Positions 1 to 53,090 are shown, numbered from the stretch's first letter. The stretch: DNA of 53,090 bases from Candidatus Saccharimonadota bacterium (GCA_025928155.1 JAICKC010000009.1:1-53090), one strand, 5' to 3'. Notes: generated by a model not told the origin, from the letters alone. Numbers and translations are program-made.

Positions 1-203
1 ATACCTTTGCGAGCAGGGTGGCAATTGACTTTCTGAACGTCGATGGCTCACCCTCAAGTGACCATCCGGAGGATTTTAAAGACACTGTGGAATATGACTG
101 GCTGCGGCAGCATGCCAACATCTTTAGTTTTTACGAATCATGGCAAGAGGGCAACGAGTTCGGTATGCGGGCAGAGCCATGGCACTGGCAATTCCGAGGC
201 TAA
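1..203 (+). CDS. M15-family D-Ala-D-Ala carboxypeptidase (VanY-like), C-terminal fragment
   Basis: The reading frame is open from the left edge (frame 3) to a TAA at 201-203, so only the last ~66 residues are present. The visible part contains AIDF, matching the metal-binding A-x-D-F strand of M15 peptidases, and near the end EPWHWQF, matching the E-x-W-H metal/catalytic motif. M15 enzymes trim D-Ala from peptidoglycan stems or precursors, usually outside the membrane. The upstream half, including any signal peptide and the S-x-H motif, is outside the window. A GTG at 18 is an internal codon rather than the start. A second M15 enzyme lies at 43.7 kb. Confidence 0.75.
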   Translation, partial: TFASRVAIDFLNVDGSPSSDHPEDFKDTVEYDWLRQHANIFSFYESWQEGNEFGMRAEPWHWQFRG

Positions 204-224
204 AACCGTGCTATCATAAACAGT

Positions 225-824
225 ATGAACCAACCAGGTCGCCGTAGACGCTCTGTTCCACCAAAGCCTAAGCCGTCGACCAAGGGTAATTATGCGTTTA
301 TCGATAGCCAGAATCTCAACTTGGGCGTCCAAAAAATTGGCTGGAAAATGGACTGGAAGCGCTTCCGTCAGTGGCTGGCCGACGAGTATGGCGTGACACA
401 CGCCTATATGTTCATCGGTTACATAGCCGACAACGAGAGCCTGTACGAACTCATGCACGACCACGGCTATCTGGTGGTGCTCAAACCGACGCTCGAGGTC
501 AAAGCGCAGCAGAACCCGGAAGAGGATCAGGGTAAAGACGTCCAGAAACCTATCGTCAAAGGCAACATTGACGCCGACCTGGTGCTCTACGCCATGAAGG
601 AATACAACAACTACGACAAAGCAGTGCTGGTGAGCGGCGACGGCGACTTTTTTGGACTGGTGGAATACCTGGCGCAGCAGGGTAAGCTACTCAAACTCCT
701 CACGCCCAATCAGCGCTACAGTACGCTCCTCAAAGGCTTTGAGCCTTCCATCGAAAACCTCGATCAACACCGCAAAGAGCTGGCCTACCACGACCGCCCG
801 TTCCATAGAAAACGCGCCACGTAG
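225..824 (+). CDS. NYN-domain (LabA/DUF88-like) protein, putative RNase
   Basis: 199 aa. After a basic, proline-rich tail of ~20 residues comes an NYN/PIN-like fold: AFIDSQNLN around residues 24-32 (first acidic residue and the following Asn), KGNIDADLVLYAM around 112-124 (second acidic cluster) and LVSGDGDFFGL around 135-145 (third acidic cluster, the most diagnostic motif). Family members coordinate metal with these Asp residues and are thought to cut RNA; none of that is shown here. The ATG at 225 is 21 nt after the previous stop and has no Shine-Dalgarno (SD) sequence; a TATCAT hexamer sits just upstream, so a leaderless start is possible. Confidence 0.8.
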   Translation: MNQPGRRRRSVPPKPKPSTKGNYAFIDSQNLNLGVQKIGWKMDWKRFRQWLADEYGVTHAYMFIGYIADNESLYELMHDHGYLVVLKPTLEVKAQQNPEEDQGKDVQKPIVKGNIDADLVLYAMKEYNNYDKAVLVSGDGDFFGLVEYLAQQGKLLKLLTPNQRYSTLLKGFEPSIENLDQHRKELAYHDRPFHRKRAT

Positions 825-890
825 CTTATTTCACAGCCTTATCGCAGCGGCCCGCAGTATACTATGTTAATAGCTAAGAGGAGGTAGCAC

Positions 891-1526
891 ATGAAAATTA
901 CCAAACTCGTTCACTCCTGCCTGCTGGTAGAAACACCCGAGCGCACCACGCTGTTTGACCCTGGCGTTTATAGCACCGTTGATGTTGATGGCCTACAAAA
1001 GCTGGACGATGTCATCATTACTCACACTCACGGCGACCATTTCGACCTCGAGCTTATCAAAAAACTGGTTACCAAGTTCCCAAGTTTACACATAACGGCC
1101 ACCGACGAGATCGTGGCACAACTGCGTATTGAAAGCATACCCGCCACCAGCGCCGCCAGTGAGGGCATCGCCTTTTTCGAGGCACCGCACGAAGCTACCC
1201 AGCCGTATTATGAAGCTGACCCACCACAAGAAATCGGTGTACACTACCTTGACACGCTCAGCCACCCTGGCGACAGCCACAGTTTTAATGAAACTAAAGC
1301 GGTGCTGGCGCTGCCCATTCAGGCACCATGGGGCTCGCCCAATGCCGCGGTCGCGCTGGGACTCAAGCTACGGCCACAATGCATTATTCCCATCCACGAC
1401 TGGCACTGGAGCGATCAGGCGCGCGCGGCCAGCTACGACGAGATGGAAAAGGCATTTGGCAGGCAGGGAATTGCCTTCATAAAAACGGTGAATGGAGAGC
1501 CGTTCGAGATTGATAGCAGCCATTAA
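891..1526 (+). CDS. MBL-fold metal-dependent hydrolase (UPF0173/YtkL-like)
   Basis: 211 aa, cytoplasmic. The zinc-binding motif THTHGDH is at residues 44-50, a further His-rich segment (SHPGDSH) near 120, and PIHDWHW near 167, giving the ligand set of a small metallo-beta-lactamase-fold hydrolase. The N-terminal VHSCLLVET resembles the UPF0173 group, whose substrates are mostly unknown. The start is fixed by a strong SD (GAGGAGG, 6-7 nt before ATG 891). TATACT around 859 could be a -10 box. No partner gene indicates a substrate. Confidence 0.82.
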   Translation: MKITKLVHSCLLVETPERTTLFDPGVYSTVDVDGLQKLDDVIITHTHGDHFDLELIKKLVTKFPSLHITATDEIVAQLRIESIPATSAASEGIAFFEAPHEATQPYYEADPPQEIGVHYLDTLSHPGDSHSFNETKAVLALPIQAPWGSPNAAVALGLKLRPQCIIPIHDWHWSDQARAASYDEMEKAFGRQGIAFIKTVNGEPFEIDSSH

Positions 1527-1527
1527 A

Positions 1528-1556
1528 TTGACAAACTGGTTATGTTTTGTTATTAT
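1528..1556 (+). promoter_or_regulatory. sigma70-type promoter upstream of the 80-aa ORF
   Basis: TTGACA at 1528-1533, 17-bp spacer, TATTAT at 1551-1556. It begins two bases after the stop of the MBL gene and fires rightward toward 1606 and the mraZ region. Confidence 0.7.
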
Positions 1557-1605
1557 ATCTTTACTATTTCAAAATAGATAGTAAAACAAATAAATATATC
1601 AAACC

Positions 1606-1848
1606 ATGAAAACCAAAACGTTGCACCGCCACCGACACCCCATCCACTGGCACGGAAGTATGATTGTGGCGATTGCAGCCCTCCTTATCACGAGTGTTAA
1701 ATGCAGCAGTGAGATGTTGCGCGCTCTGCAGGCAGTGCCCACCCCCGTAGCGATTACTGACAATGTATATTTGCGCGACGCTGAAACAGGACACGCGCCT
1801 ATCATTCTGAACATAGGGGCTCGCCACACGACAGTCGGTGGTAAATAA
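1606..1848 (+). CDS. small hypothetical protein with N-terminal hydrophobic segment
   Basis: 80 aa of unrecognised family. A His/Arg/Lys-rich start (MKTKTLHRHRHPIHWHG) precedes a hydrophobic stretch of about 15 residues (MIVAIAALLITSV), so it would be an exported or membrane-anchored peptide; the Cys after it does not make a good lipobox. No SD is visible, but a good promoter ends ~50 nt upstream, which favours expression of this stretch. It could also be a non-coding leader of the mraZ region. The coding call is uncertain. Confidence 0.4.
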   Translation: MKTKTLHRHRHPIHWHGSMIVAIAALLITSVKCSSEMLRALQAVPTPVAITDNVYLRDAETGHAPIILNIGARHTTVGGK

Positions 1849-1900
1849 GCGAACAAGCTAGCGTGATGGGTCAAGCGGACGACCACACATATTGTGTGGT

Positions 1901-1929
1901 TTATGCACAGGTGCAATTTCTGTGGATAA
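1901..1929. promoter_or_regulatory. pair of DnaA-box-like 9-mers
   Basis: TTATGCACA at 1901-1909 and TGTGGATAA (reverse complement TTATCCACA) at 1921-1929, facing each other 11 bp apart, upstream of mraZ. Both fit the TTATNCACA consensus. No dnaA gene or longer box cluster is present, so this looks like regulation rather than an origin. Confidence 0.45.
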
Positions 1930-1972
1930 GCGGGGCACTAAACTCCGTTTTTAGTAAAAAAGTACTTGTAAG

Positions 1973-2008
1973 TGGGTGCAAGTGGGTAGTAGACTGATGG
2001 CAGTGGGT
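1973..2008 (+). promoter_or_regulatory. MraZ-box-like TGGGT direct repeats
   Basis: TGGGT at 1973-1977, 1983-1987 and 2004-2008, spaced 10 and 21 bp, about 75-110 bp before mraZ. MraZ rings bind direct TGGGN repeats at one-turn spacing before their own operon in other bacteria, so autoregulation is inferred. A TTGTAA just upstream (1967) could be a -35. Confidence 0.6.
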
Positions 2009-2083
2009 AATGGTAGGTAGCAACCCTACCTACTAACAAAACAAAAAACAAAAACTCACTAGTAACTTCAAACTTACCTTCCA

Positions 2084-2446
2084 ATGACACAGGTGGACTA
2101 CTTCCAGCGCAAGCTAGACGAGAAGCGGCGGTTAACAATACCGACCGAACTTCGTGAGCACTTTGCAAGCGGGGCAGTCATCACCAGGGGATTTGGTAAG
2201 TACCTGCACCTTTACCCAAAGGATGTATGGGATCAGCTGGTCGAACCCCGGCTGGAAGGCGACATTTTGGATGAGCGCATCGCGGATTTGAACGTACAGT
2301 TCCGGATGGGTAAAACCATGCAGGCGCCAGACGGCAAGCAGGGTCGCGTTACGCTGGAGCAGCATTTGCTGGACTACGCAGGTATCGACAAGGATATCTC
2401 GGCAGTCTCAGTCGGCAAATACTGGCGTATCATGGCCGCGGAGTAG
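2084..2446 (+). CDS. mraZ: MraZ, transcriptional regulator of the division/cell-wall cluster
   Basis: 120 aa. It has two SpoVT-AbrB-like MraZ repeats: an N-terminal copy with the signature DEKRRLTIPTELRE (residues ~13-26) followed by RGFGKYLHLYP, and a C-terminal copy with DGKQGRVTLEQHLLDYAGI around 85-103. MraZ forms a ring that binds TGGGN repeats before its own gene; such repeats are present ~75-110 bp upstream. It is the first gene of the dcw cluster, as usual. The ATG at 2084 has no SD but follows an A/C-rich tract, a feature shared by rsmH and ftsL. It is slightly shorter than the ~140-150 aa of model MraZ proteins. Confidence 0.92.
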   Translation: MTQVDYFQRKLDEKRRLTIPTELREHFASGAVITRGFGKYLHLYPKDVWDQLVEPRLEGDILDERIADLNVQFRMGKTMQAPDGKQGRVTLEQHLLDYAGIDKDISAVSVGKYWRIMAAE

Positions 2447-2850
2447 TATGAGCTGAATTCACCGCAAGTTACAAAAGGCACATTAACAATCAGGCAAAAG
2501 GAATAGCAGACAAGATCAGCTATTCGACAGTCAACATATGGACTTGAGAAGGATAACCATATTAAAAACCTTCGTTCTTTCCCTAAAACACCTCCCAAAA
2601 CTCCACCTCACACATAAGTCTCTCAATCGTTACAGGGGTCGCAAGTATCACAAGTATTCGCATACTTGGTTTAACACTCTTAAACATATTTACTTGACCA
2701 ACGACGCTTGTAACACCTACAAAAACAAAAACTTCTAGAAAAACAAACAGTTGGCTGTCGATTAGGTGACCTTGTCATAAGTTGTAGCCCCGCAAAGGCA
2801 GAAAACAAAAACAAACACCAAAACAAAAACAAATACATTACAATGTGCGA
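2447..2850 (+). promoter_or_regulatory. 404-bp mraZ-rsmH spacer with probable promoter and A/C-rich leader
   Basis: No convincing gene. CAAGTAT occurs at 2642-2648 and 2651-2657 and inverted (ATACTTG) at 2662-2668, a possible operator. TTGACC at 2694-2699 with 17 bp to CTACAA could be the rsmH promoter. The remaining leader is dominated by AAAAAC/AAACAA repeats up to the start codon. Confidence 0.45.
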
Positions 2851-3741
2851 ATGCACCAAACGCTGAACGAGCACATACCGGTTTTGCTGGAAGCAGTGCT
2901 ACAGTACCTGAACCCGCAGGCAGGCGAGAGCTATCTCGACCTAACGGCAGGGTACGGTGGGCACGCTCAGGCAATATTGGCACGTACGAAGCAACCCATG
3001 GAAGCGACGCTGGTTGACCGAGACGCGAACGCCATAAAGGCGCTTGCAGACTTCGCTAACCAAGGCGCGACATTGTTGCATCGAGATTTTCTGTCGGCTT
3101 CCGAGCACATAGTTGCCGCGGACCAGAAGTTTGACATCATTCTAGCGGATTTGGGTGTCTCGTCACCGCACCTTGATAACGCCGAGAGGGGCTTTGCGTT
3201 TGCGCAGGACGGTCCGCTGGATATGCGGATGGATCAGACGCAGACGCTCGATGCCACCACCGTGGTCAATACCTATGACGCGCAGGATCTGGAACGGATC
3301 CTCCGCGAGTACGGGGAAGAGCCGCGGGCTCGCACAATTGCGCATGCGATTGTAGAAGCTCGGCCAATAGACACGACACAGCAGCTAGCCGACATAGTTC
3401 GCGCTGTGATGCCCAAAAGCATAAGCAATCGCAGTAAAACACATCCGGCGACGCGCACCTTCCAAGCACTCCGTATTGCCGTCAACGACGAATTGGAGTT
3501 GCTTAGAGCGAGCTTGCCGTTATGGACGGAATTGTTAAGCAAAGGCGGACGCTTAGGCGTTATAAGTTTCCATAGTTTGGAAGACCGCATTGTGAAGCAG
3601 GCGTTTGCTGATGTTGCCGGCGACCGTTATGACGCGGACTTACAGTTACTGACCAAGCGTCCGGTCGTTGCAAGCAGGCAAGAATTAGTTTTTAACCCGC
3701 GTGCCCGGAGTGCTAAACTCCGAGCCGTAGTGAAAAAATAA
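2851..3741 (+). CDS. rsmH: 16S rRNA (cytosine(1402)-N(4))-methyltransferase RsmH (MraW)
   Basis: 296 aa. It methylates N4 of C1402 in the decoding centre of 16S rRNA using S-adenosylmethionine. Family motifs are in order: HIPVLLEA at residues 8-15, the SAM-binding DLTAGYGGHA at 30-39, ILADLGVSS and RGFAF in the middle, RTFQALRIAVNDEL and then ISFHSLEDRIVK near the C-terminus. Length is normal (~300-315). A GTG six bases upstream (2845) is an alternative start. There is no SD; the leader is A/C-rich. It sits second in the dcw cluster as expected. Confidence 0.95.
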   Translation: MHQTLNEHIPVLLEAVLQYLNPQAGESYLDLTAGYGGHAQAILARTKQPMEATLVDRDANAIKALADFANQGATLLHRDFLSASEHIVAADQKFDIILADLGVSSPHLDNAERGFAFAQDGPLDMRMDQTQTLDATTVVNTYDAQDLERILREYGEEPRARTIAHAIVEARPIDTTQQLADIVRAVMPKSISNRSKTHPATRTFQALRIAVNDELELLRASLPLWTELLSKGGRLGVISFHSLEDRIVKQAFADVAGDRYDADLQLLTKRPVVASRQELVFNPRARSAKLRAVVKK

Positions 3742-3760
3742 AAAAGAAAGGGAGAGTTCT

Positions 3761-3847
3761 ATGTCATACGATAAAGACGTTCGTCATATCAAAGTAGTAG
3801 ATCAATCCCGCGCCGAAAACGTCGACGTATTCGTCGGCCGTAAGTAG
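3761..3847 (+). CDS. 28-aa small ORF between rsmH and ftsL
   Basis: Reads MSYDKDVRHIKVVDQS then ending DVFVGRK, stop TAG 3845-3847. It has the clearest SD in this part of the cluster (AAAGGGAGAG, ending 3 bases before the ATG), unlike its SD-less neighbours rsmH and ftsL. It is charged, with no membrane segment and no recognised family. Position 19 nt after the rsmH stop and before an imperfect hairpin (3856-3890) suggests either a translated leader controlling ftsL or a micro-protein of the division cluster. Confidence 0.5.
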   Translation: MSYDKDVRHIKVVDQSRAENVDVFVGRK

Positions 3848-3855
3848 GAGAGCAA

Positions 3856-3890
3856 GAGTCGGCTTCGGGGCCAGAAGCCGGAGCCGACTC
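3856..3890 (+). other. hairpin in the rsmH-ftsL spacer
   Basis: GAGTCGGC (3856-3863) pairs with GCCGACTC (3883-3890); an inner alternative pairs GGCTTC (3861-3866) with GAAGCC (3874-3879). There is no T-run after it, so it is not an intrinsic terminator; it lies 9 nt after the 28-aa ORF and ~30 nt before ftsL. Confidence 0.5.
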
Positions 3891-3922
3891 CCAAGGTCAG
3901 AAAAGGAAAAACAAAAACAAAC

Positions 3923-4270
3923 ATGACGTATTCAAGCACGTTGGCCCTTGGCCGGCAGCAGAACTTATCCCGTGGCCAGAACTCCGTGCCATTCCTCCGC
4001 AGCGCCGACAAGCGTCTGGGGCCGGTGAGCAATACCGTAGTGCTAATTGTGCTGGCGTGTCTGCTCGGCCTGCTATACCTTACGCAGGTTACGCGTACGA
4101 ACTCATACGGCTACCAGATTAACGGCCTCAAGCAACAGCAGTCGCAATTGCAGCAACAGCACCAGGACTTGTCGGTAGCTTCGGCGCGTGAGCAATCGGT
4201 CGATCGGGCAGCTTCGAGCGCCCAGGCGCAGGCGATGACGCCGGTAGTGCCGAGCGGCAGCGTCCGCTAA
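3923..4270 (+). CDS. ftsL: FtsL/DivIC-like division protein
   Basis: 115 aa bitopic membrane protein. A cytoplasmic N-terminus of ~35 residues is followed by one transmembrane helix (TVVLIVLACLLGLLYL, about 38-53) and a Gln-rich heptad-like coiled coil (about 65-90, QQQSQLQQQHQDL) outside. This is the FtsL plan (short bitopic protein with a leucine-zipper-like coiled coil joining FtsB and FtsQ), and it stands between rsmH and ftsI where ftsL always lies. Sequence identity in this family is low, so the call rests on topology and position. The leader before the ATG is again A/C-rich. Confidence 0.8.
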   Translation: MTYSSTLALGRQQNLSRGQNSVPFLRSADKRLGPVSNTVVLIVLACLLGLLYLTQVTRTNSYGYQINGLKQQQSQLQQQHQDLSVASAREQSVDRAASSAQAQAMTPVVPSGSVR

Positions 4271-4272
4271 AC

Positions 4273-4393
4273 CGACTTTCACAGAACGGCACATTTTGCC
4301 CGAAAGTCCTGCGCTCCGATGCTTGCGTACTATTTAAGTACGCTTTGCTCCGGTGTCCATTTTTCGAACAAACTGCACCATTCCGTGAAAGTC
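4273..4393. repeat. long imperfect inverted repeat between ftsL and ftsI
   Basis: The ~57-nt arms begin GACTTTCAC (4273-4281) and end GTGAAAGTC (4385-4393); the outer 16 nt match with two differences, and the centre is a perfect GCGTACT/AGTACGC hairpin around 4326-4343. Most outer-arm differences would be G-U pairs in the minus-strand RNA but A-C mismatches in the plus-strand RNA. It fills nearly the whole spacer. It could be a MITE-like insertion or a regulatory RNA fold. Confidence 0.7.
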
Positions 4394-4404
4394 CTAGGTA
4401 TAAT

Positions 4405-6198
4405 ATGAATTCCATGGATCAGCAACTGGCAACGAGGCCTGCGAACTATGTGCAGCGGGCAAGGGTATGGTATGCCCTGCTGGTGCTAGTATTCGGTGTG
4501 TTTGTGATACGGATATTCTATCTGCAGGTTATCCGCTACGATTATTACAAAAAAGCGGCCCAGAGCGATCAGCTAAAACAGTATGTGATACCGGCGGCGC
4601 GCGGAGTAATTACGGCGCATCTGGGTGACGGCGCCGTGCCGATTGTGCTCAACCAGAAGCTTTACACGCTGTACGCTGACCCAACAATTGTGAAGCAACC
4701 GGAGCAGGCAGCGGCCAAACTACAGCCCATTATTGGTGGCAATGTCGATGACATAGCAGCGCAGCTCAAGGGTAAAGATACACGCTACACGGTGCTTAAA
4801 AAGCGCTTAACACCAGCGCAGAACAAAAAGGTGCTCGGCTACAAGCTGCCGGGTATAGGCACCGAAGAGCAAGATTATCGCACCTATCCGCAAGGGCAGA
4901 TGGCGGCTCAGGTGCTGGGGTTTGTGAACGACAATGGAGAAGGCGAATACGGTATAGAGCAGGCGCTCAACAAGCAATTAGCTGGCACGTCGGGGCAGCT
5001 CAAGGCAGTAACGGACATCAATGGCGTGCCGCTGGCGGCCAGCCCGGACAACATTTCGGTAGCGCCGGTGAATGGTAACAGTGTGGGGCTGACAATAAAT
5101 GTCGGTATGCAGCTGGGGCTCGAAAAGATTCTCAAGGCCGCCCAAGACCAGAATAAATCCAAAGACGTCAGTGCAGTGGTTATGGACGTGCATACTGGCC
5201 GAGTGTTAGCTATGGCGAATTATCCGACATTCGACCCGGCAAACTACCAGAATGTGTCCGATCCGAGCGTGTTTTCCAACGACACGGTTACTAACCCTAT
5301 AGAGCCAGGCTCTGTTACCAAGCTGTTTACTACGGCGACAGCGCTGCAAAAGGGCGTCATAACGCCCACGACGTCGTTCTACGATCCGGGCAGCTGGACG
5401 GTAGACGGCACCAAGGTAAGTGATGTAGAGGAAGACCACAGCACGGGTCAGCAGACGATTCTTTCGACGCTCGACAAGTCACTCAACACTGGTGCCACCT
5501 GGATGCTGATGCAAATGGGCGGCGGCCAAATTGATGCCCAAGCCCGCAATACGCTGTACGACTATTTTAATAATCACTTTATGTTGGGGCGGGCGACGGG
5601 TATCCAGCAAGGCAATGGTGAAGAGGCGGACGGCATACTACCGGGGCCGAAAGATACGGGCAGCGGCATCAATCTGACTTATGCGAACGTCTCGTTTGGA
5701 CAGGCCTATACTGCGACAGCGCTACAGATGGTGACGGGCCTCAGCAGTATCTTAAACGGGGGCACGTACTACCAGCCGTCGCTGGTTGATACGGTAACGG
5801 CGGCCGATGGCACGATTACCAAAATAGCTCCGAAGGTAGCGGCACAAAGTGTTATTTCGGGCCAGGTAAGCCAGGATATTATTAGCCTGATGGAGCAGAA
5901 TAACACTAATCATATCCACGAAGGCTTCGGCTATCTCGATTTTGGGCCGAACTACAGCGTGGGCGGCAAAACCGGCACGGCCGAAATCGCTAATCCGCTT
6001 GGTGGCTATTATCCCGACAAGGTTAACGGCACCTACCTGGGCTTTGTGGGTGGCGACAGTCCGCAGTACGCAATAGCAGTTTACAATCTGGAGCCGACCA
6101 AGTACAGTGGCTTCGCTGGGGCGGGAACGGGCCAACCAGTGTTTGCTAACATCGCTCACATGCTTGTCAACGATTTTGGGGTAACGCCGAAAAGCTAG
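4405..6198 (+). CDS. ftsI: FtsI/PBP2-type peptidoglycan transpeptidase (class B PBP)
   Basis: 597 aa. It cross-links septal peptidoglycan. There is an N-terminal membrane anchor (~ residues 22-42), a dimerisation/pedestal region, then a transpeptidase domain with all three active-site motifs: SVTK (nucleophile Ser ~303), SLN (~359) and KTGT (~522). A TATAAT at 4399-4404 abuts the ATG; if that is a -10 box, transcription would start about 4411 and the in-frame ATG at 4414 (MDQQL) would be a leaderless start. An upstream in-frame start at 4345 would lie in the inverted repeat and is less likely. It precedes mraY and ftsW in the usual order. Confidence 0.94.
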   Translation: MNSMDQQLATRPANYVQRARVWYALLVLVFGVFVIRIFYLQVIRYDYYKKAAQSDQLKQYVIPAARGVITAHLGDGAVPIVLNQKLYTLYADPTIVKQPEQAAAKLQPIIGGNVDDIAAQLKGKDTRYTVLKKRLTPAQNKKVLGYKLPGIGTEEQDYRTYPQGQMAAQVLGFVNDNGEGEYGIEQALNKQLAGTSGQLKAVTDINGVPLAASPDNISVAPVNGNSVGLTINVGMQLGLEKILKAAQDQNKSKDVSAVVMDVHTGRVLAMANYPTFDPANYQNVSDPSVFSNDTVTNPIEPGSVTKLFTTATALQKGVITPTTSFYDPGSWTVDGTKVSDVEEDHSTGQQTILSTLDKSLNTGATWMLMQMGGGQIDAQARNTLYDYFNNHFMLGRATGIQQGNGEEADGILPGPKDTGSGINLTYANVSFGQAYTATALQMVTGLSSILNGGTYYQPSLVDTVTAADGTITKIAPKVAAQSVISGQVSQDIISLMEQNNTNHIHEGFGYLDFGPNYSVGGKTGTAEIANPLGGYYPDKVNGTYLGFVGGDSPQYAIAVYNLEPTKYSGFAGAGTGQPVFANIAHMLVNDFGVTPKS

Positions 6199-6242
6199 CC
6201 ACGTGATACAATTTTAGGCAGGAATTAAGGAAGAAACACTTT

Positions 6243-7277
6243 ATGACAGCGCTCCATATTACTATGCAGACCTCTACGCTTGCGCGTATTTTTTGGCTCG
6301 GGTTCCTAAGCTTTGTAGTAAGCATGCTTATAACGCCTCTGTACACCAAGTATGCCTATAGCCACGAGTGGTGGAAGAAGATGCGCAGCGAGGGCATGGG
6401 TGGCATCGCGACGCCGGTATATGCCAAGCTACATGCCGCCAAGCATAAACGTAACATTCCGACCATGGCAGGCATCATTTTTGTGGTATCAGCAGCGCTC
6501 GTAACGCTGCTATTTAATTTGCACCGTGGTCAAACCTGGCTGCCGCTGGCCGGGATGGTCGGCGCGGGCGCCATTGGTCTTATTGATGACTTTATGAATA
6601 TTCGCAGCAACGGCAAAGGCGTGGCTGGCATGCAGGCCAAGGTTAAGTTTTTACTCTACAGCGCAGTGGCTGCGGTCGGCGGCTGGTGGTTCTATGCTAA
6701 GAATGACGTGACATCGGTATGGCTACCGTGGATACACCACTGGCACGTCGGATGGTTGATTATTCCGATTTTCTGGCTAGTCGTCGTCGCCACGGCAAAC
6801 GCTGTAAATATGAGCGATGGGCTCGACGGCTTGGCCGGCGGCCTGCTAGTAACGTCCTTCACGGTGTACGCACTAATTGCGGCCATAGAGGGCAAGTACG
6901 ATTTGGCAGCGTTTTGTTTGACTGTAGTGGGCGCGCTGCTGAGCTACACCTGGTTCAATATCGCGCCGGCACGGTTCTTCATGGGCGATGTGGGGGCCTT
7001 TGCGCTTGGTACGGCACTCGGTGTTATCGCTATGCAGACCGACACCGTGTATGTCCTGCCGGTGATTGGGGCGGTGTACGTTATGGAAGCCGGCTCAGTT
7101 ATTGTCAACCGTACTTCGCGCAAGCTGCGGCACGGCAAAAAGGTGTTCTTGAGCTCTCCCATACACCACCACTTCGAGGCGATTGGTTGGCCGGAAACCA
7201 AGGTTACTATGCGGTTTTGGATTCTGGGCCAGGTTGCGGCTATCGTAGGCTTAATGATCTTCCTCCTAGGAAGATAA
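6243..7277 (+). CDS. mraY: Phospho-N-acetylmuramoyl-pentapeptide transferase MraY
   Basis: 344 aa polytopic membrane enzyme that makes lipid I from UDP-MurNAc-pentapeptide and undecaprenyl phosphate. Family motifs: LIDDFMNI (catalytic Asp pair), NAVNMSDGLDGLAGG around residues 186-200, FMGDVGAFALG, and the PIHHHFE box at ~306-312. About ten hydrophobic helices are visible. AAGGAAG lies 12-18 nt before ATG 6243; an in-frame ATG at 6264 is a less favoured alternative. The gene lies 44 nt after ftsI and 14 nt before ftsW, so it is probably cotranscribed. Confidence 0.95.
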   Translation: MTALHITMQTSTLARIFWLGFLSFVVSMLITPLYTKYAYSHEWWKKMRSEGMGGIATPVYAKLHAAKHKRNIPTMAGIIFVVSAALVTLLFNLHRGQTWLPLAGMVGAGAIGLIDDFMNIRSNGKGVAGMQAKVKFLLYSAVAAVGGWWFYAKNDVTSVWLPWIHHWHVGWLIIPIFWLVVVATANAVNMSDGLDGLAGGLLVTSFTVYALIAAIEGKYDLAAFCLTVVGALLSYTWFNIAPARFFMGDVGAFALGTALGVIAMQTDTVYVLPVIGAVYVMEAGSVIVNRTSRKLRHGKKVFLSSPIHHHFEAIGWPETKVTMRFWILGQVAAIVGLMIFLLGR

Positions 7278-7291
7278 CAAGGTTAAAGTAA

Positions 7292-8551
7292 GTGGCTGAG
7301 CTAAGAACGGCCCGATACGGTGGGCAGGCTACTGCACCGGCTGGTGAGGTTCGGCGGCATCGCCCTGACTACTGGCTGATTGTGCTCGCGCTGCTGCTAG
7401 TGGCGGTTGGACTGACGGTGGTCTACGCCATTACACCAGCTCTCAGCGTGACCGACGGTGTCACAGGGGCACATTACGTGATACGCCAGTTAATAGCCGT
7501 AGGCCTGAGTGCCGTAGCCTTTCTTATAACGGCACGCATCCCCTTAAGAGTTTGGCAAAAGTGGCAAATGGCGCTGCTCATTGTGGCGGCCCTCGGTACG
7601 CTGGTGGCGCTCGTCATGCCGGTTCTCCCGCAGTACCCGGCGCACCGCTGGATACGCCTGGGCGGCTTGAGCCTGCAGTCGGTAGAGATGGTAAAGTTCG
7701 CGCTGCTGTTTTACCTGGGGACGTTTTTTGCCAATCGCTATCAGAAGGGGAACTTGGGGGACAGTAAACAAACGCTGTACCCGCTGCTGGTGCTCATATG
7801 TGTGGCCGGTGTCGTTATCGGGGGCATCCAGAGTGACTTTGGTTCTACGGTGGTAATTGTAGCCATGGTGGCCTCGATGGCGTGGCTAACCGGCATGCCA
7901 GTACGCAAAATAGCCCCGGTTGCGGCCGTGCTGGTGCTGGGGGCCGTGTTACTGATTGCCAGCACGCCGTACCGCCGCGAACGCCTGGCCACATACCTGC
8001 ACCCGGAAAGTAACTGCCTGACGACCGGCTACCAAGCCTGTCAGGCGCTGATCGCCGTCGGTTCGGGCGGTATCGCGGGGCTAGGCCTGGGGCGCAGTGT
8101 GCAGGCGTACGGCTACTTGCCGGAGGCACAGGATGACTCAATCTTCGCTATTTATGCTGAAAAATTCGGCTTCCTGGGCGTTATGGTACTGCTTGGGCTA
8201 TTTGGCGTGCTGTTTGCGCGGCTGCGGAGCATTATCGAGCGTGCACCGGATATGTTTAGCCGGCTGGTTGTAGCCGGTGTGCTGGCCTGGTTGAGTACGC
8301 AGATGGTTATCAACGTGGGCGCTATGGTCGGCCTGCTGCCGGTCAAGGGTATTACATTGCCGTTTGTGAGCTACGGTGGCACCAGCGTACTGTTTGTGGG
8401 CGCGGCGCTTGGCCTGGTATTTCAGATTTCGCATTATACTAGTTTTGGTACCCGTAACGTGCAGCGCAGAAAGGATGGCGGCGATGAAGATAGTGGTGAC
8501 GGGCGGCGGCTCCGGCGGCCATATCACTCCGATCTTAGCGGTCGCTCATGA
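7292..8551 (+). CDS. ftsW: FtsW-type SEDS glycan polymerase
   Basis: 419 aa. A cytoplasmic N-terminus of ~25 residues is followed by about ten transmembrane helices; conserved SEDS features include HRWIRLGGLSLQSVE, GIQSDFGSTVV, the YLPEAQDDSIFA loop and LPVKGITLPFVSYGGTS. SEDS proteins polymerise lipid II and pair with a class B PBP, here the adjacent ftsI. The start is a GTG at 7292 with a weak AAGG upstream. The last ~68 bp overlap murG in another frame, so the basic C-terminal tail is constrained by murG. Confidence 0.93.
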   Translation: MAELRTARYGGQATAPAGEVRRHRPDYWLIVLALLLVAVGLTVVYAITPALSVTDGVTGAHYVIRQLIAVGLSAVAFLITARIPLRVWQKWQMALLIVAALGTLVALVMPVLPQYPAHRWIRLGGLSLQSVEMVKFALLFYLGTFFANRYQKGNLGDSKQTLYPLLVLICVAGVVIGGIQSDFGSTVVIVAMVASMAWLTGMPVRKIAPVAAVLVLGAVLLIASTPYRRERLATYLHPESNCLTTGYQACQALIAVGSGGIAGLGLGRSVQAYGYLPEAQDDSIFAIYAEKFGFLGVMVLLGLFGVLFARLRSIIERAPDMFSRLVVAGVLAWLSTQMVINVGAMVGLLPVKGITLPFVSYGGTSVLFVGAALGLVFQISHYTSFGTRNVQRRKDGGDEDSGDGRRLRRPYHSDLSGRS

Positions 8552-9668
8552 GCTGAAGCGCTTGCGGCCCGATGCAGAAGTTATCTACATTGGCCAAAAG
8601 GGCGACCACCTGAGTGACATCCCGGCGCAGGATTCGAGTATCGATGCGGTGCATGCCATCTGGGCCGGTAAGCTACGCCGCTACGCTGATGAAGACTGGC
8701 GGCAGTGGCTGAACGTGCGCACGCAAGGTCTGAATCTGCGCGACGCTGGCCGGCTGACGCGCGGAGTAGGGCAGAGTTACCGTTTGCTGCGCAAGCTCAA
8801 GCCAGACGTGGTGTTTACGCGAGGGGGTTTTGTGAGTGTGCCGGTGGCTATCGGTGCATACCTAAACCACGTCCCGTACATTACCCATGATAGCGATAGC
8901 GTCCCGAGCCTAGCTAACCGTCTGATCGCTCCGCGCGCGGCGCTGCATGCCGTCGCGCTACCGGCCGAAGTCTACCCCTATCCGCGCAGTAAAACCATAA
9001 CAGTGGGGGTGCCAGTGAGCACCGAATACCGGCCGGTTACGCCTGAGCTTATGCGGCAGTACCGACGCGAACTGGGGCTCGATTATAAGCACCTTGTGTT
9101 CCTAACCGGCGGTGGCAATGGCTCACGTATCCTGAATGTTGCGCTGGTACAGAACGCGCGCTATCTGCTCGGCGGCCACCCGGATCTGGCTATCGTACAT
9201 GTAGCCGGCCGTAGTCTAGAGGCCGAAACCAGTGCAGCGTACGATGCACTGAATCTCGGCGGTGCCCGTCAGCGTGTGCAAGTCCATGGGTTTATCAATG
9301 GGCTCGCCAAGTATACAGGAGCGTCCGATATAGTCATTACCCGCAGCGGAGCGACGACGTTGGCCGAGCTGGCTATCCAGGGCAAGGCGTGCATTATCGT
9401 GCCGGCGCCGCAGCTGGTTGGCGGTCACCAGGTCAAGAATGCCAAGTTGTTCGCCCATGAAAAGGCTATTGTAACTATGAGCGAAGAACAGATTGAGCAG
9501 CCGGAAAGGCTAGGGCGAACAATTAGCGAACTAATGGATAACGTCGCCTACCGCGAGTCGCTGGCACACAATCTCAGCAAATATGCGCACCCGCAAGCGG
9601 CTACCGAGCTGGCGGAGCTTATCGTTAAAACGGCGGGCGGGGAAGGGCGGCATGTTCGGGCGCACTAA
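8484..9668 (+). CDS. murG: UDP-GlcNAc:lipid I N-acetylglucosaminyltransferase MurG
   Basis: 394 aa GT-B glycosyltransferase that converts lipid I to lipid II. The N-terminal glycine-rich loop GGGSGGH is at residues 7-13; TRGGFVSVPVA and THDSDSVPSLANR follow in the N-domain, and the donor-binding RSGATTLAELAIQGKACIIVP lies in the C-domain. The ATG at 8484 is preferred because AAAGG lies 9-13 nt upstream and the N-terminus is family-like; an ATG at 8475 and an earlier frame opening at 8376 would add residues foreign to MurG. It overlaps ftsW by 68 bp and ftsQ by 17 bp. Confidence 0.93.
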   Translation: MKIVVTGGGSGGHITPILAVAHELKRLRPDAEVIYIGQKGDHLSDIPAQDSSIDAVHAIWAGKLRRYADEDWRQWLNVRTQGLNLRDAGRLTRGVGQSYRLLRKLKPDVVFTRGGFVSVPVAIGAYLNHVPYITHDSDSVPSLANRLIAPRAALHAVALPAEVYPYPRSKTITVGVPVSTEYRPVTPELMRQYRRELGLDYKHLVFLTGGGNGSRILNVALVQNARYLLGGHPDLAIVHVAGRSLEAETSAAYDALNLGGARQRVQVHGFINGLAKYTGASDIVITRSGATTLAELAIQGKACIIVPAPQLVGGHQVKNAKLFAHEKAIVTMSEEQIEQPERLGRTISELMDNVAYRESLAHNLSKYAHPQAATELAELIVKTAGGEGRHVRAH

Positions 9669-10584
9669 GAGTAAAAGTACCCAGCCGCCGCCAGAAAGTC
9701 GCCACCGTGTAATGCAAGGGGGCGGCGGCCCGCGGCCATTTTCGTACTACACGAGCCGAATATCAGGCGTACCCGAAATACCGCGCGCCGCACCCGCACG
9801 GCAGCTGCAAACCCAGGCTTCGCCGGAACAAAAACACTCGACCCGTACGTGGCTGAGCGGCTGGGCGTTTTGGGTGCTGCTCATTGTGGTGATAGCGTGC
9901 GCCGGCAAGGTGCTGCTACTCAGCAATAACCCCAAGATAGTGGTGGTAGGTAAAACACCAGTCACAGCTACCTACATGCAGTCAAATGATGTCTACGCTG
10001 CGGCGGCGCAAAAAATCCTCGCCAGCAGCGCAACGAGCCGTAGCAAGCTCACCATCGACCCAAATGGCGTGGCCGAGGCGCTCAAACAGCAATTTCCTGA
10101 GCTCCTCGACGTCTCGATGAGCATTCCGCTAGTGGGTAACCGGCCGGTGCTATACCTACAGCCCGCCGCGCCGACGCTTGTCCTCGAGACGGCCAAGGGC
10201 AACTACGCACTCAGCAAGACGGGCGTGGTGCTGTCGCGCCTGCATAGTCTACCTGCCGGCGTGCCACTGGTGGTCGACCAGTCCGGTCTTACTCCCCAGA
10301 GTGGTAAGCAGGTGTTGCCGAGCGGTACGGTGACCTTTGCGACGACGGTGGTATATCAGTTTACGGCTAAACACCTTGCAGTCAGTGCATTTGCACTGCC
10401 TGTCAACACGTCCTACGAGCTTGATGCTCGTCTGGAGGGCCAAACATATGCCATACGGTTTAATTTGCAAGCAGATCCGCTGACGCAAAGCGGGGCGGTC
10501 CTTGCGACGCTGCACCAACTTGGCGAGGTGGCGCCAAGTCAGTATCTGGACGTGCGAGTGCCGGGCAAAGTCTATTACAAGTAG
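9652..10584 (+). CDS. ftsQ: FtsQ-like division protein
   Basis: 310 aa bitopic protein: a basic cytoplasmic N-terminus of ~75 residues, one transmembrane helix (AFWVLLIVVIACAGKVLLL), then an extracytoplasmic POTRA-like/FtsQ domain ending in LDVRVPGKVYYK, matching the D-x-R-V-P-x-R/K-x-x-y close of FtsQ beta domains. The ATG at 9652 has a GGGGAAGGGCGG tract before it and lies within the end of murG, giving translational coupling. FtsQ links FtsL/FtsB to the divisome. The usual next genes ftsA and ftsZ do not follow. Confidence 0.85.
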   Translation: MFGRTKSKSTQPPPESRHRVMQGGGGPRPFSYYTSRISGVPEIPRAAPARQLQTQASPEQKHSTRTWLSGWAFWVLLIVVIACAGKVLLLSNNPKIVVVGKTPVTATYMQSNDVYAAAAQKILASSATSRSKLTIDPNGVAEALKQQFPELLDVSMSIPLVGNRPVLYLQPAAPTLVLETAKGNYALSKTGVVLSRLHSLPAGVPLVVDQSGLTPQSGKQVLPSGTVTFATTVVYQFTAKHLAVSAFALPVNTSYELDARLEGQTYAIRFNLQADPLTQSGAVLATLHQLGEVAPSQYLDVRVPGKVYYK

Positions 10585-10862
10585 CATTGGTCGGTTCGTG
10601 TCCCCCGGCCCCTATTGGCGTTCGGAATTTGTTCAATAGGGTTTAGAAGATTAGGGAAGTATGAATAACATGTAAAAATATTTTTTATAGTGTATGTCAA
10701 ATTTTTAGGGTAGAGGAGCAGAGAAGGAAGGGGGGAGTTATAAATGGCAACAAAGCCGTGAAAATGCAAGTCTTATAAGGATTTTCACGATCTTCTGTGG
10801 ATAAGTCGTACAATCAGTTAGCGTCTTGGCTGAATTCCGGACGCTAGGAGATGAGATTGAGG

Positions 10863-10922
10863 ATGGCCGCCCGTGCATCTAGCCGTATCCGTATAGGTAA
10901 TATGCGCTATATTCTGCACTAG
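10863..10922 (+). CDS. possible 19-aa basic peptide ORF
   Basis: Reads MAARASSRIRIGNMRYILH. AGGAG lies 12 nt upstream (a second ATG at 10851 is also in frame). It is rich in Arg and Ile and overlaps the SD of the next tiny ORF. It is plausible as a leader pair but short enough to arise by chance. Confidence 0.2.
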   Translation: MAARASSRIRIGNMRYILH

Positions 10923-10937
10923 GAGGCTCCGCGAACC

Positions 10938-11003
10938 ATGCAGCGCAGTGCATTTAGTGAGTTTTGTGGCAGCATATCCCCTGCAAGAGTAGTAATGAGT
11001 TAA
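10938..11003 (+). CDS. possible 21-aa peptide ORF with strong SD
   Basis: Reads MQRSAFSEFCGSISPARVVMS. A full AGGAGG (10921-10926) precedes ATG 10938 by 11 nt and overlaps the stop of the previous tiny ORF. No family recognised; the only support is the SD. Confidence 0.25.
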   Translation: MQRSAFSEFCGSISPARVVMS

Positions 11004-11252
11004 CCTCTCTATATAGTATATTCACGTCGTAAAATATACATTGTGCGACATCTAGCTCATACCTTTTTGGCCGCCTCCTCTAGGCCACTACTTTGTCTCA
11101 GACTTTGACCCTGCCCCGTCTACCCATGTTTTAATTTTTCTACCGCCCTCCTGTCGCCTCTGCCTTATTTCACCTTTACGATTTTAGCCATCATCCTCAT
11201 AATTACGGCAGCTTCGTCCGTACTCCATGTTCGTCTTTTGTATATAAATGTA

Positions 11253-11285
11253 CGAACAGTCTGTAAAGCTGTTCGCTTTTTGTTT
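11253..11285 (+). terminator. intrinsic terminator (plus strand)
   Basis: CGAACAG (11253-11259) pairs with CTGTTCG (11269-11275), followed by CTTTTTGTTT. It points rightward, opposite to the next gene, so it should end a plus-strand transcript from the ftsQ spacer. Confidence 0.7.
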
Positions 11286-11307
11286 AGCTCCACCTGCGCT
11301 CCCTGTA

Positions 11308-12336
11308 CTACTCGGCGAGCTCGTAGGTGGCTTTAGCAACGCGCTTGAACTGTGGCTTGCTCTGGAGGTTCAAAAGGATGGTGGTTTCTTTGACGAAACG
11401 ACTCTTGAGTACCCGCTTGACGATTTCGTCGCGATGCAGTGGCTCGCCGGCGTCTTTGAGCACCTCAGAGATGGTGTCAGCTACGGTGCCCTTCTTATAG
11501 CCCCACTCGCGTAGAGCATAAATGCCGCGGCCGATGAGAACGAAGCGCTTATCCTTGATAAGTTCATTGTGGATGGCTTGGGTAGTGACGTCTTTGCGCT
11601 TGAAGTCACTGGCCTTAATGGCCTCGGCGATTTCGTTGAAGTGCATGTGTTTGCCGTTTTCGCTGAGAATCACGTAGATTTTGTCGCGGATATTTTTGGG
11701 GTTGACCGTCGGCCACTTTACGAGGCCCCAGCGGCCATTCAGGGTGGCTAGCTGCTTGGAAGTGCTGGCGAGCGCGGTCGCGTAGATATCGTTCGGCATG
11801 TTGGCGGCCTTGGTAAGTTCTTTGACTTCCAGCGGCTTGCCTGCTCGGCCAATGGCGTCTACCAGCTTGGCGACCTCAGCCTTAATGGCTGGTTCGTCGT
11901 GCGCGCTTTTGTTGCCGGCCGACTGGTAGAAGTTATCGTCTTCAGAGATAGCGCTAACACGCGGGCAGAGCTCAGTCAGGAATGCTAACCGACTTTGGTC
12001 AGTACGGGTATTCTCGGCAGTGAGTTCGGCACCGAGGGCCGTAATACGGGTAGTCTGCCCTGTCGCCTCGATAGCGGCGAACAAGGTGATTTCGATCTCG
12101 GCGATGTGTGGCAGCGTTGCAGCGTTGCTGCGCAGGCGAGTCATCACCGACTTCTCAAGCTGACGGACACGCTCGCGGGTAATACCCAGCAGCTCACCAA
12201 TCTGTTCTAAGGTTTCCTTACGGTCGAATAGGCCAAAACGGCGGGCAATAATCTCGCGTTCACGCTCCCGTTCGATACTTGCCAGGATATCCTGAACAAC
12301 GGTTTCGGTGTTTAAAATGGTCTTCTCGGTAGTCAT
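11308..12336 (-). CDS. sigma region 4 / HARE-HTH fusion transcription factor
   Basis: 342 aa. Residues ~25-75 match sigma70 region 4: REREIIARRFGLF, then TLEQIGELLGITRERVRQLE, the helix-turn-helix that reads -35 boxes. Sigma regions 1-3 are absent; only ~25 residues precede it. The C-terminal half contains HARE-HTH/RpoE-delta-like repeats: IRDKIYVILSENGKHMHFNEI around residue 215 and a second one (ISEVLKDAGEPLHRDEIVKRVL) near 290. The protein may act at RNA polymerase as an accessory -35 reader or delta-like factor rather than as a full sigma. It is on the minus strand and reads away from the 12.5-16 kb genes. Confidence 0.8.
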   Translation of the reverse strand: MTTEKTILNTETVVQDILASIEREREREIIARRFGLFDRKETLEQIGELLGITRERVRQLEKSVMTRLRSNAATLPHIAEIEITLFAAIEATGQTTRITALGAELTAENTRTDQSRLAFLTELCPRVSAISEDDNFYQSAGNKSAHDEPAIKAEVAKLVDAIGRAGKPLEVKELTKAANMPNDIYATALASTSKQLATLNGRWGLVKWPTVNPKNIRDKIYVILSENGKHMHFNEIAEAIKASDFKRKDVTTQAIHNELIKDKRFVLIGRGIYALREWGYKKGTVADTISEVLKDAGEPLHRDEIVKRVLKSRFVKETTILLNLQSKPQFKRVAKATYELAE

Positions 12337-12500
12337 ACGTTATTACTACTATAAACTATTGCATTTAAAAGTCAACAGTGATTATTAAGGACTACCAGTT
12401 ATAGTAGCACAAAAAAATGCGCTTATGCCTAGTTCCTGTTGTAAAAAGTTACTATGCAACATTATGGATAGCAGCGCCGTTATCTTTTCGGGCGTGAAAA

Positions 12501-13749
12501 TTAGCGCGGATCTGGGTCCCACTGGTGGTACAGCATGCGGTCGGGACGGCCTCTGAGCTGGAGCGTTCTTGCAAAACTATCCTGGGCCGAGTGCCCAATG
12601 CCGGGAATCACGAAGAGGTAGGAGGTTGCACCCCTATCAAGATAGGGGTATACGAACTTCCGTATATATTCTCTTTTTGCTTCTATCCGGCCGCGTCGGG
12701 TGTAGCCCATAGCATTAGGTCCAGGCCCGACAGGAACACGTGAGCCGACTGCATCGTTATCGTACTCTCCGACAGTCCATACGGTGCGTAGTAAGGAGTT
12801 TTCCAGGGCCACGCGTGGATGATAGCTCAGCAAGAAATCACGGACGTATGGCGGCGGCCCGAATATATCGAAGTCCTCAGCGTTAGGGTCATAGAGGCTG
12901 TGCGGCCAGCGGTTGGCCGGGTCGTTGTTTGTCATCCTCATCCACTCCCATCTATGATACTGTGGTCTGCTTGAGTTGCTGAGTCGAACCGGGTGCCATC
13001 GTTGAACGGTGCCGGGGTTTTGTGACCTCGCTCGGACTTGTACGTCATGCTCCTCTAGCCGCAGCTCGGACCGTCCCCATGTCAGACGCCGGTCAACGAC
13101 TTGTCCGCCCTCCGAGTTCCCTACTTCGCATAACTCCTTATGTTATAGGGCATATCTCGTAGATGAAGTCCAAGAGGTAGTCTATAGCCTCGAAATAGCT
13201 GTAAGGAGGCGAAGGCACCTCGGCCGGTTCGCCACCGCGTGCGCCGTTGATACCCCAGCGGAGTGTGCTATCGTCTATCGGGTCGACTGCCGCGGGTGCC
13301 TGTGGGGCGATAACCAATACGCCCCCTTCGTCGAAGTCTTTTCGCAGGCTGTGGCGGATAAAGTTATGATAGTAGTCGTGTGCGTTGCGTAGCTCGCCAT
13401 GATAAACAACGTAAACCTTTCGTATATCCTCATAGAGTCGGCCCTCGTTAAGCTTCCTTGAAGCTACAAATGGCAGTATGCTCGGATCACTTTCACCGTA
13501 GTCACGTGGCAGCTCGAAAAACTGGTTCCCGATTCGGGCAGACCGCAAGGGGTCTTCCTCGGGTATGGTGGCGGCTGCCTCATCTGCAGTCATAGCGTCT
13601 GGTGTGCCAGCTAGACGGGCGTTTGATTCTTGACGGCGCCAAGCGGCGGCCTGAGGGTTTAGTACAGGCAGGCCTGCGAACTGATCAAGATAGGATCCAA
13701 GGTCAGGCAGTTCAGTAAATTGTTCTGGATACGTGTCAACGCCTCGCAC
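12501..13749 (-). pseudogene. alpha/beta hydrolase split by a +1 frameshift
   Basis: The 5' part (13749-13138, 203 aa) has a hydrolase N-terminus with the YHGELRNAHDY strand/loop and stops at TAA 13140-13138 just where the nucleophile strand should begin. In the +1 frame the sequence continues CEVGNSEGGQVVD, a G-x-S-x-G nucleophile elbow, then NPGTVQRW and, to 12501, the rest of the hydrolase ending with PGIGHSAQDSF (probable catalytic His region). The halves are adjacent and in order, so this is one gene of roughly 415 codons with a single-base lesion near 13138-13145. It may be a decayed gene, an assembly error or recoding. ATG 12941 would give an isolated C-terminal fragment without the nucleophile. 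Confidence 0.8.
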
Positions 13750-13770
13750 CCCTAAAGCATAGCACGGAGA

Positions 13771-16065
13771 CTACTGCTGCCGGCGGCGGAAGGTACGGCG
13801 TTTGGTTTCGGGGGCGGCTGCTAGCATTTCCACTGCCTTTTCGCGTGGAATGCTCTTGGGGTCGATCTCTTTAGGGATTTTGGCATTCTTTTTGCCATCA
13901 GTCACGTAGGGGCCAAACCGGCCCTTGAGTACCTTTATCCCATCGCCAAAGTCGGCAATGTTCTTTTCACGGTCGGCTTTTAACTTGGCGGCATATAGTT
14001 CTCGGGCTTTTTCTAGCGTGATTTTACGCGGATCTTCCGGCTTGATACTCACAAATAGTTTGTCGATGACGATGTACGGTCCAAACCGGCCGATGTTGGC
14101 CTTAATGTCCTTGCCATCCTCGGTCTGCCCTACGAGGCGCGGCAGCTGGAACATTTCGAGCGCCTGCTCAAGAGTGACGGTCTCTATCTTGGCGCCGGTA
14201 GGCATAGTGGCAAAATCCGGTTTTTGAGCTTCATCTTCACTATTATCACCACGCTGCAGCATGGGCCCGAACCGGCCAAACCGGGCGTAAATAGGCTCGT
14301 TAGTCTTAGGGTCATGACCGATGAGGCGTGTCTGGGTAGCCTCGGCGCGGGAAATGTCGGCGCTCATCTCGACCAGTTTATGGAACGGGTCATAGAACTC
14401 GTGCAGAACGCCGACGCGGTCTTTCCGAGCCAGCGCAATCTGGTCGAGCTCCTCCTCAATATCCTTGGTGAAATCATAATCCATGACTTCCCCGAAGTGT
14501 TTGACGAGGAAATCGGTGACCACCTTGCCCGTATCGGTCGGGAACAGCTTGTTGGTGTCACGGCCGTACATTAGCTTTTCGGTAGTTTGGGCGATACTCC
14601 CCTTCTCGAGGGTAAGTTTCTGGATATCTTTCTCGATACCTTCCAGATCACCCCGCTCCACATAGCCGCGCGTCTGAATGGTGTTAATAGTGCTTGCGTA
14701 GGTGCTTGGGCGGCCGATGCCCATTTCTTCCAGCTTTTTGACCAGTGTAGCTTCGGTGTAACGAGCGGGGCCACGACTCAAGTTCTCTAGCGCTTCGGCG
14801 CGCTGCAGTTTTAGTTCGTCACCTTTGTTTAACTCTGGAAGCAAGGTGTCGTCGCCGCTGCGACCATAGACCTTCAAAAAGCCGTCAAACAGCACTACCT
14901 GGCCTTTAGCTTCCATCACTTCTTTAGATTCGCTAGCGGTAATGCTCACCGTGGTATTCTCGAGTTGGGCCGGCGCCATCTGACTAGCCAGGGTACGGCG
15001 CCAGATGAGGTTGTAGAGCTTGGTCTGCTGGTCGTCGTCGCCTGCAAATTCCTTAGTGACATTGGTGGGGCGAATGGCTTCGTGGGCTTCTTGGGCGTTC
15101 GCGCTCTTGCTCTTGAACGTGCGGTACTGGTGATACTGCTCGCCGTATTTTTCTTTGATAAAGCCTGTCATAGCGCCCAGAGCTTGGGTACTTAAGTTAA
15201 CAGAGTCAGTACGCATGTAGGTGATGTGGCCCGCTTCATACAGGCGCTGAGCGGTGCGCATGGTGGTACGGGGACTGTAGCCGAGCTTTGACGAAGCCTC
15301 TTGCTGCAGGGTGCTGGTGGTGAATGGCGCGCCCGGGTTGCGGCTACCGGGTTTCTGTACAATGTCTGCCACCGTAAATTGGCTTTTAGCAAAAGCTTCC
15401 AGCACTTTTTGAACTTCTTCGGCGGTTTTGAATTTGGTTTCGCTGGCGGCTGACAGCACTGTGCCGTCACTCAAGGTGAATTCTGCGGTGAGTTTGAAGG
15501 TACTTTCGGGGGGATGGGCGTCAATTTCGGCTTCGCGCTCGACAATGAGACGGACGGCTACGCTCTGCACGCGTCCGGCGGACAGACCGGCACGGACTTT
15601 GCGCCACAACACCGGGCTGAGCTCAAAACCCACTAAATAGTCTAGCGACTGTCGTGCCTGCTGTGCTTCCACTAGATTCATATCAATTGTGCGGGGATTT
15701 TTGACGGCTTCGTCCAGTGCGCCTTGGGTAATTTCGTGGAATACGATGCGCTTGGTGGTTTTGGGGTCGAGCTTGAGTACCTCGGCCACATGCCAGGCGA
15801 TCGCCTCTCCCTCACGATCTTCATCGCTTGCTAGCCAAACGGTGGCACCTTTGGCAGCTTTTTTGAGCTCGGCGATCACCTTGGTTTTTTCGGGGTCGAC
15901 TTCGAATTTGGGTGCAAAATTATGCGCCACGTCAACACTGCCGTTCTTGCTCGGCAGGCCACGGATGTGGCCGATGGAGCTTTTAACGGTGTAATCTTTA
16001 CCTAAATATTTTTCGATTGTTTTCGCCTTGGCCGGCGACTCTACGATTACTAAGTTTTTTGCCAT
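13771..16065 (-). CDS. topA: DNA topoisomerase I (type IA)
   Basis: 764 aa. It relaxes negative supercoils. The N-terminal Toprim domain has VIVESPAKAKTIEKYLG at the start and SDEDREGEAIAWH; the catalytic Tyr is in ITYMRTDSVNLS (Tyr ~283); GIGRPSTYASTI follows. Instead of Cys4 zinc fingers the C-terminus has zinc-less Topo-C repeats (RFGRFGPMLQRG, NIGRFGPYI, KGRFGPYVTDG), then a Lys/Arg-rich tail. ATG 16065 gives the canonical N-terminus. Length is normal. Confidence 0.96.
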   Translation of the reverse strand: MAKNLVIVESPAKAKTIEKYLGKDYTVKSSIGHIRGLPSKNGSVDVAHNFAPKFEVDPEKTKVIAELKKAAKGATVWLASDEDREGEAIAWHVAEVLKLDPKTTKRIVFHEITQGALDEAVKNPRTIDMNLVEAQQARQSLDYLVGFELSPVLWRKVRAGLSAGRVQSVAVRLIVEREAEIDAHPPESTFKLTAEFTLSDGTVLSAASETKFKTAEEVQKVLEAFAKSQFTVADIVQKPGSRNPGAPFTTSTLQQEASSKLGYSPRTTMRTAQRLYEAGHITYMRTDSVNLSTQALGAMTGFIKEKYGEQYHQYRTFKSKSANAQEAHEAIRPTNVTKEFAGDDDQQTKLYNLIWRRTLASQMAPAQLENTTVSITASESKEVMEAKGQVVLFDGFLKVYGRSGDDTLLPELNKGDELKLQRAEALENLSRGPARYTEATLVKKLEEMGIGRPSTYASTINTIQTRGYVERGDLEGIEKDIQKLTLEKGSIAQTTEKLMYGRDTNKLFPTDTGKVVTDFLVKHFGEVMDYDFTKDIEEELDQIALARKDRVGVLHEFYDPFHKLVEMSADISRAEATQTRLIGHDPKTNEPIYARFGRFGPMLQRGDNSEDEAQKPDFATMPTGAKIETVTLEQALEMFQLPRLVGQTEDGKDIKANIGRFGPYIVIDKLFVSIKPEDPRKITLEKARELYAAKLKADREKNIADFGDGIKVLKGRFGPYVTDGKKNAKIPKEIDPKSIPREKAVEMLAAAPETKRRTFRRRQQ

Positions 16066-16180
16066 AAGTTATTTAAGCAGTATAGCGCACTTTGTTAACA
16101 TGAAGGCCAAGCATACCCTATCGCACTATACTTTTGCAAGTGATGTGTGAGAAAAGTTACAAAAATTGTTGGCGCAACTC

Positions 16181-16351
16181 CTATAGATAGTTTTTAGCGA
16201 CCTTGTAGCCGACCCAAATGCCGAACAGGCTGCCGACGGTGCTTAAGAAAAGTGACCACATGCCGATGCCGCTCGTGTGGTCTAGCAGGCTGCCAACCCA
16301 TCCGCCCAGCGTGCCGAAGATAGTTATGCCGAGGAAGATCATCAGCTTCAT
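16181..16351 (-). CDS. 56-aa membrane protein (AtpZ/AtpI-like topology)
   Basis: Starts MKLMIFLGITIFGTLGGWVG and ends GIWVGYKVAKNYL. It has two glycine-rich helices separated by a short SLLDHTSGIGMWS loop. The helix-loop-helix plan with repeated G-x-x-x-G resembles AtpZ/AtpI-like small proteins, but no family is claimed. It lies between topA and a 22-bp perfect hairpin and is read in the same direction as topA. Confidence 0.65.
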   Translation of the reverse strand: MKLMIFLGITIFGTLGGWVGSLLDHTSGIGMWSLFLSTVGSLFGIWVGYKVAKNYL

Positions 16352-16368
16352 ACCACTACTGTAGCATA

Positions 16369-16417
16369 AGCAGTTCCCACAACTTTGAACTGAGCGTTCA
16401 AAGTTGTGGGAACTGCT
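16369..16417. repeat. 22-bp perfect inverted repeat
   Basis: Arms 16369-16390 and 16396-16417 are perfectly complementary with the 5-nt loop TGAGC (outer sequence AGCAGTTCCC). No T-run follows on either strand. It starts 18 bp upstream of the 56-aa ORF. It could be an operator, a cruciform or part of a mobile-element end. Confidence 0.8.
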
Positions 16418-16667
16418 GGAGGTTGGGATTTAATGAGGGCCTTTAAGCTGCTTCGGAGGTAGCGGGCATCCGGACAACAGAGTATCATAATTTATCAATA
16501 TTCTACCTCTGTTATCTCATAGCCCAGTGATTGTTGCCGAGAGGGCGGATTTTGCCGCTGGTTTTCAGCATAGTCAGGGCGGTGTCCGGGTGTCCCCTAG
16601 CTTCCTGGGATAAGCATTAGCGTTTAATGTAAGATCTTTTACTTCCGCGCCAATATGTGAAAAAGTA
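16418..16667. other. 250-bp spacer before the ncRNA promoter
   Basis: No gene seen. It contains GAGGTAG/CTACCTC and AACAGAG/CTCTGTT inverted repeats around 16455-16523, the latter resembling the arms of the repeat family at 42-50 kb. Confidence 0.4.
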
Positions 16668-16696
16668 TTGACATATAAGCATAATTTTGCTAGAAT
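16668..16696 (+). promoter_or_regulatory. consensus promoter of the 394-nt RNA
   Basis: TTGACA (16668-16673), 17-bp spacer, TAGAAT (16691-16696). Start of transcription is expected near 16703. Confidence 0.85.
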
Positions 16697-16702
16697 GGCA
16701 AT

Positions 16703-17096
16703 TTGTAAGTGACTGCAACGCCACTTACGCACCTTATATCCCCCATTCTAACATTTGTTAGATTGTTCTCCGAGTCGATCAAAAGTTGTTACCCTCCACT
16801 TTAATCTCTTACCGCTGCTTGCAGCGGGACTCGAGAACAAACTAACCCCTTTAACTAGAAGCGGCGATCCTGTAGGGGTCAATGCTCCCGGTTTTACAGC
16901 GAGCCTAAATGGTTTCTGGGAAAGCTTCGGCGGTTCCAGGAAACGCACATCACCACTATGTTTAGATGCTGACGTTTCGCTTCCGTGGTGGGTTGAAGGG
17001 TGGAGGCAGTCTTCGGACTGTGATTGGAGACAACTTCGGTTGCCTCCTGAAATAGGCCAGTGAGCGGTGCCCACCCCCTCTCACTGGCCTTTTTTA
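16703..17096 (+). ncRNA. unidentified structured RNA, ~394 nt
   Basis: It has its own near-consensus promoter and an intrinsic terminator and no good ORF. Its folds include a 5' hairpin GTAAGTG/CACTTAC (~16712-16735), a long-range pair GTTCTC..GAGTC with GACTCGAGAAC (around 16764-16775 and 16828-16838) enclosing a CCGCT/AGCGG hairpin, GTTTCTGGGAA/TTCCAGGAAAC (~16912-16944), and a three-way junction where GGAGG/CCTCC encloses two UUCG-capped hairpins (CAGTC-UUCG-GACTG and CAAC-UUCG-GTTG, ~17002-17047). By eye it lacks the tmRNA acceptor, T-loop and tag, the RNase P CR-I and CR-V boxes, the SRP domain IV and a 6S-like single rod. It may be a diverged known RNA or a new one. Confidence 0.7.
17054..17096 (+). 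terminator. intrinsic terminator of the 394-nt RNA
   Basis: AGGCCAGTGAG (17054-17064) pairs perfectly with CTCACTGGCCT (17080-17090), followed by a run of T to 17095. Confidence 0.9.
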
Positions 17097-17378
17097 GTTC
17101 AAACCTATTGCAACTTGCAGGTACGGAGCGAGACGGACACACGGTCAGGCTTGATCCCCGGGAACAAGAAAAGGTTTTGCGTGTAGACGCAGATTGTCTG
17201 CCGACGCCGAGCAGACACGCATTGCCCTGTATCCTGGTGAAGCGCCTCTACCACCTCTTGCTCTGGCCGGGACTTGTTTAAGACGAAGTTCGGACCTTTA
17301 AACATCTAGACCACAGAATTAGGCGCCTGAAAGGGAGGCGCATACCACAATGGCCATTGAGGCAGAGACAGACTGAAT
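17097..17378. other. 282-bp hairpin-rich region, strand and role unknown
   Basis: No gene seen. Visible pairs: CTTG/CAAG around a CCCCGG loop (~17150-17167), GCGTGT/ACACGC enclosing a GCAGA/TCTGC hairpin (~17178-17221), GCGCCT/AGGCGC (~17323-17341) and the palindrome CAATGGCCATTG (~17348-17359). Neither strand has a clear promoter or U-tailed terminator. It may be another structured RNA or the 3' UTR of pth. Confidence 0.35.
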
Positions 17379-17954
17379 TTATAAAAAGCTACGTGTCTCG
17401 GGAGTAAAAGCAGCGCCGTAGGCGTATTCGCTCAAAATGGCGGCCACTTCACGCTGCATGGCGGGAAGGCTGGCTTGCTCGGCTTTGCTGAAATCTTGCA
17501 GTACGAAGTCAGCCGCATCCATCTGTTCAGGTTGTTTGGGGCCGATGCCGATGCGTACGCGGGCATAGTCCTCGCCGACGTGCTGCGACACAGATTTTAC
17601 GCCGTTATTCCCTGCTGCCGAGCCACCGCCCCGCATGCGGATTTGGCCGAAGCTTATGTCGAGCTCGTCGTGCACCACCACAGTGTGCGCGTTATCCAGC
17701 TTGTAGAAGCGCTGCACGGCCTGCACTGCCTCGCCACTCAGATTCATGAAGGTTTGCGGTTTGCATAAGATGACGCGCGTGTCGCCGAGCGTCTGCGCGG
17801 TGATCTCGCTTTTTAGCTCCTTCTTGGTCTGCCATGAGCCAAAGTCATTCTTCTTGGCAAAATAGTCCAGGCACATGAAACCGATGTTGTGCCGGCTGCC
17901 TTCATACTCTTCCCCAGGGTTACCGAGCCCCACGACGAGTAGACTTTTGTTCAT
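17379..17954 (-). CDS. pth: peptidyl-tRNA hydrolase
   Basis: 191 aa. It recycles peptidyl-tRNA by hydrolysing the ester bond. Motifs are in order: VVGLGNPGEEYEGSRHNIGF (residues 7-26, with catalytic His at 22), KPQTFMNLSGEAV, VVHDELDI (Asp assisting the His), and RGGGSAAGNNGVKS with the substrate-binding Asn. ATG 17954 gives the usual M-x-L-x-V-G-L-G-N-P-G start; an upstream ATG at 18017 would add 21 unrelated residues. Confidence 0.95.
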   Translation of the reverse strand: MNKSLLVVGLGNPGEEYEGSRHNIGFMCLDYFAKKNDFGSWQTKKELKSEITAQTLGDTRVILCKPQTFMNLSGEAVQAVQRFYKLDNAHTVVVHDELDISFGQIRMRGGGSAAGNNGVKSVSQHVGEDYARVRIGIGPKQPEQMDAADFVLQDFSKAEQASLPAMQREVAAILSEYAYGAAFTPETRSFL

Positions 17955-18055
17955 GCCGATGGTTGTTGTGTATGCCAGCGGTTTGTCCGCGTGCGGCCGC
18001 CTCTGTATAAATGCCATAGGCTACAGTCTGGCACTTTTTGGTCGGTTTTGTCCAG

Positions 18056-18811
18056 CTACAGCGCACTGACAATGAGAAATATGGCGGCAACGGCCATCAG
18101 GGACAGTAGAGTCCGCATGGCAAACTCATTGCCCTTGTGGGTGGCGATGCGTCCGCCTAGGTGAGCGCCGACCAGGTTAGTGCACACGCCTACTACTGCT
18201 ACCGACCAAACAATAAAATGGTCGCCTAAAATGCCTACAATAATCGTGATGTTTAGCACCAGCTGCGACCAGCGTTTGGTGATATGCGCTTCGTTGGCAG
18301 TTTGGCCCATCATGCCCATGAGTACGATATTCACCAGGGAACCCAGGCCGCCGCTAAACGCGCCCTGCAGGAACAGACTGCCGGTGAGCAGCACACTGCC
18401 GACCCCTTTTTGTATGTTCGACAGGTGGTGGGTTTCGTGGCCGACTTTTTTCAAATGTAAGATCGGTATCATGGCTAGCAGAATGAAGCCAAGGGTAATG
18501 CGGTAATACCTGCTGTCGAAGCCACGTATTATATACGGCACGAATAGCCCGACTACGAACGCGAGTAGCATCATGGCAGCTATGTAGCGCTTACGGATGC
18601 GGCTGCCTGGCTTGGCCCGCAGGCTGCTAAGCGAGCCGATAGTGGTGGCCAGCCCGTTAAACTTGCCGCTGCTGATAGCCTGCGCGGGTGTCAGGCCCAG
18701 GAATATCGCCAGCGGCGTGATAATAAAGCCACCGCCACCGCCGGAAATGCCGCTGAACACGGACATGCCAAACGAAGCAACACCAAAAAGCACCAGCTGC
18801 CAGGCATTCAT
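18056..18811 (-). CDS. TauE/SafE-family membrane transporter
   Basis: 251 aa, about eight transmembrane helices. The glycine-rich GISGGGGGFIITPLAIFLG motif lies in the first third and a repeated GAFSGGLGSLVNIVLM in the second half, the two-fold repeat of the TauE/SafE (DUF81) family that exports sulfite, sulfoacetate or other small anions. The substrate is not predictable. It is transcribed toward pth (45-nt gap to the outer ATG) and lies downstream of der, possibly in one operon. Confidence 0.85.
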   Translation of the reverse strand: MNAWQLVLFGVASFGMSVFSGISGGGGGFIITPLAIFLGLTPAQAISSGKFNGLATTIGSLSSLRAKPGSRIRKRYIAAMMLLAFVVGLFVPYIIRGFDSRYYRITLGFILLAMIPILHLKKVGHETHHLSNIQKGVGSVLLTGSLFLQGAFSGGLGSLVNIVLMGMMGQTANEAHITKRWSQLVLNITIIVGILGDHFIVWSVAVVGVCTNLVGAHLGGRIATHKGNEFAMRTLLSLMAVAAIFLIVSAL

Positions 18812-18854
18812 ATAGCGCTAGTGTAGCAGAGCTCGTGTAATTTTTGTCACAACG

Positions 18855-20264
18855 CTACTGCTTGCGCAGGGTTTTCTTGCGAATGATGTCCCGTTGCACA
18901 TCGCTGCGGTCGGGCCGCGTGGGGCTGTTGCCGTGCTTGTGGGCGACATGTTTTTCAATAAACCAGATTTCCACGGAGGTGCCCTCGAAACCGAACGCCT
19001 GGCGTAGCTCGCGTTCCAGGTAGCGGCGATAGCTCCAGTGGACGAATTTGGTGTGGCTGCCAAAGATTTTGAAGGCCGGCGTGGGGTTGTCGTCTTCCTG
19101 AACCATGTAGTTGAGCTTGGGCGCGCGGTTTTTGAGCCCGGCCGGCGGGTGCTTGATGATAACCTGCCCGAGCCAGTTGTTGAGCTGACGGGTGGTGACA
19201 CGGGTTTTGCGGGTTTCGGCAATTTGCATCACTAGGTCAAAGATTTTGGTGACGTTTTGACCGGTAACGGAGCTGGTAAAAATGAGCGGTGCCCAGGGCA
19301 CAAAGTCGAACGCAGTGCCCACTTGCGGCGCTAGGGCGTCGCGTGTAAAGGCGTCTTTGCCTTCCACGCTGTCCCATTTGCTTACGATCAGCACGAGGCC
19401 CTTGCCTGCTTCCTTGATAAGCCCAGCGATTTTTTGGTCCAGGCCGGTGGCGAGCTCGTTGACGTCTATAAGGAGCAAGCAAACGTCAGCTTGCTCGATA
19501 GCGCTCAAGGTGCGTACGACGCTAAAGTGTTCTATCCCCTGCCCAATTTTGCCGGCGCGGCGGATACCGGCAGTATCCATAAGCTCGATTTCCTGGCCGG
19601 TATAGCGTACGCTTGTGCGGTTGATGTCGCGGGTTGTCCCTGCCCTGTCGGCCACGATCGCCTGCTGTTTTTGGGCGAGCGCGTTAAACAGTGCGCTTTT
19701 ACCGACGTTGGGGCGGCCCAGGAGCGCAACGCTGATACGGTCCGGGTTGTCCGGCAGTGTAGCGTTCGGTATTTGTTCGATAAGGGTGTCCAGCAGTTCG
19801 CCAATTCCCCGGTGCTGGGTTGTGGCCGTGTGAATAATGGGTTTGATACCCAGGCGCTGGAATGCGTCCAAATCATGCTCACGGCGGGCCTTGTCCACCT
19901 TGTTTACTACCAAAAACACGGGCTTGCGGCTCTTGAGCGCCAGAGTGGCGACGCGACGGTCTTCTTCGGTAATCAGCACATCAGCTTCCACGACGACCCA
20001 GATGACGTCGGCGCTGTCGGCGGCTTGGAGAATTTGCTCTTGGATGGTGAACTCGAAGTCGTCTGTCGCGTCTTTCATGCCGGCGGTGTCAACCAGCCAG
20101 AAATCCTGGCCGCGCCAACTAGCTTTAGCGGTGATGCTGTCACGCGTGGTACCCGCCTCGCGGGCCACAATAGCTTCGCGCCGTTGCAGAATCGCGTTGA
20201 ACAAACTGGACTTGCCCACGTTGGCACGTCCAACGATTGCGACGATTGGGAGTTTTTTGCTCAT
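18855..20264 (-). CDS. der: ribosome-associated GTPase Der (EngA)
   Basis: 469 aa with two tandem GTPase domains and a C-terminal KH-like domain. Domain 1 P-loop GRANVGKSS is at residues 11-19 with DTAGMKD and NKVDKA; domain 2 has GRPNVGKSA, DTAGIRR and SKWDSVEG. The C-terminus (RAPKLNYMVQEDDNPTPAF) is the KH domain. It assists 50S subunit assembly. ATG 20264 is family-typical. The short basic tail after the KH domain is common. Confidence 0.96.
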   Translation of the reverse strand: MSKKLPIVAIVGRANVGKSSLFNAILQRREAIVAREAGTTRDSITAKASWRGQDFWLVDTAGMKDATDDFEFTIQEQILQAADSADVIWVVVEADVLITEEDRRVATLALKSRKPVFLVVNKVDKARREHDLDAFQRLGIKPIIHTATTQHRGIGELLDTLIEQIPNATLPDNPDRISVALLGRPNVGKSALFNALAQKQQAIVADRAGTTRDINRTSVRYTGQEIELMDTAGIRRAGKIGQGIEHFSVVRTLSAIEQADVCLLLIDVNELATGLDQKIAGLIKEAGKGLVLIVSKWDSVEGKDAFTRDALAPQVGTAFDFVPWAPLIFTSSVTGQNVTKIFDLVMQIAETRKTRVTTRQLNNWLGQVIIKHPPAGLKNRAPKLNYMVQEDDNPTPAFKIFGSHTKFVHWSYRRYLERELRQAFGFEGTSVEIWFIEKHVAHKHGNSPTRPDRSDVQRDIIRKKTLRKQ

Positions 20265-20293
20265 TCCCCATTATTATAACAGAGGTGAGTAAA

Positions 20294-20322
20294 TTGACAA
20301 ACTATTCTAAAGATGCAAATAT
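20294..20322 (+). promoter_or_regulatory. promoter of the EEP-domain gene
   Basis: TTGACA (20294-20299), 17-bp spacer, AAATAT (20317-20322), 11 bp before ATG 20333. The -10 is weak, but the -35 and spacing are ideal. The transcript would have at most a few leader bases. Confidence 0.55.
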
Positions 20323-20332
20323 AAACAAAACG

Positions 20333-21217
20333 ATGTCGATTCGAGTCTATACACAGAACGCAAGCGAAAGCCTTAGTGGCGACGGTGCGTGCGCGTTTGC
20401 CCAGGAGATCCTAACCCTGCAGCCAGATATTGGTTTGTTAACAGAGGCGTACAACTTGGAAATGGGGCTAACCCAAGCTGTTCAAGGACAATTTGAGGCG
20501 GGAGGGTACAGGATGTGGCACGGTCGATGTAGCGAAGAAAATCGTGGGGATATCCGTACTATTTTGGGCTTCGCCAAAAAAGATTACCTCCACTCCGCCA
20601 AGAACAGTGGGCCCGTACAGATACTGGGCCGTACGGCGATAGAATTTTGGCTGCGTGATCCTGAAACGAGTCAGGAGGTACACGCCGTGGGTGAGCACGG
20701 CAACGATCGGCCGGCTAGAAACGTCCAGGAAACCAAGGCGATCTTGACGGATATCATAAAGCCGCATCCTCTTATACCCACTCTTTGGTTTGGCGACAAG
20801 AACTCTATGCACCACCGAGACGCGCTGCGACCAGATGTACTCCCTGGAGTACTCGTAGCTCGGGCTATTGCCAAGTTGGTCGATATGGGGCTTGTGCCAG
20901 ACGAACCACCCCAAACGATTGATGCAGGAATGAGTCTTGGCAGGCTTGGCAACCTGGCGGTCCGCTACCGTGCCATGTCACGGGGCGAGTCGATGGCGCT
21001 CCTAACGATGGCGGGCTTCGTGGATGCTGATCGGTGGCACCGTTCTACGGTTATGCAAAAGCATGTGTTGGGCGGGCAGATTGATCATATTATGCTTAGT
21101 ACTCACGATGGTGTACCCAACTTTCGAGTGAGGCAGTTCAGGCGCCTAGCACGCAAAAATGAGCGCGACCATGTGGGCCTGCTAGCCGATCTGGAGCTAC
21201 TGCCGGCTGCCGTCTGA
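20333..21217 (+). CDS. endonuclease/exonuclease/phosphatase-family protein
   Basis: 294 aa. EEP-fold motifs: VYTQNASES at the N-terminus (metal-binding Asn), LLTEAYN (Glu), WFGDKNSMHH (the G-D-x-N motif) and QIDHIML near the C-terminus (the D-H catalytic pair). The fold covers nucleases and phosphodiesterases/phosphatases; the substrate is unknown. The start at 20333 is chosen because the promoter ends 11 bp upstream; in-frame codons further up lie in the promoter or der. The 3' end overlaps the convergent lectin-like gene by 21 bp. Confidence 0.72.
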   Translation: MSIRVYTQNASESLSGDGACAFAQEILTLQPDIGLLTEAYNLEMGLTQAVQGQFEAGGYRMWHGRCSEENRGDIRTILGFAKKDYLHSAKNSGPVQILGRTAIEFWLRDPETSQEVHAVGEHGNDRPARNVQETKAILTDIIKPHPLIPTLWFGDKNSMHHRDALRPDVLPGVLVARAIAKLVDMGLVPDEPPQTIDAGMSLGRLGNLAVRYRAMSRGESMALLTMAGFVDADRWHRSTVMQKHVLGGQIDHIMLSTHDGVPNFRVRQFRRLARKNERDHVGLLADLELLPAAV

Positions 21218-22783
21218 CGGTTCGTGAGGGTGACTTATGTGCCCCTCCTGTTCTTCGGCTTGGAGGCGTCTACGGCCTTCTTCGAAGATGTCGGGCGGGT
21301 TGTCGTCTGCAGGCTTTTGCGTGGTTGGCTGTGCGGCCGCTTGGCCGATGGCTATTTTGGCGCGTTCATTATCCGGTAGCCACCAGTTGACCCGGGCGGC
21401 GGTCTGACCGGGATCTTCGCGCGGGAATGTCGGGAAGTGCGGGTCGATATGCTCTGGTTCGGTCGGAGCTGGCTGCGGCGCTTGGGTCTGTGTGGGCGGT
21501 ACGCCGTATGAGTCGTACGACCATATTGATGACTGGTTGGCTAGCTGCCGTCTTCGCCAGATGATGAAGACGATAAGCGCTACTAGGACTATCCCCGAGA
21601 TAACAGCCGCAACCGCGCTGCCCGAGCTTTTGTGAGTGGCTTGGTTGCCTGATATGCCTGTGTTGGTCTGTTGGTCACCAGAACTGCCGGAGGTATCAGA
21701 GCTGCTATCGGAATTGTCAGAACTGCCGGAGGTATCGAGGGTACTCAGATCGGTCGATCCGGAGTCGCCCGAAATATCAATGCTGTCAGAGCTGTTTGAG
21801 TTGTCCAAGGTGTCGGTGTTGCCGGAAGTGTCGCCGGAGCTGGGATCGCCGGTTATAGTGCCGCCCGATCCGCCAGTATCGCCCGTGCCGGAGCCCCCTC
21901 CTGTTGATCCGCCACCGCCACCTCCACCCCCTGTGCCGCCCCCTCCGCCTCCAGGCGGTGGGCTGGGCGCAGGATTGTTGACAGTTACCGACCGACTGGT
22001 CGTAGCGCTGCCGCCGAGTGCGCCGGTTGCCGTGGCGGTAATGGTGTATGAACCGTTACCAACCTGTGCGGTATTCCATGCTGCTGAGCAACTTGTGGTG
22101 CCGGTGCAGGTTTTGAGAGTGCTGCTGCCCACGGTTAGTTTGATGCTGGCCATACTATCGCCGCTGATGCTCGCGGTGGCTGTTACGGTTGCCGTCCCCT
22201 GCAGCGTTGCGCCACTTCCGGGAGCAGTTATGCTGGCTGTGGGAGTAGGTACGTTGCAGGCCATGATGATAACTGTGCTGCCACCACCCTTGGAGTTGCC
22301 GTTCACGCCCAAGCAGAGGCCGTGGATGCGAATGCTGCCGTCGCCGTAGCCCGTTGTCCAGGTTTGCTGGACAACTCCGCTACAGGGCCAAGCTTGGGTA
22401 GGATTGCCTGCGTGCGTACTATTGCCCGTGTCATCGAGGCATTGGCCGTAGCCGTTTTTGACGATGGTGCTGACCGCGCCACTCCCATTCCCCCAAGTAA
22501 TAGACCATTTTTGATCACTCGCGCCGTTACACCCCTCGATCACATAGCCTGTACCATTGGCGGCTTGCGCGGTACCGGGCGTCCCTAAGCATAAATTGGA
22601 ATTGATGTTGACCAGCTCGCCATTTTGGGAAGTCCATCTGACGGATGGTTGTAGTGGTGTGGCGGCATGGCTGGCCAGCAATAGTGCGGTGCCGATGCCG
22701 CCAAACACCAGCACAAAAGCAATCATCATCCACGAGTTGTCTCTGTTCCAGCGCCTGTTTTGTACCGTTTGAATTTTTGACAT
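21197..22783 (-). CDS. membrane-anchored surface protein with ricin-type lectin and Ig-like domains
   Basis: 528 aa. An N-terminal hydrophobic helix (~18-40) is followed by a beta-trefoil of ~130 residues with three LCLG/CLDD-type repeats and Q-x-W-like motifs (SDQKW, VQQTW). An Ig-like domain (~182-275, starting PTASITAPGSGATL) follows, then a low-complexity Gly/Pro then Ser/Asp/Gly stalk (~275-385), a second transmembrane helix (AVISGIVLVALIVFIIW) and a ~110-residue Pro-rich cytoplasmic tail. The lectin fold binds sugars and the stalk would hold it off the surface. In an epibiotic bacterium, host or matrix attachment is the obvious inference. Confidence 0.8.
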   Translation of the reverse strand: MSKIQTVQNRRWNRDNSWMMIAFVLVFGGIGTALLLASHAATPLQPSVRWTSQNGELVNINSNLCLGTPGTAQAANGTGYVIEGCNGASDQKWSITWGNGSGAVSTIVKNGYGQCLDDTGNSTHAGNPTQAWPCSGVVQQTWTTGYGDGSIRIHGLCLGVNGNSKGGGSTVIIMACNVPTPTASITAPGSGATLQGTATVTATASISGDSMASIKLTVGSSTLKTCTGTTSCSAAWNTAQVGNGSYTITATATGALGGSATTSRSVTVNNPAPSPPPGGGGGGTGGGGGGGGSTGGGSGTGDTGGSGGTITGDPSSGDTSGNTDTLDNSNSSDSIDISGDSGSTDLSTLDTSGSSDNSDSSSDTSGSSGDQQTNTGISGNQATHKSSGSAVAAVISGIVLVALIVFIIWRRRQLANQSSIWSYDSYGVPPTQTQAPQPAPTEPEHIDPHFPTFPREDPGQTAARVNWWLPDNERAKIAIGQAAAQPTTQKPADDNPPDIFEEGRRRLQAEEQEGHISHPHEPSDGSRQ

Positions 22784-22812
22784 AGCAGCTCTTGGCCTTC
22801 AGCTATGCTTAA

Positions 22813-23484
22813 TTATACCGTAACCTTACGAAGTTTGCCCGATGGCAAGTCACCTAAGCCAAAATTGCCGAAGTGCGTGCGGTGGAGAGTTTGTACGGTG
22901 TATCCCAAGGCGTCGAAGGTGCGGCGGATTTGGCGGTTGCGGCCCTCGTGCATGACTACCATCCATTCGGTGCCGTCATTTTTGCCGATCCAGCGGAGTT
23001 CGGCAAACTTGCTAGGACCGTCCTCGAGCCGTACCCCGTAGTCTACGAGCATTTGATGATGTAGTGGTTGCAGCGGCTTGTCCAGCGTTACTTCGTATAC
23101 TTTCATTTTTTGCTTGCTAGGATGGGTGAGCGAATGTGCGAGTTGGCCGTCGTTAGTAAACAGTAGTAAGCCACTCGAATCTTTGTCGAGGCGGCCAACC
23201 GGGTTGAGCTGCTGGTATTCATCCGGCAATAGGTCGTAGACGGTGTCACTGCCCTGTCCGTTTTTGCTGACCACGTAGCCAACCGGCTTATTAAGCATAA
23301 TGGTTATATTCTGTACAACGAGGCGTATGAGGCGGCCGTCTAGGCTGACGGCATCGGTTTCGGTAACATCCATCCCTTGCTCGGCCATTTTCCCATTCAC
23401 GACTACCCGGCCGGCGGCAATGGCTGCATCGGCTGCTCGCCGCGATAAATCGGTGCTCGCCGCAATGAATTTGTTGAGACGCAT
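22813..23484 (-). CDS. RsuA/RluB-family pseudouridine synthase
   Basis: 223 aa. The N-terminal S4 RNA-binding domain (MRLNKFIAASTDLSRRAAD, residues 1-19 onward) precedes the catalytic domain with GRLDKDSSGLLLFTNDG, whose Asp is at ~100, and the later EGRNRQIRR motif. It isomerises a uridine in rRNA; RluB (23S) and RsuA (16S) cannot be separated here, though the KVYEVTLDK segment is compatible with either. ATG 23484 gives the family N-terminus. Confidence 0.9.
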   Translation of the reverse strand: MRLNKFIAASTDLSRRAADAAIAAGRVVVNGKMAEQGMDVTETDAVSLDGRLIRLVVQNITIMLNKPVGYVVSKNGQGSDTVYDLLPDEYQQLNPVGRLDKDSSGLLLFTNDGQLAHSLTHPSKQKMKVYEVTLDKPLQPLHHQMLVDYGVRLEDGPSKFAELRWIGKNDGTEWMVVMHEGRNRQIRRTFDALGYTVQTLHRTHFGNFGLGDLPSGKLRKVTV

Positions 23485-23586
23485 AAGGATATTTTACTCT
23501 ATCACTGACCGGGAAGGGCAGCCCGTGACTTCGGCCTTGCCAAAGTCCGGCGCATGGAGAAACTTCTGAAACGGATGCCTCCAGGG

Positions 23587-24945
23587 CTATAGCGACGTGT
23601 TGGGATCGAAAGCTTGGCCCGGTGTGCCCCCACCAGCAGGTGCTGGCGGTTGGCCGGCAGAGCCATTTACAATCGGTGCCACTGGCGTGGGTTCCTTGGC
23701 TTCTTCTTTGGCGAGCAGAGCGTTCAGGTCGGGTTTGGTGGTGGGGTCGTTGATAGGCTGGATTACCTTTTTACCAGCTACCGTTACATTGTCGGTGGCG
23801 CTGGACCTGGAAACGGGAGCTGGTTCGAGAGTTGTCGGAGCTGGGGGTGTGGCAGCTACGGGTGCCGGAGCGGCGGCTGGGGCGTTCGCAACGCTTGGGG
23901 GCTGGACCCGCTCAGCCTCACTGGGCGAATTGAGTTGTTCGACGGCATCGTCAATAGCCTTTGCGTTGCTGGCATCATTGGCGGCCTCTGTTGCCGCTGC
24001 GTCGGGAGCGGCAGGTGCTGGCGGTGTAGCTGCGGCGGTGACCGGAGCCTGTGAGTAGCTGGCAATTTGAGCTTGCAGGGCGGCTTCCTCGGCCTCAAGG
24101 CCTTGTGCGGCAGCATCAACCGCGGCAGGTGCTGGCGGTGTAGCCGGTTCGGTGGGGCCGCTCGGCGTCTGGGGAGGCTCGGGCACCACGGCGACAGGCT
24201 CTTCTACAGGCGTAGCTGCGGCAGTTTCGGGTGCGGTCGCTGGTGCGGCTGGACTGGTAGTAGTGGCAACTGGGCTAGCGGCTAGCGCCAGGATCGGGGT
24301 AGCCGTAGCAGGTGTGGGGGTTGGCATAGCTACGGGTGCCGGGCCGGCAGTCGGAATGGCCGGCTCCACAGCTACAGGTGTAGGGGTCATTGATGGTGTG
24401 ACTGGCGCAGGGGCGGGAGTCGATGGGAGCGTGGAAGTCGGTTGGGTTGCCGCTGGAGCCGGCGGTGTGGCCGAGTCAGGCACATGCGCAATCGCCGGGA
24501 TGCTTGGAGCGGCTGGCGCTACGGCCAGCGGGTCGGGCATAATGCCCGGCTGCGGTGTAGCGGTCGGCGTCGAACTGTCTTCGCTCAGGAGTTCCTTGGC
24601 GGCATTAACGATGTCCTCGAGTGTGACCTGCGATTTTACCAGGTACTTATCGGCGCCAAGGCTGTCGGCCCGCTTCTGGTCATCCTCTTGTCCGAGGGCA
24701 GTGAGCATAATAACTTTGGTACTTTTGAGCTCAGCGGTATTGCGCAGGATGTCCAGCATCTCAAATCCGGAGATACGTGGCATCATAACGTCAGATATGA
24801 TAAGATCCGGCTTGTTTTGCTTGGCAACCACCAGTGCTTCCTCGCCGTTTTGGGCGGTTACGATATCGTAACCCTCAGCCATCAGGCGGGCCTGATAAAT
24901 TTCCCGCAGATTGTTATCGTCTTCTACCAGTAGTACTTTTGCCAC
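23587..24945 (-). CDS. response regulator with long Ala/Pro-rich tail
   Basis: 452 aa. Residues 1-120 are a receiver domain: VEDD acidic pocket, phospho-accepting Asp 52 in ISDVMMPR, Thr in MLTAL, Lys in DKYLVKS. The rest (~330 aa) is an Ala/Pro/Thr-rich low-complexity region with no DNA-binding or enzymatic domain. The start is a GTG at 24945, since the receiver begins immediately there; a longer frame upstream is non-homologous. It lies 49 bp after the histidine kinase gene and is surely its partner. The output is unknown: the tail may dock proteins or tether the regulator. Confidence 0.85.
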   Translation of the reverse strand: MAKVLLVEDDNNLREIYQARLMAEGYDIVTAQNGEEALVVAKQNKPDLIISDVMMPRISGFEMLDILRNTAELKSTKVIMLTALGQEDDQKRADSLGADKYLVKSQVTLEDIVNAAKELLSEDSSTPTATPQPGIMPDPLAVAPAAPSIPAIAHVPDSATPPAPAATQPTSTLPSTPAPAPVTPSMTPTPVAVEPAIPTAGPAPVAMPTPTPATATPILALAASPVATTTSPAAPATAPETAAATPVEEPVAVVPEPPQTPSGPTEPATPPAPAAVDAAAQGLEAEEAALQAQIASYSQAPVTAAATPPAPAAPDAAATEAANDASNAKAIDDAVEQLNSPSEAERVQPPSVANAPAAAPAPVAATPPAPTTLEPAPVSRSSATDNVTVAGKKVIQPINDPTTKPDLNALLAKEEAKEPTPVAPIVNGSAGQPPAPAGGGTPGQAFDPNTSL

Positions 24946-24994
24946 GGTGTCGTCTCGCCTTTTGTCATGGTTATGCTTTGATATCGGTAGTATA

Positions 24995-26410
24995 TCATGA
25001 CGCGTTTGTAGTGGGTATGGTGGGTGTGGAAACTGAGCCTGAGGTCTGGCTGGTCGCGGAAGCAGCCAAGGCATCGGGCTCGATAACGCTTGGGTTGGCA
25101 GCGGCGGCTTTTTGCTGCTCCTGCTGCTTGGCTTCAGCCTGCTGGGTGCTGAGGCGCGGCAAGTTTATGTAAAAGGTACTGCCCTTGCCCAGAACGCTCT
25201 CCACCCAGATGCGGCCGTGGTAGAGTTCAATAATCTTGCGGGTAATAAAGAGCCCCAGGCCGGTACCACCGATGGTGCGGGTGGCGCTGTTGTCTACTCG
25301 GTAGAATTTCTGGAACAGATGCGAAATGTCTTCGGCCGGAATACCATGGCCGGTGTCGCGAACGTACATTTGGGCGACGGTATCATTGCCAGTGAGGCCC
25401 AGGGTGATTTTACCCTGGTCGGTGTATTTGCAGGCGTTGTCAAAGAGGTTGGTGACGACTTCGCGCAGACGGTCAGGGTCTACCTCTACATAGTAAAGCG
25501 GCCGAACGACTTTGTCTCCACCGGTGCGGGTGCTGGCGGTGGCGTCAATGACGGCGCTATTGCCAATAATGAAATCAAGCGCCAAGTTTTTCTTTTGAGC
25601 CGTGAAGTGTAAGTCGCTCGTGAGTTGCTCCATGAACGCGCCCAGCTCCACGACTTCAGGGTGGTTGGTTAGGCGGCCGTCCTCGGCTTTGGCGCTATTG
25701 AGCAAGTCCTGGAATAGCTCGCCTAAGTGTTTGGTGGCGGCGTGGGCCTTTTGCAGGTAGTCTTTAGCGCGGTCATCGATAGTGGCGACTTTGTCATTGA
25801 GTGCTAGGCTCAGGTAGCCTTCAATGGCGGCCACGGGTGTGCGCATTTCGTGGCTGGCGGTGCTAATAAATTCGGCTCGCTGGGCTTCTTCCTTGCGCTC
25901 CTCGCTGACGTCGCGGAATACGCCAACCAAACCGGTTACCTGCTTGCCATCACCACCGTCAAGAATTGGTGAGACGCTAAAACTGGCCGCAATAGTGTTA
26001 TTGGACTTGGTAAGCAGGTTGGCATTGTTGTCGCGTACCGGTTGTCCGTTTTGGAGCGCTCGCTCTAACGGGTCCTCGCCGTCGGCGAGGTGTTCGCCCT
26101 TGTTGTTTACGAAGGTAAACACCGATTTCCAGTCGAGTCCTTCAGCGTCTTCGCGTTTCCAGCCAGTGATGCTGCTGGCACCAGGATTGAATAGCCGTAT
26201 GACACCCTGGTCATCTATGAGTACCACACCGTCCTCTATGGAACTTAAGATGATACTGTTTTTGGCCTGTTCGTCGCGAAGGGAACTAGCGAGCTTGGAA
26301 GTGCTGCTGATTGGCCTTTTCTTGGGCTTGCGTTTGACGAACAGCCAAATAGCACTGCCAGCCATCGCGGCAACCAACACTCCCCCACCGATGATGATGT
26401 AATTCTGCAT
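24995..26410 (-). CDS. PAS-containing sensor histidine kinase
   Basis: 471 aa. One N-terminal transmembrane helix (~5-26) with no extracellular loop, a PAS domain (~50-170, LSSIEDGVVLIDDQG), HisKA with the phospho-accepting His 187 in STASHEMRTP, and an HATPase with N-box NLFDNACKYTD, G1 DTGHGIP and G2 GGTGLGLFI. An Ala/Gln/Ser-rich tail of ~60 residues follows. The lack of an exposed sensor suggests it reads an internal or membrane cue through PAS. It is transcribed just before the response regulator. Confidence 0.93.
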   Translation of the reverse strand: MQNYIIIGGGVLVAAMAGSAIWLFVKRKPKKRPISSTSKLASSLRDEQAKNSIILSSIEDGVVLIDDQGVIRLFNPGASSITGWKREDAEGLDWKSVFTFVNNKGEHLADGEDPLERALQNGQPVRDNNANLLTKSNNTIAASFSVSPILDGGDGKQVTGLVGVFRDVSEERKEEAQRAEFISTASHEMRTPVAAIEGYLSLALNDKVATIDDRAKDYLQKAHAATKHLGELFQDLLNSAKAEDGRLTNHPEVVELGAFMEQLTSDLHFTAQKKNLALDFIIGNSAVIDATASTRTGGDKVVRPLYYVEVDPDRLREVVTNLFDNACKYTDQGKITLGLTGNDTVAQMYVRDTGHGIPAEDISHLFQKFYRVDNSATRTIGGTGLGLFITRKIIELYHGRIWVESVLGKGSTFYINLPRLSTQQAEAKQQEQQKAAAANPSVIEPDALAASATSQTSGSVSTPTIPTTNAS

Positions 26411-26617
26411 ACGTTCCAGAGCTTATGGTTATTATCTGGGTTTGGGGGTGGTTTTGCAATGCTTGAGGTTGGCTGAGGTGGGTGCAGTGGACTGCCTGGC
26501 TATGCAAAGCGTAACAGATGTGGTACGATAACCTCTGTCAAATTTCTGATGGTACAAAAGGTTATCGAAGAATTTGGCCCCACGATTGTATATACAGTCG
26601 CTGGCCCGAATGCTCAA

Positions 26618-26649
26618 AAGAAGATTTTGTGCTTGCACAAAATCTTCTT
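26618..26649. repeat. 15-bp perfect inverted repeat before tRNA-Glu
   Basis: AAGAAGATTTTGTGC (26618-26632) and its complement (26635-26649), 2-nt loop. On the minus strand it is followed by CTTTTGAG, so it may terminate the recombinase transcript; on the plus strand it sits 7 bp before the tRNA. AGAAGATTT recurs just after the tRNA (26738-26746). Confidence 0.6.
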
Positions 26650-26656
26650 CCGCTTC

Positions 26657-26733
26657 GGCCCCGTCGTCTAGTGGTCCAGGACGTCAGGTTCTCATCCTGA
26701 AGATCAGGGGTTCGACTCCCCTCGGGGTCACCA
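26657..26733 (+). tRNA. tRNA-Glu(CUC), CCA encoded
   Basis: Seven-base acceptor stem GGCCCCG with CGGGGTC (one G-U), D-arm GTCTAGTGGTCCAGGAC, anticodon stem TCAGG/CCTGA with loop TTCTCAT (anticodon CTC), and T-arm AGGGG-TTCGACT-CCCCT. The CCA is encoded. The 3' ~50 bp overlap, on the opposite strand, the end of a serine recombinase gene, marking it as the integration site of the adjacent element. Confidence 0.97.
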
Positions 26734-28408
26734 ACTCAGAAGATTTGAAACTTTTTAGTTTGAAGAGCTCATTCACCCCTGTCAATTGGCAGGGGTTTTG
26801 AGTTCCATACTTTATTTCATCGTAGGTTGGGGCTTTGTTAAAAAGTAGGCCAAAATACTCGGCTTTTGCGACCGGATTACTCTGTTGGAGCAGTAATTCT
26901 TCCAGGTGTTCCATAAAGTATTTGACGTTACCCATTATGGTGCGAATATTAAGGGGTTCGTCCTGAGCCTTGTTTCCTTTTTCAGTGCGTAATACTGAGA
27001 TTTGTGCGTCGATCTTCACGAGCTCGTCCTCCATTGATTTAATTGCTATCTCTGAACTGAGAATCTTAATCTTATTAATAATGCCTTCAGCCTGCTTCTG
27101 AAGCTCTTTAATGCGTCCATCGTAGTCTACTCGTTTACTTTGTTCCTCCTCCTGCCTTTTATCCCATTCATCTATGACCGCTTTGGTCACGGCTTCAATA
27201 TATTCAGGCGTCAATTTGATGTTCTTAACGAACGCCTTAACAGTGTCCTCAAACTCTTGCTTAGGCACGCGGAAGTAGTGCCCACGCTTATTGCAATGGT
27301 AAGCGGGGTAATATTTGCCCATCTTGCCTTTCGAGGCACTACCGAGCAGCGAGTGCTCGCAGTCCGGGCAGGCAATGACTTTACGGTAGGCAAACTCAGC
27401 AACTTTTGTGCCGCGCTTATTCAAATAGCGCTCGACTGGCTGCCGTTTGAGCAACTTGATCTCTGCACCATCTTCAACGATGGTCCACTTGCCTTTGTTA
27501 GCCTTATTGAATAGCTCGATACTCACTAAACCTTTGAACTGAGCGCGTATAGGTATATCGTTCGTCCATTTCTCGCAGATAATGCCAGCGTAGATCGGCT
27601 TTCTGACGTATTCGGCTACATCCTTGGCTGTTAGCGGCCTGCCGCCGCGCTCGCCGATAAACTTACTACGGTCGTATTTGTCCCTCAGGATAAATGTTCG
27701 ACTTTTGAAGCCCTGCTCTGTTAGCTCGTCGGCAATCTGCTTGTCGCTGTATAGGCCTGTGGCCCGGAGCTCAAACACCTTGCGCATGAATTTTGCTTCT
27801 TTGCTATATGGGGCTAGGATGGTACGCTTGCCGTTCGACGTATCGACTTTTCGACTGAGGTAGCCAAATGGCGGCTGGCGCATCCAGTAACCCATTTGGG
27901 TATAGCGAATTTCGGCACCAACCATACGGGTCATAATGTCTCGCAGCTCATCTTTCGCCCGCTCAGCCTCTAAGATTTCGGTTTTCTTACTTGGCGAGAA
28001 CTCGCTCCATTTATATTTAAAGCCGAGATGATCCAAGGTATTAACCTTCTCACTGCTGATGACTCCGTAAGTGTCGATCAGCGTGACGCCGCAGCTATCG
28101 AGTTGCTCCTTGAGGTCTTCGTACATTCGTGAGCCGCCACGGGTAAAGCGGTCGATGGATTTTATAATAAAGAACTTGATGTTGTTCTTCGGGTCTTTGC
28201 AGTAATCTATGGCTCGCTGCATTGGCTGCTGCGCTTTGGACCCCGACTCCAGAAATTCGAAGCGTTCCTTGATGTGTATGCTTCGTGCCAATGCAAACCG
28301 TTCGATCTTGTCTAGCTGGTCCTCCGGTGAATCGCCATCACGGCCTTGTTTTTCCGTCGATACACGAACGGCTGCAACCGCGAATACAGAAGAGGATAGA
28401 TCATGCAT
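26684..28408 (-). CDS. large serine recombinase (integrase)
   Basis: 574 aa. The N-terminal resolvase domain has the catalytic Ser at ~17 in AVRVSTEKQGRDG, plus KSIDRFTRG; it is followed by a recombinase domain (GYWMRQPPFGYL), a zinc-ribbon (CPDCEHSL ... CNKRGHYF) and a coiled coil (~420-490). It inserts or excises DNA by double-strand cleavage at short att sites. The last ~16 residues (TPRGVEPLIFRMRT) are encoded by the antisense of tRNA-Glu, so the reading frame runs into the presumed attachment site. ATG 28408 is chosen because the upstream gene stops at 28401, giving an 8-nt coupling overlap. Confidence 0.93.
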   Translation of the reverse strand: MHDLSSSVFAVAAVRVSTEKQGRDGDSPEDQLDKIERFALARSIHIKERFEFLESGSKAQQPMQRAIDYCKDPKNNIKFFIIKSIDRFTRGGSRMYEDLKEQLDSCGVTLIDTYGVISSEKVNTLDHLGFKYKWSEFSPSKKTEILEAERAKDELRDIMTRMVGAEIRYTQMGYWMRQPPFGYLSRKVDTSNGKRTILAPYSKEAKFMRKVFELRATGLYSDKQIADELTEQGFKSRTFILRDKYDRSKFIGERGGRPLTAKDVAEYVRKPIYAGIICEKWTNDIPIRAQFKGLVSIELFNKANKGKWTIVEDGAEIKLLKRQPVERYLNKRGTKVAEFAYRKVIACPDCEHSLLGSASKGKMGKYYPAYHCNKRGHYFRVPKQEFEDTVKAFVKNIKLTPEYIEAVTKAVIDEWDKRQEEEQSKRVDYDGRIKELQKQAEGIINKIKILSSEIAIKSMEDELVKIDAQISVLRTEKGNKAQDEPLNIRTIMGNVKYFMEHLEELLLQQSNPVAKAEYFGLLFNKAPTYDEIKYGTQNPCQLTGVNELFKLKSFKSSELVTPRGVEPLIFRMRT

Positions 28409-28568
28409 CGCTAAACTCTCTGGCAATTACGGACTCGGCCCGTTTCCGTGTCTCAAGTGTATCTACGACGAGGTTCGCAATCAACCGAATACGTTCTTCG
28501 AGCGTGAGATCCAGTGTCGCTGCTGTTATAGGCGACTGTTTATTCTTGCTGCCTTTCGTTCTTGCCAT
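28401..28568 (-). CDS. 55-aa basic protein upstream of the integrase
   Basis: Starts MARTKGSKNKQSPITAATLD and continues with a helical segment LTLEERIRLIANLVVDTLE. Its N-terminus (R-T-K-G-S-K-N-K) resembles small DNA-associated proteins found before serine recombinases. GAGAGG lies 9-14 nt before ATG 28568. It overlaps the recombinase start by 8 nt, so the two are cotranslated. It may be a directionality or accessory factor; this is inferred from position only. Confidence 0.65.
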   Translation of the reverse strand: MARTKGSKNKQSPITAATLDLTLEERIRLIANLVVDTLETRKRAESVIAREFSDA

Positions 28569-28595
28569 TGCATACCCTCTCTGCAATACTGTTAG

Positions 28596-28635
28596 CTATC
28601 TCAATGGAGATAGTATACTATACCAGCTGAGATAG
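28596..28635. promoter_or_regulatory. operator-like CTATCTC repeats in a divergent spacer
   Basis: CTATCTC (28596-28602) and inverted GAGATAG (28607-28613) form a palindrome with a 4-bp loop; a second GAGATAG is at 28629-28635. They lie between the minus-strand integrase operon and the plus-strand gene at 28746, where a shared repressor would bind. Confidence 0.55.
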
Positions 28636-28745
28636 TTCCAATAGATAAAGTGTTTCCCCGTAAGAAATACTAAGGGACAACTTCCAACCTGTTATAGTAT
28701 CACTCACTAGTCTCTTTATTCACTAACGTAATAACCACCAAGGCT

Positions 28746-29522
28746 ATGCCTGACATATCTACAGCCACTCAATCATTACATCGTAAAGCCTTAAACAAAG
28801 ACCAGCTCTATGTACTCTATGCTCTATATAAATTCAGATTCGGAACAACAGACTTATTAAAAACTACACAAAGCAAAAACATAACTAGACAATACATGAA
28901 TAAGAGATTACACATACTATGTGAACATGAATATGTAGGAAGAAGATATGACAGTAGCTATAGGTTGCAAGCTCAGTTCGCACAGTATTACCTACTGCCA
29001 AAGGGCATTGAAGTCCTAAAACAGAAACCGGAGCACTTTAACAAACAGATACTCAGGAATATAAAGCGCGATATAAATGCCAGTGATCGCTTTGCGCGAC
29101 ATAGTATCAATGTCTTTGCCGTGTACACTAAGCTCAAACAACTGTATGGGGAGGTGTCAGGCGATAGCTTCCACTTCTACACGAGGAGCTATATGACTGG
29201 TGATAAGGCCGAGGGCTTCCCGAAGCCACTACCGGATGTTTTCGCATCGTTCAGAAGACCCTCGGATCACAGGCTTAAGCACTACCTCGTCGAGTGCTTT
29301 GACGATACGATGCCGCAGTCGGTTATGAAAAAACGAATCGAACAACTGGTGGATCATGCGGATAGCGAGGAATGGGCATTAACCAAAGAGTATCCAAACA
29401 TTCTGCTTGTTTGTGAGACGGAGAGATTACAAAAACTAGCGAAGAAGTGGGCCGATACTGCGTTAGAGCAAGGCTGGTCAAATAACTTGATAATTGAAGC
29501 TAAGACACTGAATAATTTGTAG
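28746..29522 (+). CDS. replication-relaxation-family (MobC-like) protein
   Basis: 258 aa. The N-terminus (residues 14-75) is a winged-helix: LNKDQLYVLYALYKFRFGTT, then DLLKTTQSKNITRQYMNKRL and YVGRRYD. The middle part has FARHSINVFAVYTKLKQ and LPDVFASFRR, and the C-terminus HYLVECFDDTMPQSVMKKRI, the plan of Replic_Relax proteins. These occur on plasmids and conjugative elements, probably acting at DNA processing or replication. Its direction is away from the integrase. The first 75 codons are A-rich. Confidence 0.65.
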   Translation: MPDISTATQSLHRKALNKDQLYVLYALYKFRFGTTDLLKTTQSKNITRQYMNKRLHILCEHEYVGRRYDSSYRLQAQFAQYYLLPKGIEVLKQKPEHFNKQILRNIKRDINASDRFARHSINVFAVYTKLKQLYGEVSGDSFHFYTRSYMTGDKAEGFPKPLPDVFASFRRPSDHRLKHYLVECFDDTMPQSVMKKRIEQLVDHADSEEWALTKEYPNILLVCETERLQKLAKKWADTALEQGWSNNLIIEAKTLNNL

Positions 29523-29613
29523 CCTTATGTCGGAACTTTCGCTGCTTGCAGTGGAAGTTGGGCGCTTTACGAAGAAAAGTGCCTTTGTCCCCTTGCTACG
29601 GTATTATTAACCT

Positions 29614-30387
29614 ATGCCCGAAGAATCTCTAACAACCAACCCAAGCCACCAGATAGTTCGCATTGACAATGACGTTCATCGCCCCACCGAGTTCTGGACA
29701 CCTGCCGTCCACGATCTCCTGAAATATTTAGAATCGGTCGACTTCCCCTATGCTCCACGCGTTCTCGGTTTTGATGCAGAAGGCCGCGAGACACTAAGCT
29801 ACGTCGATGGTGAGTCCGGCAAGGAAGGCTGGTACAAAATCCTTGATGACGACGGCTTACGCAAATTCGCCAAACTTTTGCGTTCATACCACGACGTCGT
29901 CGCCAGCTACCGACCGCCGGAAGGCCTAGAATGGTCGAACGGCGCAAGAGGCTTAGCTCCGGGCGAGATTATCTGTCACGGAGATTTCGGGCCATGGAAT
30001 ATTGTATGGAGTGGCGACGAACCTGCCGGTATTGTGGATTGGGATATGGCGCACCCAGCCAAACCAGAATATGACATCCTCTACGCGTTAGAATATGCAG
30101 CGCCGTTTCGGGATGACAAGACCACACTAGCAGATCACCACTTCTCAGAAGTACCGGACAGGAAGCATCGGATTAAGGTTTTTCTGGAAGCCTATGGACA
30201 TACACACATCGAGAATGTTGCAAACGAAGTAGCCGAGATGCAGCGGCAGACCGGACAACATGAAGCATACCTTGCCAAGCGCGGTATACAGCCACAGGCG
30301 GAGTGGGTGGCTAGTGGTGATCTGGAGGAGGTGGAGAAACGGGCGCGATGGAGTGAGGAGCACGCGGAGTTATTCTTAGGATCCTAG
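29614..30387 (+). CDS. APH/choline-kinase-like phosphotransferase
   Basis: 257 aa. The kinase core motifs ICHGDFGPWNIVW (catalytic Brenner loop H-G-D-x5-N) and GIVDWDMAHP (metal-binding D-W-D) are clear. N-terminal lobe elements are weaker. Related enzymes phosphorylate aminoglycosides, choline or other small alcohols; no substrate can be assigned. TATTAT (29602-29607) lies 6 nt before the ATG, so the mRNA is probably leaderless. The 3' end overlaps the convergent proC by 12 bp. Confidence 0.85.
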   Translation: MPEESLTTNPSHQIVRIDNDVHRPTEFWTPAVHDLLKYLESVDFPYAPRVLGFDAEGRETLSYVDGESGKEGWYKILDDDGLRKFAKLLRSYHDVVASYRPPEGLEWSNGARGLAPGEIICHGDFGPWNIVWSGDEPAGIVDWDMAHPAKPEYDILYALEYAAPFRDDKTTLADHHFSEVPDRKHRIKVFLEAYGHTHIENVANEVAEMQRQTGQHEAYLAKRGIQPQAEWVASGDLEEVEKRARWSEEHAELFLGS

Positions 30388-31098
30388 CTCTCTCGACCTC
30401 TCCGCAGCGGCTGCAACTACTTCGTTTACCATCTGACCAAAACCGTATACTTCAAGCACTCTTAGCCCAGCCTCCGTTGTGCCACCTTTTGAAGCAACTT
30501 GCCGCACCTGCTCCTGCGGGTCAGCATCTCCTAGTAGTGCGGCCGCTCCTCGAATCATGCTTTGGATCATCGCTCGTGCTTGCGCTTTATCCAGCCCCTG
30601 AGACACTGCCGCTTGTTCTAACTGATGTGCCAGCTCAAAGACATATGCTGGCCCTGAACCGGCCACAGCAGTAAATGTATCAAAGTGTTTCTCACTTTCT
30701 AACCGTACCGCCGTTCCCCAGGCGCGTAAAATGCCTTCAGTTGAGGGATTGATACTTTCTGCCTCCGCCGTATACCATGCCGTTGTGCTTTGGCCTATCT
30801 TTAGCGCCAGATTCGGCATAGTTCGTACAATCCGGTCAGTTCCCAAGCTCTCAGTCAAAGCGCATATGCTAATACCAGCCATGATAGAGACGATGGTTTG
30901 CCTATCGACATGAGGTCGCAATTCTTCGGCAAGCACCATGAATGACTGCGGCTTGACGGCAACAATCGCTATGTCGCTGCCTTCCACAGCAGCAAGATGG
31001 TCCTGCCGGCCAAAACCACGCACAGCATACTCATCTTGTAGTAAGTCGCAAATAGCAGAACCCATAGTACCGACGCCAATAACAGCAATCTCTTTCAT
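30376..31098 (-). CDS. proC: pyrroline-5-carboxylate reductase
   Basis: 240 aa. The Rossmann start IGVGTMGSAICDLL is at residues 6-19 (NADPH binding), VAVKP in the middle, IVSIMAGISI and IVRTMPNLALKIGQS follow, and the C-terminal helical domain carries SGPAYVFELAH and SKGGTTEAGLRVLE. It makes proline from pyrroline-5-carboxylate. It is slightly shorter than the usual ~265 aa. The start overlaps the proB stop as ATGA, so translation is coupled. proA is not in the window. Confidence 0.93.
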   Translation of the reverse strand: MKEIAVIGVGTMGSAICDLLQDEYAVRGFGRQDHLAAVEGSDIAIVAVKPQSFMVLAEELRPHVDRQTIVSIMAGISICALTESLGTDRIVRTMPNLALKIGQSTTAWYTAEAESINPSTEGILRAWGTAVRLESEKHFDTFTAVAGSGPAYVFELAHQLEQAAVSQGLDKAQARAMIQSMIRGAAALLGDADPQEQVRQVASKGGTTEAGLRVLEVYGFGQMVNEVVAAAAERSRELGS

Positions 31099-31781
31099 CG
31101 CGACATCTCCAAGTTACTCACAAAGGTTGTACCGACAGTACCCCCTATAAGATCGCCAATGTCTGAACCCCAGTGACCATAGTGGCAAGATATGCCACTT
31201 AGCGCAGCTTGCCGTGCGACCGCGAACTTTTCGCTCATGCCACCTGTTCCGCTTAGAGAAGTACCGTAGTCATACGTTTCAGCATCGCCTATGTCAGCCT
31301 GAGACAGTACAGACTCATCGTCGTGCATATCACGGAGCACACCTCTCTTATCGCCAAGCAAAACTAAGTGCTGTAAGCCCAGTGCCTTGGCGACAGCCAG
31401 AGCCACCTGATCGTTATTGCCAACTTCAGGATTGCCCCACTCGCCGTTGATAAGGGGGATGCGGCCTGCATCTTGCTCGTGCTGCATAGCAGCTACCATT
31501 TCGGCCGATAGCACCAGGCTGCTCAGTAAGTAGAGGCTCCCAGCTTGCTCACCAAGCTGCTCATGCCAGGCGTCCATAACGAGGCGACCGCCTGTCATAT
31601 ACGCTGCTTCATCTAGACCTCTGCCCGCAGCGGCAAAGCCGGATGTCGATATGGCCGTTCGCCCACCACGTTCGACAATATGTGTGGCCTGCTGGCCAAC
31701 ATATGCAAAGGCGGCGTGGTTAATCTCACCACCCTCTCTCACAAGGGAGTTTGAACCCGCCTTAATTTTTACCTTTCTCAT
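31095..31781 (-). CDS. proB: glutamate 5-kinase-like amino-acid kinase (ProB)
   Basis: 228 aa of the amino-acid-kinase fold without a PUA domain (full ProB is ~260-370). Signatures: KAGSNSL near the N-terminus (family K-x-G-S), STSGFAAAGRG, IPLINGEWGNPEVGNNDQVALAVA, LLGDKRGVL, and SGTGGMSEKFAVARQA, all as in glutamate 5-kinases. It would make glutamyl 5-phosphate. ATG 31781 is supported by AAGGA 8-12 nt upstream. It overlaps proC. A proline-codon leader with terminator precedes it, which supports a role in proline supply. Confidence 0.8.
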   Translation of the reverse strand: MRKVKIKAGSNSLVREGGEINHAAFAYVGQQATHIVERGGRTAISTSGFAAAGRGLDEAAYMTGGRLVMDAWHEQLGEQAGSLYLLSSLVLSAEMVAAMQHEQDAGRIPLINGEWGNPEVGNNDQVALAVAKALGLQHLVLLGDKRGVLRDMHDDESVLSQADIGDAETYDYGTSLSGTGGMSEKFAVARQAALSGISCHYGHWGSDIGDLIGGTVGTTFVSNLEMSR

Positions 31782-31821
31782 ACTAAAATCCTTGAACCGC
31801 AACAGAACAGAGTGATGGGCA

Positions 31822-31850
31822 TAAAAATAGCCCCTTGGTCGGGGCTTATT
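31822..31850 (-). terminator. attenuator terminator of proB-proC
   Basis: On the minus strand, AGCCCC (31846-31841) pairs with GGGGCT (31834-31829) around a 6-nt loop and is followed by ATTTTTAT. It lies ~40 bp before the proB start, inside the leader, so it must be conditional. Its 5' arm is also complementary to 31890-31896. Confidence 0.8.
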
Positions 31851-31889
31851 CTATTGCTGATTGGTTAGATTGTAGAGAAAAGTGAAGTA

Positions 31890-31896
31890 CCCCGAC
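31890..31896 (-). promoter_or_regulatory. antiterminator segment of the pro attenuator
   Basis: In the minus-strand RNA this reads GUCGGGG and is a perfect complement of CCCCGAC at 31844-31838, which includes four bases of the terminator's 5' arm. Pairing would preclude the terminator. It starts 2 nt after the leader-peptide stop codon, so a ribosome reaching the stop would cover it. Confidence 0.7.
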
Positions 31897-31898
31897 TG

Positions 31899-31955
31899 CT
31901 ATATTGGCAGCGGGCGCGGGAAACTAAATGTGATATTTAGCTGTGTTTGACACAT
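31899..31955 (-). CDS. proline-rich leader peptide of proB-proC
   Basis: 18 codons: MCQTQLNITFSFPRPLPI then TAG (31901-31899). Three of the last six codons are proline (CCG, CCG, CCA). The ATG is about 10 nt after the -10 box, so the mRNA would be almost leaderless. Placement between promoter and antiterminator is that of amino-acid attenuator leaders. No SD is visible. Confidence 0.7.
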   Translation of the reverse strand: MCQTQLNITFSFPRPLPI

Positions 31956-31965
31956 GACAAGGAAT

Positions 31966-31994
31966 ATTTTAGTAACATTCTTTAGAGTTGTCAA
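31966..31994 (-). promoter_or_regulatory. promoter of the proline leader-proB-proC unit
   Basis: Read on the minus strand: TTGACA (31994-31989), 17-bp spacer, TAAAAT (31971-31966). Confidence 0.85.
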
Positions 31995-32123
31995 CCCTAC
32001 CAGCCCAAATCTATCGAAATCGGTCGATAAGTAAGCGCTCGAACCTAATTCTCGAGCCCTCATCTTGACTACATGATATAACAGTAGATGGATGTCAGGT
32101 AAAGTAACGATGGAGGAAGCGGC

Positions 32124-32711
32124 GTGGTTATCAAAAGTATCATCGACAAACTAAGCCTCAACTGGAGCAAGTCGGCCGCCGGCAATATGACTAATTCCAA
32201 GATGGTACACAAGCAAAAGGCAAAGCCCAAAGCGCCGGCTATAGTTGCGGGCGGCAGTATAAGCGCTGGCCGCGACATCATTGTCGGAAACCAAACGATA
32301 CACCATCACGCCACATCTGCACCGAAGAACGATTCACAGATAGCCCGTGAGCTCATCAACTTCTTAGACAATAAACGAGTACTTACCGACCGTTTCGAGT
32401 GGGAGAATCCCCAGGACTGCATATATTCGGTCTCTGACATTCGTAGTCGTCTATCCGAATTCCTAGAAAAACAGCCGCTCGGCAAGATCCTAGAAGCTGA
32501 CCTAAAGCAGATGCAAGAGGCTTGCAAGAAGTTCCTTACTGCCACTCAAGCGCTCGAAACTCCCCGACACCATATATACGGCTCAGATATGCGTCAGATA
32601 CTGGATAGTTTTCGGCACGAGTTTGCTGTCCCAGCAAAAAACGTCGTTACGCGCTATCGCCTTTCTGCAAGCAACGATTTCAAGAAGATGTTACTAGGAG
32701 GACATAATTAG
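32124..32711 (+). CDS. hypothetical protein with SISAGRDI-type motif
   Basis: 195 aa. A basic N-terminus is followed by AGGSISAGRDIIVGNQTI (residues ~38-55), a short beta-repeat motif that recurs in bacterial proteins of unknown or defence-associated function. From ~70 on it is helical and charged. The start is GTG 32124 with GGAGG upstream (an overlapping ATG frame at 32110 is not this protein). It is followed 5 nt later by another unknown gene, so they form a unit. No function is assigned. Confidence 0.6.
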   Translation: MVIKSIIDKLSLNWSKSAAGNMTNSKMVHKQKAKPKAPAIVAGGSISAGRDIIVGNQTIHHHATSAPKNDSQIARELINFLDNKRVLTDRFEWENPQDCIYSVSDIRSRLSEFLEKQPLGKILEADLKQMQEACKKFLTATQALETPRHHIYGSDMRQILDSFRHEFAVPAKNVVTRYRLSASNDFKKMLLGGHN

Positions 32712-32716
32712 CGCTT

Positions 32717-33292
32717 ATGGGAAGATTTTACGAAACAACTTTTTATGATCACGGTCAGATGTTTATCGGCTGGCAACTTTTGGCCAGTCCAGCAAACATC
32801 GCTGATACACAAATTGACTATGCACCGTTATTAGATGGTTTAGAGGGACGGCTGATAGATAAGGAGGACCGACGCGTACTTTTCCTTACTCTTGCCCTCA
32901 TTGGTGACCCTACTACCAAATGGGGTCGCGAAGCTCTTTCGTCCACCTCACTGGATTCGGTCATTTCTGAATTGCCGCTTGGTTACATTGAGAAGGTGCT
33001 TGATGCGCCTTACTTTGCCGCTGAGACATCACCACTGAAGGCGCGCTCCATCTTACAAATCGTCGGGCTTGCCGAGTCGATTCACTTAGTCATGATAGGC
33101 CACGATCCTAAGCTTGTACTTATGGGCGACGGACTAGGTGTGGTAGTTATTAGGTCGCTCACTGCGGTCGGCGGTCCTATATGGGATGGTGCACGTGAGG
33201 AGCTAAAGGAGTTCGGCCGTGATATAGCAGCCGAGCAGCTAGATTTGATTAGACGCCGGCTTGGTATTAAAAAACGCGGTAGGAAACGCTAA
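32717..33292 (+). CDS. hypothetical protein
   Basis: 191 aa, unrecognised. It begins MGRFYETTFYDHGQMFIGWQ, is mixed alpha/beta, and ends with a basic tail (LGIKKRGRKR) that could bind nucleic acid. No membrane segment. AGGAGG lies 14-19 nt before ATG 32717. It is tightly spaced after the SISAGRDI gene. Confidence 0.6.
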   Translation: MGRFYETTFYDHGQMFIGWQLLASPANIADTQIDYAPLLDGLEGRLIDKEDRRVLFLTLALIGDPTTKWGREALSSTSLDSVISELPLGYIEKVLDAPYFAAETSPLKARSILQIVGLAESIHLVMIGHDPKLVLMGDGLGVVVIRSLTAVGGPIWDGAREELKEFGRDIAAEQLDLIRRRLGIKKRGRKR

Positions 33293-33302
33293 TACGGCAA
33301 GG

Positions 33303-33767
33303 ATGAAAAAAGTAAAAAGAGCGTGGATATTCTACTGGGACTTTGAAGGTCTTGAAAACGGGCTGAATGTAGCCGCAGATGGCGAGGTTGTGGCTATACT
33401 TCCCGCGAATTACAGCCAAGATAGAGTTTGTTTCTTACTACAAAGACTGTTCGCGGAAAGGGTGCACACGGCATCCGAGCTGCTTCATGGCAGGTCTAAG
33501 CATCTTGAGGAAGCGTTCAACCCCAGAAGAATACACGGGGTTCCGAATACAGGAGTGGAATATGTGATGGGGTATTACTCAGGGGTCACTCCAAAGCTTT
33601 TTGCGAAATTAGTCTACAACCTAACTGAGATTGATGAAACTACTATTAGTTGGGAGGAGATTGATTGGCCGCACAAGAAGTGGATGTGTGAGATAGCAAA
33701 AGTTGAGGACTGCCCAGACGAGAAGCGTGGTCCAAAAATAACCATAAAACGCGGGTTTACGAGGTAG
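33303..33767 (+). CDS. hypothetical protein
   Basis: 154 aa, unrecognised, cytoplasmic. Starts MKKVKRAWIFYWDFEGLENG; the aromatic-rich first strand and later VMGYYSGVTPKLFAKLV suggest a small alpha/beta fold. ATG 33303 follows AAGG directly and lies 10 nt after the previous stop. Its stop is 14 nt before the convergent ATPase stop. Confidence 0.55.
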   Translation: MKKVKRAWIFYWDFEGLENGLNVAADGEVVAILPANYSQDRVCFLLQRLFAERVHTASELLHGRSKHLEEAFNPRRIHGVPNTGVEYVMGYYSGVTPKLFAKLVYNLTEIDETTISWEEIDWPHKKWMCEIAKVEDCPDEKRGPKITIKRGFTR

Positions 33768-33781
33768 ATATACCCTGGTAG

Positions 33782-36478
33782 CTATTCGACTGGTACATCC
33801 GCCCCGAGCAGCCCATCATCTCCATCCTCTGGCTCTACATCGTCATCCGAATCATCAATCTCGGCCTTCTCGTTGGCCTTCTTCGCCTTTTGCTTCTTCA
33901 CGCTCTCCCGCTCTACCTCCTCCGTATACTCCACCGCCCATCGCTTCCTAGACTCTTGTATAACTTCTTCTGCTGTCTCCTCGCTCGCTTCGTCCTTCGC
34001 CACCACCACCGTCTCTCCCGACAACGGCTCCTGCGGTTCAATCGCCGCTATCTTCATATAGAAGTTGTAAGCAGGTAAGTTGAGAATTTCGCCTGGCTCA
34101 ATATATGGGCTGAATTGGTGTAGCAGTAGTTTCTCCGTGTCAGGACTCTTTGAGCGGAAGGCCACCATCGTACCGACATTGTCGAGGATTGTATTGAGCA
34201 TTTCTTTTTCTTTAAGCTGTGAAACAGACTGTTGAGCAATCGTGACAAACAGCTTGTATTTGCGCGCTTCACTAAATAGCCCCATAAATGCCTCAGTCGC
34301 AAAGAGCTGAAACTCATCGACGTAGAGATAGAAGGGTATGCGGTCTTCCTCGGGTATGTCGTCACGTCGCCAGGCTGCCAGTTGCAGTTTTGCCAGTACC
34401 GTGACAGCGAACAGGGCAGACGTGTCTTCACCGAGCCTGCCTTTGGAGAAGTTACAGATCAGGATTTTGTTGCTATTCAGGATGTTGTCGAAGTCAATCG
34501 TGGACTTCGGTTGTTCGAGCATACGCTTGGCGGCTACGGATCGTTCGTACCGTTCAATCCTCGCGATCGGGCCACCGCTAATCTTGACCCGCTGGAACTC
34601 GCCGGCCTTGCCCAGCTCTTCCTTCCAGAAGCGCTTGAGACTGCCATCTTCTAAGTTCTTTGTGACTTGCTTGCGGTAACTGCTATCTGTAAGTAGTCGG
34701 AGTACGGTAAATAAGGTTGGATTCTCGACGGTAAAGGCCGTGTGGATAGCATTACGGAGTATCCGGTCAATCCGGTACGGGCTTACTTCGTTGTCGTCGA
34801 ATACCTTATGCAGTACTGAGATTATTGCCTCGGCTACTAGGTCTTTTTCATGCTTTAGATTACTGCCCTCAAGTCCTTCCGGGAGCTCTAGGAGATTCAG
34901 GCCAATAGGATAGTCTAAGTCTCTCGGGTTAAGGTAGATGACATCCTTCATCCGGTCTTTCGGAATGTATTTCAGTATCTTCCTGGCTGAGTCGCCGTGT
35001 GGGTCAATCATGGCAACGCCTTTGCCATTACGGATATCCTGGACGATAGCGTATTCCATCATCGTTGTTTTTCCGTTACCTGTACCACCAATAATGTAGA
35101 GGTGGCGCTGTCGCTCGTCAGCAGTAAGACCGATTGGCGTATCGCTACCATGGTGCTTGTTGACGCCAAGAACAACATCAAAATCCTCTGCATCCGCGTG
35201 GCGTTTAATAGCGACTGGTGCGGCCAATGTTTTACTGAATGACTTCACCATATTCTCCGTTTGTACCGTTTGACCGTATGGGAAATGGAATAGATTAGCG
35301 ACTTCTTCTGCTGACAGTAGACAGCGGTTAGTACGAAACACGGAGGGTAGCCGACGCGCAAACTGCGTCATGCGATACTCCTTCCACCTTTTACTACGTC
35401 GAAGTAAAAAGTTACGTTTCAGAACAAGCGCCTGGTAGCCGGGATCATGGAACGAGGCCAGTGACCCAACGAGCCCATTAGCCCGCTCCTTTAACTGTTG
35501 GTTATCCTTCATGACAATAAAAGCGCGAACGTTAGCGCGGAATAGCGGTTGTTGCAGCTTACCGAGCATCCGGTCGTCAATCGCTTGCATGGCTTTGGTG
35601 TTACGCCGTTCGTAGCCATGGTAGTGATGTGACGACGGGCCATCCGAGTAGAACACCTCCCCGATGAACTCCATGATGACAGCGAATATCCTCAGTTGTA
35701 GTACAACGAGCTTTAAGAGCAGGATGAAGGGTAATTTCCATGACCACTCCAACATGCCAGGGTCTTTACCGACGAGCAGTTTATTGTGAACCCTACGGGC
35801 TTCGCGGGGATCAGCTGGTGTCAGGACAAGCTGCATGATGAGCAACTCGCCTGGCTCAGGTTTGGCGAGCGAGTTAGCGATGTAAGAAACCGGATCGTGC
35901 TGCCCCAAAGCGTCGTGAGAGCGGAGCGGTCGAGCAAAGTGTCGCCAAAGTCTAAACTCAAGCAAATGTATGTAGCCGCTGAAGCCTTCCATACTTGCCA
36001 CGTAGTCAGGGACCTCCTTGAACTGCACATGGGGCAAGTACGAGGTGACGGTCTGCTGAAAAGCCATGACGCTACTCTCAGGCACGCCGGCAATGAAGCG
36101 GATACCAGCTTCACGACTTGAGACGACTTCAAGTGCAATGGCTTGTTTGTGGCGCAATACTCGATCTCTAAACGAACTGATAGAAAACAGGCCGTGAAGT
36201 ACGGCAAAAAGCTGGCTGTTGGCGTGGGCGGTCTTCGAACTAGAGCTAGGCGGGGTTAATTCAAGGAACGTCAGTGGCAACTTCCGAAGACGCCGGTAGT
36301 CCAGGTAGTCGAGGAGGGTGAAGATGAAGGGTAGGAGAAGTACAACTACGCAAGCAATCTCGATGAGGATGAGCAGGCCATGCAGCGAGTAGAGATTCGT
36401 GATGAAGTTGGAGAGGTTGATGATATGTTGAGCGGTTTTGTCTGAGTTTGTATCAGCCTGGCCAGTAAAAATAAGCAC
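33782..36478 (-). CDS. TraD/VirD4-like conjugative coupling ATPase
   Basis: 898 aa. N-terminal membrane helix (~40-65), a ~380-residue region, then a P-loop ATPase: GGTGNGKTTMM (Lys ~470), DPHGDSARKI, Walker B YLYVDEFQLFA near 720, and FVTIAQQSVSQL, ending in an acidic tail. This is the plan of TraG/TraD-type proteins that hand DNA to type IV secretion. GTG 36478 is preferred since AGGAG lies 7 nt upstream; a TTG at 36496 is the alternative. No relaxase or VirB4 is visible in the window, so the element may be mobilised by other machinery. Confidence 0.8.
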   Translation of the reverse strand: MLIFTGQADTNSDKTAQHIINLSNFITNLYSLHGLLILIEIACVVVLLLPFIFTLLDYLDYRRLRKLPLTFLELTPPSSSSKTAHANSQLFAVLHGLFSISSFRDRVLRHKQAIALEVVSSREAGIRFIAGVPESSVMAFQQTVTSYLPHVQFKEVPDYVASMEGFSGYIHLLEFRLWRHFARPLRSHDALGQHDPVSYIANSLAKPEPGELLIMQLVLTPADPREARRVHNKLLVGKDPGMLEWSWKLPFILLLKLVVLQLRIFAVIMEFIGEVFYSDGPSSHHYHGYERRNTKAMQAIDDRMLGKLQQPLFRANVRAFIVMKDNQQLKERANGLVGSLASFHDPGYQALVLKRNFLLRRSKRWKEYRMTQFARRLPSVFRTNRCLLSAEEVANLFHFPYGQTVQTENMVKSFSKTLAAPVAIKRHADAEDFDVVLGVNKHHGSDTPIGLTADERQRHLYIIGGTGNGKTTMMEYAIVQDIRNGKGVAMIDPHGDSARKILKYIPKDRMKDVIYLNPRDLDYPIGLNLLELPEGLEGSNLKHEKDLVAEAIISVLHKVFDDNEVSPYRIDRILRNAIHTAFTVENPTLFTVLRLLTDSSYRKQVTKNLEDGSLKRFWKEELGKAGEFQRVKISGGPIARIERYERSVAAKRMLEQPKSTIDFDNILNSNKILICNFSKGRLGEDTSALFAVTVLAKLQLAAWRRDDIPEEDRIPFYLYVDEFQLFATEAFMGLFSEARKYKLFVTIAQQSVSQLKEKEMLNTILDNVGTMVAFRSKSPDTEKLLLHQFSPYIEPGEILNLPAYNFYMKIAAIEPQEPLSGETVVVAKDEASEETAEEVIQESRKRWAVEYTEEVERESVKKQKAKKANEKAEIDDSDDDVEPEDGDDGLLGADVPVE

Positions 36479-36573
36479 TATACAACTCCTCAACAATATT
36501 TATCTATAGTCAAGGAAAGCGTAACAGATGGTTGCTGCTTCTGACAACTAAGTTTTAGTCGAGTACGAGGATC

Positions 36574-36601
36574 TTGAGAGGAGTTTTTCATTTGCTACAA
36601 T
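36574..36601 (+). promoter_or_regulatory. promoter of the P-loop kinase gene
   Basis: TTGAGA (36574-36579), 16-bp spacer, TACAAT (36596-36601), 6 nt before ATG 36608; implies a leaderless mRNA. Confidence 0.6.
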
Positions 36602-36607
36602 ACGACT

Positions 36608-37135
36608 ATGCCCCTTATTTATGTAACAGGAATTGAAACAGCCGGTAAGACAAGCTCTTGCAACGAGCTGAAGCGGCTTGGCTATGAAGCTCACGACATC
36701 GACGATGGTATCGCCCACTACTACAACAAGGTAACTGGCAAGCAGAGTGAATGGTTAAGCTCGGAAGAGGCCCGCACACAAGCATGGCATGACCAGAACG
36801 ACTATATGATGGATCGAGAGCAAGTCGAGAAATTCAAGGAGGCCGCCAAAGATAAGACCATTTTTCTTTGTGGTACTACTCAGAGCGACGAAGTAGTCTT
36901 AGATCTATTCGATAAAGTTATCTATTTGTACCTTAATGAAGCCACCCTAAAGCAAAGAATGAACAGCCGACATGGTGGGGAGTTCGGGTTTGCCCCGCAT
37001 GAGCAGGAAGCAATCCTCGGCTGGCACAAGTCTTCAGAAGCAGCCTACCGCAAGCGTGGAGCTACGATGATAGACGCTACGCAGCCACTTAATACAGTAG
37101 TAGAAAAGATAATCGCGGCAGTTGTGGGCGAATAA
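36608..37135 (+). CDS. P-loop nucleotide/shikimate-kinase-like protein
   Basis: 175 aa. Walker A GIETAGKT at residues 8-15, HDIDDG (~31-36) as the second acidic site, then IFLCGTTQSD and a lid-like LKQRMNSRHG. It resembles small-molecule kinases of the AAA_18/adenylate-kinase-like type, but the substrate is unknown. ATG 36608 is 6 nt after a -10 box. Confidence 0.7.
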   Translation: MPLIYVTGIETAGKTSSCNELKRLGYEAHDIDDGIAHYYNKVTGKQSEWLSSEEARTQAWHDQNDYMMDREQVEKFKEAAKDKTIFLCGTTQSDEVVLDLFDKVIYLYLNEATLKQRMNSRHGGEFGFAPHEQEAILGWHKSSEAAYRKRGATMIDATQPLNTVVEKIIAAVVGE

Positions 37136-37185
37136 AACGCTACAAAGCATGGCAGGCCTTACAAACGTGTAAAGAAACAAATAAG

Positions 37186-38094
37186 TTATAGTCCCTTTAG
37201 AAAGGTTTTGAGCCGTTCCATGTGGTGTCCTGTACGGTCAGGCGCTCTATCTATCGCCCACCGTACCTTGTCCAAAGCATCCAGTAGCTGTAAGCTTTTA
37301 ATTTCCTCTCGGATAACTTCGTAATCTTGTCGTATCATGCCGTAACCGCTGAGCAATGCAGCGTACTTTTCACTGTCCTCATCGAGGCTTTCTTCTATAA
37401 TAACGGCTAGATCGTAGTGGGGTACAATGTGCGCCTCCGCAGAGCCCCAATCAATAGCGTACGGCACACCATCATCTGTAAGAATGGTGTTAGCTAAAGA
37501 ATAGTCGCCATGATTCAAGCCAAACGAAAACTTCTTAGCCAAGAGGTTCGTGAGTAGGTCTTGCAGCGCAATAGCCTGCTCTTTAGTCAGATCGATACTT
37601 TCGATGAACGAGTTGTCTGTGAGGGCCTTAATGTTGCCATCAACGTATTGTTGCCAATCTACACTGCTACCGGACGTGATGGCTTCTAAGTTATCGCCGA
37701 AGCCCGCGACCGGGGTGCTATGGATCAGGCGTAGATTTTTTCCTAAGGCATACCACGTATCATTACTGTCAGCTATTGCATCGCCATTCGACCCATGCAC
37801 GAACTCAAGCAACATATAGGCACAGGCTTCGTTGCTACCGACGCAGATTACTTCTGGCGTCGGTACGCCACATTTATGAGCCGCAACACTACACCATTGT
37901 TCTTTTTGGTAGCGGCCAAGCTCGGCAGGCTCATTCAGGCGTAGCACTGCTCTGTGTTGGTCAGCGGTCACTTCGTATACTTGGTTGACTTCACCACGTC
38001 CTTCGATTAAGCGCACATCTGACAGCTCGGTATGGAATTGTGCTCTAACAAGTTCTGCGGCTATTTCTTTGGCTTGCTCAAGGGTAGTTGGCAT
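37186..38094 (-). CDS. APH-family phosphotransferase
   Basis: 302 aa. Catalytic loop GLNHGDYSLANTI and metal motif YAIDWGSAEAH are clear; the N-lobe has YEVTADQHRAVLRLNEP. It is the second kinase of this type in the accessory region (the other at 29.6 kb) and the two are not obviously close. The substrate is not predictable. ATG 38094 gives a normal N-terminus; TATGCT lies 11-16 nt upstream. Confidence 0.85.
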   Translation of the reverse strand: MPTTLEQAKEIAAELVRAQFHTELSDVRLIEGRGEVNQVYEVTADQHRAVLRLNEPAELGRYQKEQWCSVAAHKCGVPTPEVICVGSNEACAYMLLEFVHGSNGDAIADSNDTWYALGKNLRLIHSTPVAGFGDNLEAITSGSSVDWQQYVDGNIKALTDNSFIESIDLTKEQAIALQDLLTNLLAKKFSFGLNHGDYSLANTILTDDGVPYAIDWGSAEAHIVPHYDLAVIIEESLDEDSEKYAALLSGYGMIRQDYEVIREEIKSLQLLDALDKVRWAIDRAPDRTGHHMERLKTFLKGL

Positions 38095-38121
38095 TTATTT
38101 AGCATAGCACTACGGGGGTCT

Positions 38122-38508
38122 CTAGATGAGAAGCATATGCGCCCGAAAACTAAACACTTCATCCTTAGCCACAATCACATGATCTTTTAGATCAATGCCA
38201 AGAATTAATCCCGCCGCCACTAACTGCTGCGTGGTGGATATGTCCGCTTCACTGGGCTTTGCATAACCAGACGGATGGTTGTGTGCAATGATGACTGACG
38301 CTGCCCGGTCTTTAATTGCTCCTGCGAATACATCACGGGGGTGTACCATAGCTGAGTTAAGTGTGCCTATTGCTACTGTCCGTCTACTAATAACCTCACC
38401 GACTGTATTCAAAGACAGACAAATAAAATACTCCTGACGCCTACAGCGTATGAACTTTAAGCGAGTGAGTACATCGTCTGTAACCCCTAATGATTTACGT
38501 CTGCCCAT
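38122..38508 (-). CDS. RadC-like JAB-domain protein
   Basis: 128 aa. It has the JAMM metalloprotease-like motif: Glu in TVGEVISRR, then IAHNHPSG and PSEAD (H-x-H ... S-x-x-D). This is the MPN domain of RadC proteins, common on mobile elements, without the N-terminal HhH. ATG 38508 (MGRRKSLGV) is chosen; the frame opens earlier (38595) but that stretch looks unrelated. Confidence 0.85.
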   Translation of the reverse strand: MGRRKSLGVTDDVLTRLKFIRCRRQEYFICLSLNTVGEVISRRTVAIGTLNSAMVHPRDVFAGAIKDRAASVIIAHNHPSGYAKPSEADISTTQQLVAAGLILGIDLKDHVIVAKDEVFSFRAHMLLI

Positions 38509-38596
38509 TCTGATGTCTGCTGAATTAAGGTTATAAAAATACAGCCTCGCGGCTGCATTACGCCGTGGATAGCTTAGTATATTTACAGAACACAAA

Positions 38597-38720
38597 ACCC
38601 GCCGCTAGCGGGCTTGCGCCCCATGTCCGTTTCCAGGCATGACCAAACTAGGATGCTAAACGACGGGTTTAGTACCTAGTTTGGATTTGCAACCGTGCCA
38701 CTGCAAACAGTGGTTTAGGT
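38597..38720 (+). other. dense hairpin block with alternative pairings
   Basis: CCCGC/GCGGG (~38600-38614), CCAAACTAGG/CCTAGTTTGG (~38643-38684) enclosing CTAAAC/GGTTTAG, and CCACTG/CAGTGG (~38698-38713). AAACCCG at the left also complements CGGGTTT inside the second hairpin, so two folds exclude each other. It lies between the RadC-like gene and an XRE regulator. It could be an origin or oriT-like locus of the element, or a regulatory RNA. Confidence 0.55.
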
Positions 38721-38778
38721 TTATTATTCATACGCCTCATAGAGAGACTTATTTATAGGATACATCATACATAAACTA

Positions 38779-38807
38779 TTACAAACTGTAAGTGTTACAA
38801 GTTGTAA
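38779..38807. promoter_or_regulatory. tandem palindromic operators before the XRE gene
   Basis: TTACAAACTGTAA (38779-38791) and TTACAAGTTGTAA (38795-38807), centres 16 bp apart, 24 bp before ATG 38831. Likely autoregulatory sites of the XRE protein. Confidence 0.65.
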
Positions 38808-38830
38808 GTATTCAGTACTGTTTAGGGGTA

Positions 38831-39058
38831 ATGGGTACTACGAAAGAAGCACAATACCTCTCCGCTTTCGGCAAACGGGTTGCGGAAGTGCGACGAAAAA
38901 AGGGCTTGACCCAAGAACAACTCGCCGAGAAGTCGGGACTAACACCGCTCACTATCGGGTTTATTGAGCAAGGCCGGCGATGGCCGCGTATCGTCACGAT
39001 CCATAAGATTGCGGACGCTATGAAAGCTCCTGTTGATGAGTTGTTTAAGGGGCTATAG
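38831..39058 (+). CDS. XRE-family HTH regulator
   Basis: 75 aa single HTH domain: FGKRVAEVRRKKGLTQEQLA, SGLTPLTIGFIEQGRRWPRI, then MKAPVDELF. It is the size of a phage/element repressor. The start at 38831 follows AGGGG. Two palindromes upstream are likely its operators. Confidence 0.9.
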   Translation: MGTTKEAQYLSAFGKRVAEVRRKKGLTQEQLAEKSGLTPLTIGFIEQGRRWPRIVTIHKIADAMKAPVDELFKGL

Positions 39059-39114
39059 TCTGACCTCGGTAATGCCTCTAAAAATTATACTGAGCACAGA
39101 TTCAGGAGATACTT

Positions 39115-39678
39115 ATGGACCTATCGTCATTTAAAGAATACACACTTAACCTCAATACCCTCGGCACTAAAGAACTTCAAGCATTTTATAGAGAATCGGC
39201 TCACGGCCAGAGTGTGGATGGGGGTGAAGTTACAACGTACTTCCGGTTGTTCCCAAAGGAAAAAGTCACGAGTATAGAAATGGCGTATGCCATAGAAGTA
39301 CTGGTCGAAAAGCGCTACTATGTACAACTCACTGTCGATAATGACGGTAGACGCGTATACGATGAGAATGGAAAGCGCCTTGACGGTTCATCTACTGAGT
39401 CGGAGCTCCCCAATGCCTTAGAGCATCTCGACAACATACAAGTCATCGATCCGTTGCCGTGGCAATCTGAACGTAGCGGCATCCAGTCTGTTGAGAGTAT
39501 ACTTCGGGAAGCGGCCGATCTCGATGTTGATCTTGATTATAGAACCGGCAAAGTATCAAATATCACCCGAGCACAGGTGTTAAAAGTTATTGGCGTACAA
39601 AGGGATGTGCTGGATATAGATGCTATTCTTGAACTAGATGATGCCTATTTACTGCTCCATTGGGACAGTACGGCATAG
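39115..39678 (+). CDS. hypothetical protein between two XRE genes
   Basis: 187 aa, acidic and cytoplasmic, unrecognised. Contains VESILREAADLDVDLDYRTG and IDAILELDDAYLLLHW. It lies 56 nt after one XRE gene and 15 nt before another, so the three probably form one unit. GGAGA lies 8-12 nt before ATG 39115. Confidence 0.6.
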   Translation: MDLSSFKEYTLNLNTLGTKELQAFYRESAHGQSVDGGEVTTYFRLFPKEKVTSIEMAYAIEVLVEKRYYVQLTVDNDGRRVYDENGKRLDGSSTESELPNALEHLDNIQVIDPLPWQSERSGIQSVESILREAADLDVDLDYRTGKVSNITRAQVLKVIGVQRDVLDIDAILELDDAYLLLHWDSTA

Positions 39679-39693
39679 AGCGGACGGTTACAT

Positions 39694-39906
39694 ATGAGCA
39701 CTGAGACTATCAAGAGGATTGGAATAAGACTACGAGATATAAGACAGAGTAAGCACCTGACCCAGTTAGAAGTTGCCGATAAAGCAGGTATTAGTACAAA
39801 TTACTATGCACGGATTGAGCGTGGGGACACTGGTATATCAATGGAGATTTTCGAGAAAGTCGTCAAGGCGCTTAAGGTACGATCGTCAGATGTTCTGCCC
39901 TTTTGA
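39694..39906 (+). CDS. second XRE-family HTH regulator
   Basis: 70 aa: IGIRLRDIRQSKHLTQLEVA, KAGISTNYYARIERG, then VKALKVRSSDVLPF, a minimal HTH_3 domain. It is convergent with the creatininase-like gene 12 bp away. Confidence 0.9.
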   Translation: MSTETIKRIGIRLRDIRQSKHLTQLEVADKAGISTNYYARIERGDTGISMEIFEKVVKALKVRSSDVLPF

Positions 39907-39918
39907 GGATTTGTATGA

Positions 39919-40629
39919 CTATTCTAGCTCGCTCTTAATTTTCTCAACCAAGTTGCCCGAATAGAGAGCCAATAACTTTTCGCCAATTTCCGGTGTCGCT
40001 ACCCACTTTGGATGAGCGTCAATTACCCCTTCGGGTCGCACCTCAATGACCTTCCTATCCCATGCAAAATCAGATATCGGGTGTTTTTCGTCGCTTAGCT
40101 GTGGCTGTTTTGTTATCGTCGGATCAACCGCAAGCATTAGGGCGACTTCGGTGTTCCCGGCGTGGTCGTCAGTTGGGCCGTCTAGTAATTTCTCGGCAGC
40201 CTCATCAGTGCCGTCATCGCCAAACGTTATTTGATCCATATGGATATCGGCATAGTCGGACGCCTTCTCGGTCAAGAATTGATCGATGACAGGCTTATTG
40301 CCACCGTGCCATGAGACAAAAAGAATCACGTTGGCCCTATCTTTAATGCTGTCAACGATATCAGTGATCATGGCGTATAACGTTGATTCCCGTAGTGAAA
40401 CACTTCCGTTAAAGCCTAACTGTTGCCAGCACGGACCGAAAGGTGTCACCGGCAGAAATACAACCTCAGGCAATTGTTTCTCTACACGTTTTATCAGCTC
40501 AATCTGTACTAGATAATCCGTGCCTGTAGGCCCATACGGGCCATGTTGTTCCACTGAGCCGAGAGAAACGATGTACGCTCGCTTATCGGCTAGTCTTTTG
40601 TCGTTGGTGTTAAGCTCGTGTAAAAACAT
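39919..40629 (-). CDS. creatininase-family amidohydrolase
   Basis: 236 aa. Signatures: SLGSVEQHGPYGPTGTDYL (the E-x-H-G-x-x-x-P-x-x-T-D metal-binding box) and FVSWHGGNKPV. Family members hydrolyse creatinine or act in cofactor/peptide metabolism (MftE-like). The substrate is unknown. It follows the P1 peptidase gene (29-bp gap), so both may handle amides or small peptides. Confidence 0.85.
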   Translation of the reverse strand: MFLHELNTNDKRLADKRAYIVSLGSVEQHGPYGPTGTDYLVQIELIKRVEKQLPEVVFLPVTPFGPCWQQLGFNGSVSLRESTLYAMITDIVDSIKDRANVILFVSWHGGNKPVIDQFLTEKASDYADIHMDQITFGDDGTDEAAEKLLDGPTDDHAGNTEVALMLAVDPTITKQPQLSDEKHPISDFAWDRKVIEVRPEGVIDAHPKWVATPEIGEKLLALYSGNLVEKIKSELE

Positions 40630-40657
40630 GCCATCCTTTCATAATAAGCGAGGACAC

Positions 40658-41683
40658 TTATTGGTAATCTTTAGCCGAAGGCAACACATCCTTGTATGCC
40701 CCTTCAAATTCCACCGAGTCGGCACTGCGGCACGCATCATAAATACTTTCTTGTACTGCTTTCGCAGCCGCGTGCCCGATAACGTCAACCGTGAATCCAG
40801 TGTGTCCAGGCTCTTGGAAGAACTCACCGAACTTATTGAAGGGTTGTTTAATCTCCTGGGTCGAAAATACAAACACCGTATCGCCATCCTGTGACGTATG
40901 TACAGGATGGATGGCTCGAACGTGTCCATGGGTGGCGAAGTGAGCGAGCCGTTCGTAGTTTTCTCGAGGGCCAAGATCCACATTCGTACCAACGATTGTA
41001 ATTGTTGTGTTGGCAGGGTCGCCAGTAATGAAATCAATCATGTCGTCGAAGTCTTTGAACTTCTTTTGTTCATCCCGATTGCCCGCCAGGATAGTTCCAT
41101 CAGGCAGAACAACATTGCCTATGGCATTTAGGACAGTTAGCGCACAAACCATAACCCCACCCTTTAGGTCGACGCGTGCATTGCCAACGCCGGTTTTCAT
41201 GCCGCCACTCTTAGTGCCTTTTTCCAGCCACTGGAACTTACCAACTGAAGTACCGGTGCCGGCTCCGACATTACCGCTCTGCGCCGGCTCGGTCGAAAGG
41301 TTCTGGTATGCTTCACGCCCATACTTCGGATCGTACTGCCCAATGCGCGTGCCTTGGTCAAACACAATAGCACCGCTTAGGTTTGGGTTGATAATGGAGG
41401 CTGCTTTCTGGCCGATACCGTCTTCAATCATGGCTTGCATGATTTCCGAGGCGCTCATGAGTCCCGTCAAGCTACCGCCTGCGATAAAGAAGCCCTGACG
41501 TGTACGCTCTGCACCAATTCGCAGACTATCCGTATGGAAGCTGCCGATGTCACCACCATAACCTTGGTATGCAGCTGGATATTCTTTGTCGAAGAGTACG
41601 AGCGTGCAGCCAGTTAGTTTGTCTAAGTGAGTCGAATGTCCTACGCGGACACCGGTAAGGGCTGTGAGAGTGTTGTTCTGCAT
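40658..41683 (-). CDS. P1/S58 family peptidase (DmpA-like)
   Basis: 341 aa. It begins TALTGVRVGHST, contains GNVGAGTGTSVGKFQW and GGMKTGVGNARVDL (just before the expected autoproteolysis site) and VMVCALTVLNAIGN. This matches DmpA/L-aminopeptidase enzymes that mature by self-cleavage and remove N-terminal residues from small peptides or amides. The stop of the upstream small ORF lies 2 bp before its start, so they are cotranscribed. Confidence 0.85.
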   Translation of the reverse strand: MQNNTLTALTGVRVGHSTHLDKLTGCTLVLFDKEYPAAYQGYGGDIGSFHTDSLRIGAERTRQGFFIAGGSLTGLMSASEIMQAMIEDGIGQKAASIINPNLSGAIVFDQGTRIGQYDPKYGREAYQNLSTEPAQSGNVGAGTGTSVGKFQWLEKGTKSGGMKTGVGNARVDLKGGVMVCALTVLNAIGNVVLPDGTILAGNRDEQKKFKDFDDMIDFITGDPANTTITIVGTNVDLGPRENYERLAHFATHGHVRAIHPVHTSQDGDTVFVFSTQEIKQPFNKFGEFFQEPGHTGFTVDVIGHAAAKAVQESIYDACRSADSVEFEGAYKDVLPSAKDYQ

Positions 41684-41685
41684 TT

Positions 41686-41901
41686 CTAATCCTTAGGTTT
41701 ATCAAAATTCTTTAATGCTTCTTCTATAGCTTTGTTGAGGTCTACCGACTCGCCGTGCGCGACGGTCTTGTGGGCGCCAACAGACATCACTTCTAAGATA
41801 TGGATTGCGATTTCGGGCATCGCCTTGTCAGGGTGAAAAATCCTCAAATACTTGAGCACCTTATCGATATTCTGTTCGTTAATCTCATCACTCGCCGGCA
41901 T
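41686..41901 (-). CDS. 71-aa hypothetical protein
   Basis: Acidic, helical, unrecognised: MPASDEINEQNIDKVLKYLR then VDLNKAIEEALKNF. It is tightly coupled to the P1 peptidase (2-bp gap), so it is probably a small partner. Confidence 0.6.
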   Translation of the reverse strand: MPASDEINEQNIDKVLKYLRIFHPDKAMPEIAIHILEVMSVGAHKTVAHGESVDLNKAIEEALKNFDKPKD

Positions 41902-41926
41902 AGTTATCTTGAGTATATCACCCCTG

Positions 41927-42424
41927 CTACACCAGTAGCTTATCTATCCCGATGAATCGCACCATTTGCCATGCGAGCGGTACGGACTCTATGCGACGCA
42001 TAACCTCGCTGCTATTACTTTGCGACAAGATATTGAGTGAACCTTCGTAGAGAACTCGCCGGTCAAGTATGGCTACCTTGCGATGATGGTTACCCGTGTA
42101 AAGAACTTGTACCCCCATGTGTTGCAGCTTCGATATGGCTTCAGTGGCATCGTCTTGCCAGAAGCCTTCATCGTGCGTTCTTGGGTCACGTGTGTTTATG
42201 GCGATCCGCACTCTACGGGATTTTAGCTTCTCCAACGTCGGTAAAAGTGTCTTTAACCGACGGCCAGTAATGAATGGGCACTCAATAATCACTTCACTAT
42301 GACAGTTCGCCAAGTCTTTCATGAAGGCTGGGTAGAAGCTATCTTGGTCGTAAAGTTTTGAGGCAACTAATTCGGCTAGCTGTGATGAATGGCCGAGTAG
42401 GCTAAACATTGCGATCGCCCTCAT
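41927..42424 (-). CDS. phospholipase-D-like single-HKD protein
   Basis: 165 aa. Has IIECPFITGRRL and the HKD motif HHRKVAILDRRVLYEGSLN. One HKD suggests a nuclease that dimerises (Nuc-type). The start is uncertain: ATG 42424 (MRAIAMF) is used, ATG 42409 is possible, and the frame opens at 42472. Just upstream a short open stretch in another frame (EEIGCIEHNGRILIV) hints the gene may have lost an N-terminus. Confidence 0.7.
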   Translation of the reverse strand: MRAIAMFSLLGHSSQLAELVASKLYDQDSFYPAFMKDLANCHSEVIIECPFITGRRLKTLLPTLEKLKSRRVRIAINTRDPRTHDEGFWQDDATEAISKLQHMGVQVLYTGNHHRKVAILDRRVLYEGSLNILSQSNSSEVMRRIESVPLAWQMVRFIGIDKLLV

Positions 42425-42522
42425 GTGCCTGGTCAACAATAAGGATTCGACCGTTGTGCTCGATACAACCAATTTCTTCCAGCCTAAGGTGTAACTTGAC
42501 CAAATTCGGGTAAATTGAGTTC

Positions 42523-42624
42523 CATCTGAGGCGGAGTGGGCTCACCACCTGCAAATTACAGAGGTAGCGTAAGCTGCCTCTTTTTGTTTGCGCTAGGTTA
42601 ACTCTATTATTTTGGATCGATTCC
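42523..42624 (+). repeat. intergenic repeat, copy A (diverged)
   Basis: GGGCTCACCA (42538-42547), ATTACAGAGG (42555-42564), hairpin AGAGGTAGC/GCTGCCTCT (42560-42581) then TTTTGTTT, CTCTATTATT (42603-42612) and T-arm-like GGATCGATTCC (42614-42624). Same order as in copies B and D, but the 5' part is not clear. Confidence 0.65.
42560..42589 (+). terminator. terminator-like hairpin of repeat copy A
   Basis: AGAGGTAGC/GCTGCCTCT with GTAA loop, followed by TTTTGTTT. Strongest of the repeat-family terminators; no plus-strand gene precedes it. Confidence 0.7.
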
Positions 42625-42663
42625 CCTAGGCTCTGCAGAAGTGCTCCACCCCTCTTGTACACA

Positions 42664-42692
42664 TTGACAAATTGTCGTGTTTATGATAATAT
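42664..42692 (+). promoter_or_regulatory. promoter of the 150-aa gene
   Basis: TTGACA (42664-42669), 17-bp spacer, TAATAT (42687-42692). Similar spacing and downstream sequence at 51744. Confidence 0.85.
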
Positions 42693-42836
42693 GCATAAAC
42701 TTCGTTGAGGCCGAATACTACCTCCGAAGTACTTTAACAAGCTCTCTGTTACACCTCGGCTGAGGAATAATCTACACGATGATTCGTGTATGTTATCCCT
42801 CATCCGAGAAAATCCAACCCAGGAGAAATAGAAGAG
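42693..42836 (+). promoter_or_regulatory. structured 5' leader of the 150-aa gene
   Basis: First hairpin: CTTCG-TT-GAGG (42700-42710) with CCTC-CGAAG (42721-42729), also present at 51780 with a U-A to U-G change. Second: CTCGG/CCGAG-type rod around 42755-42806 capped by TACACGA/TCGTGTA. AGCTCTCTGTT (42740-42750) is complementary over 11 nt to the 3' region at 43288-43298. Confidence 0.6.
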
Positions 42837-43289
42837 ATGAAAATCACGAGGCTCGACGCCCAGAACGTCCAGGATGGCGGCTCCGAGGTGCTCGTCACCG
42901 ACAGCAAGCTGGTTAACCTGTGGACGCTTGGCATCGCCAACGACGAGACGGGAACTTACACGACCCACATCGTCTTCAACGGCACCCCAGACGAAGCACA
43001 CAGGCTCTTCGACAACCTCTTCCACAACTACGTCGACGGCTGCTGTCAGAATCTCGGCTGCGACGCCCAGGTCATGTACATCGTCGGCAAGAAGGTCATC
43101 AAGACTGCCCTCTACGGCTGGGACGAGACCAACTACACGATGAAATTCATGGTCTACTGTGACGGTAACGCGTCAGCGATTCTCGCCGAGCTGAAGACCG
43201 ATCTCATTCCGGGAGGAATCTCGATCATCGTGGTCGAGCCCAGCATCCTGTACGGGAACAGTTGCGTCGTCAACATCATCACCGACTAA
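42837..43289 (+). CDS. 150-aa hypothetical protein with structured UTRs
   Basis: Unrecognised. Begins MKITRLDAQNVQDGGSEVLV; mixed alpha/beta with three Cys (VDGCCQNLGC), no membrane segment. Codon use is strongly biased to C/G-ending codons (AAC, GTC, ATC), unlike neighbours, which suggests high expression or transfer. AGGAG lies 13-17 nt before ATG 42837. The transcript has a long folded leader and two 3' hairpins. It is one of four such genes (others at 50.2, 50.7, 52.0 kb). Confidence 0.6.
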   Translation: MKITRLDAQNVQDGGSEVLVTDSKLVNLWTLGIANDETGTYTTHIVFNGTPDEAHRLFDNLFHNYVDGCCQNLGCDAQVMYIVGKKVIKTALYGWDETNYTMKFMVYCDGNASAILAELKTDLIPGGISIIVVEPSILYGNSCVVNIITD

Positions 43290-43403
43290 CAGAGAGCTGC
43301 CAACGGGCGGGACAAGGTACTTGTCGTGAGACATTATAAATTCCTTGTTCCGCCCGGCAGATCTCCAAGGACATAAGCAACGACTTGTGTTTTTAGAGAG
43401 CTG
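43288..43403 (+). other. 3' hairpins of the 150-aa gene
   Basis: AACAGAGAGCT (43288-43298) complements the leader. Hairpin 1: CGGGCGG-G-ACAAGG (43304-43317) with CCTTGT-T-CCGCCCG (43343-43356). Hairpin 2: CAGATCTC (43358-43365) with GAGAGCTG (43396-43403), whose loop resembles the one at 50519-50542. Confidence 0.65.
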
Positions 43404-43410
43404 AATCATC

Positions 43411-43634
43411 GGGTGTGTATCAGTGACGGGATGGACGTATAGCTATTGGAGAGACTTGCTTCATATTCTGTCCAGATAATTCTTCTCCATCTAGCTGCTT
43501 TTTCCTTGAGCGGATGTAAACTTTTCTGCGTACGAGTCACCATAAGCAAAATAACAGAGGTAGATATGTAGTAATCCGTATCGCCTCTTTTTTGTTTGCC
43601 ATACATCCCGCTCTGTTATTCGGGTTCGGCTCCC
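43411..43634 (+). repeat. intergenic repeat, copy B
   Basis: GGGTGTGTAT (43411-43420), TGTAAACTTTTCTGCG (43515-43530), GAGTCACCATAAG (~43534-43546), AATAACAGAGG (43550-43560), AGAGG/CCTCT with T-run (43556-43592), CTCTGTTATT (43611-43620), T-arm-like GGGTTCGGCTCCC (43622-43634). Confidence 0.8.
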
Positions 43635-43672
43635 TGCTGCCCTTGCGGTGCGCATTGCTTTGTTATAGCTAT

Positions 43673-44515
43673 CTAGCTGCCATTCTTTGTGTCATCGGCA
43701 TTTCCATAAAATGCAAACGGTGCCTCCGTAAGCGTTGCCCACATTTGATCTCCATATGACCAATGCCACCATTCCGACGGATTGACGGAGAAGCCGCTTT
43801 CTGTTCCGAAGATAGTTCCTCTCATGATCCAATAGAAAAGGCGGCGGTTGCGTCGAGCAAGCCGCTCCTTATCGTCTGGTGTGTCGCGCTGCTCGTAAAA
43901 GTCGGGTCGAGCAGTGTTTCCAAGATCCGCATCGTGATGGCCCATGAATATGTCTGAGTTGGGGACAAATAGCTTCGAGTTCTGTTTATAGCGCAGCGAG
44001 ATATCTATGGCCGCACCTGTCGCATGTGGCGAAGGTGAACTTTGTGTCTTGCTCGGTTGCGCTATCATGTTGTCACGGCGCTTTAACACCTCCTGCTGGC
44101 TCAAGCCTGGAAACTGGGTGCGAATGAGCCGCGGAAAAACGTCGCTATATAGCATGGTCTGCGTCTGTCGCGACCTCAAACCCTCTTCAATGAATAGCTC
44201 GACCGGGCTGCCAAGTAAAGCTGAGACTGCTTCCGAAGCCTTTAGCGCATCATTTATGAGTGCCAGTCGCTGTGCGATAGTCTTCCGTATGAGCACCGTT
44301 TGACTAACTTCTGAGATTGGTTCAACTGTTGCCGCGTTGGTGTGTGAGTAGTAGCTCTGACCGGTAATCCCGTAGGCGCCCGCATCTACTAGCGGCTCCT
44401 GGTTACGCTCGTCATCGAGCCGTAGCTCATATTTACGATAGCCTTGCTTGCGCAGGAGCGCTTGTGTCTGATCGGGCACGGGACGGTCGAGGAGGCTCGC
44501 GTCAAAATGGGACAT
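43673..44515 (-). CDS. M15-family D-Ala-D-Ala dipeptidase (VanX-like)
   Basis: 280 aa. Metal/catalytic motifs: SPHATGAAIDISL (S-x-H-x-x-G-x-A-x-D) and SEWWHWSYGDQMW (E-x-W-H). EEGLRSRQTQ (arginine element) precedes these. The W-H-W-S-Y-G-D-Q ending is VanX/VanY type. No signal peptide, so it acts in the cytoplasm, e.g. on D-Ala-D-Ala precursors. It overlaps the upstream gene by 14 nt. Confidence 0.85.
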   Translation of the reverse strand: MSHFDASLLDRPVPDQTQALLRKQGYRKYELRLDDERNQEPLVDAGAYGITGQSYYSHTNAATVEPISEVSQTVLIRKTIAQRLALINDALKASEAVSALLGSPVELFIEEGLRSRQTQTMLYSDVFPRLIRTQFPGLSQQEVLKRRDNMIAQPSKTQSSPSPHATGAAIDISLRYKQNSKLFVPNSDIFMGHHDADLGNTARPDFYEQRDTPDDKERLARRNRRLFYWIMRGTIFGTESGFSVNPSEWWHWSYGDQMWATLTEAPFAFYGNADDTKNGS

Positions 44516-45506
44516 GCATAAGCTCCAGCTTTGTGGGTCTCGACGCTGTGGGGCCTTTGCCGTGCTGCTGCTCTTTTACTGCGTCCCGCAATCGAGTAGC
44601 TGCATCAATGTCGGATTTCAGTTCCTGCAAAATCTGACTGGGTTTGAAATCCTGACCGCCGTATGCCGGGGCGTATCCGATCGTTTCGACGTTGGCACCG
44701 GTAGTCAGTATTATGTCGCGTACAGCATCAAAGTACTGGGCATATCGATAGATCTCCGACGTCACGAAGAGTATATCTGTGCCGGGAGCTATCCCATCCC
44801 CTTCTACCCGCAGCAGGAACTGATACGTATCTGAGGTATGTGCCCGCCTTGCCTTGCGATGCGGTGGCGCGCTGAGGCATAGAACAGGCGTGCCGTCCTT
44901 CTTTTCGTAGTGGGCTATTCGCCACTTTGCATTGATAATTTCGTATGACTTGCTCTTCACAAGTTCCTTGCCCAGCAGTGTGACGATAGCACCCTTACCA
45001 AGATCGTACTCAGTCTGAGCGCCCGGTGCGTAGCTGGCTGTCTTAGTTTGCTCAGGCTTCAGAACCTCGCGTTCACAGCCGAGGAATACCAACTTGTCGT
45101 ACGTGACGTCCTGCTCAAGTGCATAGCGCAGACGATTGTACGGCGACATATTGGCGCCGCCGAGGACTGCAAGGATGTCGTAGTGTGTGAGCGTTGCGGA
45201 CGAACTATCGGTCGCGCCTAAGTACGCCGATTCATCCCGAACAATTTTGCCGAGTTCAGACCCTTCTGCGTCCATTGGCTGGCTGGTTGTCACCTGGTAG
45301 CGTTCCAGACCCTTACGAAAATCCCAGTATTTGGCAGCAATGGCAGCGAGACGATCGAGGCGCTTATCGGGTGATGCTATGTCGATGTAGCTTGGGTCGT
45401 ATTGAGCAACAATCCGCTCAACTCCCGGATTGTTTATAAAGCGAGCAAGGTAGTCGGTTGCATGAGCGCGGGCGTGTTCGAGCCATTTTGGTTGCTTTTG
45501 TTTCAT
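44502..45506 (-). CDS. hypothetical protein, possibly DUF218/YdcF-like
   Basis: 334 aa. ILAVLGGANMSPYNRLRYAL and KLVFLGCEREV resemble the glycine-rich loops of DUF218 (YdcF/SanA/ElyC) domains; ILFVTSEIYRYAQYFDAVRD resembles the second half. That assignment is weak. ATG 45506 is preferred (MKQKQPKW); 45557 is possible. Overlap with the M15 gene implies a cell-wall or D-amino-acid role. Confidence 0.5.
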   Translation of the reverse strand: MKQKQPKWLEHARAHATDYLARFINNPGVERIVAQYDPSYIDIASPDKRLDRLAAIAAKYWDFRKGLERYQVTTSQPMDAEGSELGKIVRDESAYLGATDSSSATLTHYDILAVLGGANMSPYNRLRYALEQDVTYDKLVFLGCEREVLKPEQTKTASYAPGAQTEYDLGKGAIVTLLGKELVKSKSYEIINAKWRIAHYEKKDGTPVLCLSAPPHRKARRAHTSDTYQFLLRVEGDGIAPGTDILFVTSEIYRYAQYFDAVRDIILTTGANVETIGYAPAYGGQDFKPSQILQELKSDIDAATRLRDAVKEQQHGKGPTASRPTKLELMHVPF

Positions 45507-45763
45507 AGGGTATTTGTTGCGTACAGCATACCAATATAATGCTTGCGTTGCCAGCAATGAGGGAGGTGCGTCCTTCAGTGCCTATATAACTACCCCACGT
45601 ACCAACTTGAGTAGGTGTATTGCGACCGGCGTAGCATGTGCGTCCCTCTGTTACGGGGTTGTGTGCTATGGTTGTGGTTCATCTCGCAGGGACACGAAGG
45701 GCTATGTGTGCTCATGCTGATGGCCCCAAAAAGAGTGAAATCAGTACTCTCTAACGCTGCGAG
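45507..45763. other. 257-bp spacer, no gene seen
   Basis: It has no convincing ORF or promoter; it contains CCTCTGTTAC around 45644, reminiscent of the repeat-family arms. Confidence 0.3.
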
Positions 45764-45952
45764 GGGTGTGTATGGCCGATGGGAGCCCCCCTACTGTCTG
45801 GATCGGTTCTGCTCATAGGCTGCTTCAATAATCTGCCTCCCCCTGAAGGTTTCTTCTTTGAGTTGGTGTAAACTTTTTTGCGTCTGGGTCACCATAAGAA
45901 AATAACAGAGGTAAGATTACGAATTGTAGTCTTACCGCTTTTTCTTTTCCAG
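45764..45952 (+). repeat. intergenic repeat, copy C
   Basis: GGGTGTGTAT (45764-45773), CTGCTCATAGGCTGCTTCAA (45809-45828), GGTGTAAACTTTTTTGCG (45865-45882), GGGTCACCATAAG (45886-45898), AATAACAGAGG (45901-45911), then the hairpin GGTAAGA/TCTTACC (45910-45936) with a T-rich tail. It lacks the CTCTGTTATT/T-arm end. Confidence 0.8.
45910..45950 (+). terminator. terminator-like hairpin of repeat copy C
   Basis: GGTAAGA (45910-45916) with TCTTACC (45930-45936), then GCTTTTTCTTTT. Confidence 0.7.
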
Positions 45953-45988
45953 GTTTTGTATCCGTTCGTGGAGTGTGAATCCCCTACG

Positions 45989-46480
45989 CTACTTTTGTAG
46001 CGGATCACCCTTCTCATCGAAGTTGGTTTTGTAACCCATCTTGTGTGCCGCTAGGACTAGGAGGCGGCGGTCGCCTTCGCTGGTACGCCCTGCCCCACCA
46101 AGTGAGCATACTACGTTGTCATCGTCGTCCTTCACCTGAATGCCGCCATCCCATGGTGTGAACTGTGGGATGACATGCTGCTGCAATATCATATCGGCCT
46201 CACTCCAGCTGCCGTCTTTGATGCGGTCGGCGTGTTTTTTGGTATCTGCGTTGTATAGCAATACTGTGAATGCCTTGTGAATGGCAAAAGTGGCACTGGT
46301 AGGCTTCACCGTATCCATGCAGCGGTACGCTGTAGGTACGCCCATGACTCCCTGGTCGGCTTTCATGCAGCAGATGGCCATCGGTTGCGGGCCCTTGTCG
46401 TCGGTAGCTACGGTTCTGGCTAGTTCCACGGCATAGTCTACTAATTTGGCGGCATCTTCGTCTGTAAACGATCTCTTCAT
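45989..46480 (-). CDS. GlcG/HbpS-like protein
   Basis: 163 aa from ATG 46480. SFTDEDAAKLVDYAVELA starts the fold; KADQGVMGVPTAYRCMDTVK, FAIHKAFTVLL and SLGGAGRTSEGDRRL follow, as in GlcG/HbpS (DUF336) proteins, which are small oligomers binding heme or metabolites. The frame is open further upstream (46786), but that stretch overlaps the divergent cupin gene and is not used. Divergent from the cupin with a 48-bp spacer. Confidence 0.65.
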   Translation of the reverse strand: MKRSFTDEDAAKLVDYAVELARTVATDDKGPQPMAICCMKADQGVMGVPTAYRCMDTVKPTSATFAIHKAFTVLLYNADTKKHADRIKDGSWSEADMILQQHVIPQFTPWDGGIQVKDDDDNVVCSLGGAGRTSEGDRRLLVLAAHKMGYKTNFDEKGDPLQK

Positions 46481-46528
46481 TACGTCGTAGTATAGCAAGA
46501 CTCCGATAGCTGTCTTATTATTAGACCT

Positions 46529-47014
46529 ATGGTAGACACAACTTACTCCCCCGAGATACAAGCCCTTGTTGACGCGTGGCGACCGTACCTTGATGGTATC
46601 GAAGATTGGCAAACACTTGTTGAGGGTGTTGAGCCTAAAGCTACCGGCTGCGGCCCGGTCCATGAGCTCGATAACCCGCTCGGCCGTTCTGATGAGAGCT
46701 TTGCAGTGGCAGATATGCGTGGCGTTAAGTTCGCACAGCCCCACTACCACGCCAATGGTGAAGTCGAGGTTTATCTTGTACTGCACGGTTTAGGCCAGGT
46801 GGTAGTTGGTAGCGAGGTACTGCAAGTGGAAAAAGGCAGCGTAGTTGTGACACCATCCGGTACGACGCATTACGCCTTGCCAGACCCAGAACAGGGTTTG
46901 GTATTGGCCGTGGTCAATACACCTCCATTTAATCCTACGAACAACATAGACGTCACAGAAACTGACCCCGCTCACAACTACGATCATGAGCTATTTGGAC
47001 GGCTGACTAAGTAG
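46529..47014 (+). CDS. cupin-domain protein
   Basis: 161 aa. Cupin motif 1: QPHYHANGEVEVYLVLHGLG (His, His, Glu metal ligands); motif 2: PSGTTHYALP. It is a single-domain cupin, function unpredictable. TATTAT (46516-46521) lies 7 nt before the ATG: leaderless transcription is probable. Confidence 0.85.
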   Translation: MVDTTYSPEIQALVDAWRPYLDGIEDWQTLVEGVEPKATGCGPVHELDNPLGRSDESFAVADMRGVKFAQPHYHANGEVEVYLVLHGLGQVVVGSEVLQVEKGSVVVTPSGTTHYALPDPEQGLVLAVVNTPPFNPTNNIDVTETDPAHNYDHELFGRLTK

Positions 47015-47021
47015 TACCTTG

Positions 47022-47232
47022 GGGGTGTATACGGCACGGGAGTATAGATTACCCCTTACCCGGCTTGCTGCTCATACACTGTTCCGATAATCCCTCCCCA
47101 GCGAGTTGCCTCATCTCTGAGCTGGTGTAAATTTTTTGGGACACGGGGCACCAATTGATAAATAACAGAGCTACGTCTACCGCACCTCTTATTCGTTACT
47201 GTACCCATACCTCTGTTATTTGGTTCGACTCC
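47022..47232 (+). repeat. intergenic repeat, copy D
   Basis: GGGGTGTAT (47022-47030), CTGCTCATACACTGTTCCGA (~47068-47087), GGTGTAAATTTTTTGGG (47123-47139), GGGGCACCA (47145-47153), AATAACAGAG (47161-47170), CTCTGTTATT (47211-47220), T-arm-like GGTTCGACTCC (47222-47232), which is identical to the tRNA-Glu T-arm over 11 nt. Its short hairpin is weak. Confidence 0.8.
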
Positions 47233-47287
47233 TGTTAGGTGTGGATGGTATGATTACCCTTGAAGCAAACGTCTATCAAGGAAGTCA

Positions 47288-48211
47288 ATGACCAAGTCTC
47301 AACACCCAACAATTTTTGGTTACGGTATCATTCTCTTGTCGACAGGTTTATTCGGTAGCTACGGAGTGTGGGCAAAGCTGATGGGGCCAACATTTAGCCC
47401 TTTCTACCAAACGTGGGTACGCAGCCTACTCATCATTGCTATCATGCTGCCATTCATGATAGCTGGCAAGAGCTTTCGGAAAATCGATCGTAGGGACTGG
47501 TTGCAAGTAGGGGTGTACATTATATTTTGTGTGTGTACACAAGTCCCGCTTTACTATGCTTATAATCATGCTCCACTCGGTATGGTGAATCTCATTTTCT
47601 ACTCAATGTTTGTAATCGCGGCATATGCGGTCGGGCGCTTCTATCTTGGAGAGACGATTTCAAAAGTAAAAGTAGTATCGATGCTGCTCGCTTTTCTGGG
47701 TTTGGTAATCATATTTGGCGTCTCGGTTTTATCTTTCGCACCATTAGGCCTCTTACTCGCTGCCTTTAATGGTGTGGCCAGCGGTGGAGAGGTGTCGTCA
47801 AGTAAAAAAGTTTCGGAGAGGTATCAACCTGCCCTTTTAGCTTTCTGGGGCTGGGTCTTTACTTTCTTATTACATTTGCCCTTATCCCTCCTTATTGGAG
47901 AGAAACAGGTCATACCCTCCTTCGATCATGCTTGGCTGTGGCTTATTGTCTACTCGGCAGTAAATGCAGCGGCATTTTGGTTGGTGCTCATAGGTTATCG
48001 GCGCGTGGATGCAACCATAGGCAGTCTTATCGGTCTTATGGAGGTAGTCTTTGCAGTTCTCTTTGGGGCAATTATATTTAACCAAGCGCTAACACTGGGT
48101 GTATATGTCGGTGGCTTAATGGTTCTGGTTGCTGCAATGTTGCCAGACCTGATTAATCTTTTGAAGGGAGACCATACACCGGTGCCAGTAGAACCGGTAC
48201 GTGACCTCTAG
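47288..48211 (+). CDS. EamA/DMT-family transporter
   Basis: 307 aa, ten transmembrane helices in two EamA repeats: first repeat starts GIILLSTGLFGSYGVWAKLM, second begins GLLLAAFNGVASGGEVSSSK. DMT proteins export amino acids, nucleosides or sugars. ATG 47288 has AAGGAAG upstream. The substrate is unknown. Confidence 0.9.
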   Translation: MTKSQHPTIFGYGIILLSTGLFGSYGVWAKLMGPTFSPFYQTWVRSLLIIAIMLPFMIAGKSFRKIDRRDWLQVGVYIIFCVCTQVPLYYAYNHAPLGMVNLIFYSMFVIAAYAVGRFYLGETISKVKVVSMLLAFLGLVIIFGVSVLSFAPLGLLLAAFNGVASGGEVSSSKKVSERYQPALLAFWGWVFTFLLHLPLSLLIGEKQVIPSFDHAWLWLIVYSAVNAAAFWLVLIGYRRVDATIGSLIGLMEVVFAVLFGAIIFNQALTLGVYVGGLMVLVAAMLPDLINLLKGDHTPVPVEPVRDL

Positions 48212-48374
48212 ATTCCACTTCCTGCTGGGGTGGCTCTGACCGGACGTACTCCCTTGAGTAGACCGTACCATTCGTTGACTTCAGGTAAGGTACGACTCCA
48301 ATTCAAACTGAGATGGCTTACGAAATCAAAAATCCAGAGGTGAGGTTGTATAATTCTAGCTTCGTCCTTTTGTA

Positions 48375-49631
48375 TTACGAAGCAGTTCTGCTGGGTGGGT
48401 GAGAAGAGGTCTTGCGTGAGGTGGCAAAGAAGTAAAGGCTAACTAGCACAAATGCCATAATCCCGATGACGCTACTCCAGCGTAGGGGTATCACAATCTT
48501 ACCTTCTACGGCAAAAACTCCTACTAAACTCACTGCGCCAGCGGACAGTATTTTGCCCGCGAACGCATACAATGACCCCACTGTGGCACGGGCTTCACGA
48601 GGCGCATGGTGCTGGATTTGCGATTCATTATGCACCGACAGCATGCGTAAGACACGCGTAAATACAAACATGCCCATCACTGCCCCTACAGTGCCGGCCC
48701 AAAAGCTGGCGACAAACAGGCAGAGAAAGCCGCTGGCGATCAGTGGTTGGTAGCGCGAAATTTGTGTTTCTGCGTGGTGCATCCACCAGTACAGCCCAGC
48801 CGCAGAGATACTGCCTGCCGCTATCAGGAGTGGTACCGCGTGAAGTGGTGCGCCGACCTGCTGGTAATACTGGGGCAAGTATTCACCGAGCATGCTCATA
48901 AGCCCCTGTATAATCACGGCGCCGACCAAAATATGCCGTAGTACTGGGTGAGTACGAACGGCCTTGAAGGCGCTGGAGAGAATTGTGGGTCGAAGTTCAA
49001 TCTGGACTTGCCGGTGTGTGGTAGGCAGGCTGAGGGTAATGCCTAGGGAAACGACACTGACAGCCATACTCGCCAGTAGCAAGATAGTATAGCGTGGGCC
49101 AATGGCAAACGCCGTCAAACTGCCGGCAAAGTAAGCCAGCATGGTAAAGGCGCTGCTGCGGGCATAGATTTTACCAAAGATTGTACGGTGTGCATCACTG
49201 AGCGACTCATACAGATATGCTTGGGATGCCCCTGAAAGAAACGCCTCGCCCACGCCCCATAATAGGAAACCAGCTAAGTAGCCGAGAAAATTGGGAACAA
49301 CAAGCCACACAGTAAACGTTGCCAGCTGGAGTGCTTGTCCTATTACTAGCGCCCATTTTTTAGAGAACTTATCGGCGATTATACCCGTGGGCACTTCGGC
49401 TATCACTGACGCCACCATCCAGATAGCTAAGAGTGCCCCCACGCCGGCGGCCGATACATGACCCCGCTGACCAAACATGATGACGTAGAACGGATAGATG
49501 ACGATGAATTCCGTCATAAAGGCTAGCAGGAACATCCGTTTGGCAATCGGCGGCAAGGATAAGCCTGGTGATTTGTTTGGCCGGAAGGAGCCAAACGTGG
49601 TGGCAAGGAAGATTTTTCGGAATAACGGCAT
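48375..49631 (-). CDS. MFS transporter
   Basis: 418 aa, about twelve transmembrane helices. The A-loop EVPTGIIADKFSKKWAL matches the MFS motif between helices 2 and 3. Efflux or uptake substrate unknown. ATG 49631 is chosen since GGGAGAG lies 4 nt upstream; 49646 is an alternative. Confidence 0.88.
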   Translation of the reverse strand: MPLFRKIFLATTFGSFRPNKSPGLSLPPIAKRMFLLAFMTEFIVIYPFYVIMFGQRGHVSAAGVGALLAIWMVASVIAEVPTGIIADKFSKKWALVIGQALQLATFTVWLVVPNFLGYLAGFLLWGVGEAFLSGASQAYLYESLSDAHRTIFGKIYARSSAFTMLAYFAGSLTAFAIGPRYTILLLASMAVSVVSLGITLSLPTTHRQVQIELRPTILSSAFKAVRTHPVLRHILVGAVIIQGLMSMLGEYLPQYYQQVGAPLHAVPLLIAAGSISAAGLYWWMHHAETQISRYQPLIASGFLCLFVASFWAGTVGAVMGMFVFTRVLRMLSVHNESQIQHHAPREARATVGSLYAFAGKILSAGAVSLVGVFAVEGKIVIPLRWSSVIGIMAFVLVSLYFFATSRKTSSHPPSRTAS

Positions 49632-49738
49632 AAGCTCTCCCATCATAGCAGCTAGACTGTGCTAGCCGTAGTCAATACGCTGCCCTTGAGCCCGTATAAG
49701 GCCAGGCATTGTTTGAGCCGCTAACTAAGCAGTGGATA

Positions 49739-49895
49739 GGGTGTGTATGCTGCATGGGAGTATATGTATTTCTCTGCTCATAGAGTGTTCCAATTATCCC
49801 TCTCCGTACCACCATCTCGACTTTCTGGTGTAAACTTTTCTGCACACGGGTAGCACAAGAAGTTACAGAGGCGAGCGTGGGCCGTCTCCTTTTGT
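49739..49895 (+). repeat. intergenic repeat, copy E
   Basis: GGGTGTGTAT (49739-49748), CTGCTCATAGAGTGTTCCAA (~49774-49793), GGTGTAAACTTTTCTGC (49827-49843), GTTACAGAGG (49862-49871), hairpin GAGGCG/CGTCTC (49868-49888) with CTTTTG tail. The distal CTCTGTTATT/T-arm is not recognisable. Confidence 0.75.
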
Positions 49896-49971
49896 TGGTT
49901 CTTCGGATTCTCCCTGCTATGTAGTTTTATCCTCTCAGTTGTATGCGTCTGCGCCGCCGCTGTTAGAGATA

Positions 49972-50000
49972 TCGACAGACAATAGTTAGTATGCTATTAT
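49972..50000 (+). promoter_or_regulatory. promoter of the 60-aa membrane protein
   Basis: TCGACA (49972-49977), 17-bp spacer, TATTAT (49995-50000). The leader (50001-50186) contains a CTTC-ATTC-GAAG hairpin near 50008-50019 and AGCTCTCTG (50045-50053), complementary to 50416-50424. Confidence 0.7.
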
Positions 50001-50186
50001 AACTTCACTTCATTCGAAGGTAACTTAGTCGGAAGAAGCGCACTAGCTCTCTGCAAGAAATCATCTGTCTGTGGAACGGACCCTGTCTACCTTCGTCGGT
50101 TCGCCGGCGTTCGGTACCACCTACATGCCTTAGTCACTACTAGCCAACTAGCTACACCTTTAGGACAACTCAAAGGGAGGACAGAA

Positions 50187-50369
50187 GTGGTACTAGTAAA
50201 GATTGGCCTAGGAATGGTCATATGGGCGTTGCTACTCTTCATGGTAGCGCCGTTCACCTCTTCTATTCGGCACCCTGACCGAGCATTTGGCTTGCTGCTC
50301 TTGTCTGCAGCGTCTGCCATCCTCGGCATCATCAGCGTGCTAATAGGGCTCATTGTGACCTTGCCTTAG
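50187..50369 (+). CDS. 60-aa two-helix membrane protein
   Basis: Helix 1 (IGLGMVIWALLLFMVAPF) and helix 2 (ASAILGIISVLIGLIVTL) flank a short polar loop (SSIRHPDRAFG). It starts at GTG 50187 after GGGAGG (spacing 6). Family unknown; holin-like in topology but without further support. It belongs to the UTR-structured set. Confidence 0.6.
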   Translation: MVLVKIGLGMVIWALLLFMVAPFTSSIRHPDRAFGLLLLSAASAILGIISVLIGLIVTLP

Positions 50370-50415
50370 CTGTCGGCTAACAGGGTCGAAGTAAACCATC
50401 AGAAGAGAGGTGATA

Positions 50416-50553
50416 CAGAGAGCTTCCGGAAATGGAGGAATTGACGTAGCGTCGAATTTGGCAATCTAGCCACTTTTCTTCACTATTTCATTTCCCTTCA
50501 TTTCCGGCAACTCACTAAGGATATTAGCCAAGGCTTGTGTTTTTAGTGAGTTG
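50416..50553 (+). other. 3' hairpins of the 60-aa gene
   Basis: CAGAGAGCT (50416-50424) complements the leader at 50045-50053. Hairpin 1: CCGGAAATG (50426-50434) with CATTTCCGG (50499-50507). Hairpin 2: CAACTCACTAA (50508-50518) with TTAGTGAGTTG (50543-50553); loop as at 43366-43395. Confidence 0.7.
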
Positions 50554-50570
50554 CCAGCCTAGGCCTCCTT

Positions 50571-50601
50571 CACTGGAACGTACAGCTATCCAGTGGTTTT
50601 T
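50571..50601 (+). terminator. terminator after the 60-aa gene
   Basis: CACTGG (50571-50576) with CCAGTG (50590-50595), then GTTTTT. The loop carries CGTACAGCTAT, similar to CGTATAGCTAT at 43436-43446. Confidence 0.65.
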
Positions 50602-50695
50602 ACGCTAGCATTACTTTTTGCCCACTTAGCATCTAAATGTTATCGTATGGTCATCTCCACATCGGAGACCCAGCCAGCCCAAGGGGGTGATTTAC
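50602..50695 (+). promoter_or_regulatory. leader of the 138-aa gene
   Basis: A possible weak promoter (TTGCCC ~50617, TTATCG ~50639) and the hairpin GGTC-AT-CTCC/GGAG-ACC (50649-50670). SD AAGGGGGTGA (50681-50690) matches the consensus AAGGAGGTGA in nine of ten bases. Confidence 0.45.
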
Positions 50696-51112
50696 ATGTT
50701 CGATGATCTGTCGGAATCGCTCGGTGAGCGCGACGAGGCGACACGACTGCAGCTTTTGCAGCTGCTGATCGAGCGTGGCAAGTACAACGAGGCGCAGGGC
50801 GAGCTCAATGAGCTGCGCATTGCCGCGCTCGTCGACCCGTCGCCGGAAAGAGATCAAGCAATCGCTGACTTTGCCGCGACGACACTACCACCCATACGCG
50901 AAGCGTTGCACGACCGTATGGGGGCGGTGCTGAAGAGCTCGGTCGACGTCGGCGCTCTGAAAAACCTGCTGCCTGCCATTCTCGCCGGTGCGCTGGAGGC
51001 CGTCGACCTGAGAGCCCTGTTCCTTGTTCTCGGCATTGAGCCAGCGACGATCGAATCGTTGATCGGCAGGATCCGCGACTACATCAACTTGGGCATGGAC
51101 ACCCAGGAGTAG
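50696..51112 (+). CDS. 138-aa helical hypothetical protein
   Basis: Helical and acidic: LLQLLIERGKYNEAQGELNE, EALHDRMGAVLKSS, then LPAILAGALEAVDLRALFL. It is unrecognised; the helical pairs suggest a TPR-like fold. ATG 50696 follows a near-perfect SD by 5 nt. It has two strong 3' hairpins and is in the same orientation as the other UTR-rich genes. Confidence 0.65.
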   Translation: MFDDLSESLGERDEATRLQLLQLLIERGKYNEAQGELNELRIAALVDPSPERDQAIADFAATTLPPIREALHDRMGAVLKSSVDVGALKNLLPAILAGALEAVDLRALFLVLGIEPATIESLIGRIRDYINLGMDTQE

Positions 51113-51128
51113 TCCCCCTACTTAGTAT

Positions 51129-51168
51129 CCCGAAGGAGATGGCTCGAGACGGATTCGTCTCCTTCGGG
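51129..51168 (+). terminator. 11-bp perfect hairpin after the 138-aa gene
   Basis: CCCGAAGGAGA (51129-51139) with TCTCCTTCGGG (51158-51168). Only a weak A-rich tail follows, so it may stabilise the 3' end rather than terminate. Confidence 0.6.
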
Positions 51169-51171
51169 GAA

Positions 51172-51246
51172 AGGGCCTGAACACACAATGCGTTAAGCGT
51201 AAACTTCGCTGTTGGCGATCATGTGTTAGTAAGGCCCTGTTTTTAT
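51172..51246 (+). terminator. large terminator
   Basis: AGGGCCT (51172-51178) with AGGCCCT (51232-51238) and inner ACACA/TGTGT; GTTTTTATATTT follows. Confidence 0.75.
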
Positions 51247-51277
51247 ATTTGCGGAAGAAAGCGGATATGCTTGTCGC

Positions 51278-51769
51278 ATGGACACGGCTAGTTTTGAGTA
51301 TAGGAAGAAGGATCGCGAGACGCCGTTTGAGACTTTTCTGCAGTACAGCAACGAAAGGGTTCAATCGGCAACCAAATCGGCTGCAGCTGTCCGCCAAATC
51401 CTCCCTGCGAGCTCAAGCGTCCTCGATGTGGGCACCGGCGATGGTGAATATCCTGAATTGGCGTTGACAAAAGCTGGCGTCCCTGACCTAACTCTAACGT
51501 TGGTCGAGCCAAGCGCCGAACTATTTAAGCAGCTCGAAAGTAGGCTCAAGCAGAGTTTTTCAGGGAGACGGCCTCAGGTTGTGCGTTCGGACTTACAGGG
51601 TTTCGAGATTGACGAGGCGTTTGACCTTATCCTGGTGTCCCATCTCTTTTACCACCTGCCACGCTCGAGGCAACACCTGTCGGCGGCTGGATGGCATCGC
51701 AGTAGTAGGGCAGAAGTAGGCGCACCTACCCCCGTTAAGCTTATTGACAAAATATGTAAATTATGCTAG
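51278..51769 (+). CDS. SAM-dependent methyltransferase, 3'-truncated
   Basis: 163 aa. Motif I VLDVGTGDGEYPEL (~48-61), acidic VEPS strand, then FDLILVSHLFYHLP (motif IV region). After ~residue 130 the sequence loses similarity, and the gene ends at 51769 inside a promoter (51744-51772), so ~80-100 residues of the fold are missing. Probably a remnant cut by the arrival of the downstream cassette. TATGCT ~51265 may be its -10, with a leaderless ATG. Confidence 0.7.
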   Translation: MDTASFEYRKKDRETPFETFLQYSNERVQSATKSAAAVRQILPASSSVLDVGTGDGEYPELALTKAGVPDLTLTLVEPSAELFKQLESRLKQSFSGRRPQVVRSDLQGFEIDEAFDLILVSHLFYHLPRSRQHLSAAGWHRSSRAEVGAPTPVKLIDKICKLC

Positions 51770-51772
51770 TAT
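51744..51772 (+). promoter_or_regulatory. promoter of the 61-aa membrane protein
   Basis: TTGACA (51744-51749), 17-bp spacer, TAGTAT (51767-51772). The hairpin CTTCG-TT-GAGG (51780-51790) with CCTC-CGAGG (51801-51809) follows, as at 42700. A further rod GAAGTTGAACAG/CTGTTCACCTTC follows around 51839-51890. Confidence 0.8.
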
Positions 51773-51991
51773 GCGTATACTTCGTTGAGGGGTTATTTAG
51801 CCTCCGAGGTACCTTGATAAGCAGTTTTTGAAACACCAGAAGTTGAACAGCGAGTGTACGATGCAGTCGCGCCATCACTGTTCACCTTCTGCAGTAAAGA
51901 AGAAGAGCCACGCCGCCAGCGTGTAGCACCACCATCCGTACCATACGAGCCGCGCAAATGCGCTCGTGTCTGAAGAAGGAGAAGCATCGTA

Positions 51992-52177
51992 ATGTTCGAT
52001 GTAATTTACCCTACCATCCTTGCGATGATCGGAGCTCTGCTGTGCGCGCTGCTCGTCCATGAGATGCGTAATGAGGACCGGGAGATAGAGTTCCTCATCC
52101 TCGTAGGCGTGCTCGCCGTGATCTTCCTGGGTGGTGCTTCCTACGGCCTCGCTCACCTTTACACCCTCACAGCGTAA
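51992..52177 (+). CDS. 61-aa two-helix membrane protein
   Basis: Helix 1 (VIYPTILAMIGALLCALLV), polar HEMRNEDREIE, helix 2 (FLILVGVLAVIFLGGASYGL). It is unlike the 60-aa protein in sequence but has the same size and topology. AGGAG lies 11-15 nt before ATG 51992. It has a long leader and a GC-rich 3' hairpin. Confidence 0.6.
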   Translation: MFDVIYPTILAMIGALLCALLVHEMRNEDREIEFLILVGVLAVIFLGGASYGLAHLYTLTA

Positions 52178-52181
52178 GCTG

Positions 52182-52278
52182 GAGCCCGGGCTCGATTCGC
52201 TGGCCACCGCCGCGGCGTGGAACTGTCCAGTTCGGTACTCGCCCGACGATGACCCCGCCGCCGCGGCTGGCCACGAAT
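52182..52278 (+). other. GC-rich 3' inverted repeats
   Basis: GAGCCCGGGCTC palindrome (52182-52193) and ATTCG-C-TGGCCA (52195-52206) with TGGCCACGAAT (52268-52278) enclosing CCGCGG elements. They follow the 61-aa gene by 4 bp. The ~140 bp after this block, to the ATP-grasp gene, hold nothing recognised. Confidence 0.55.
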
Positions 52279-52415
52279 ACCCCACTATGACCCCAGCTTT
52301 GTCCTGCCCGCTACGGCCCCCTTCTTCACCACCCGTTTCAAATTCTGCCGTCATCGCTTCCACGAGTGTGTGCTCGTGCCGACGAGTCCGAAAGGACGAA
52401 AAGCGATATCAGATT

Positions 52416-53090
52416 CTAGGCCTGGGTGACTAATGCTGCCGCATAGTCTTGAACAGTAACCTTGACGAGTCTTCTTACCTCGGCAACATCTTGCTCTAAT
52501 TGTTTTATGTCGGTGTTGCTCAGTATGCCGTCAACAATGGGTTGTCCGCCTTTGTCGGAAAACAACGCTATGTCACCAGGTTGCGCGTATTCTTTCAGGA
52601 ATAGAATACTCGGGAGTTTTCGCGCTTCCCTGAATCCTTCTATCGAGGTAATGACCCCCTCCTCTTCGGCGTAGATGTTTATGGCGACTGCGTGTTTGAC
52701 TGGCGTAACGGGCACCTTCGGCAGCTTGCCCATCCGTATGCACAGGTCGTTATAGAAATGGTCGATGCCGTAGGCTTCGCGGTACAGGTCTTGACGATAG
52801 CCGCCGATTCGAGCGCCAACCTCAATAATCTTCCATCCGTCAGGTGTTCGAAACAGTTCGACGTGCGCTACCGTTGTCCGAAGACCAAGCGCCTTAATGG
52901 CGTCGGTTGAGACGCGCACTGCTTCTTTGGTCTCTGCTTCGGGAAGGTCCGTGGGAGTGCCTTGGCTGTGGCCATAAAAACCAGGCAGCCCGACAGCGTG
53001 ACCGGTTACAACTTCCACGAGCGGCAGGCACAGGACTTCGCCGTCAGGCATAATGTACGCGTCCGTGGAGTACATTGGGCCCTGCATCAT
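52416..53090 (-). CDS. ATP-grasp ligase, N-terminus outside window
   Basis: At least 224 residues, open to the right edge. Visible: VSTDAIKALGLRTTVAHVEL and IIEVGARIGG, the ATP-grasp metal-binding box, then a C-terminal domain. The fold joins a carboxylate to an amine or thiol (carboxylate-amine ligase). The ATG at 53090 is at the edge and need not be the start. Confidence 0.75.
   Translation of the reverse strand: MMQGPMYSTDAYIMPDGEVLCLPLVEVVTGHAVGLPGFYGHSQGTPTDLPEAETKEAVRVSTDAIKALGLRTTVAHVELFRTPDGWKIIEVGARIGGYRQDLYREAYGIDHFYNDLCIRMGKLPKVPVTPVKHAVAINIYAEEEGVITSIEGFREARKLPSILFLKEYAQPGDIALFSDKGGQPIVDGILSNTDIKQLEQDVAEVRRLVKVTVQDYAAALVTQA

Follow-up and report, generated by a model that had tools for sequence, protein, structure and literature searches.

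Putative serine recombinase attR junctions carrying detached recombinase tails bound small gene cassettes behind tRNA and tmRNA genes in Patescibacteria

A series of repeats that separates small gene modules was analyzed in a 53,090-nucleotide stretch of DNA from a Candidatus Saccharimonadota bacterium (here called the window). The copies are very probably attR-type junctions, produced when large serine recombinases (LSRs) insert DNA circles at the 3′ ends of tRNA or tmRNA genes. A conserved peptide is encoded at the junctions, and both of its forms, type I and type II, are judged from sequence to be detached C-terminal tails of LSR genes that would have been cut off on integration. The same comparisons show a split LSR gene, a tail at the putative attR, tandem build-up of units behind a tRNA gene, and exchange of cassettes at the junctions.

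Junctions and cassettes in the window

The earlier note had described five plus-strand copies, one of them diverged, sharing the same motifs in the same order. This description holds for copies B (43411), C (45764), D (47022), and E (49739), which share the listed motifs and were also recovered by a profile search. It does not hold for copy A (42523), which has only the tRNA-end and terminator part in common with B to E and carries a different, separately identifiable arm. Each junction has three parts: an arm of ~100 nt that codes on the minus strand, a tRNA-like 3′ end (...CACCA), and a terminator. The upstream arm encodes a conserved C-terminal peptide, while the right part of the copies corresponds to the tRNA 3′ end GTCACCA (compare tRNA-Glu, GGGGTCACCA) followed by the terminator. 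In the arm before the common GGTCACCA, the minus-strand peptide reads MVTRTQKSLHPLKEKAARWRRII at B, MVTQTQKSLHQLKEETFRGRQII at C, and LVPRVPKNLHQLRDEATRWGGII at D; copy E has a decayed version. A tail-peptide profile built without any sequence from this genome was run on the six-frame translation of the window. The B, C, and D peptides were matched with iE values of 1e-12 to 2.5e-10 and the E peptide with 0.005, the next match being at 2.6.

Junction A (42410 to 42590, plus) combines a type-II LSR tail, detached and encoded on the minus strand, with the tRNA-like end CTCACCA and a terminator. Copies B to E carry the tail of a second LSR family (type I) and bound cassettes of one or two genes. 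Cassette 1 (42548 to 43542, plus) holds one gene (ORF 42786 to 43289) without a Pfam family and runs into junction B (43411 to 43593, plus), made up of a type-I tail (minus, 43445 to 43543), GAGTCACCA, and a terminator. Cassette 2 (43543 to 45894, plus) has two minus-strand genes, one M15 D-Ala-D-Ala dipeptidase-like and the other of 351 aa, and is bounded by junction C (45764 to 45946, plus; type-I tail on minus at 45797 to 45895, GGGTCACCA, terminator). Cassette 3 (45895 to 47153, plus), with an HbpS-like gene (minus) and a cupin gene (plus), is followed by junction D (47022 to 47194, plus; type-I tail on minus at 47065 to 47154, GGGCACCA, terminator). Cassette 4 (47154 to 49856, plus), with an EamA transporter (plus) and an MFS transporter (minus), extends to junction E (49739 to 49896, plus), where a decayed type-I tail (minus, 49771 to 49857) precedes the degenerate core GTAGCAC and a terminator. 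This gene content bears out the suggestion of the earlier note that the copies separate one- or two-gene modules of mixed orientation. The search for the repeats that it had proposed also succeeded, with matches on other contigs of this genome and in many relatives. The genome has 1.3 Mb, the window being its contig 25, and further copies are present on three of its other contigs.

The copies had also been considered as 3′ ends of a repeated RNA. A repeated noncoding RNA, or its 3′ end or terminator, is in keeping with the terminator-like hairpin that ends each copy. This reading is very improbable. The copies fold no better than shuffled sequences (z-scores of -1.16 to +1.00), no Rfam match was found at them, and conservation on the opposite strand is codon-like. 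The same kind of terminator also follows an intact tRNA-Glu in one genome (G006) and the tmRNA in another (G076).

Split recombinase genes and their detached tails

The type-II LSR gene of the window (26684 to 28426, minus; Pfam PF00239 and PF07508) runs in antisense into tRNA-Glu(CTC) (26657 to 26733, plus), the predicted integration target (attB/attL). Antisense tRNA sequence takes the place of the gene's own 3′ end, giving the C-terminus ELVTPRGVEPLIFRMRT before the stop codon. The tail of this LSR is found at copy A, 15.8 kb away at the other end of the island, together with the next gene, a member of the PLD family. The PLD-family gene (41930 to 42409, minus) starts at the stop codon of the detached tail (42409), its ATG overlapping that codon. 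Two contigs from Saccharibacteria, L149 and L151, have type-II LSRs that read on into a C-terminal tail with no tRNA present. The junction A peptide is homologous to the C-terminus of the unsplit LSR in L149 (0 of 2,000 shuffles). On L149, the LSR, the tail, and a PLD-family gene are contiguous; the PLD gene overlaps the stop codon of the tail and is 60% identical to its homolog in the window. The rest of the L149 genes correspond to those of the island in an order that fits a circular permutation, among them the T4SS coupling-protein/HerA-like ATPase identified by Pfam (33782 to 36496, minus), which is homologous to L149 positions 4537 to 6819.

Together, the tail homology, the position of the PLD gene, and the collinear, circularly permuted gene order indicate that 26734 to 42547, the 15.8 kb from tRNA-Glu to junction A, is probably an integrated type-II LSR island with junction A as its attR. 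The evidence for putative excision and integration by the LSR is comparative and consists of the permuted contig L149, a putative circle that shows no terminal overlap. The same arrangement was found in genome G007 and, at tRNA-Val, on Levybacteria contig L150. The closest LSR relatives are on named Candidatus Saccharibacteria contigs, from which the host group was judged to be Candidatus Saccharibacteria. Scans of viral contigs using two LSRs as queries gave no relatives.

The type-I tails were compared with type-I LSR homologs, which lie antisense at tRNA-Gly at 8 of the 14 loci examined. The core GTG is in frame in 8/8 LSRs, and it is read in the same frame in the tails. Many LSR genes in tail-bearing genomes end within opposite-strand tRNA genes, so that the last LSR codons are antisense tRNA. 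In most genomes where a type-I LSR sits at tRNA-Gly, the same strand also encodes a type-I tail a few kilobases farther on. One of them (G083) has the tail 6.8 kb from the tRNA with no intervening junction, and about 10 further genomes have a type-I LSR and a tail on the same contig and strand. The core common to tRNA and junction is only 5 to 8 nt long. Divergence among tails is 0.46 at codon position 3, compared with 0.22 and 0.22 at positions 1 and 2. The exception is the KSLH codons near the core, where position 3 is conserved too, as expected of a recombinase half-site overlaid on coding sequence. Class- and phylum-wide tail searches returned no unsplit type-I LSR. No type-I LSR was detected in this genome, and its type-I cassettes may therefore be immobile now.

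Alternatively, the minus-strand peptide could be a free-standing small gene of ~35 aa on every cassette, for instance for a recombination directionality factor; the reading frame and stop codon are conserved in nearly all copies, and the open frames are always short. This is improbable given that the frame starts at the tRNA-derived core with no consistent ribosome-binding site seen before the start, that the core is in this same frame in type-I LSRs, and that in unsplit relatives the corresponding type-II peptide forms the LSR C-terminus. The small-gene reading was largely rejected once an unsplit LSR was found.

Distribution of arrays and turnover of cassettes

A sequence model of the copies matched 38 of 99 genomes, this one included, and several genomes contain same-strand series of matches spaced ~1 kb apart; the assemblies are mostly drafts. 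With the peptide profile, tails were found in 76 of 393 sampled genomes of the class and in 13 of 380 genomes of a phylum sample, 5 of the 13 being outside the class. Arrays are headed by tRNA-Gly(GCC) in 23 genomes and by tRNA-Glu, tRNA-Arg, or tmRNA in others, and the nearest upstream tRNA at one further locus is tRNA-Leu. At least two junctions are present at 20 loci. There are 61 units below 4.5 kb, mostly without an LSR, with a median length of 1,104 bp, and in 52 of them the longest ORF is on the array strand. Genome G076 has six units of 0.85 to 1.4 kb after tmRNA and no match to the Recombinase family; the same terminator-type end follows the tmRNA and the readable inner junctions and is absent at the last junction. 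Cassette cargo includes dehydrogenases, NUDIX and other hydrolases, methyltransferases, trehalose synthesis, transporters, immunity and toxin genes, and many unknowns.

Homologous cassettes were found in different genomes. One with a gene for a 220-aa protein occurs at 84 to 89% protein identity in G018, G023, G040, and G187, genomes from four genera in two families. A BrnT-type cassette lies directly at the tRNA in G048 and G025 but in second position in the G019 array. At the left boundaries inspected, DNA homology begins at or within a few nucleotides of CACCA. At the same tRNA locus, G026 and G049, two species of one genus, have the genes upstream of tRNA-Phe/tRNA-Gly in common and share no clearly related cassette gene. 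Homologous cassettes that start at CACCA and occupy different array positions across genera show that modules turn over at the copies. The reading of the copies as sites at which a cassette array recombines, with an integron-like logic and no likeness to attC, was thereby supported. Comparison between genomes found cassettes exchanged at junctions and not syntenic, fixed copies without module turnover. The left boundary of the 220-aa-gene cassette in G187 is a type-II junction, suggesting that both LSR families feed the same arrays.

The arrays might instead be a graveyard of old LSR islands stripped by deletion of the LSR and most of their genes, with no cassette ever having been independently mobile. 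Tails within arrays have diverged from one another, large LSR islands stand at some array heads, and one unit (L050) retains a 42-aa LSR remnant at its left end, all of which would fit such a history. We nevertheless consider it unlikely. That unit is the sole LSR-less unit with a remnant among the loci compared, cassette left ends turn up repeatedly in different genomes and at different target genes, intact small cassettes are common to different families at differing array positions, and the longest ORF is predominantly on the array strand. Pure decay of LSR islands was set aside on the finding of a remnant in just one LSR-less unit.

Proposed mechanism and comparison with known systems

In the mechanism that we propose for LSR-generated junctions, attP would lie within the last ~35 codons of the LSR gene, so that integration would cut off the C-terminal tail. 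The LSR body would then be fused antisense to the tRNA, with the tail left at the far end beside the displaced tRNA 3′ end. Repeated insertions behind one tRNA, in a single orientation, would produce a tandem array. Most units are small cassettes that lack an LSR; each has its own terminator on the left and, on the right, an LSR tail/attP half-site. Such cassettes may be moved by LSRs in trans, or several units may be excised together (accretion), and the circle may pick up whichever tail sits at the junction used. Since any attR of an array could pair with attL, an LSR element may take differing numbers of cassettes with it on excision. Either junction would supply an in-frame tail, and the observed persistence of coding in the tails is what would thus be expected. 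When compared by eye, left ends of cassettes lacking an LSR did not resemble the LSR-I left half-site. This argues against simple movement in trans, and a standard attP in the cassette circle is only putative.

If LSR-less cassettes do move in trans, the system could be a serine-recombinase counterpart of the integron across Patescibacteria, with a tRNA or tmRNA platform, one- or two-gene cassettes bearing a terminator at one end and an interchangeable recombinase C-terminus at the other, and a recombinase gene that would be completed only on excision, by the tail of whichever junction is used. This proposal is tentative, and we hold it with somewhat less than even confidence. In outline, the arrays resemble integrons and CALIN: both have a fixed anchor, tandem one- or two-gene cassettes with mostly co-oriented ORFs, recurrent sites in one orientation, and arrays without a recombinase. 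It is nonetheless exceedingly unlikely that the copies are attC-like sites of a tyrosine integrase. The recombinase at array heads is a serine recombinase and not an IntI-type tyrosine recombinase, the anchor is a tRNA or tmRNA gene and not attI, the sites fold no better than shuffles and so lack the single-strand fold of attC, and terminators stand at the left ends of cassettes. All three Phage_integrase (PF00589) matches of the genome are on other contigs; the attC/tyrosine integrase candidate was rejected on finding none on the window contig.

The staphylococcal cassette chromosome SCC (CcrA/B/C) is likewise inserted by LSRs at the 3′ end of a conserved gene and forms composite tandem elements, some without a recombinase. 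Its target is a protein gene, rlmH, whereas the targets here are tRNA and tmRNA genes, and its units are tens of kilobases long. We know of no split recombinase tail in SCC. When SSV-type archaeal elements integrate at a tRNA gene, their integrase gene is split in two. Theirs is a tyrosine recombinase split near the N-terminal end, in contrast with the serine recombinase here, which loses its C-terminal tail.

The closest published case is that of the Dehalococcoides ssrA islands with the serine recombinase DsiB (McMurdie et al. 2011), which are tandem and bounded by ssrA 3′-end repeats (PMC3146451). In those islands, the 3′ end of dsiB extends over attL and has no clear stop, and about half of the islands have no integration module (PMC3146451). 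The authors suggested that dsiB may be fully working only on the circle or beside an island with the needed 3′ fragment (PMC3146451). The likenesses are several. An LSR with Resolvase and Recombinase domains sits at the target-proximal end, as do the window LSR and the type-I LSRs at tRNA-Gly; the 3′ end of the recombinase gene overlaps attL in a tRNA or tmRNA gene; tandem units are bounded by target 3′-end repeats, which are short here; and some units in both systems have no recombinase or integration module. The systems differ in that the targets here are tRNA-Gly, -Glu, -Arg, and -Lys besides tmRNA, and in that the units are mostly ~1-kb cassettes of one or two genes instead of ~10-kb islands. 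Here, moreover, a coding-conserved tail is found at each junction, and an unsplit relative supplies the missing 3′ end that was there merely proposed. The integration module of the ssrA islands also contains a second small serine recombinase and ParB and Mom homologs (PMC3146451). None of these was among the Pfam results for the window island.

The arrays had been put forward as an undescribed system. This is only partly right: for the recombinase class and for tandem islands at tRNA or tmRNA genes, precedents are known (PMC3146451). No report of such arrays in Saccharibacteria or Patescibacteria was found in searches of open-licence papers. Patescibacteria have tiny genomes whose gene gain and loss are poorly understood, and a tRNA 3′ end with a detached LSR tail is a defined, searchable platform by which the exchange of one- or two-gene cassettes between families can be recognized. 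The tails also bear on the question left by the ssrA islands, in which integrated serine recombinase genes have no stop codon of their own (PMC3146451). The missing 3′ fragment, identified here in another phylum, shows protein-level conservation, and unsplit relatives have it attached to the recombinase; this suggests that integration may switch the enzyme to a tail-less form. Detached tails can further serve as a probe for integrated LSR elements and their exact ends.

A third LSR family at tRNA-Lys

The genome to which the window belongs also carries a third large serine recombinase (LSR) family, located at tRNA-Lys(CTT) (locus L132; G000, contig C5, 26100-46000). Three tandem junctions are present at this locus, separated by 1.9 and 3.0 kb. 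Their tails (WRAIVDAIATS, WRAIVNAIATA, and WRASVYVIATE) share a reading frame with the third-family LSR (...SESWRA).

Integration at tRNA-Gly(GCC) and possibly at other sites

In a comparison of 142 genomes, the 3′ flank of tRNA-Gly(GCC) was extremely variable among Saccharibacteria, and several distinct LSR-like ends were recurrent there. This flank stands out as a class-wide integration hotspot. In genome G040, a second tRNA-Gly 3′ end lies ~130 bp downstream of tRNA-Gly and immediately upstream of a shared cassette (locus L205, 1440-1590). This repeated end reads as a scar of integration that retains a longer piece of the tRNA and may stem from another integrase.

Two type-I LSRs were found at other sites. 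One (L174; G400, contig C44) is located not at a tRNA but at TGCACCA within an FtsK-type-like coding sequence, possibly a secondary integration site. The core of the other (L043, array strand 160-200; G001, contig C26) is the junction-type CTGCTGCACCA, not tRNA-Gly, giving the short C terminus LVQQSC*. At the contig end, this LSR element apparently follows another unit.

Hairpins and island cargo in the window

A 50-bp hairpin occurs twice in the window, in copies 78% identical to each other. The first (43354-43403) forms the end of cassette 1, just before junction B; the second (50504-50553) lies beyond junction E and possibly marks a further, decayed cassette.

Among the cargo of the type-II LSR island is a possible proline biosynthesis pair (30376-31802, minus strand), in which a P5C-reductase-like gene accompanies a gene for an amino acid kinase. 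Within the same island, a LOOT RNA (RF03000, 76.9 bits; 38610-38721, minus strand) is directly followed downstream by radC (38122-38595, minus strand). Islands of this kind may therefore include LOOT RNA among their components.
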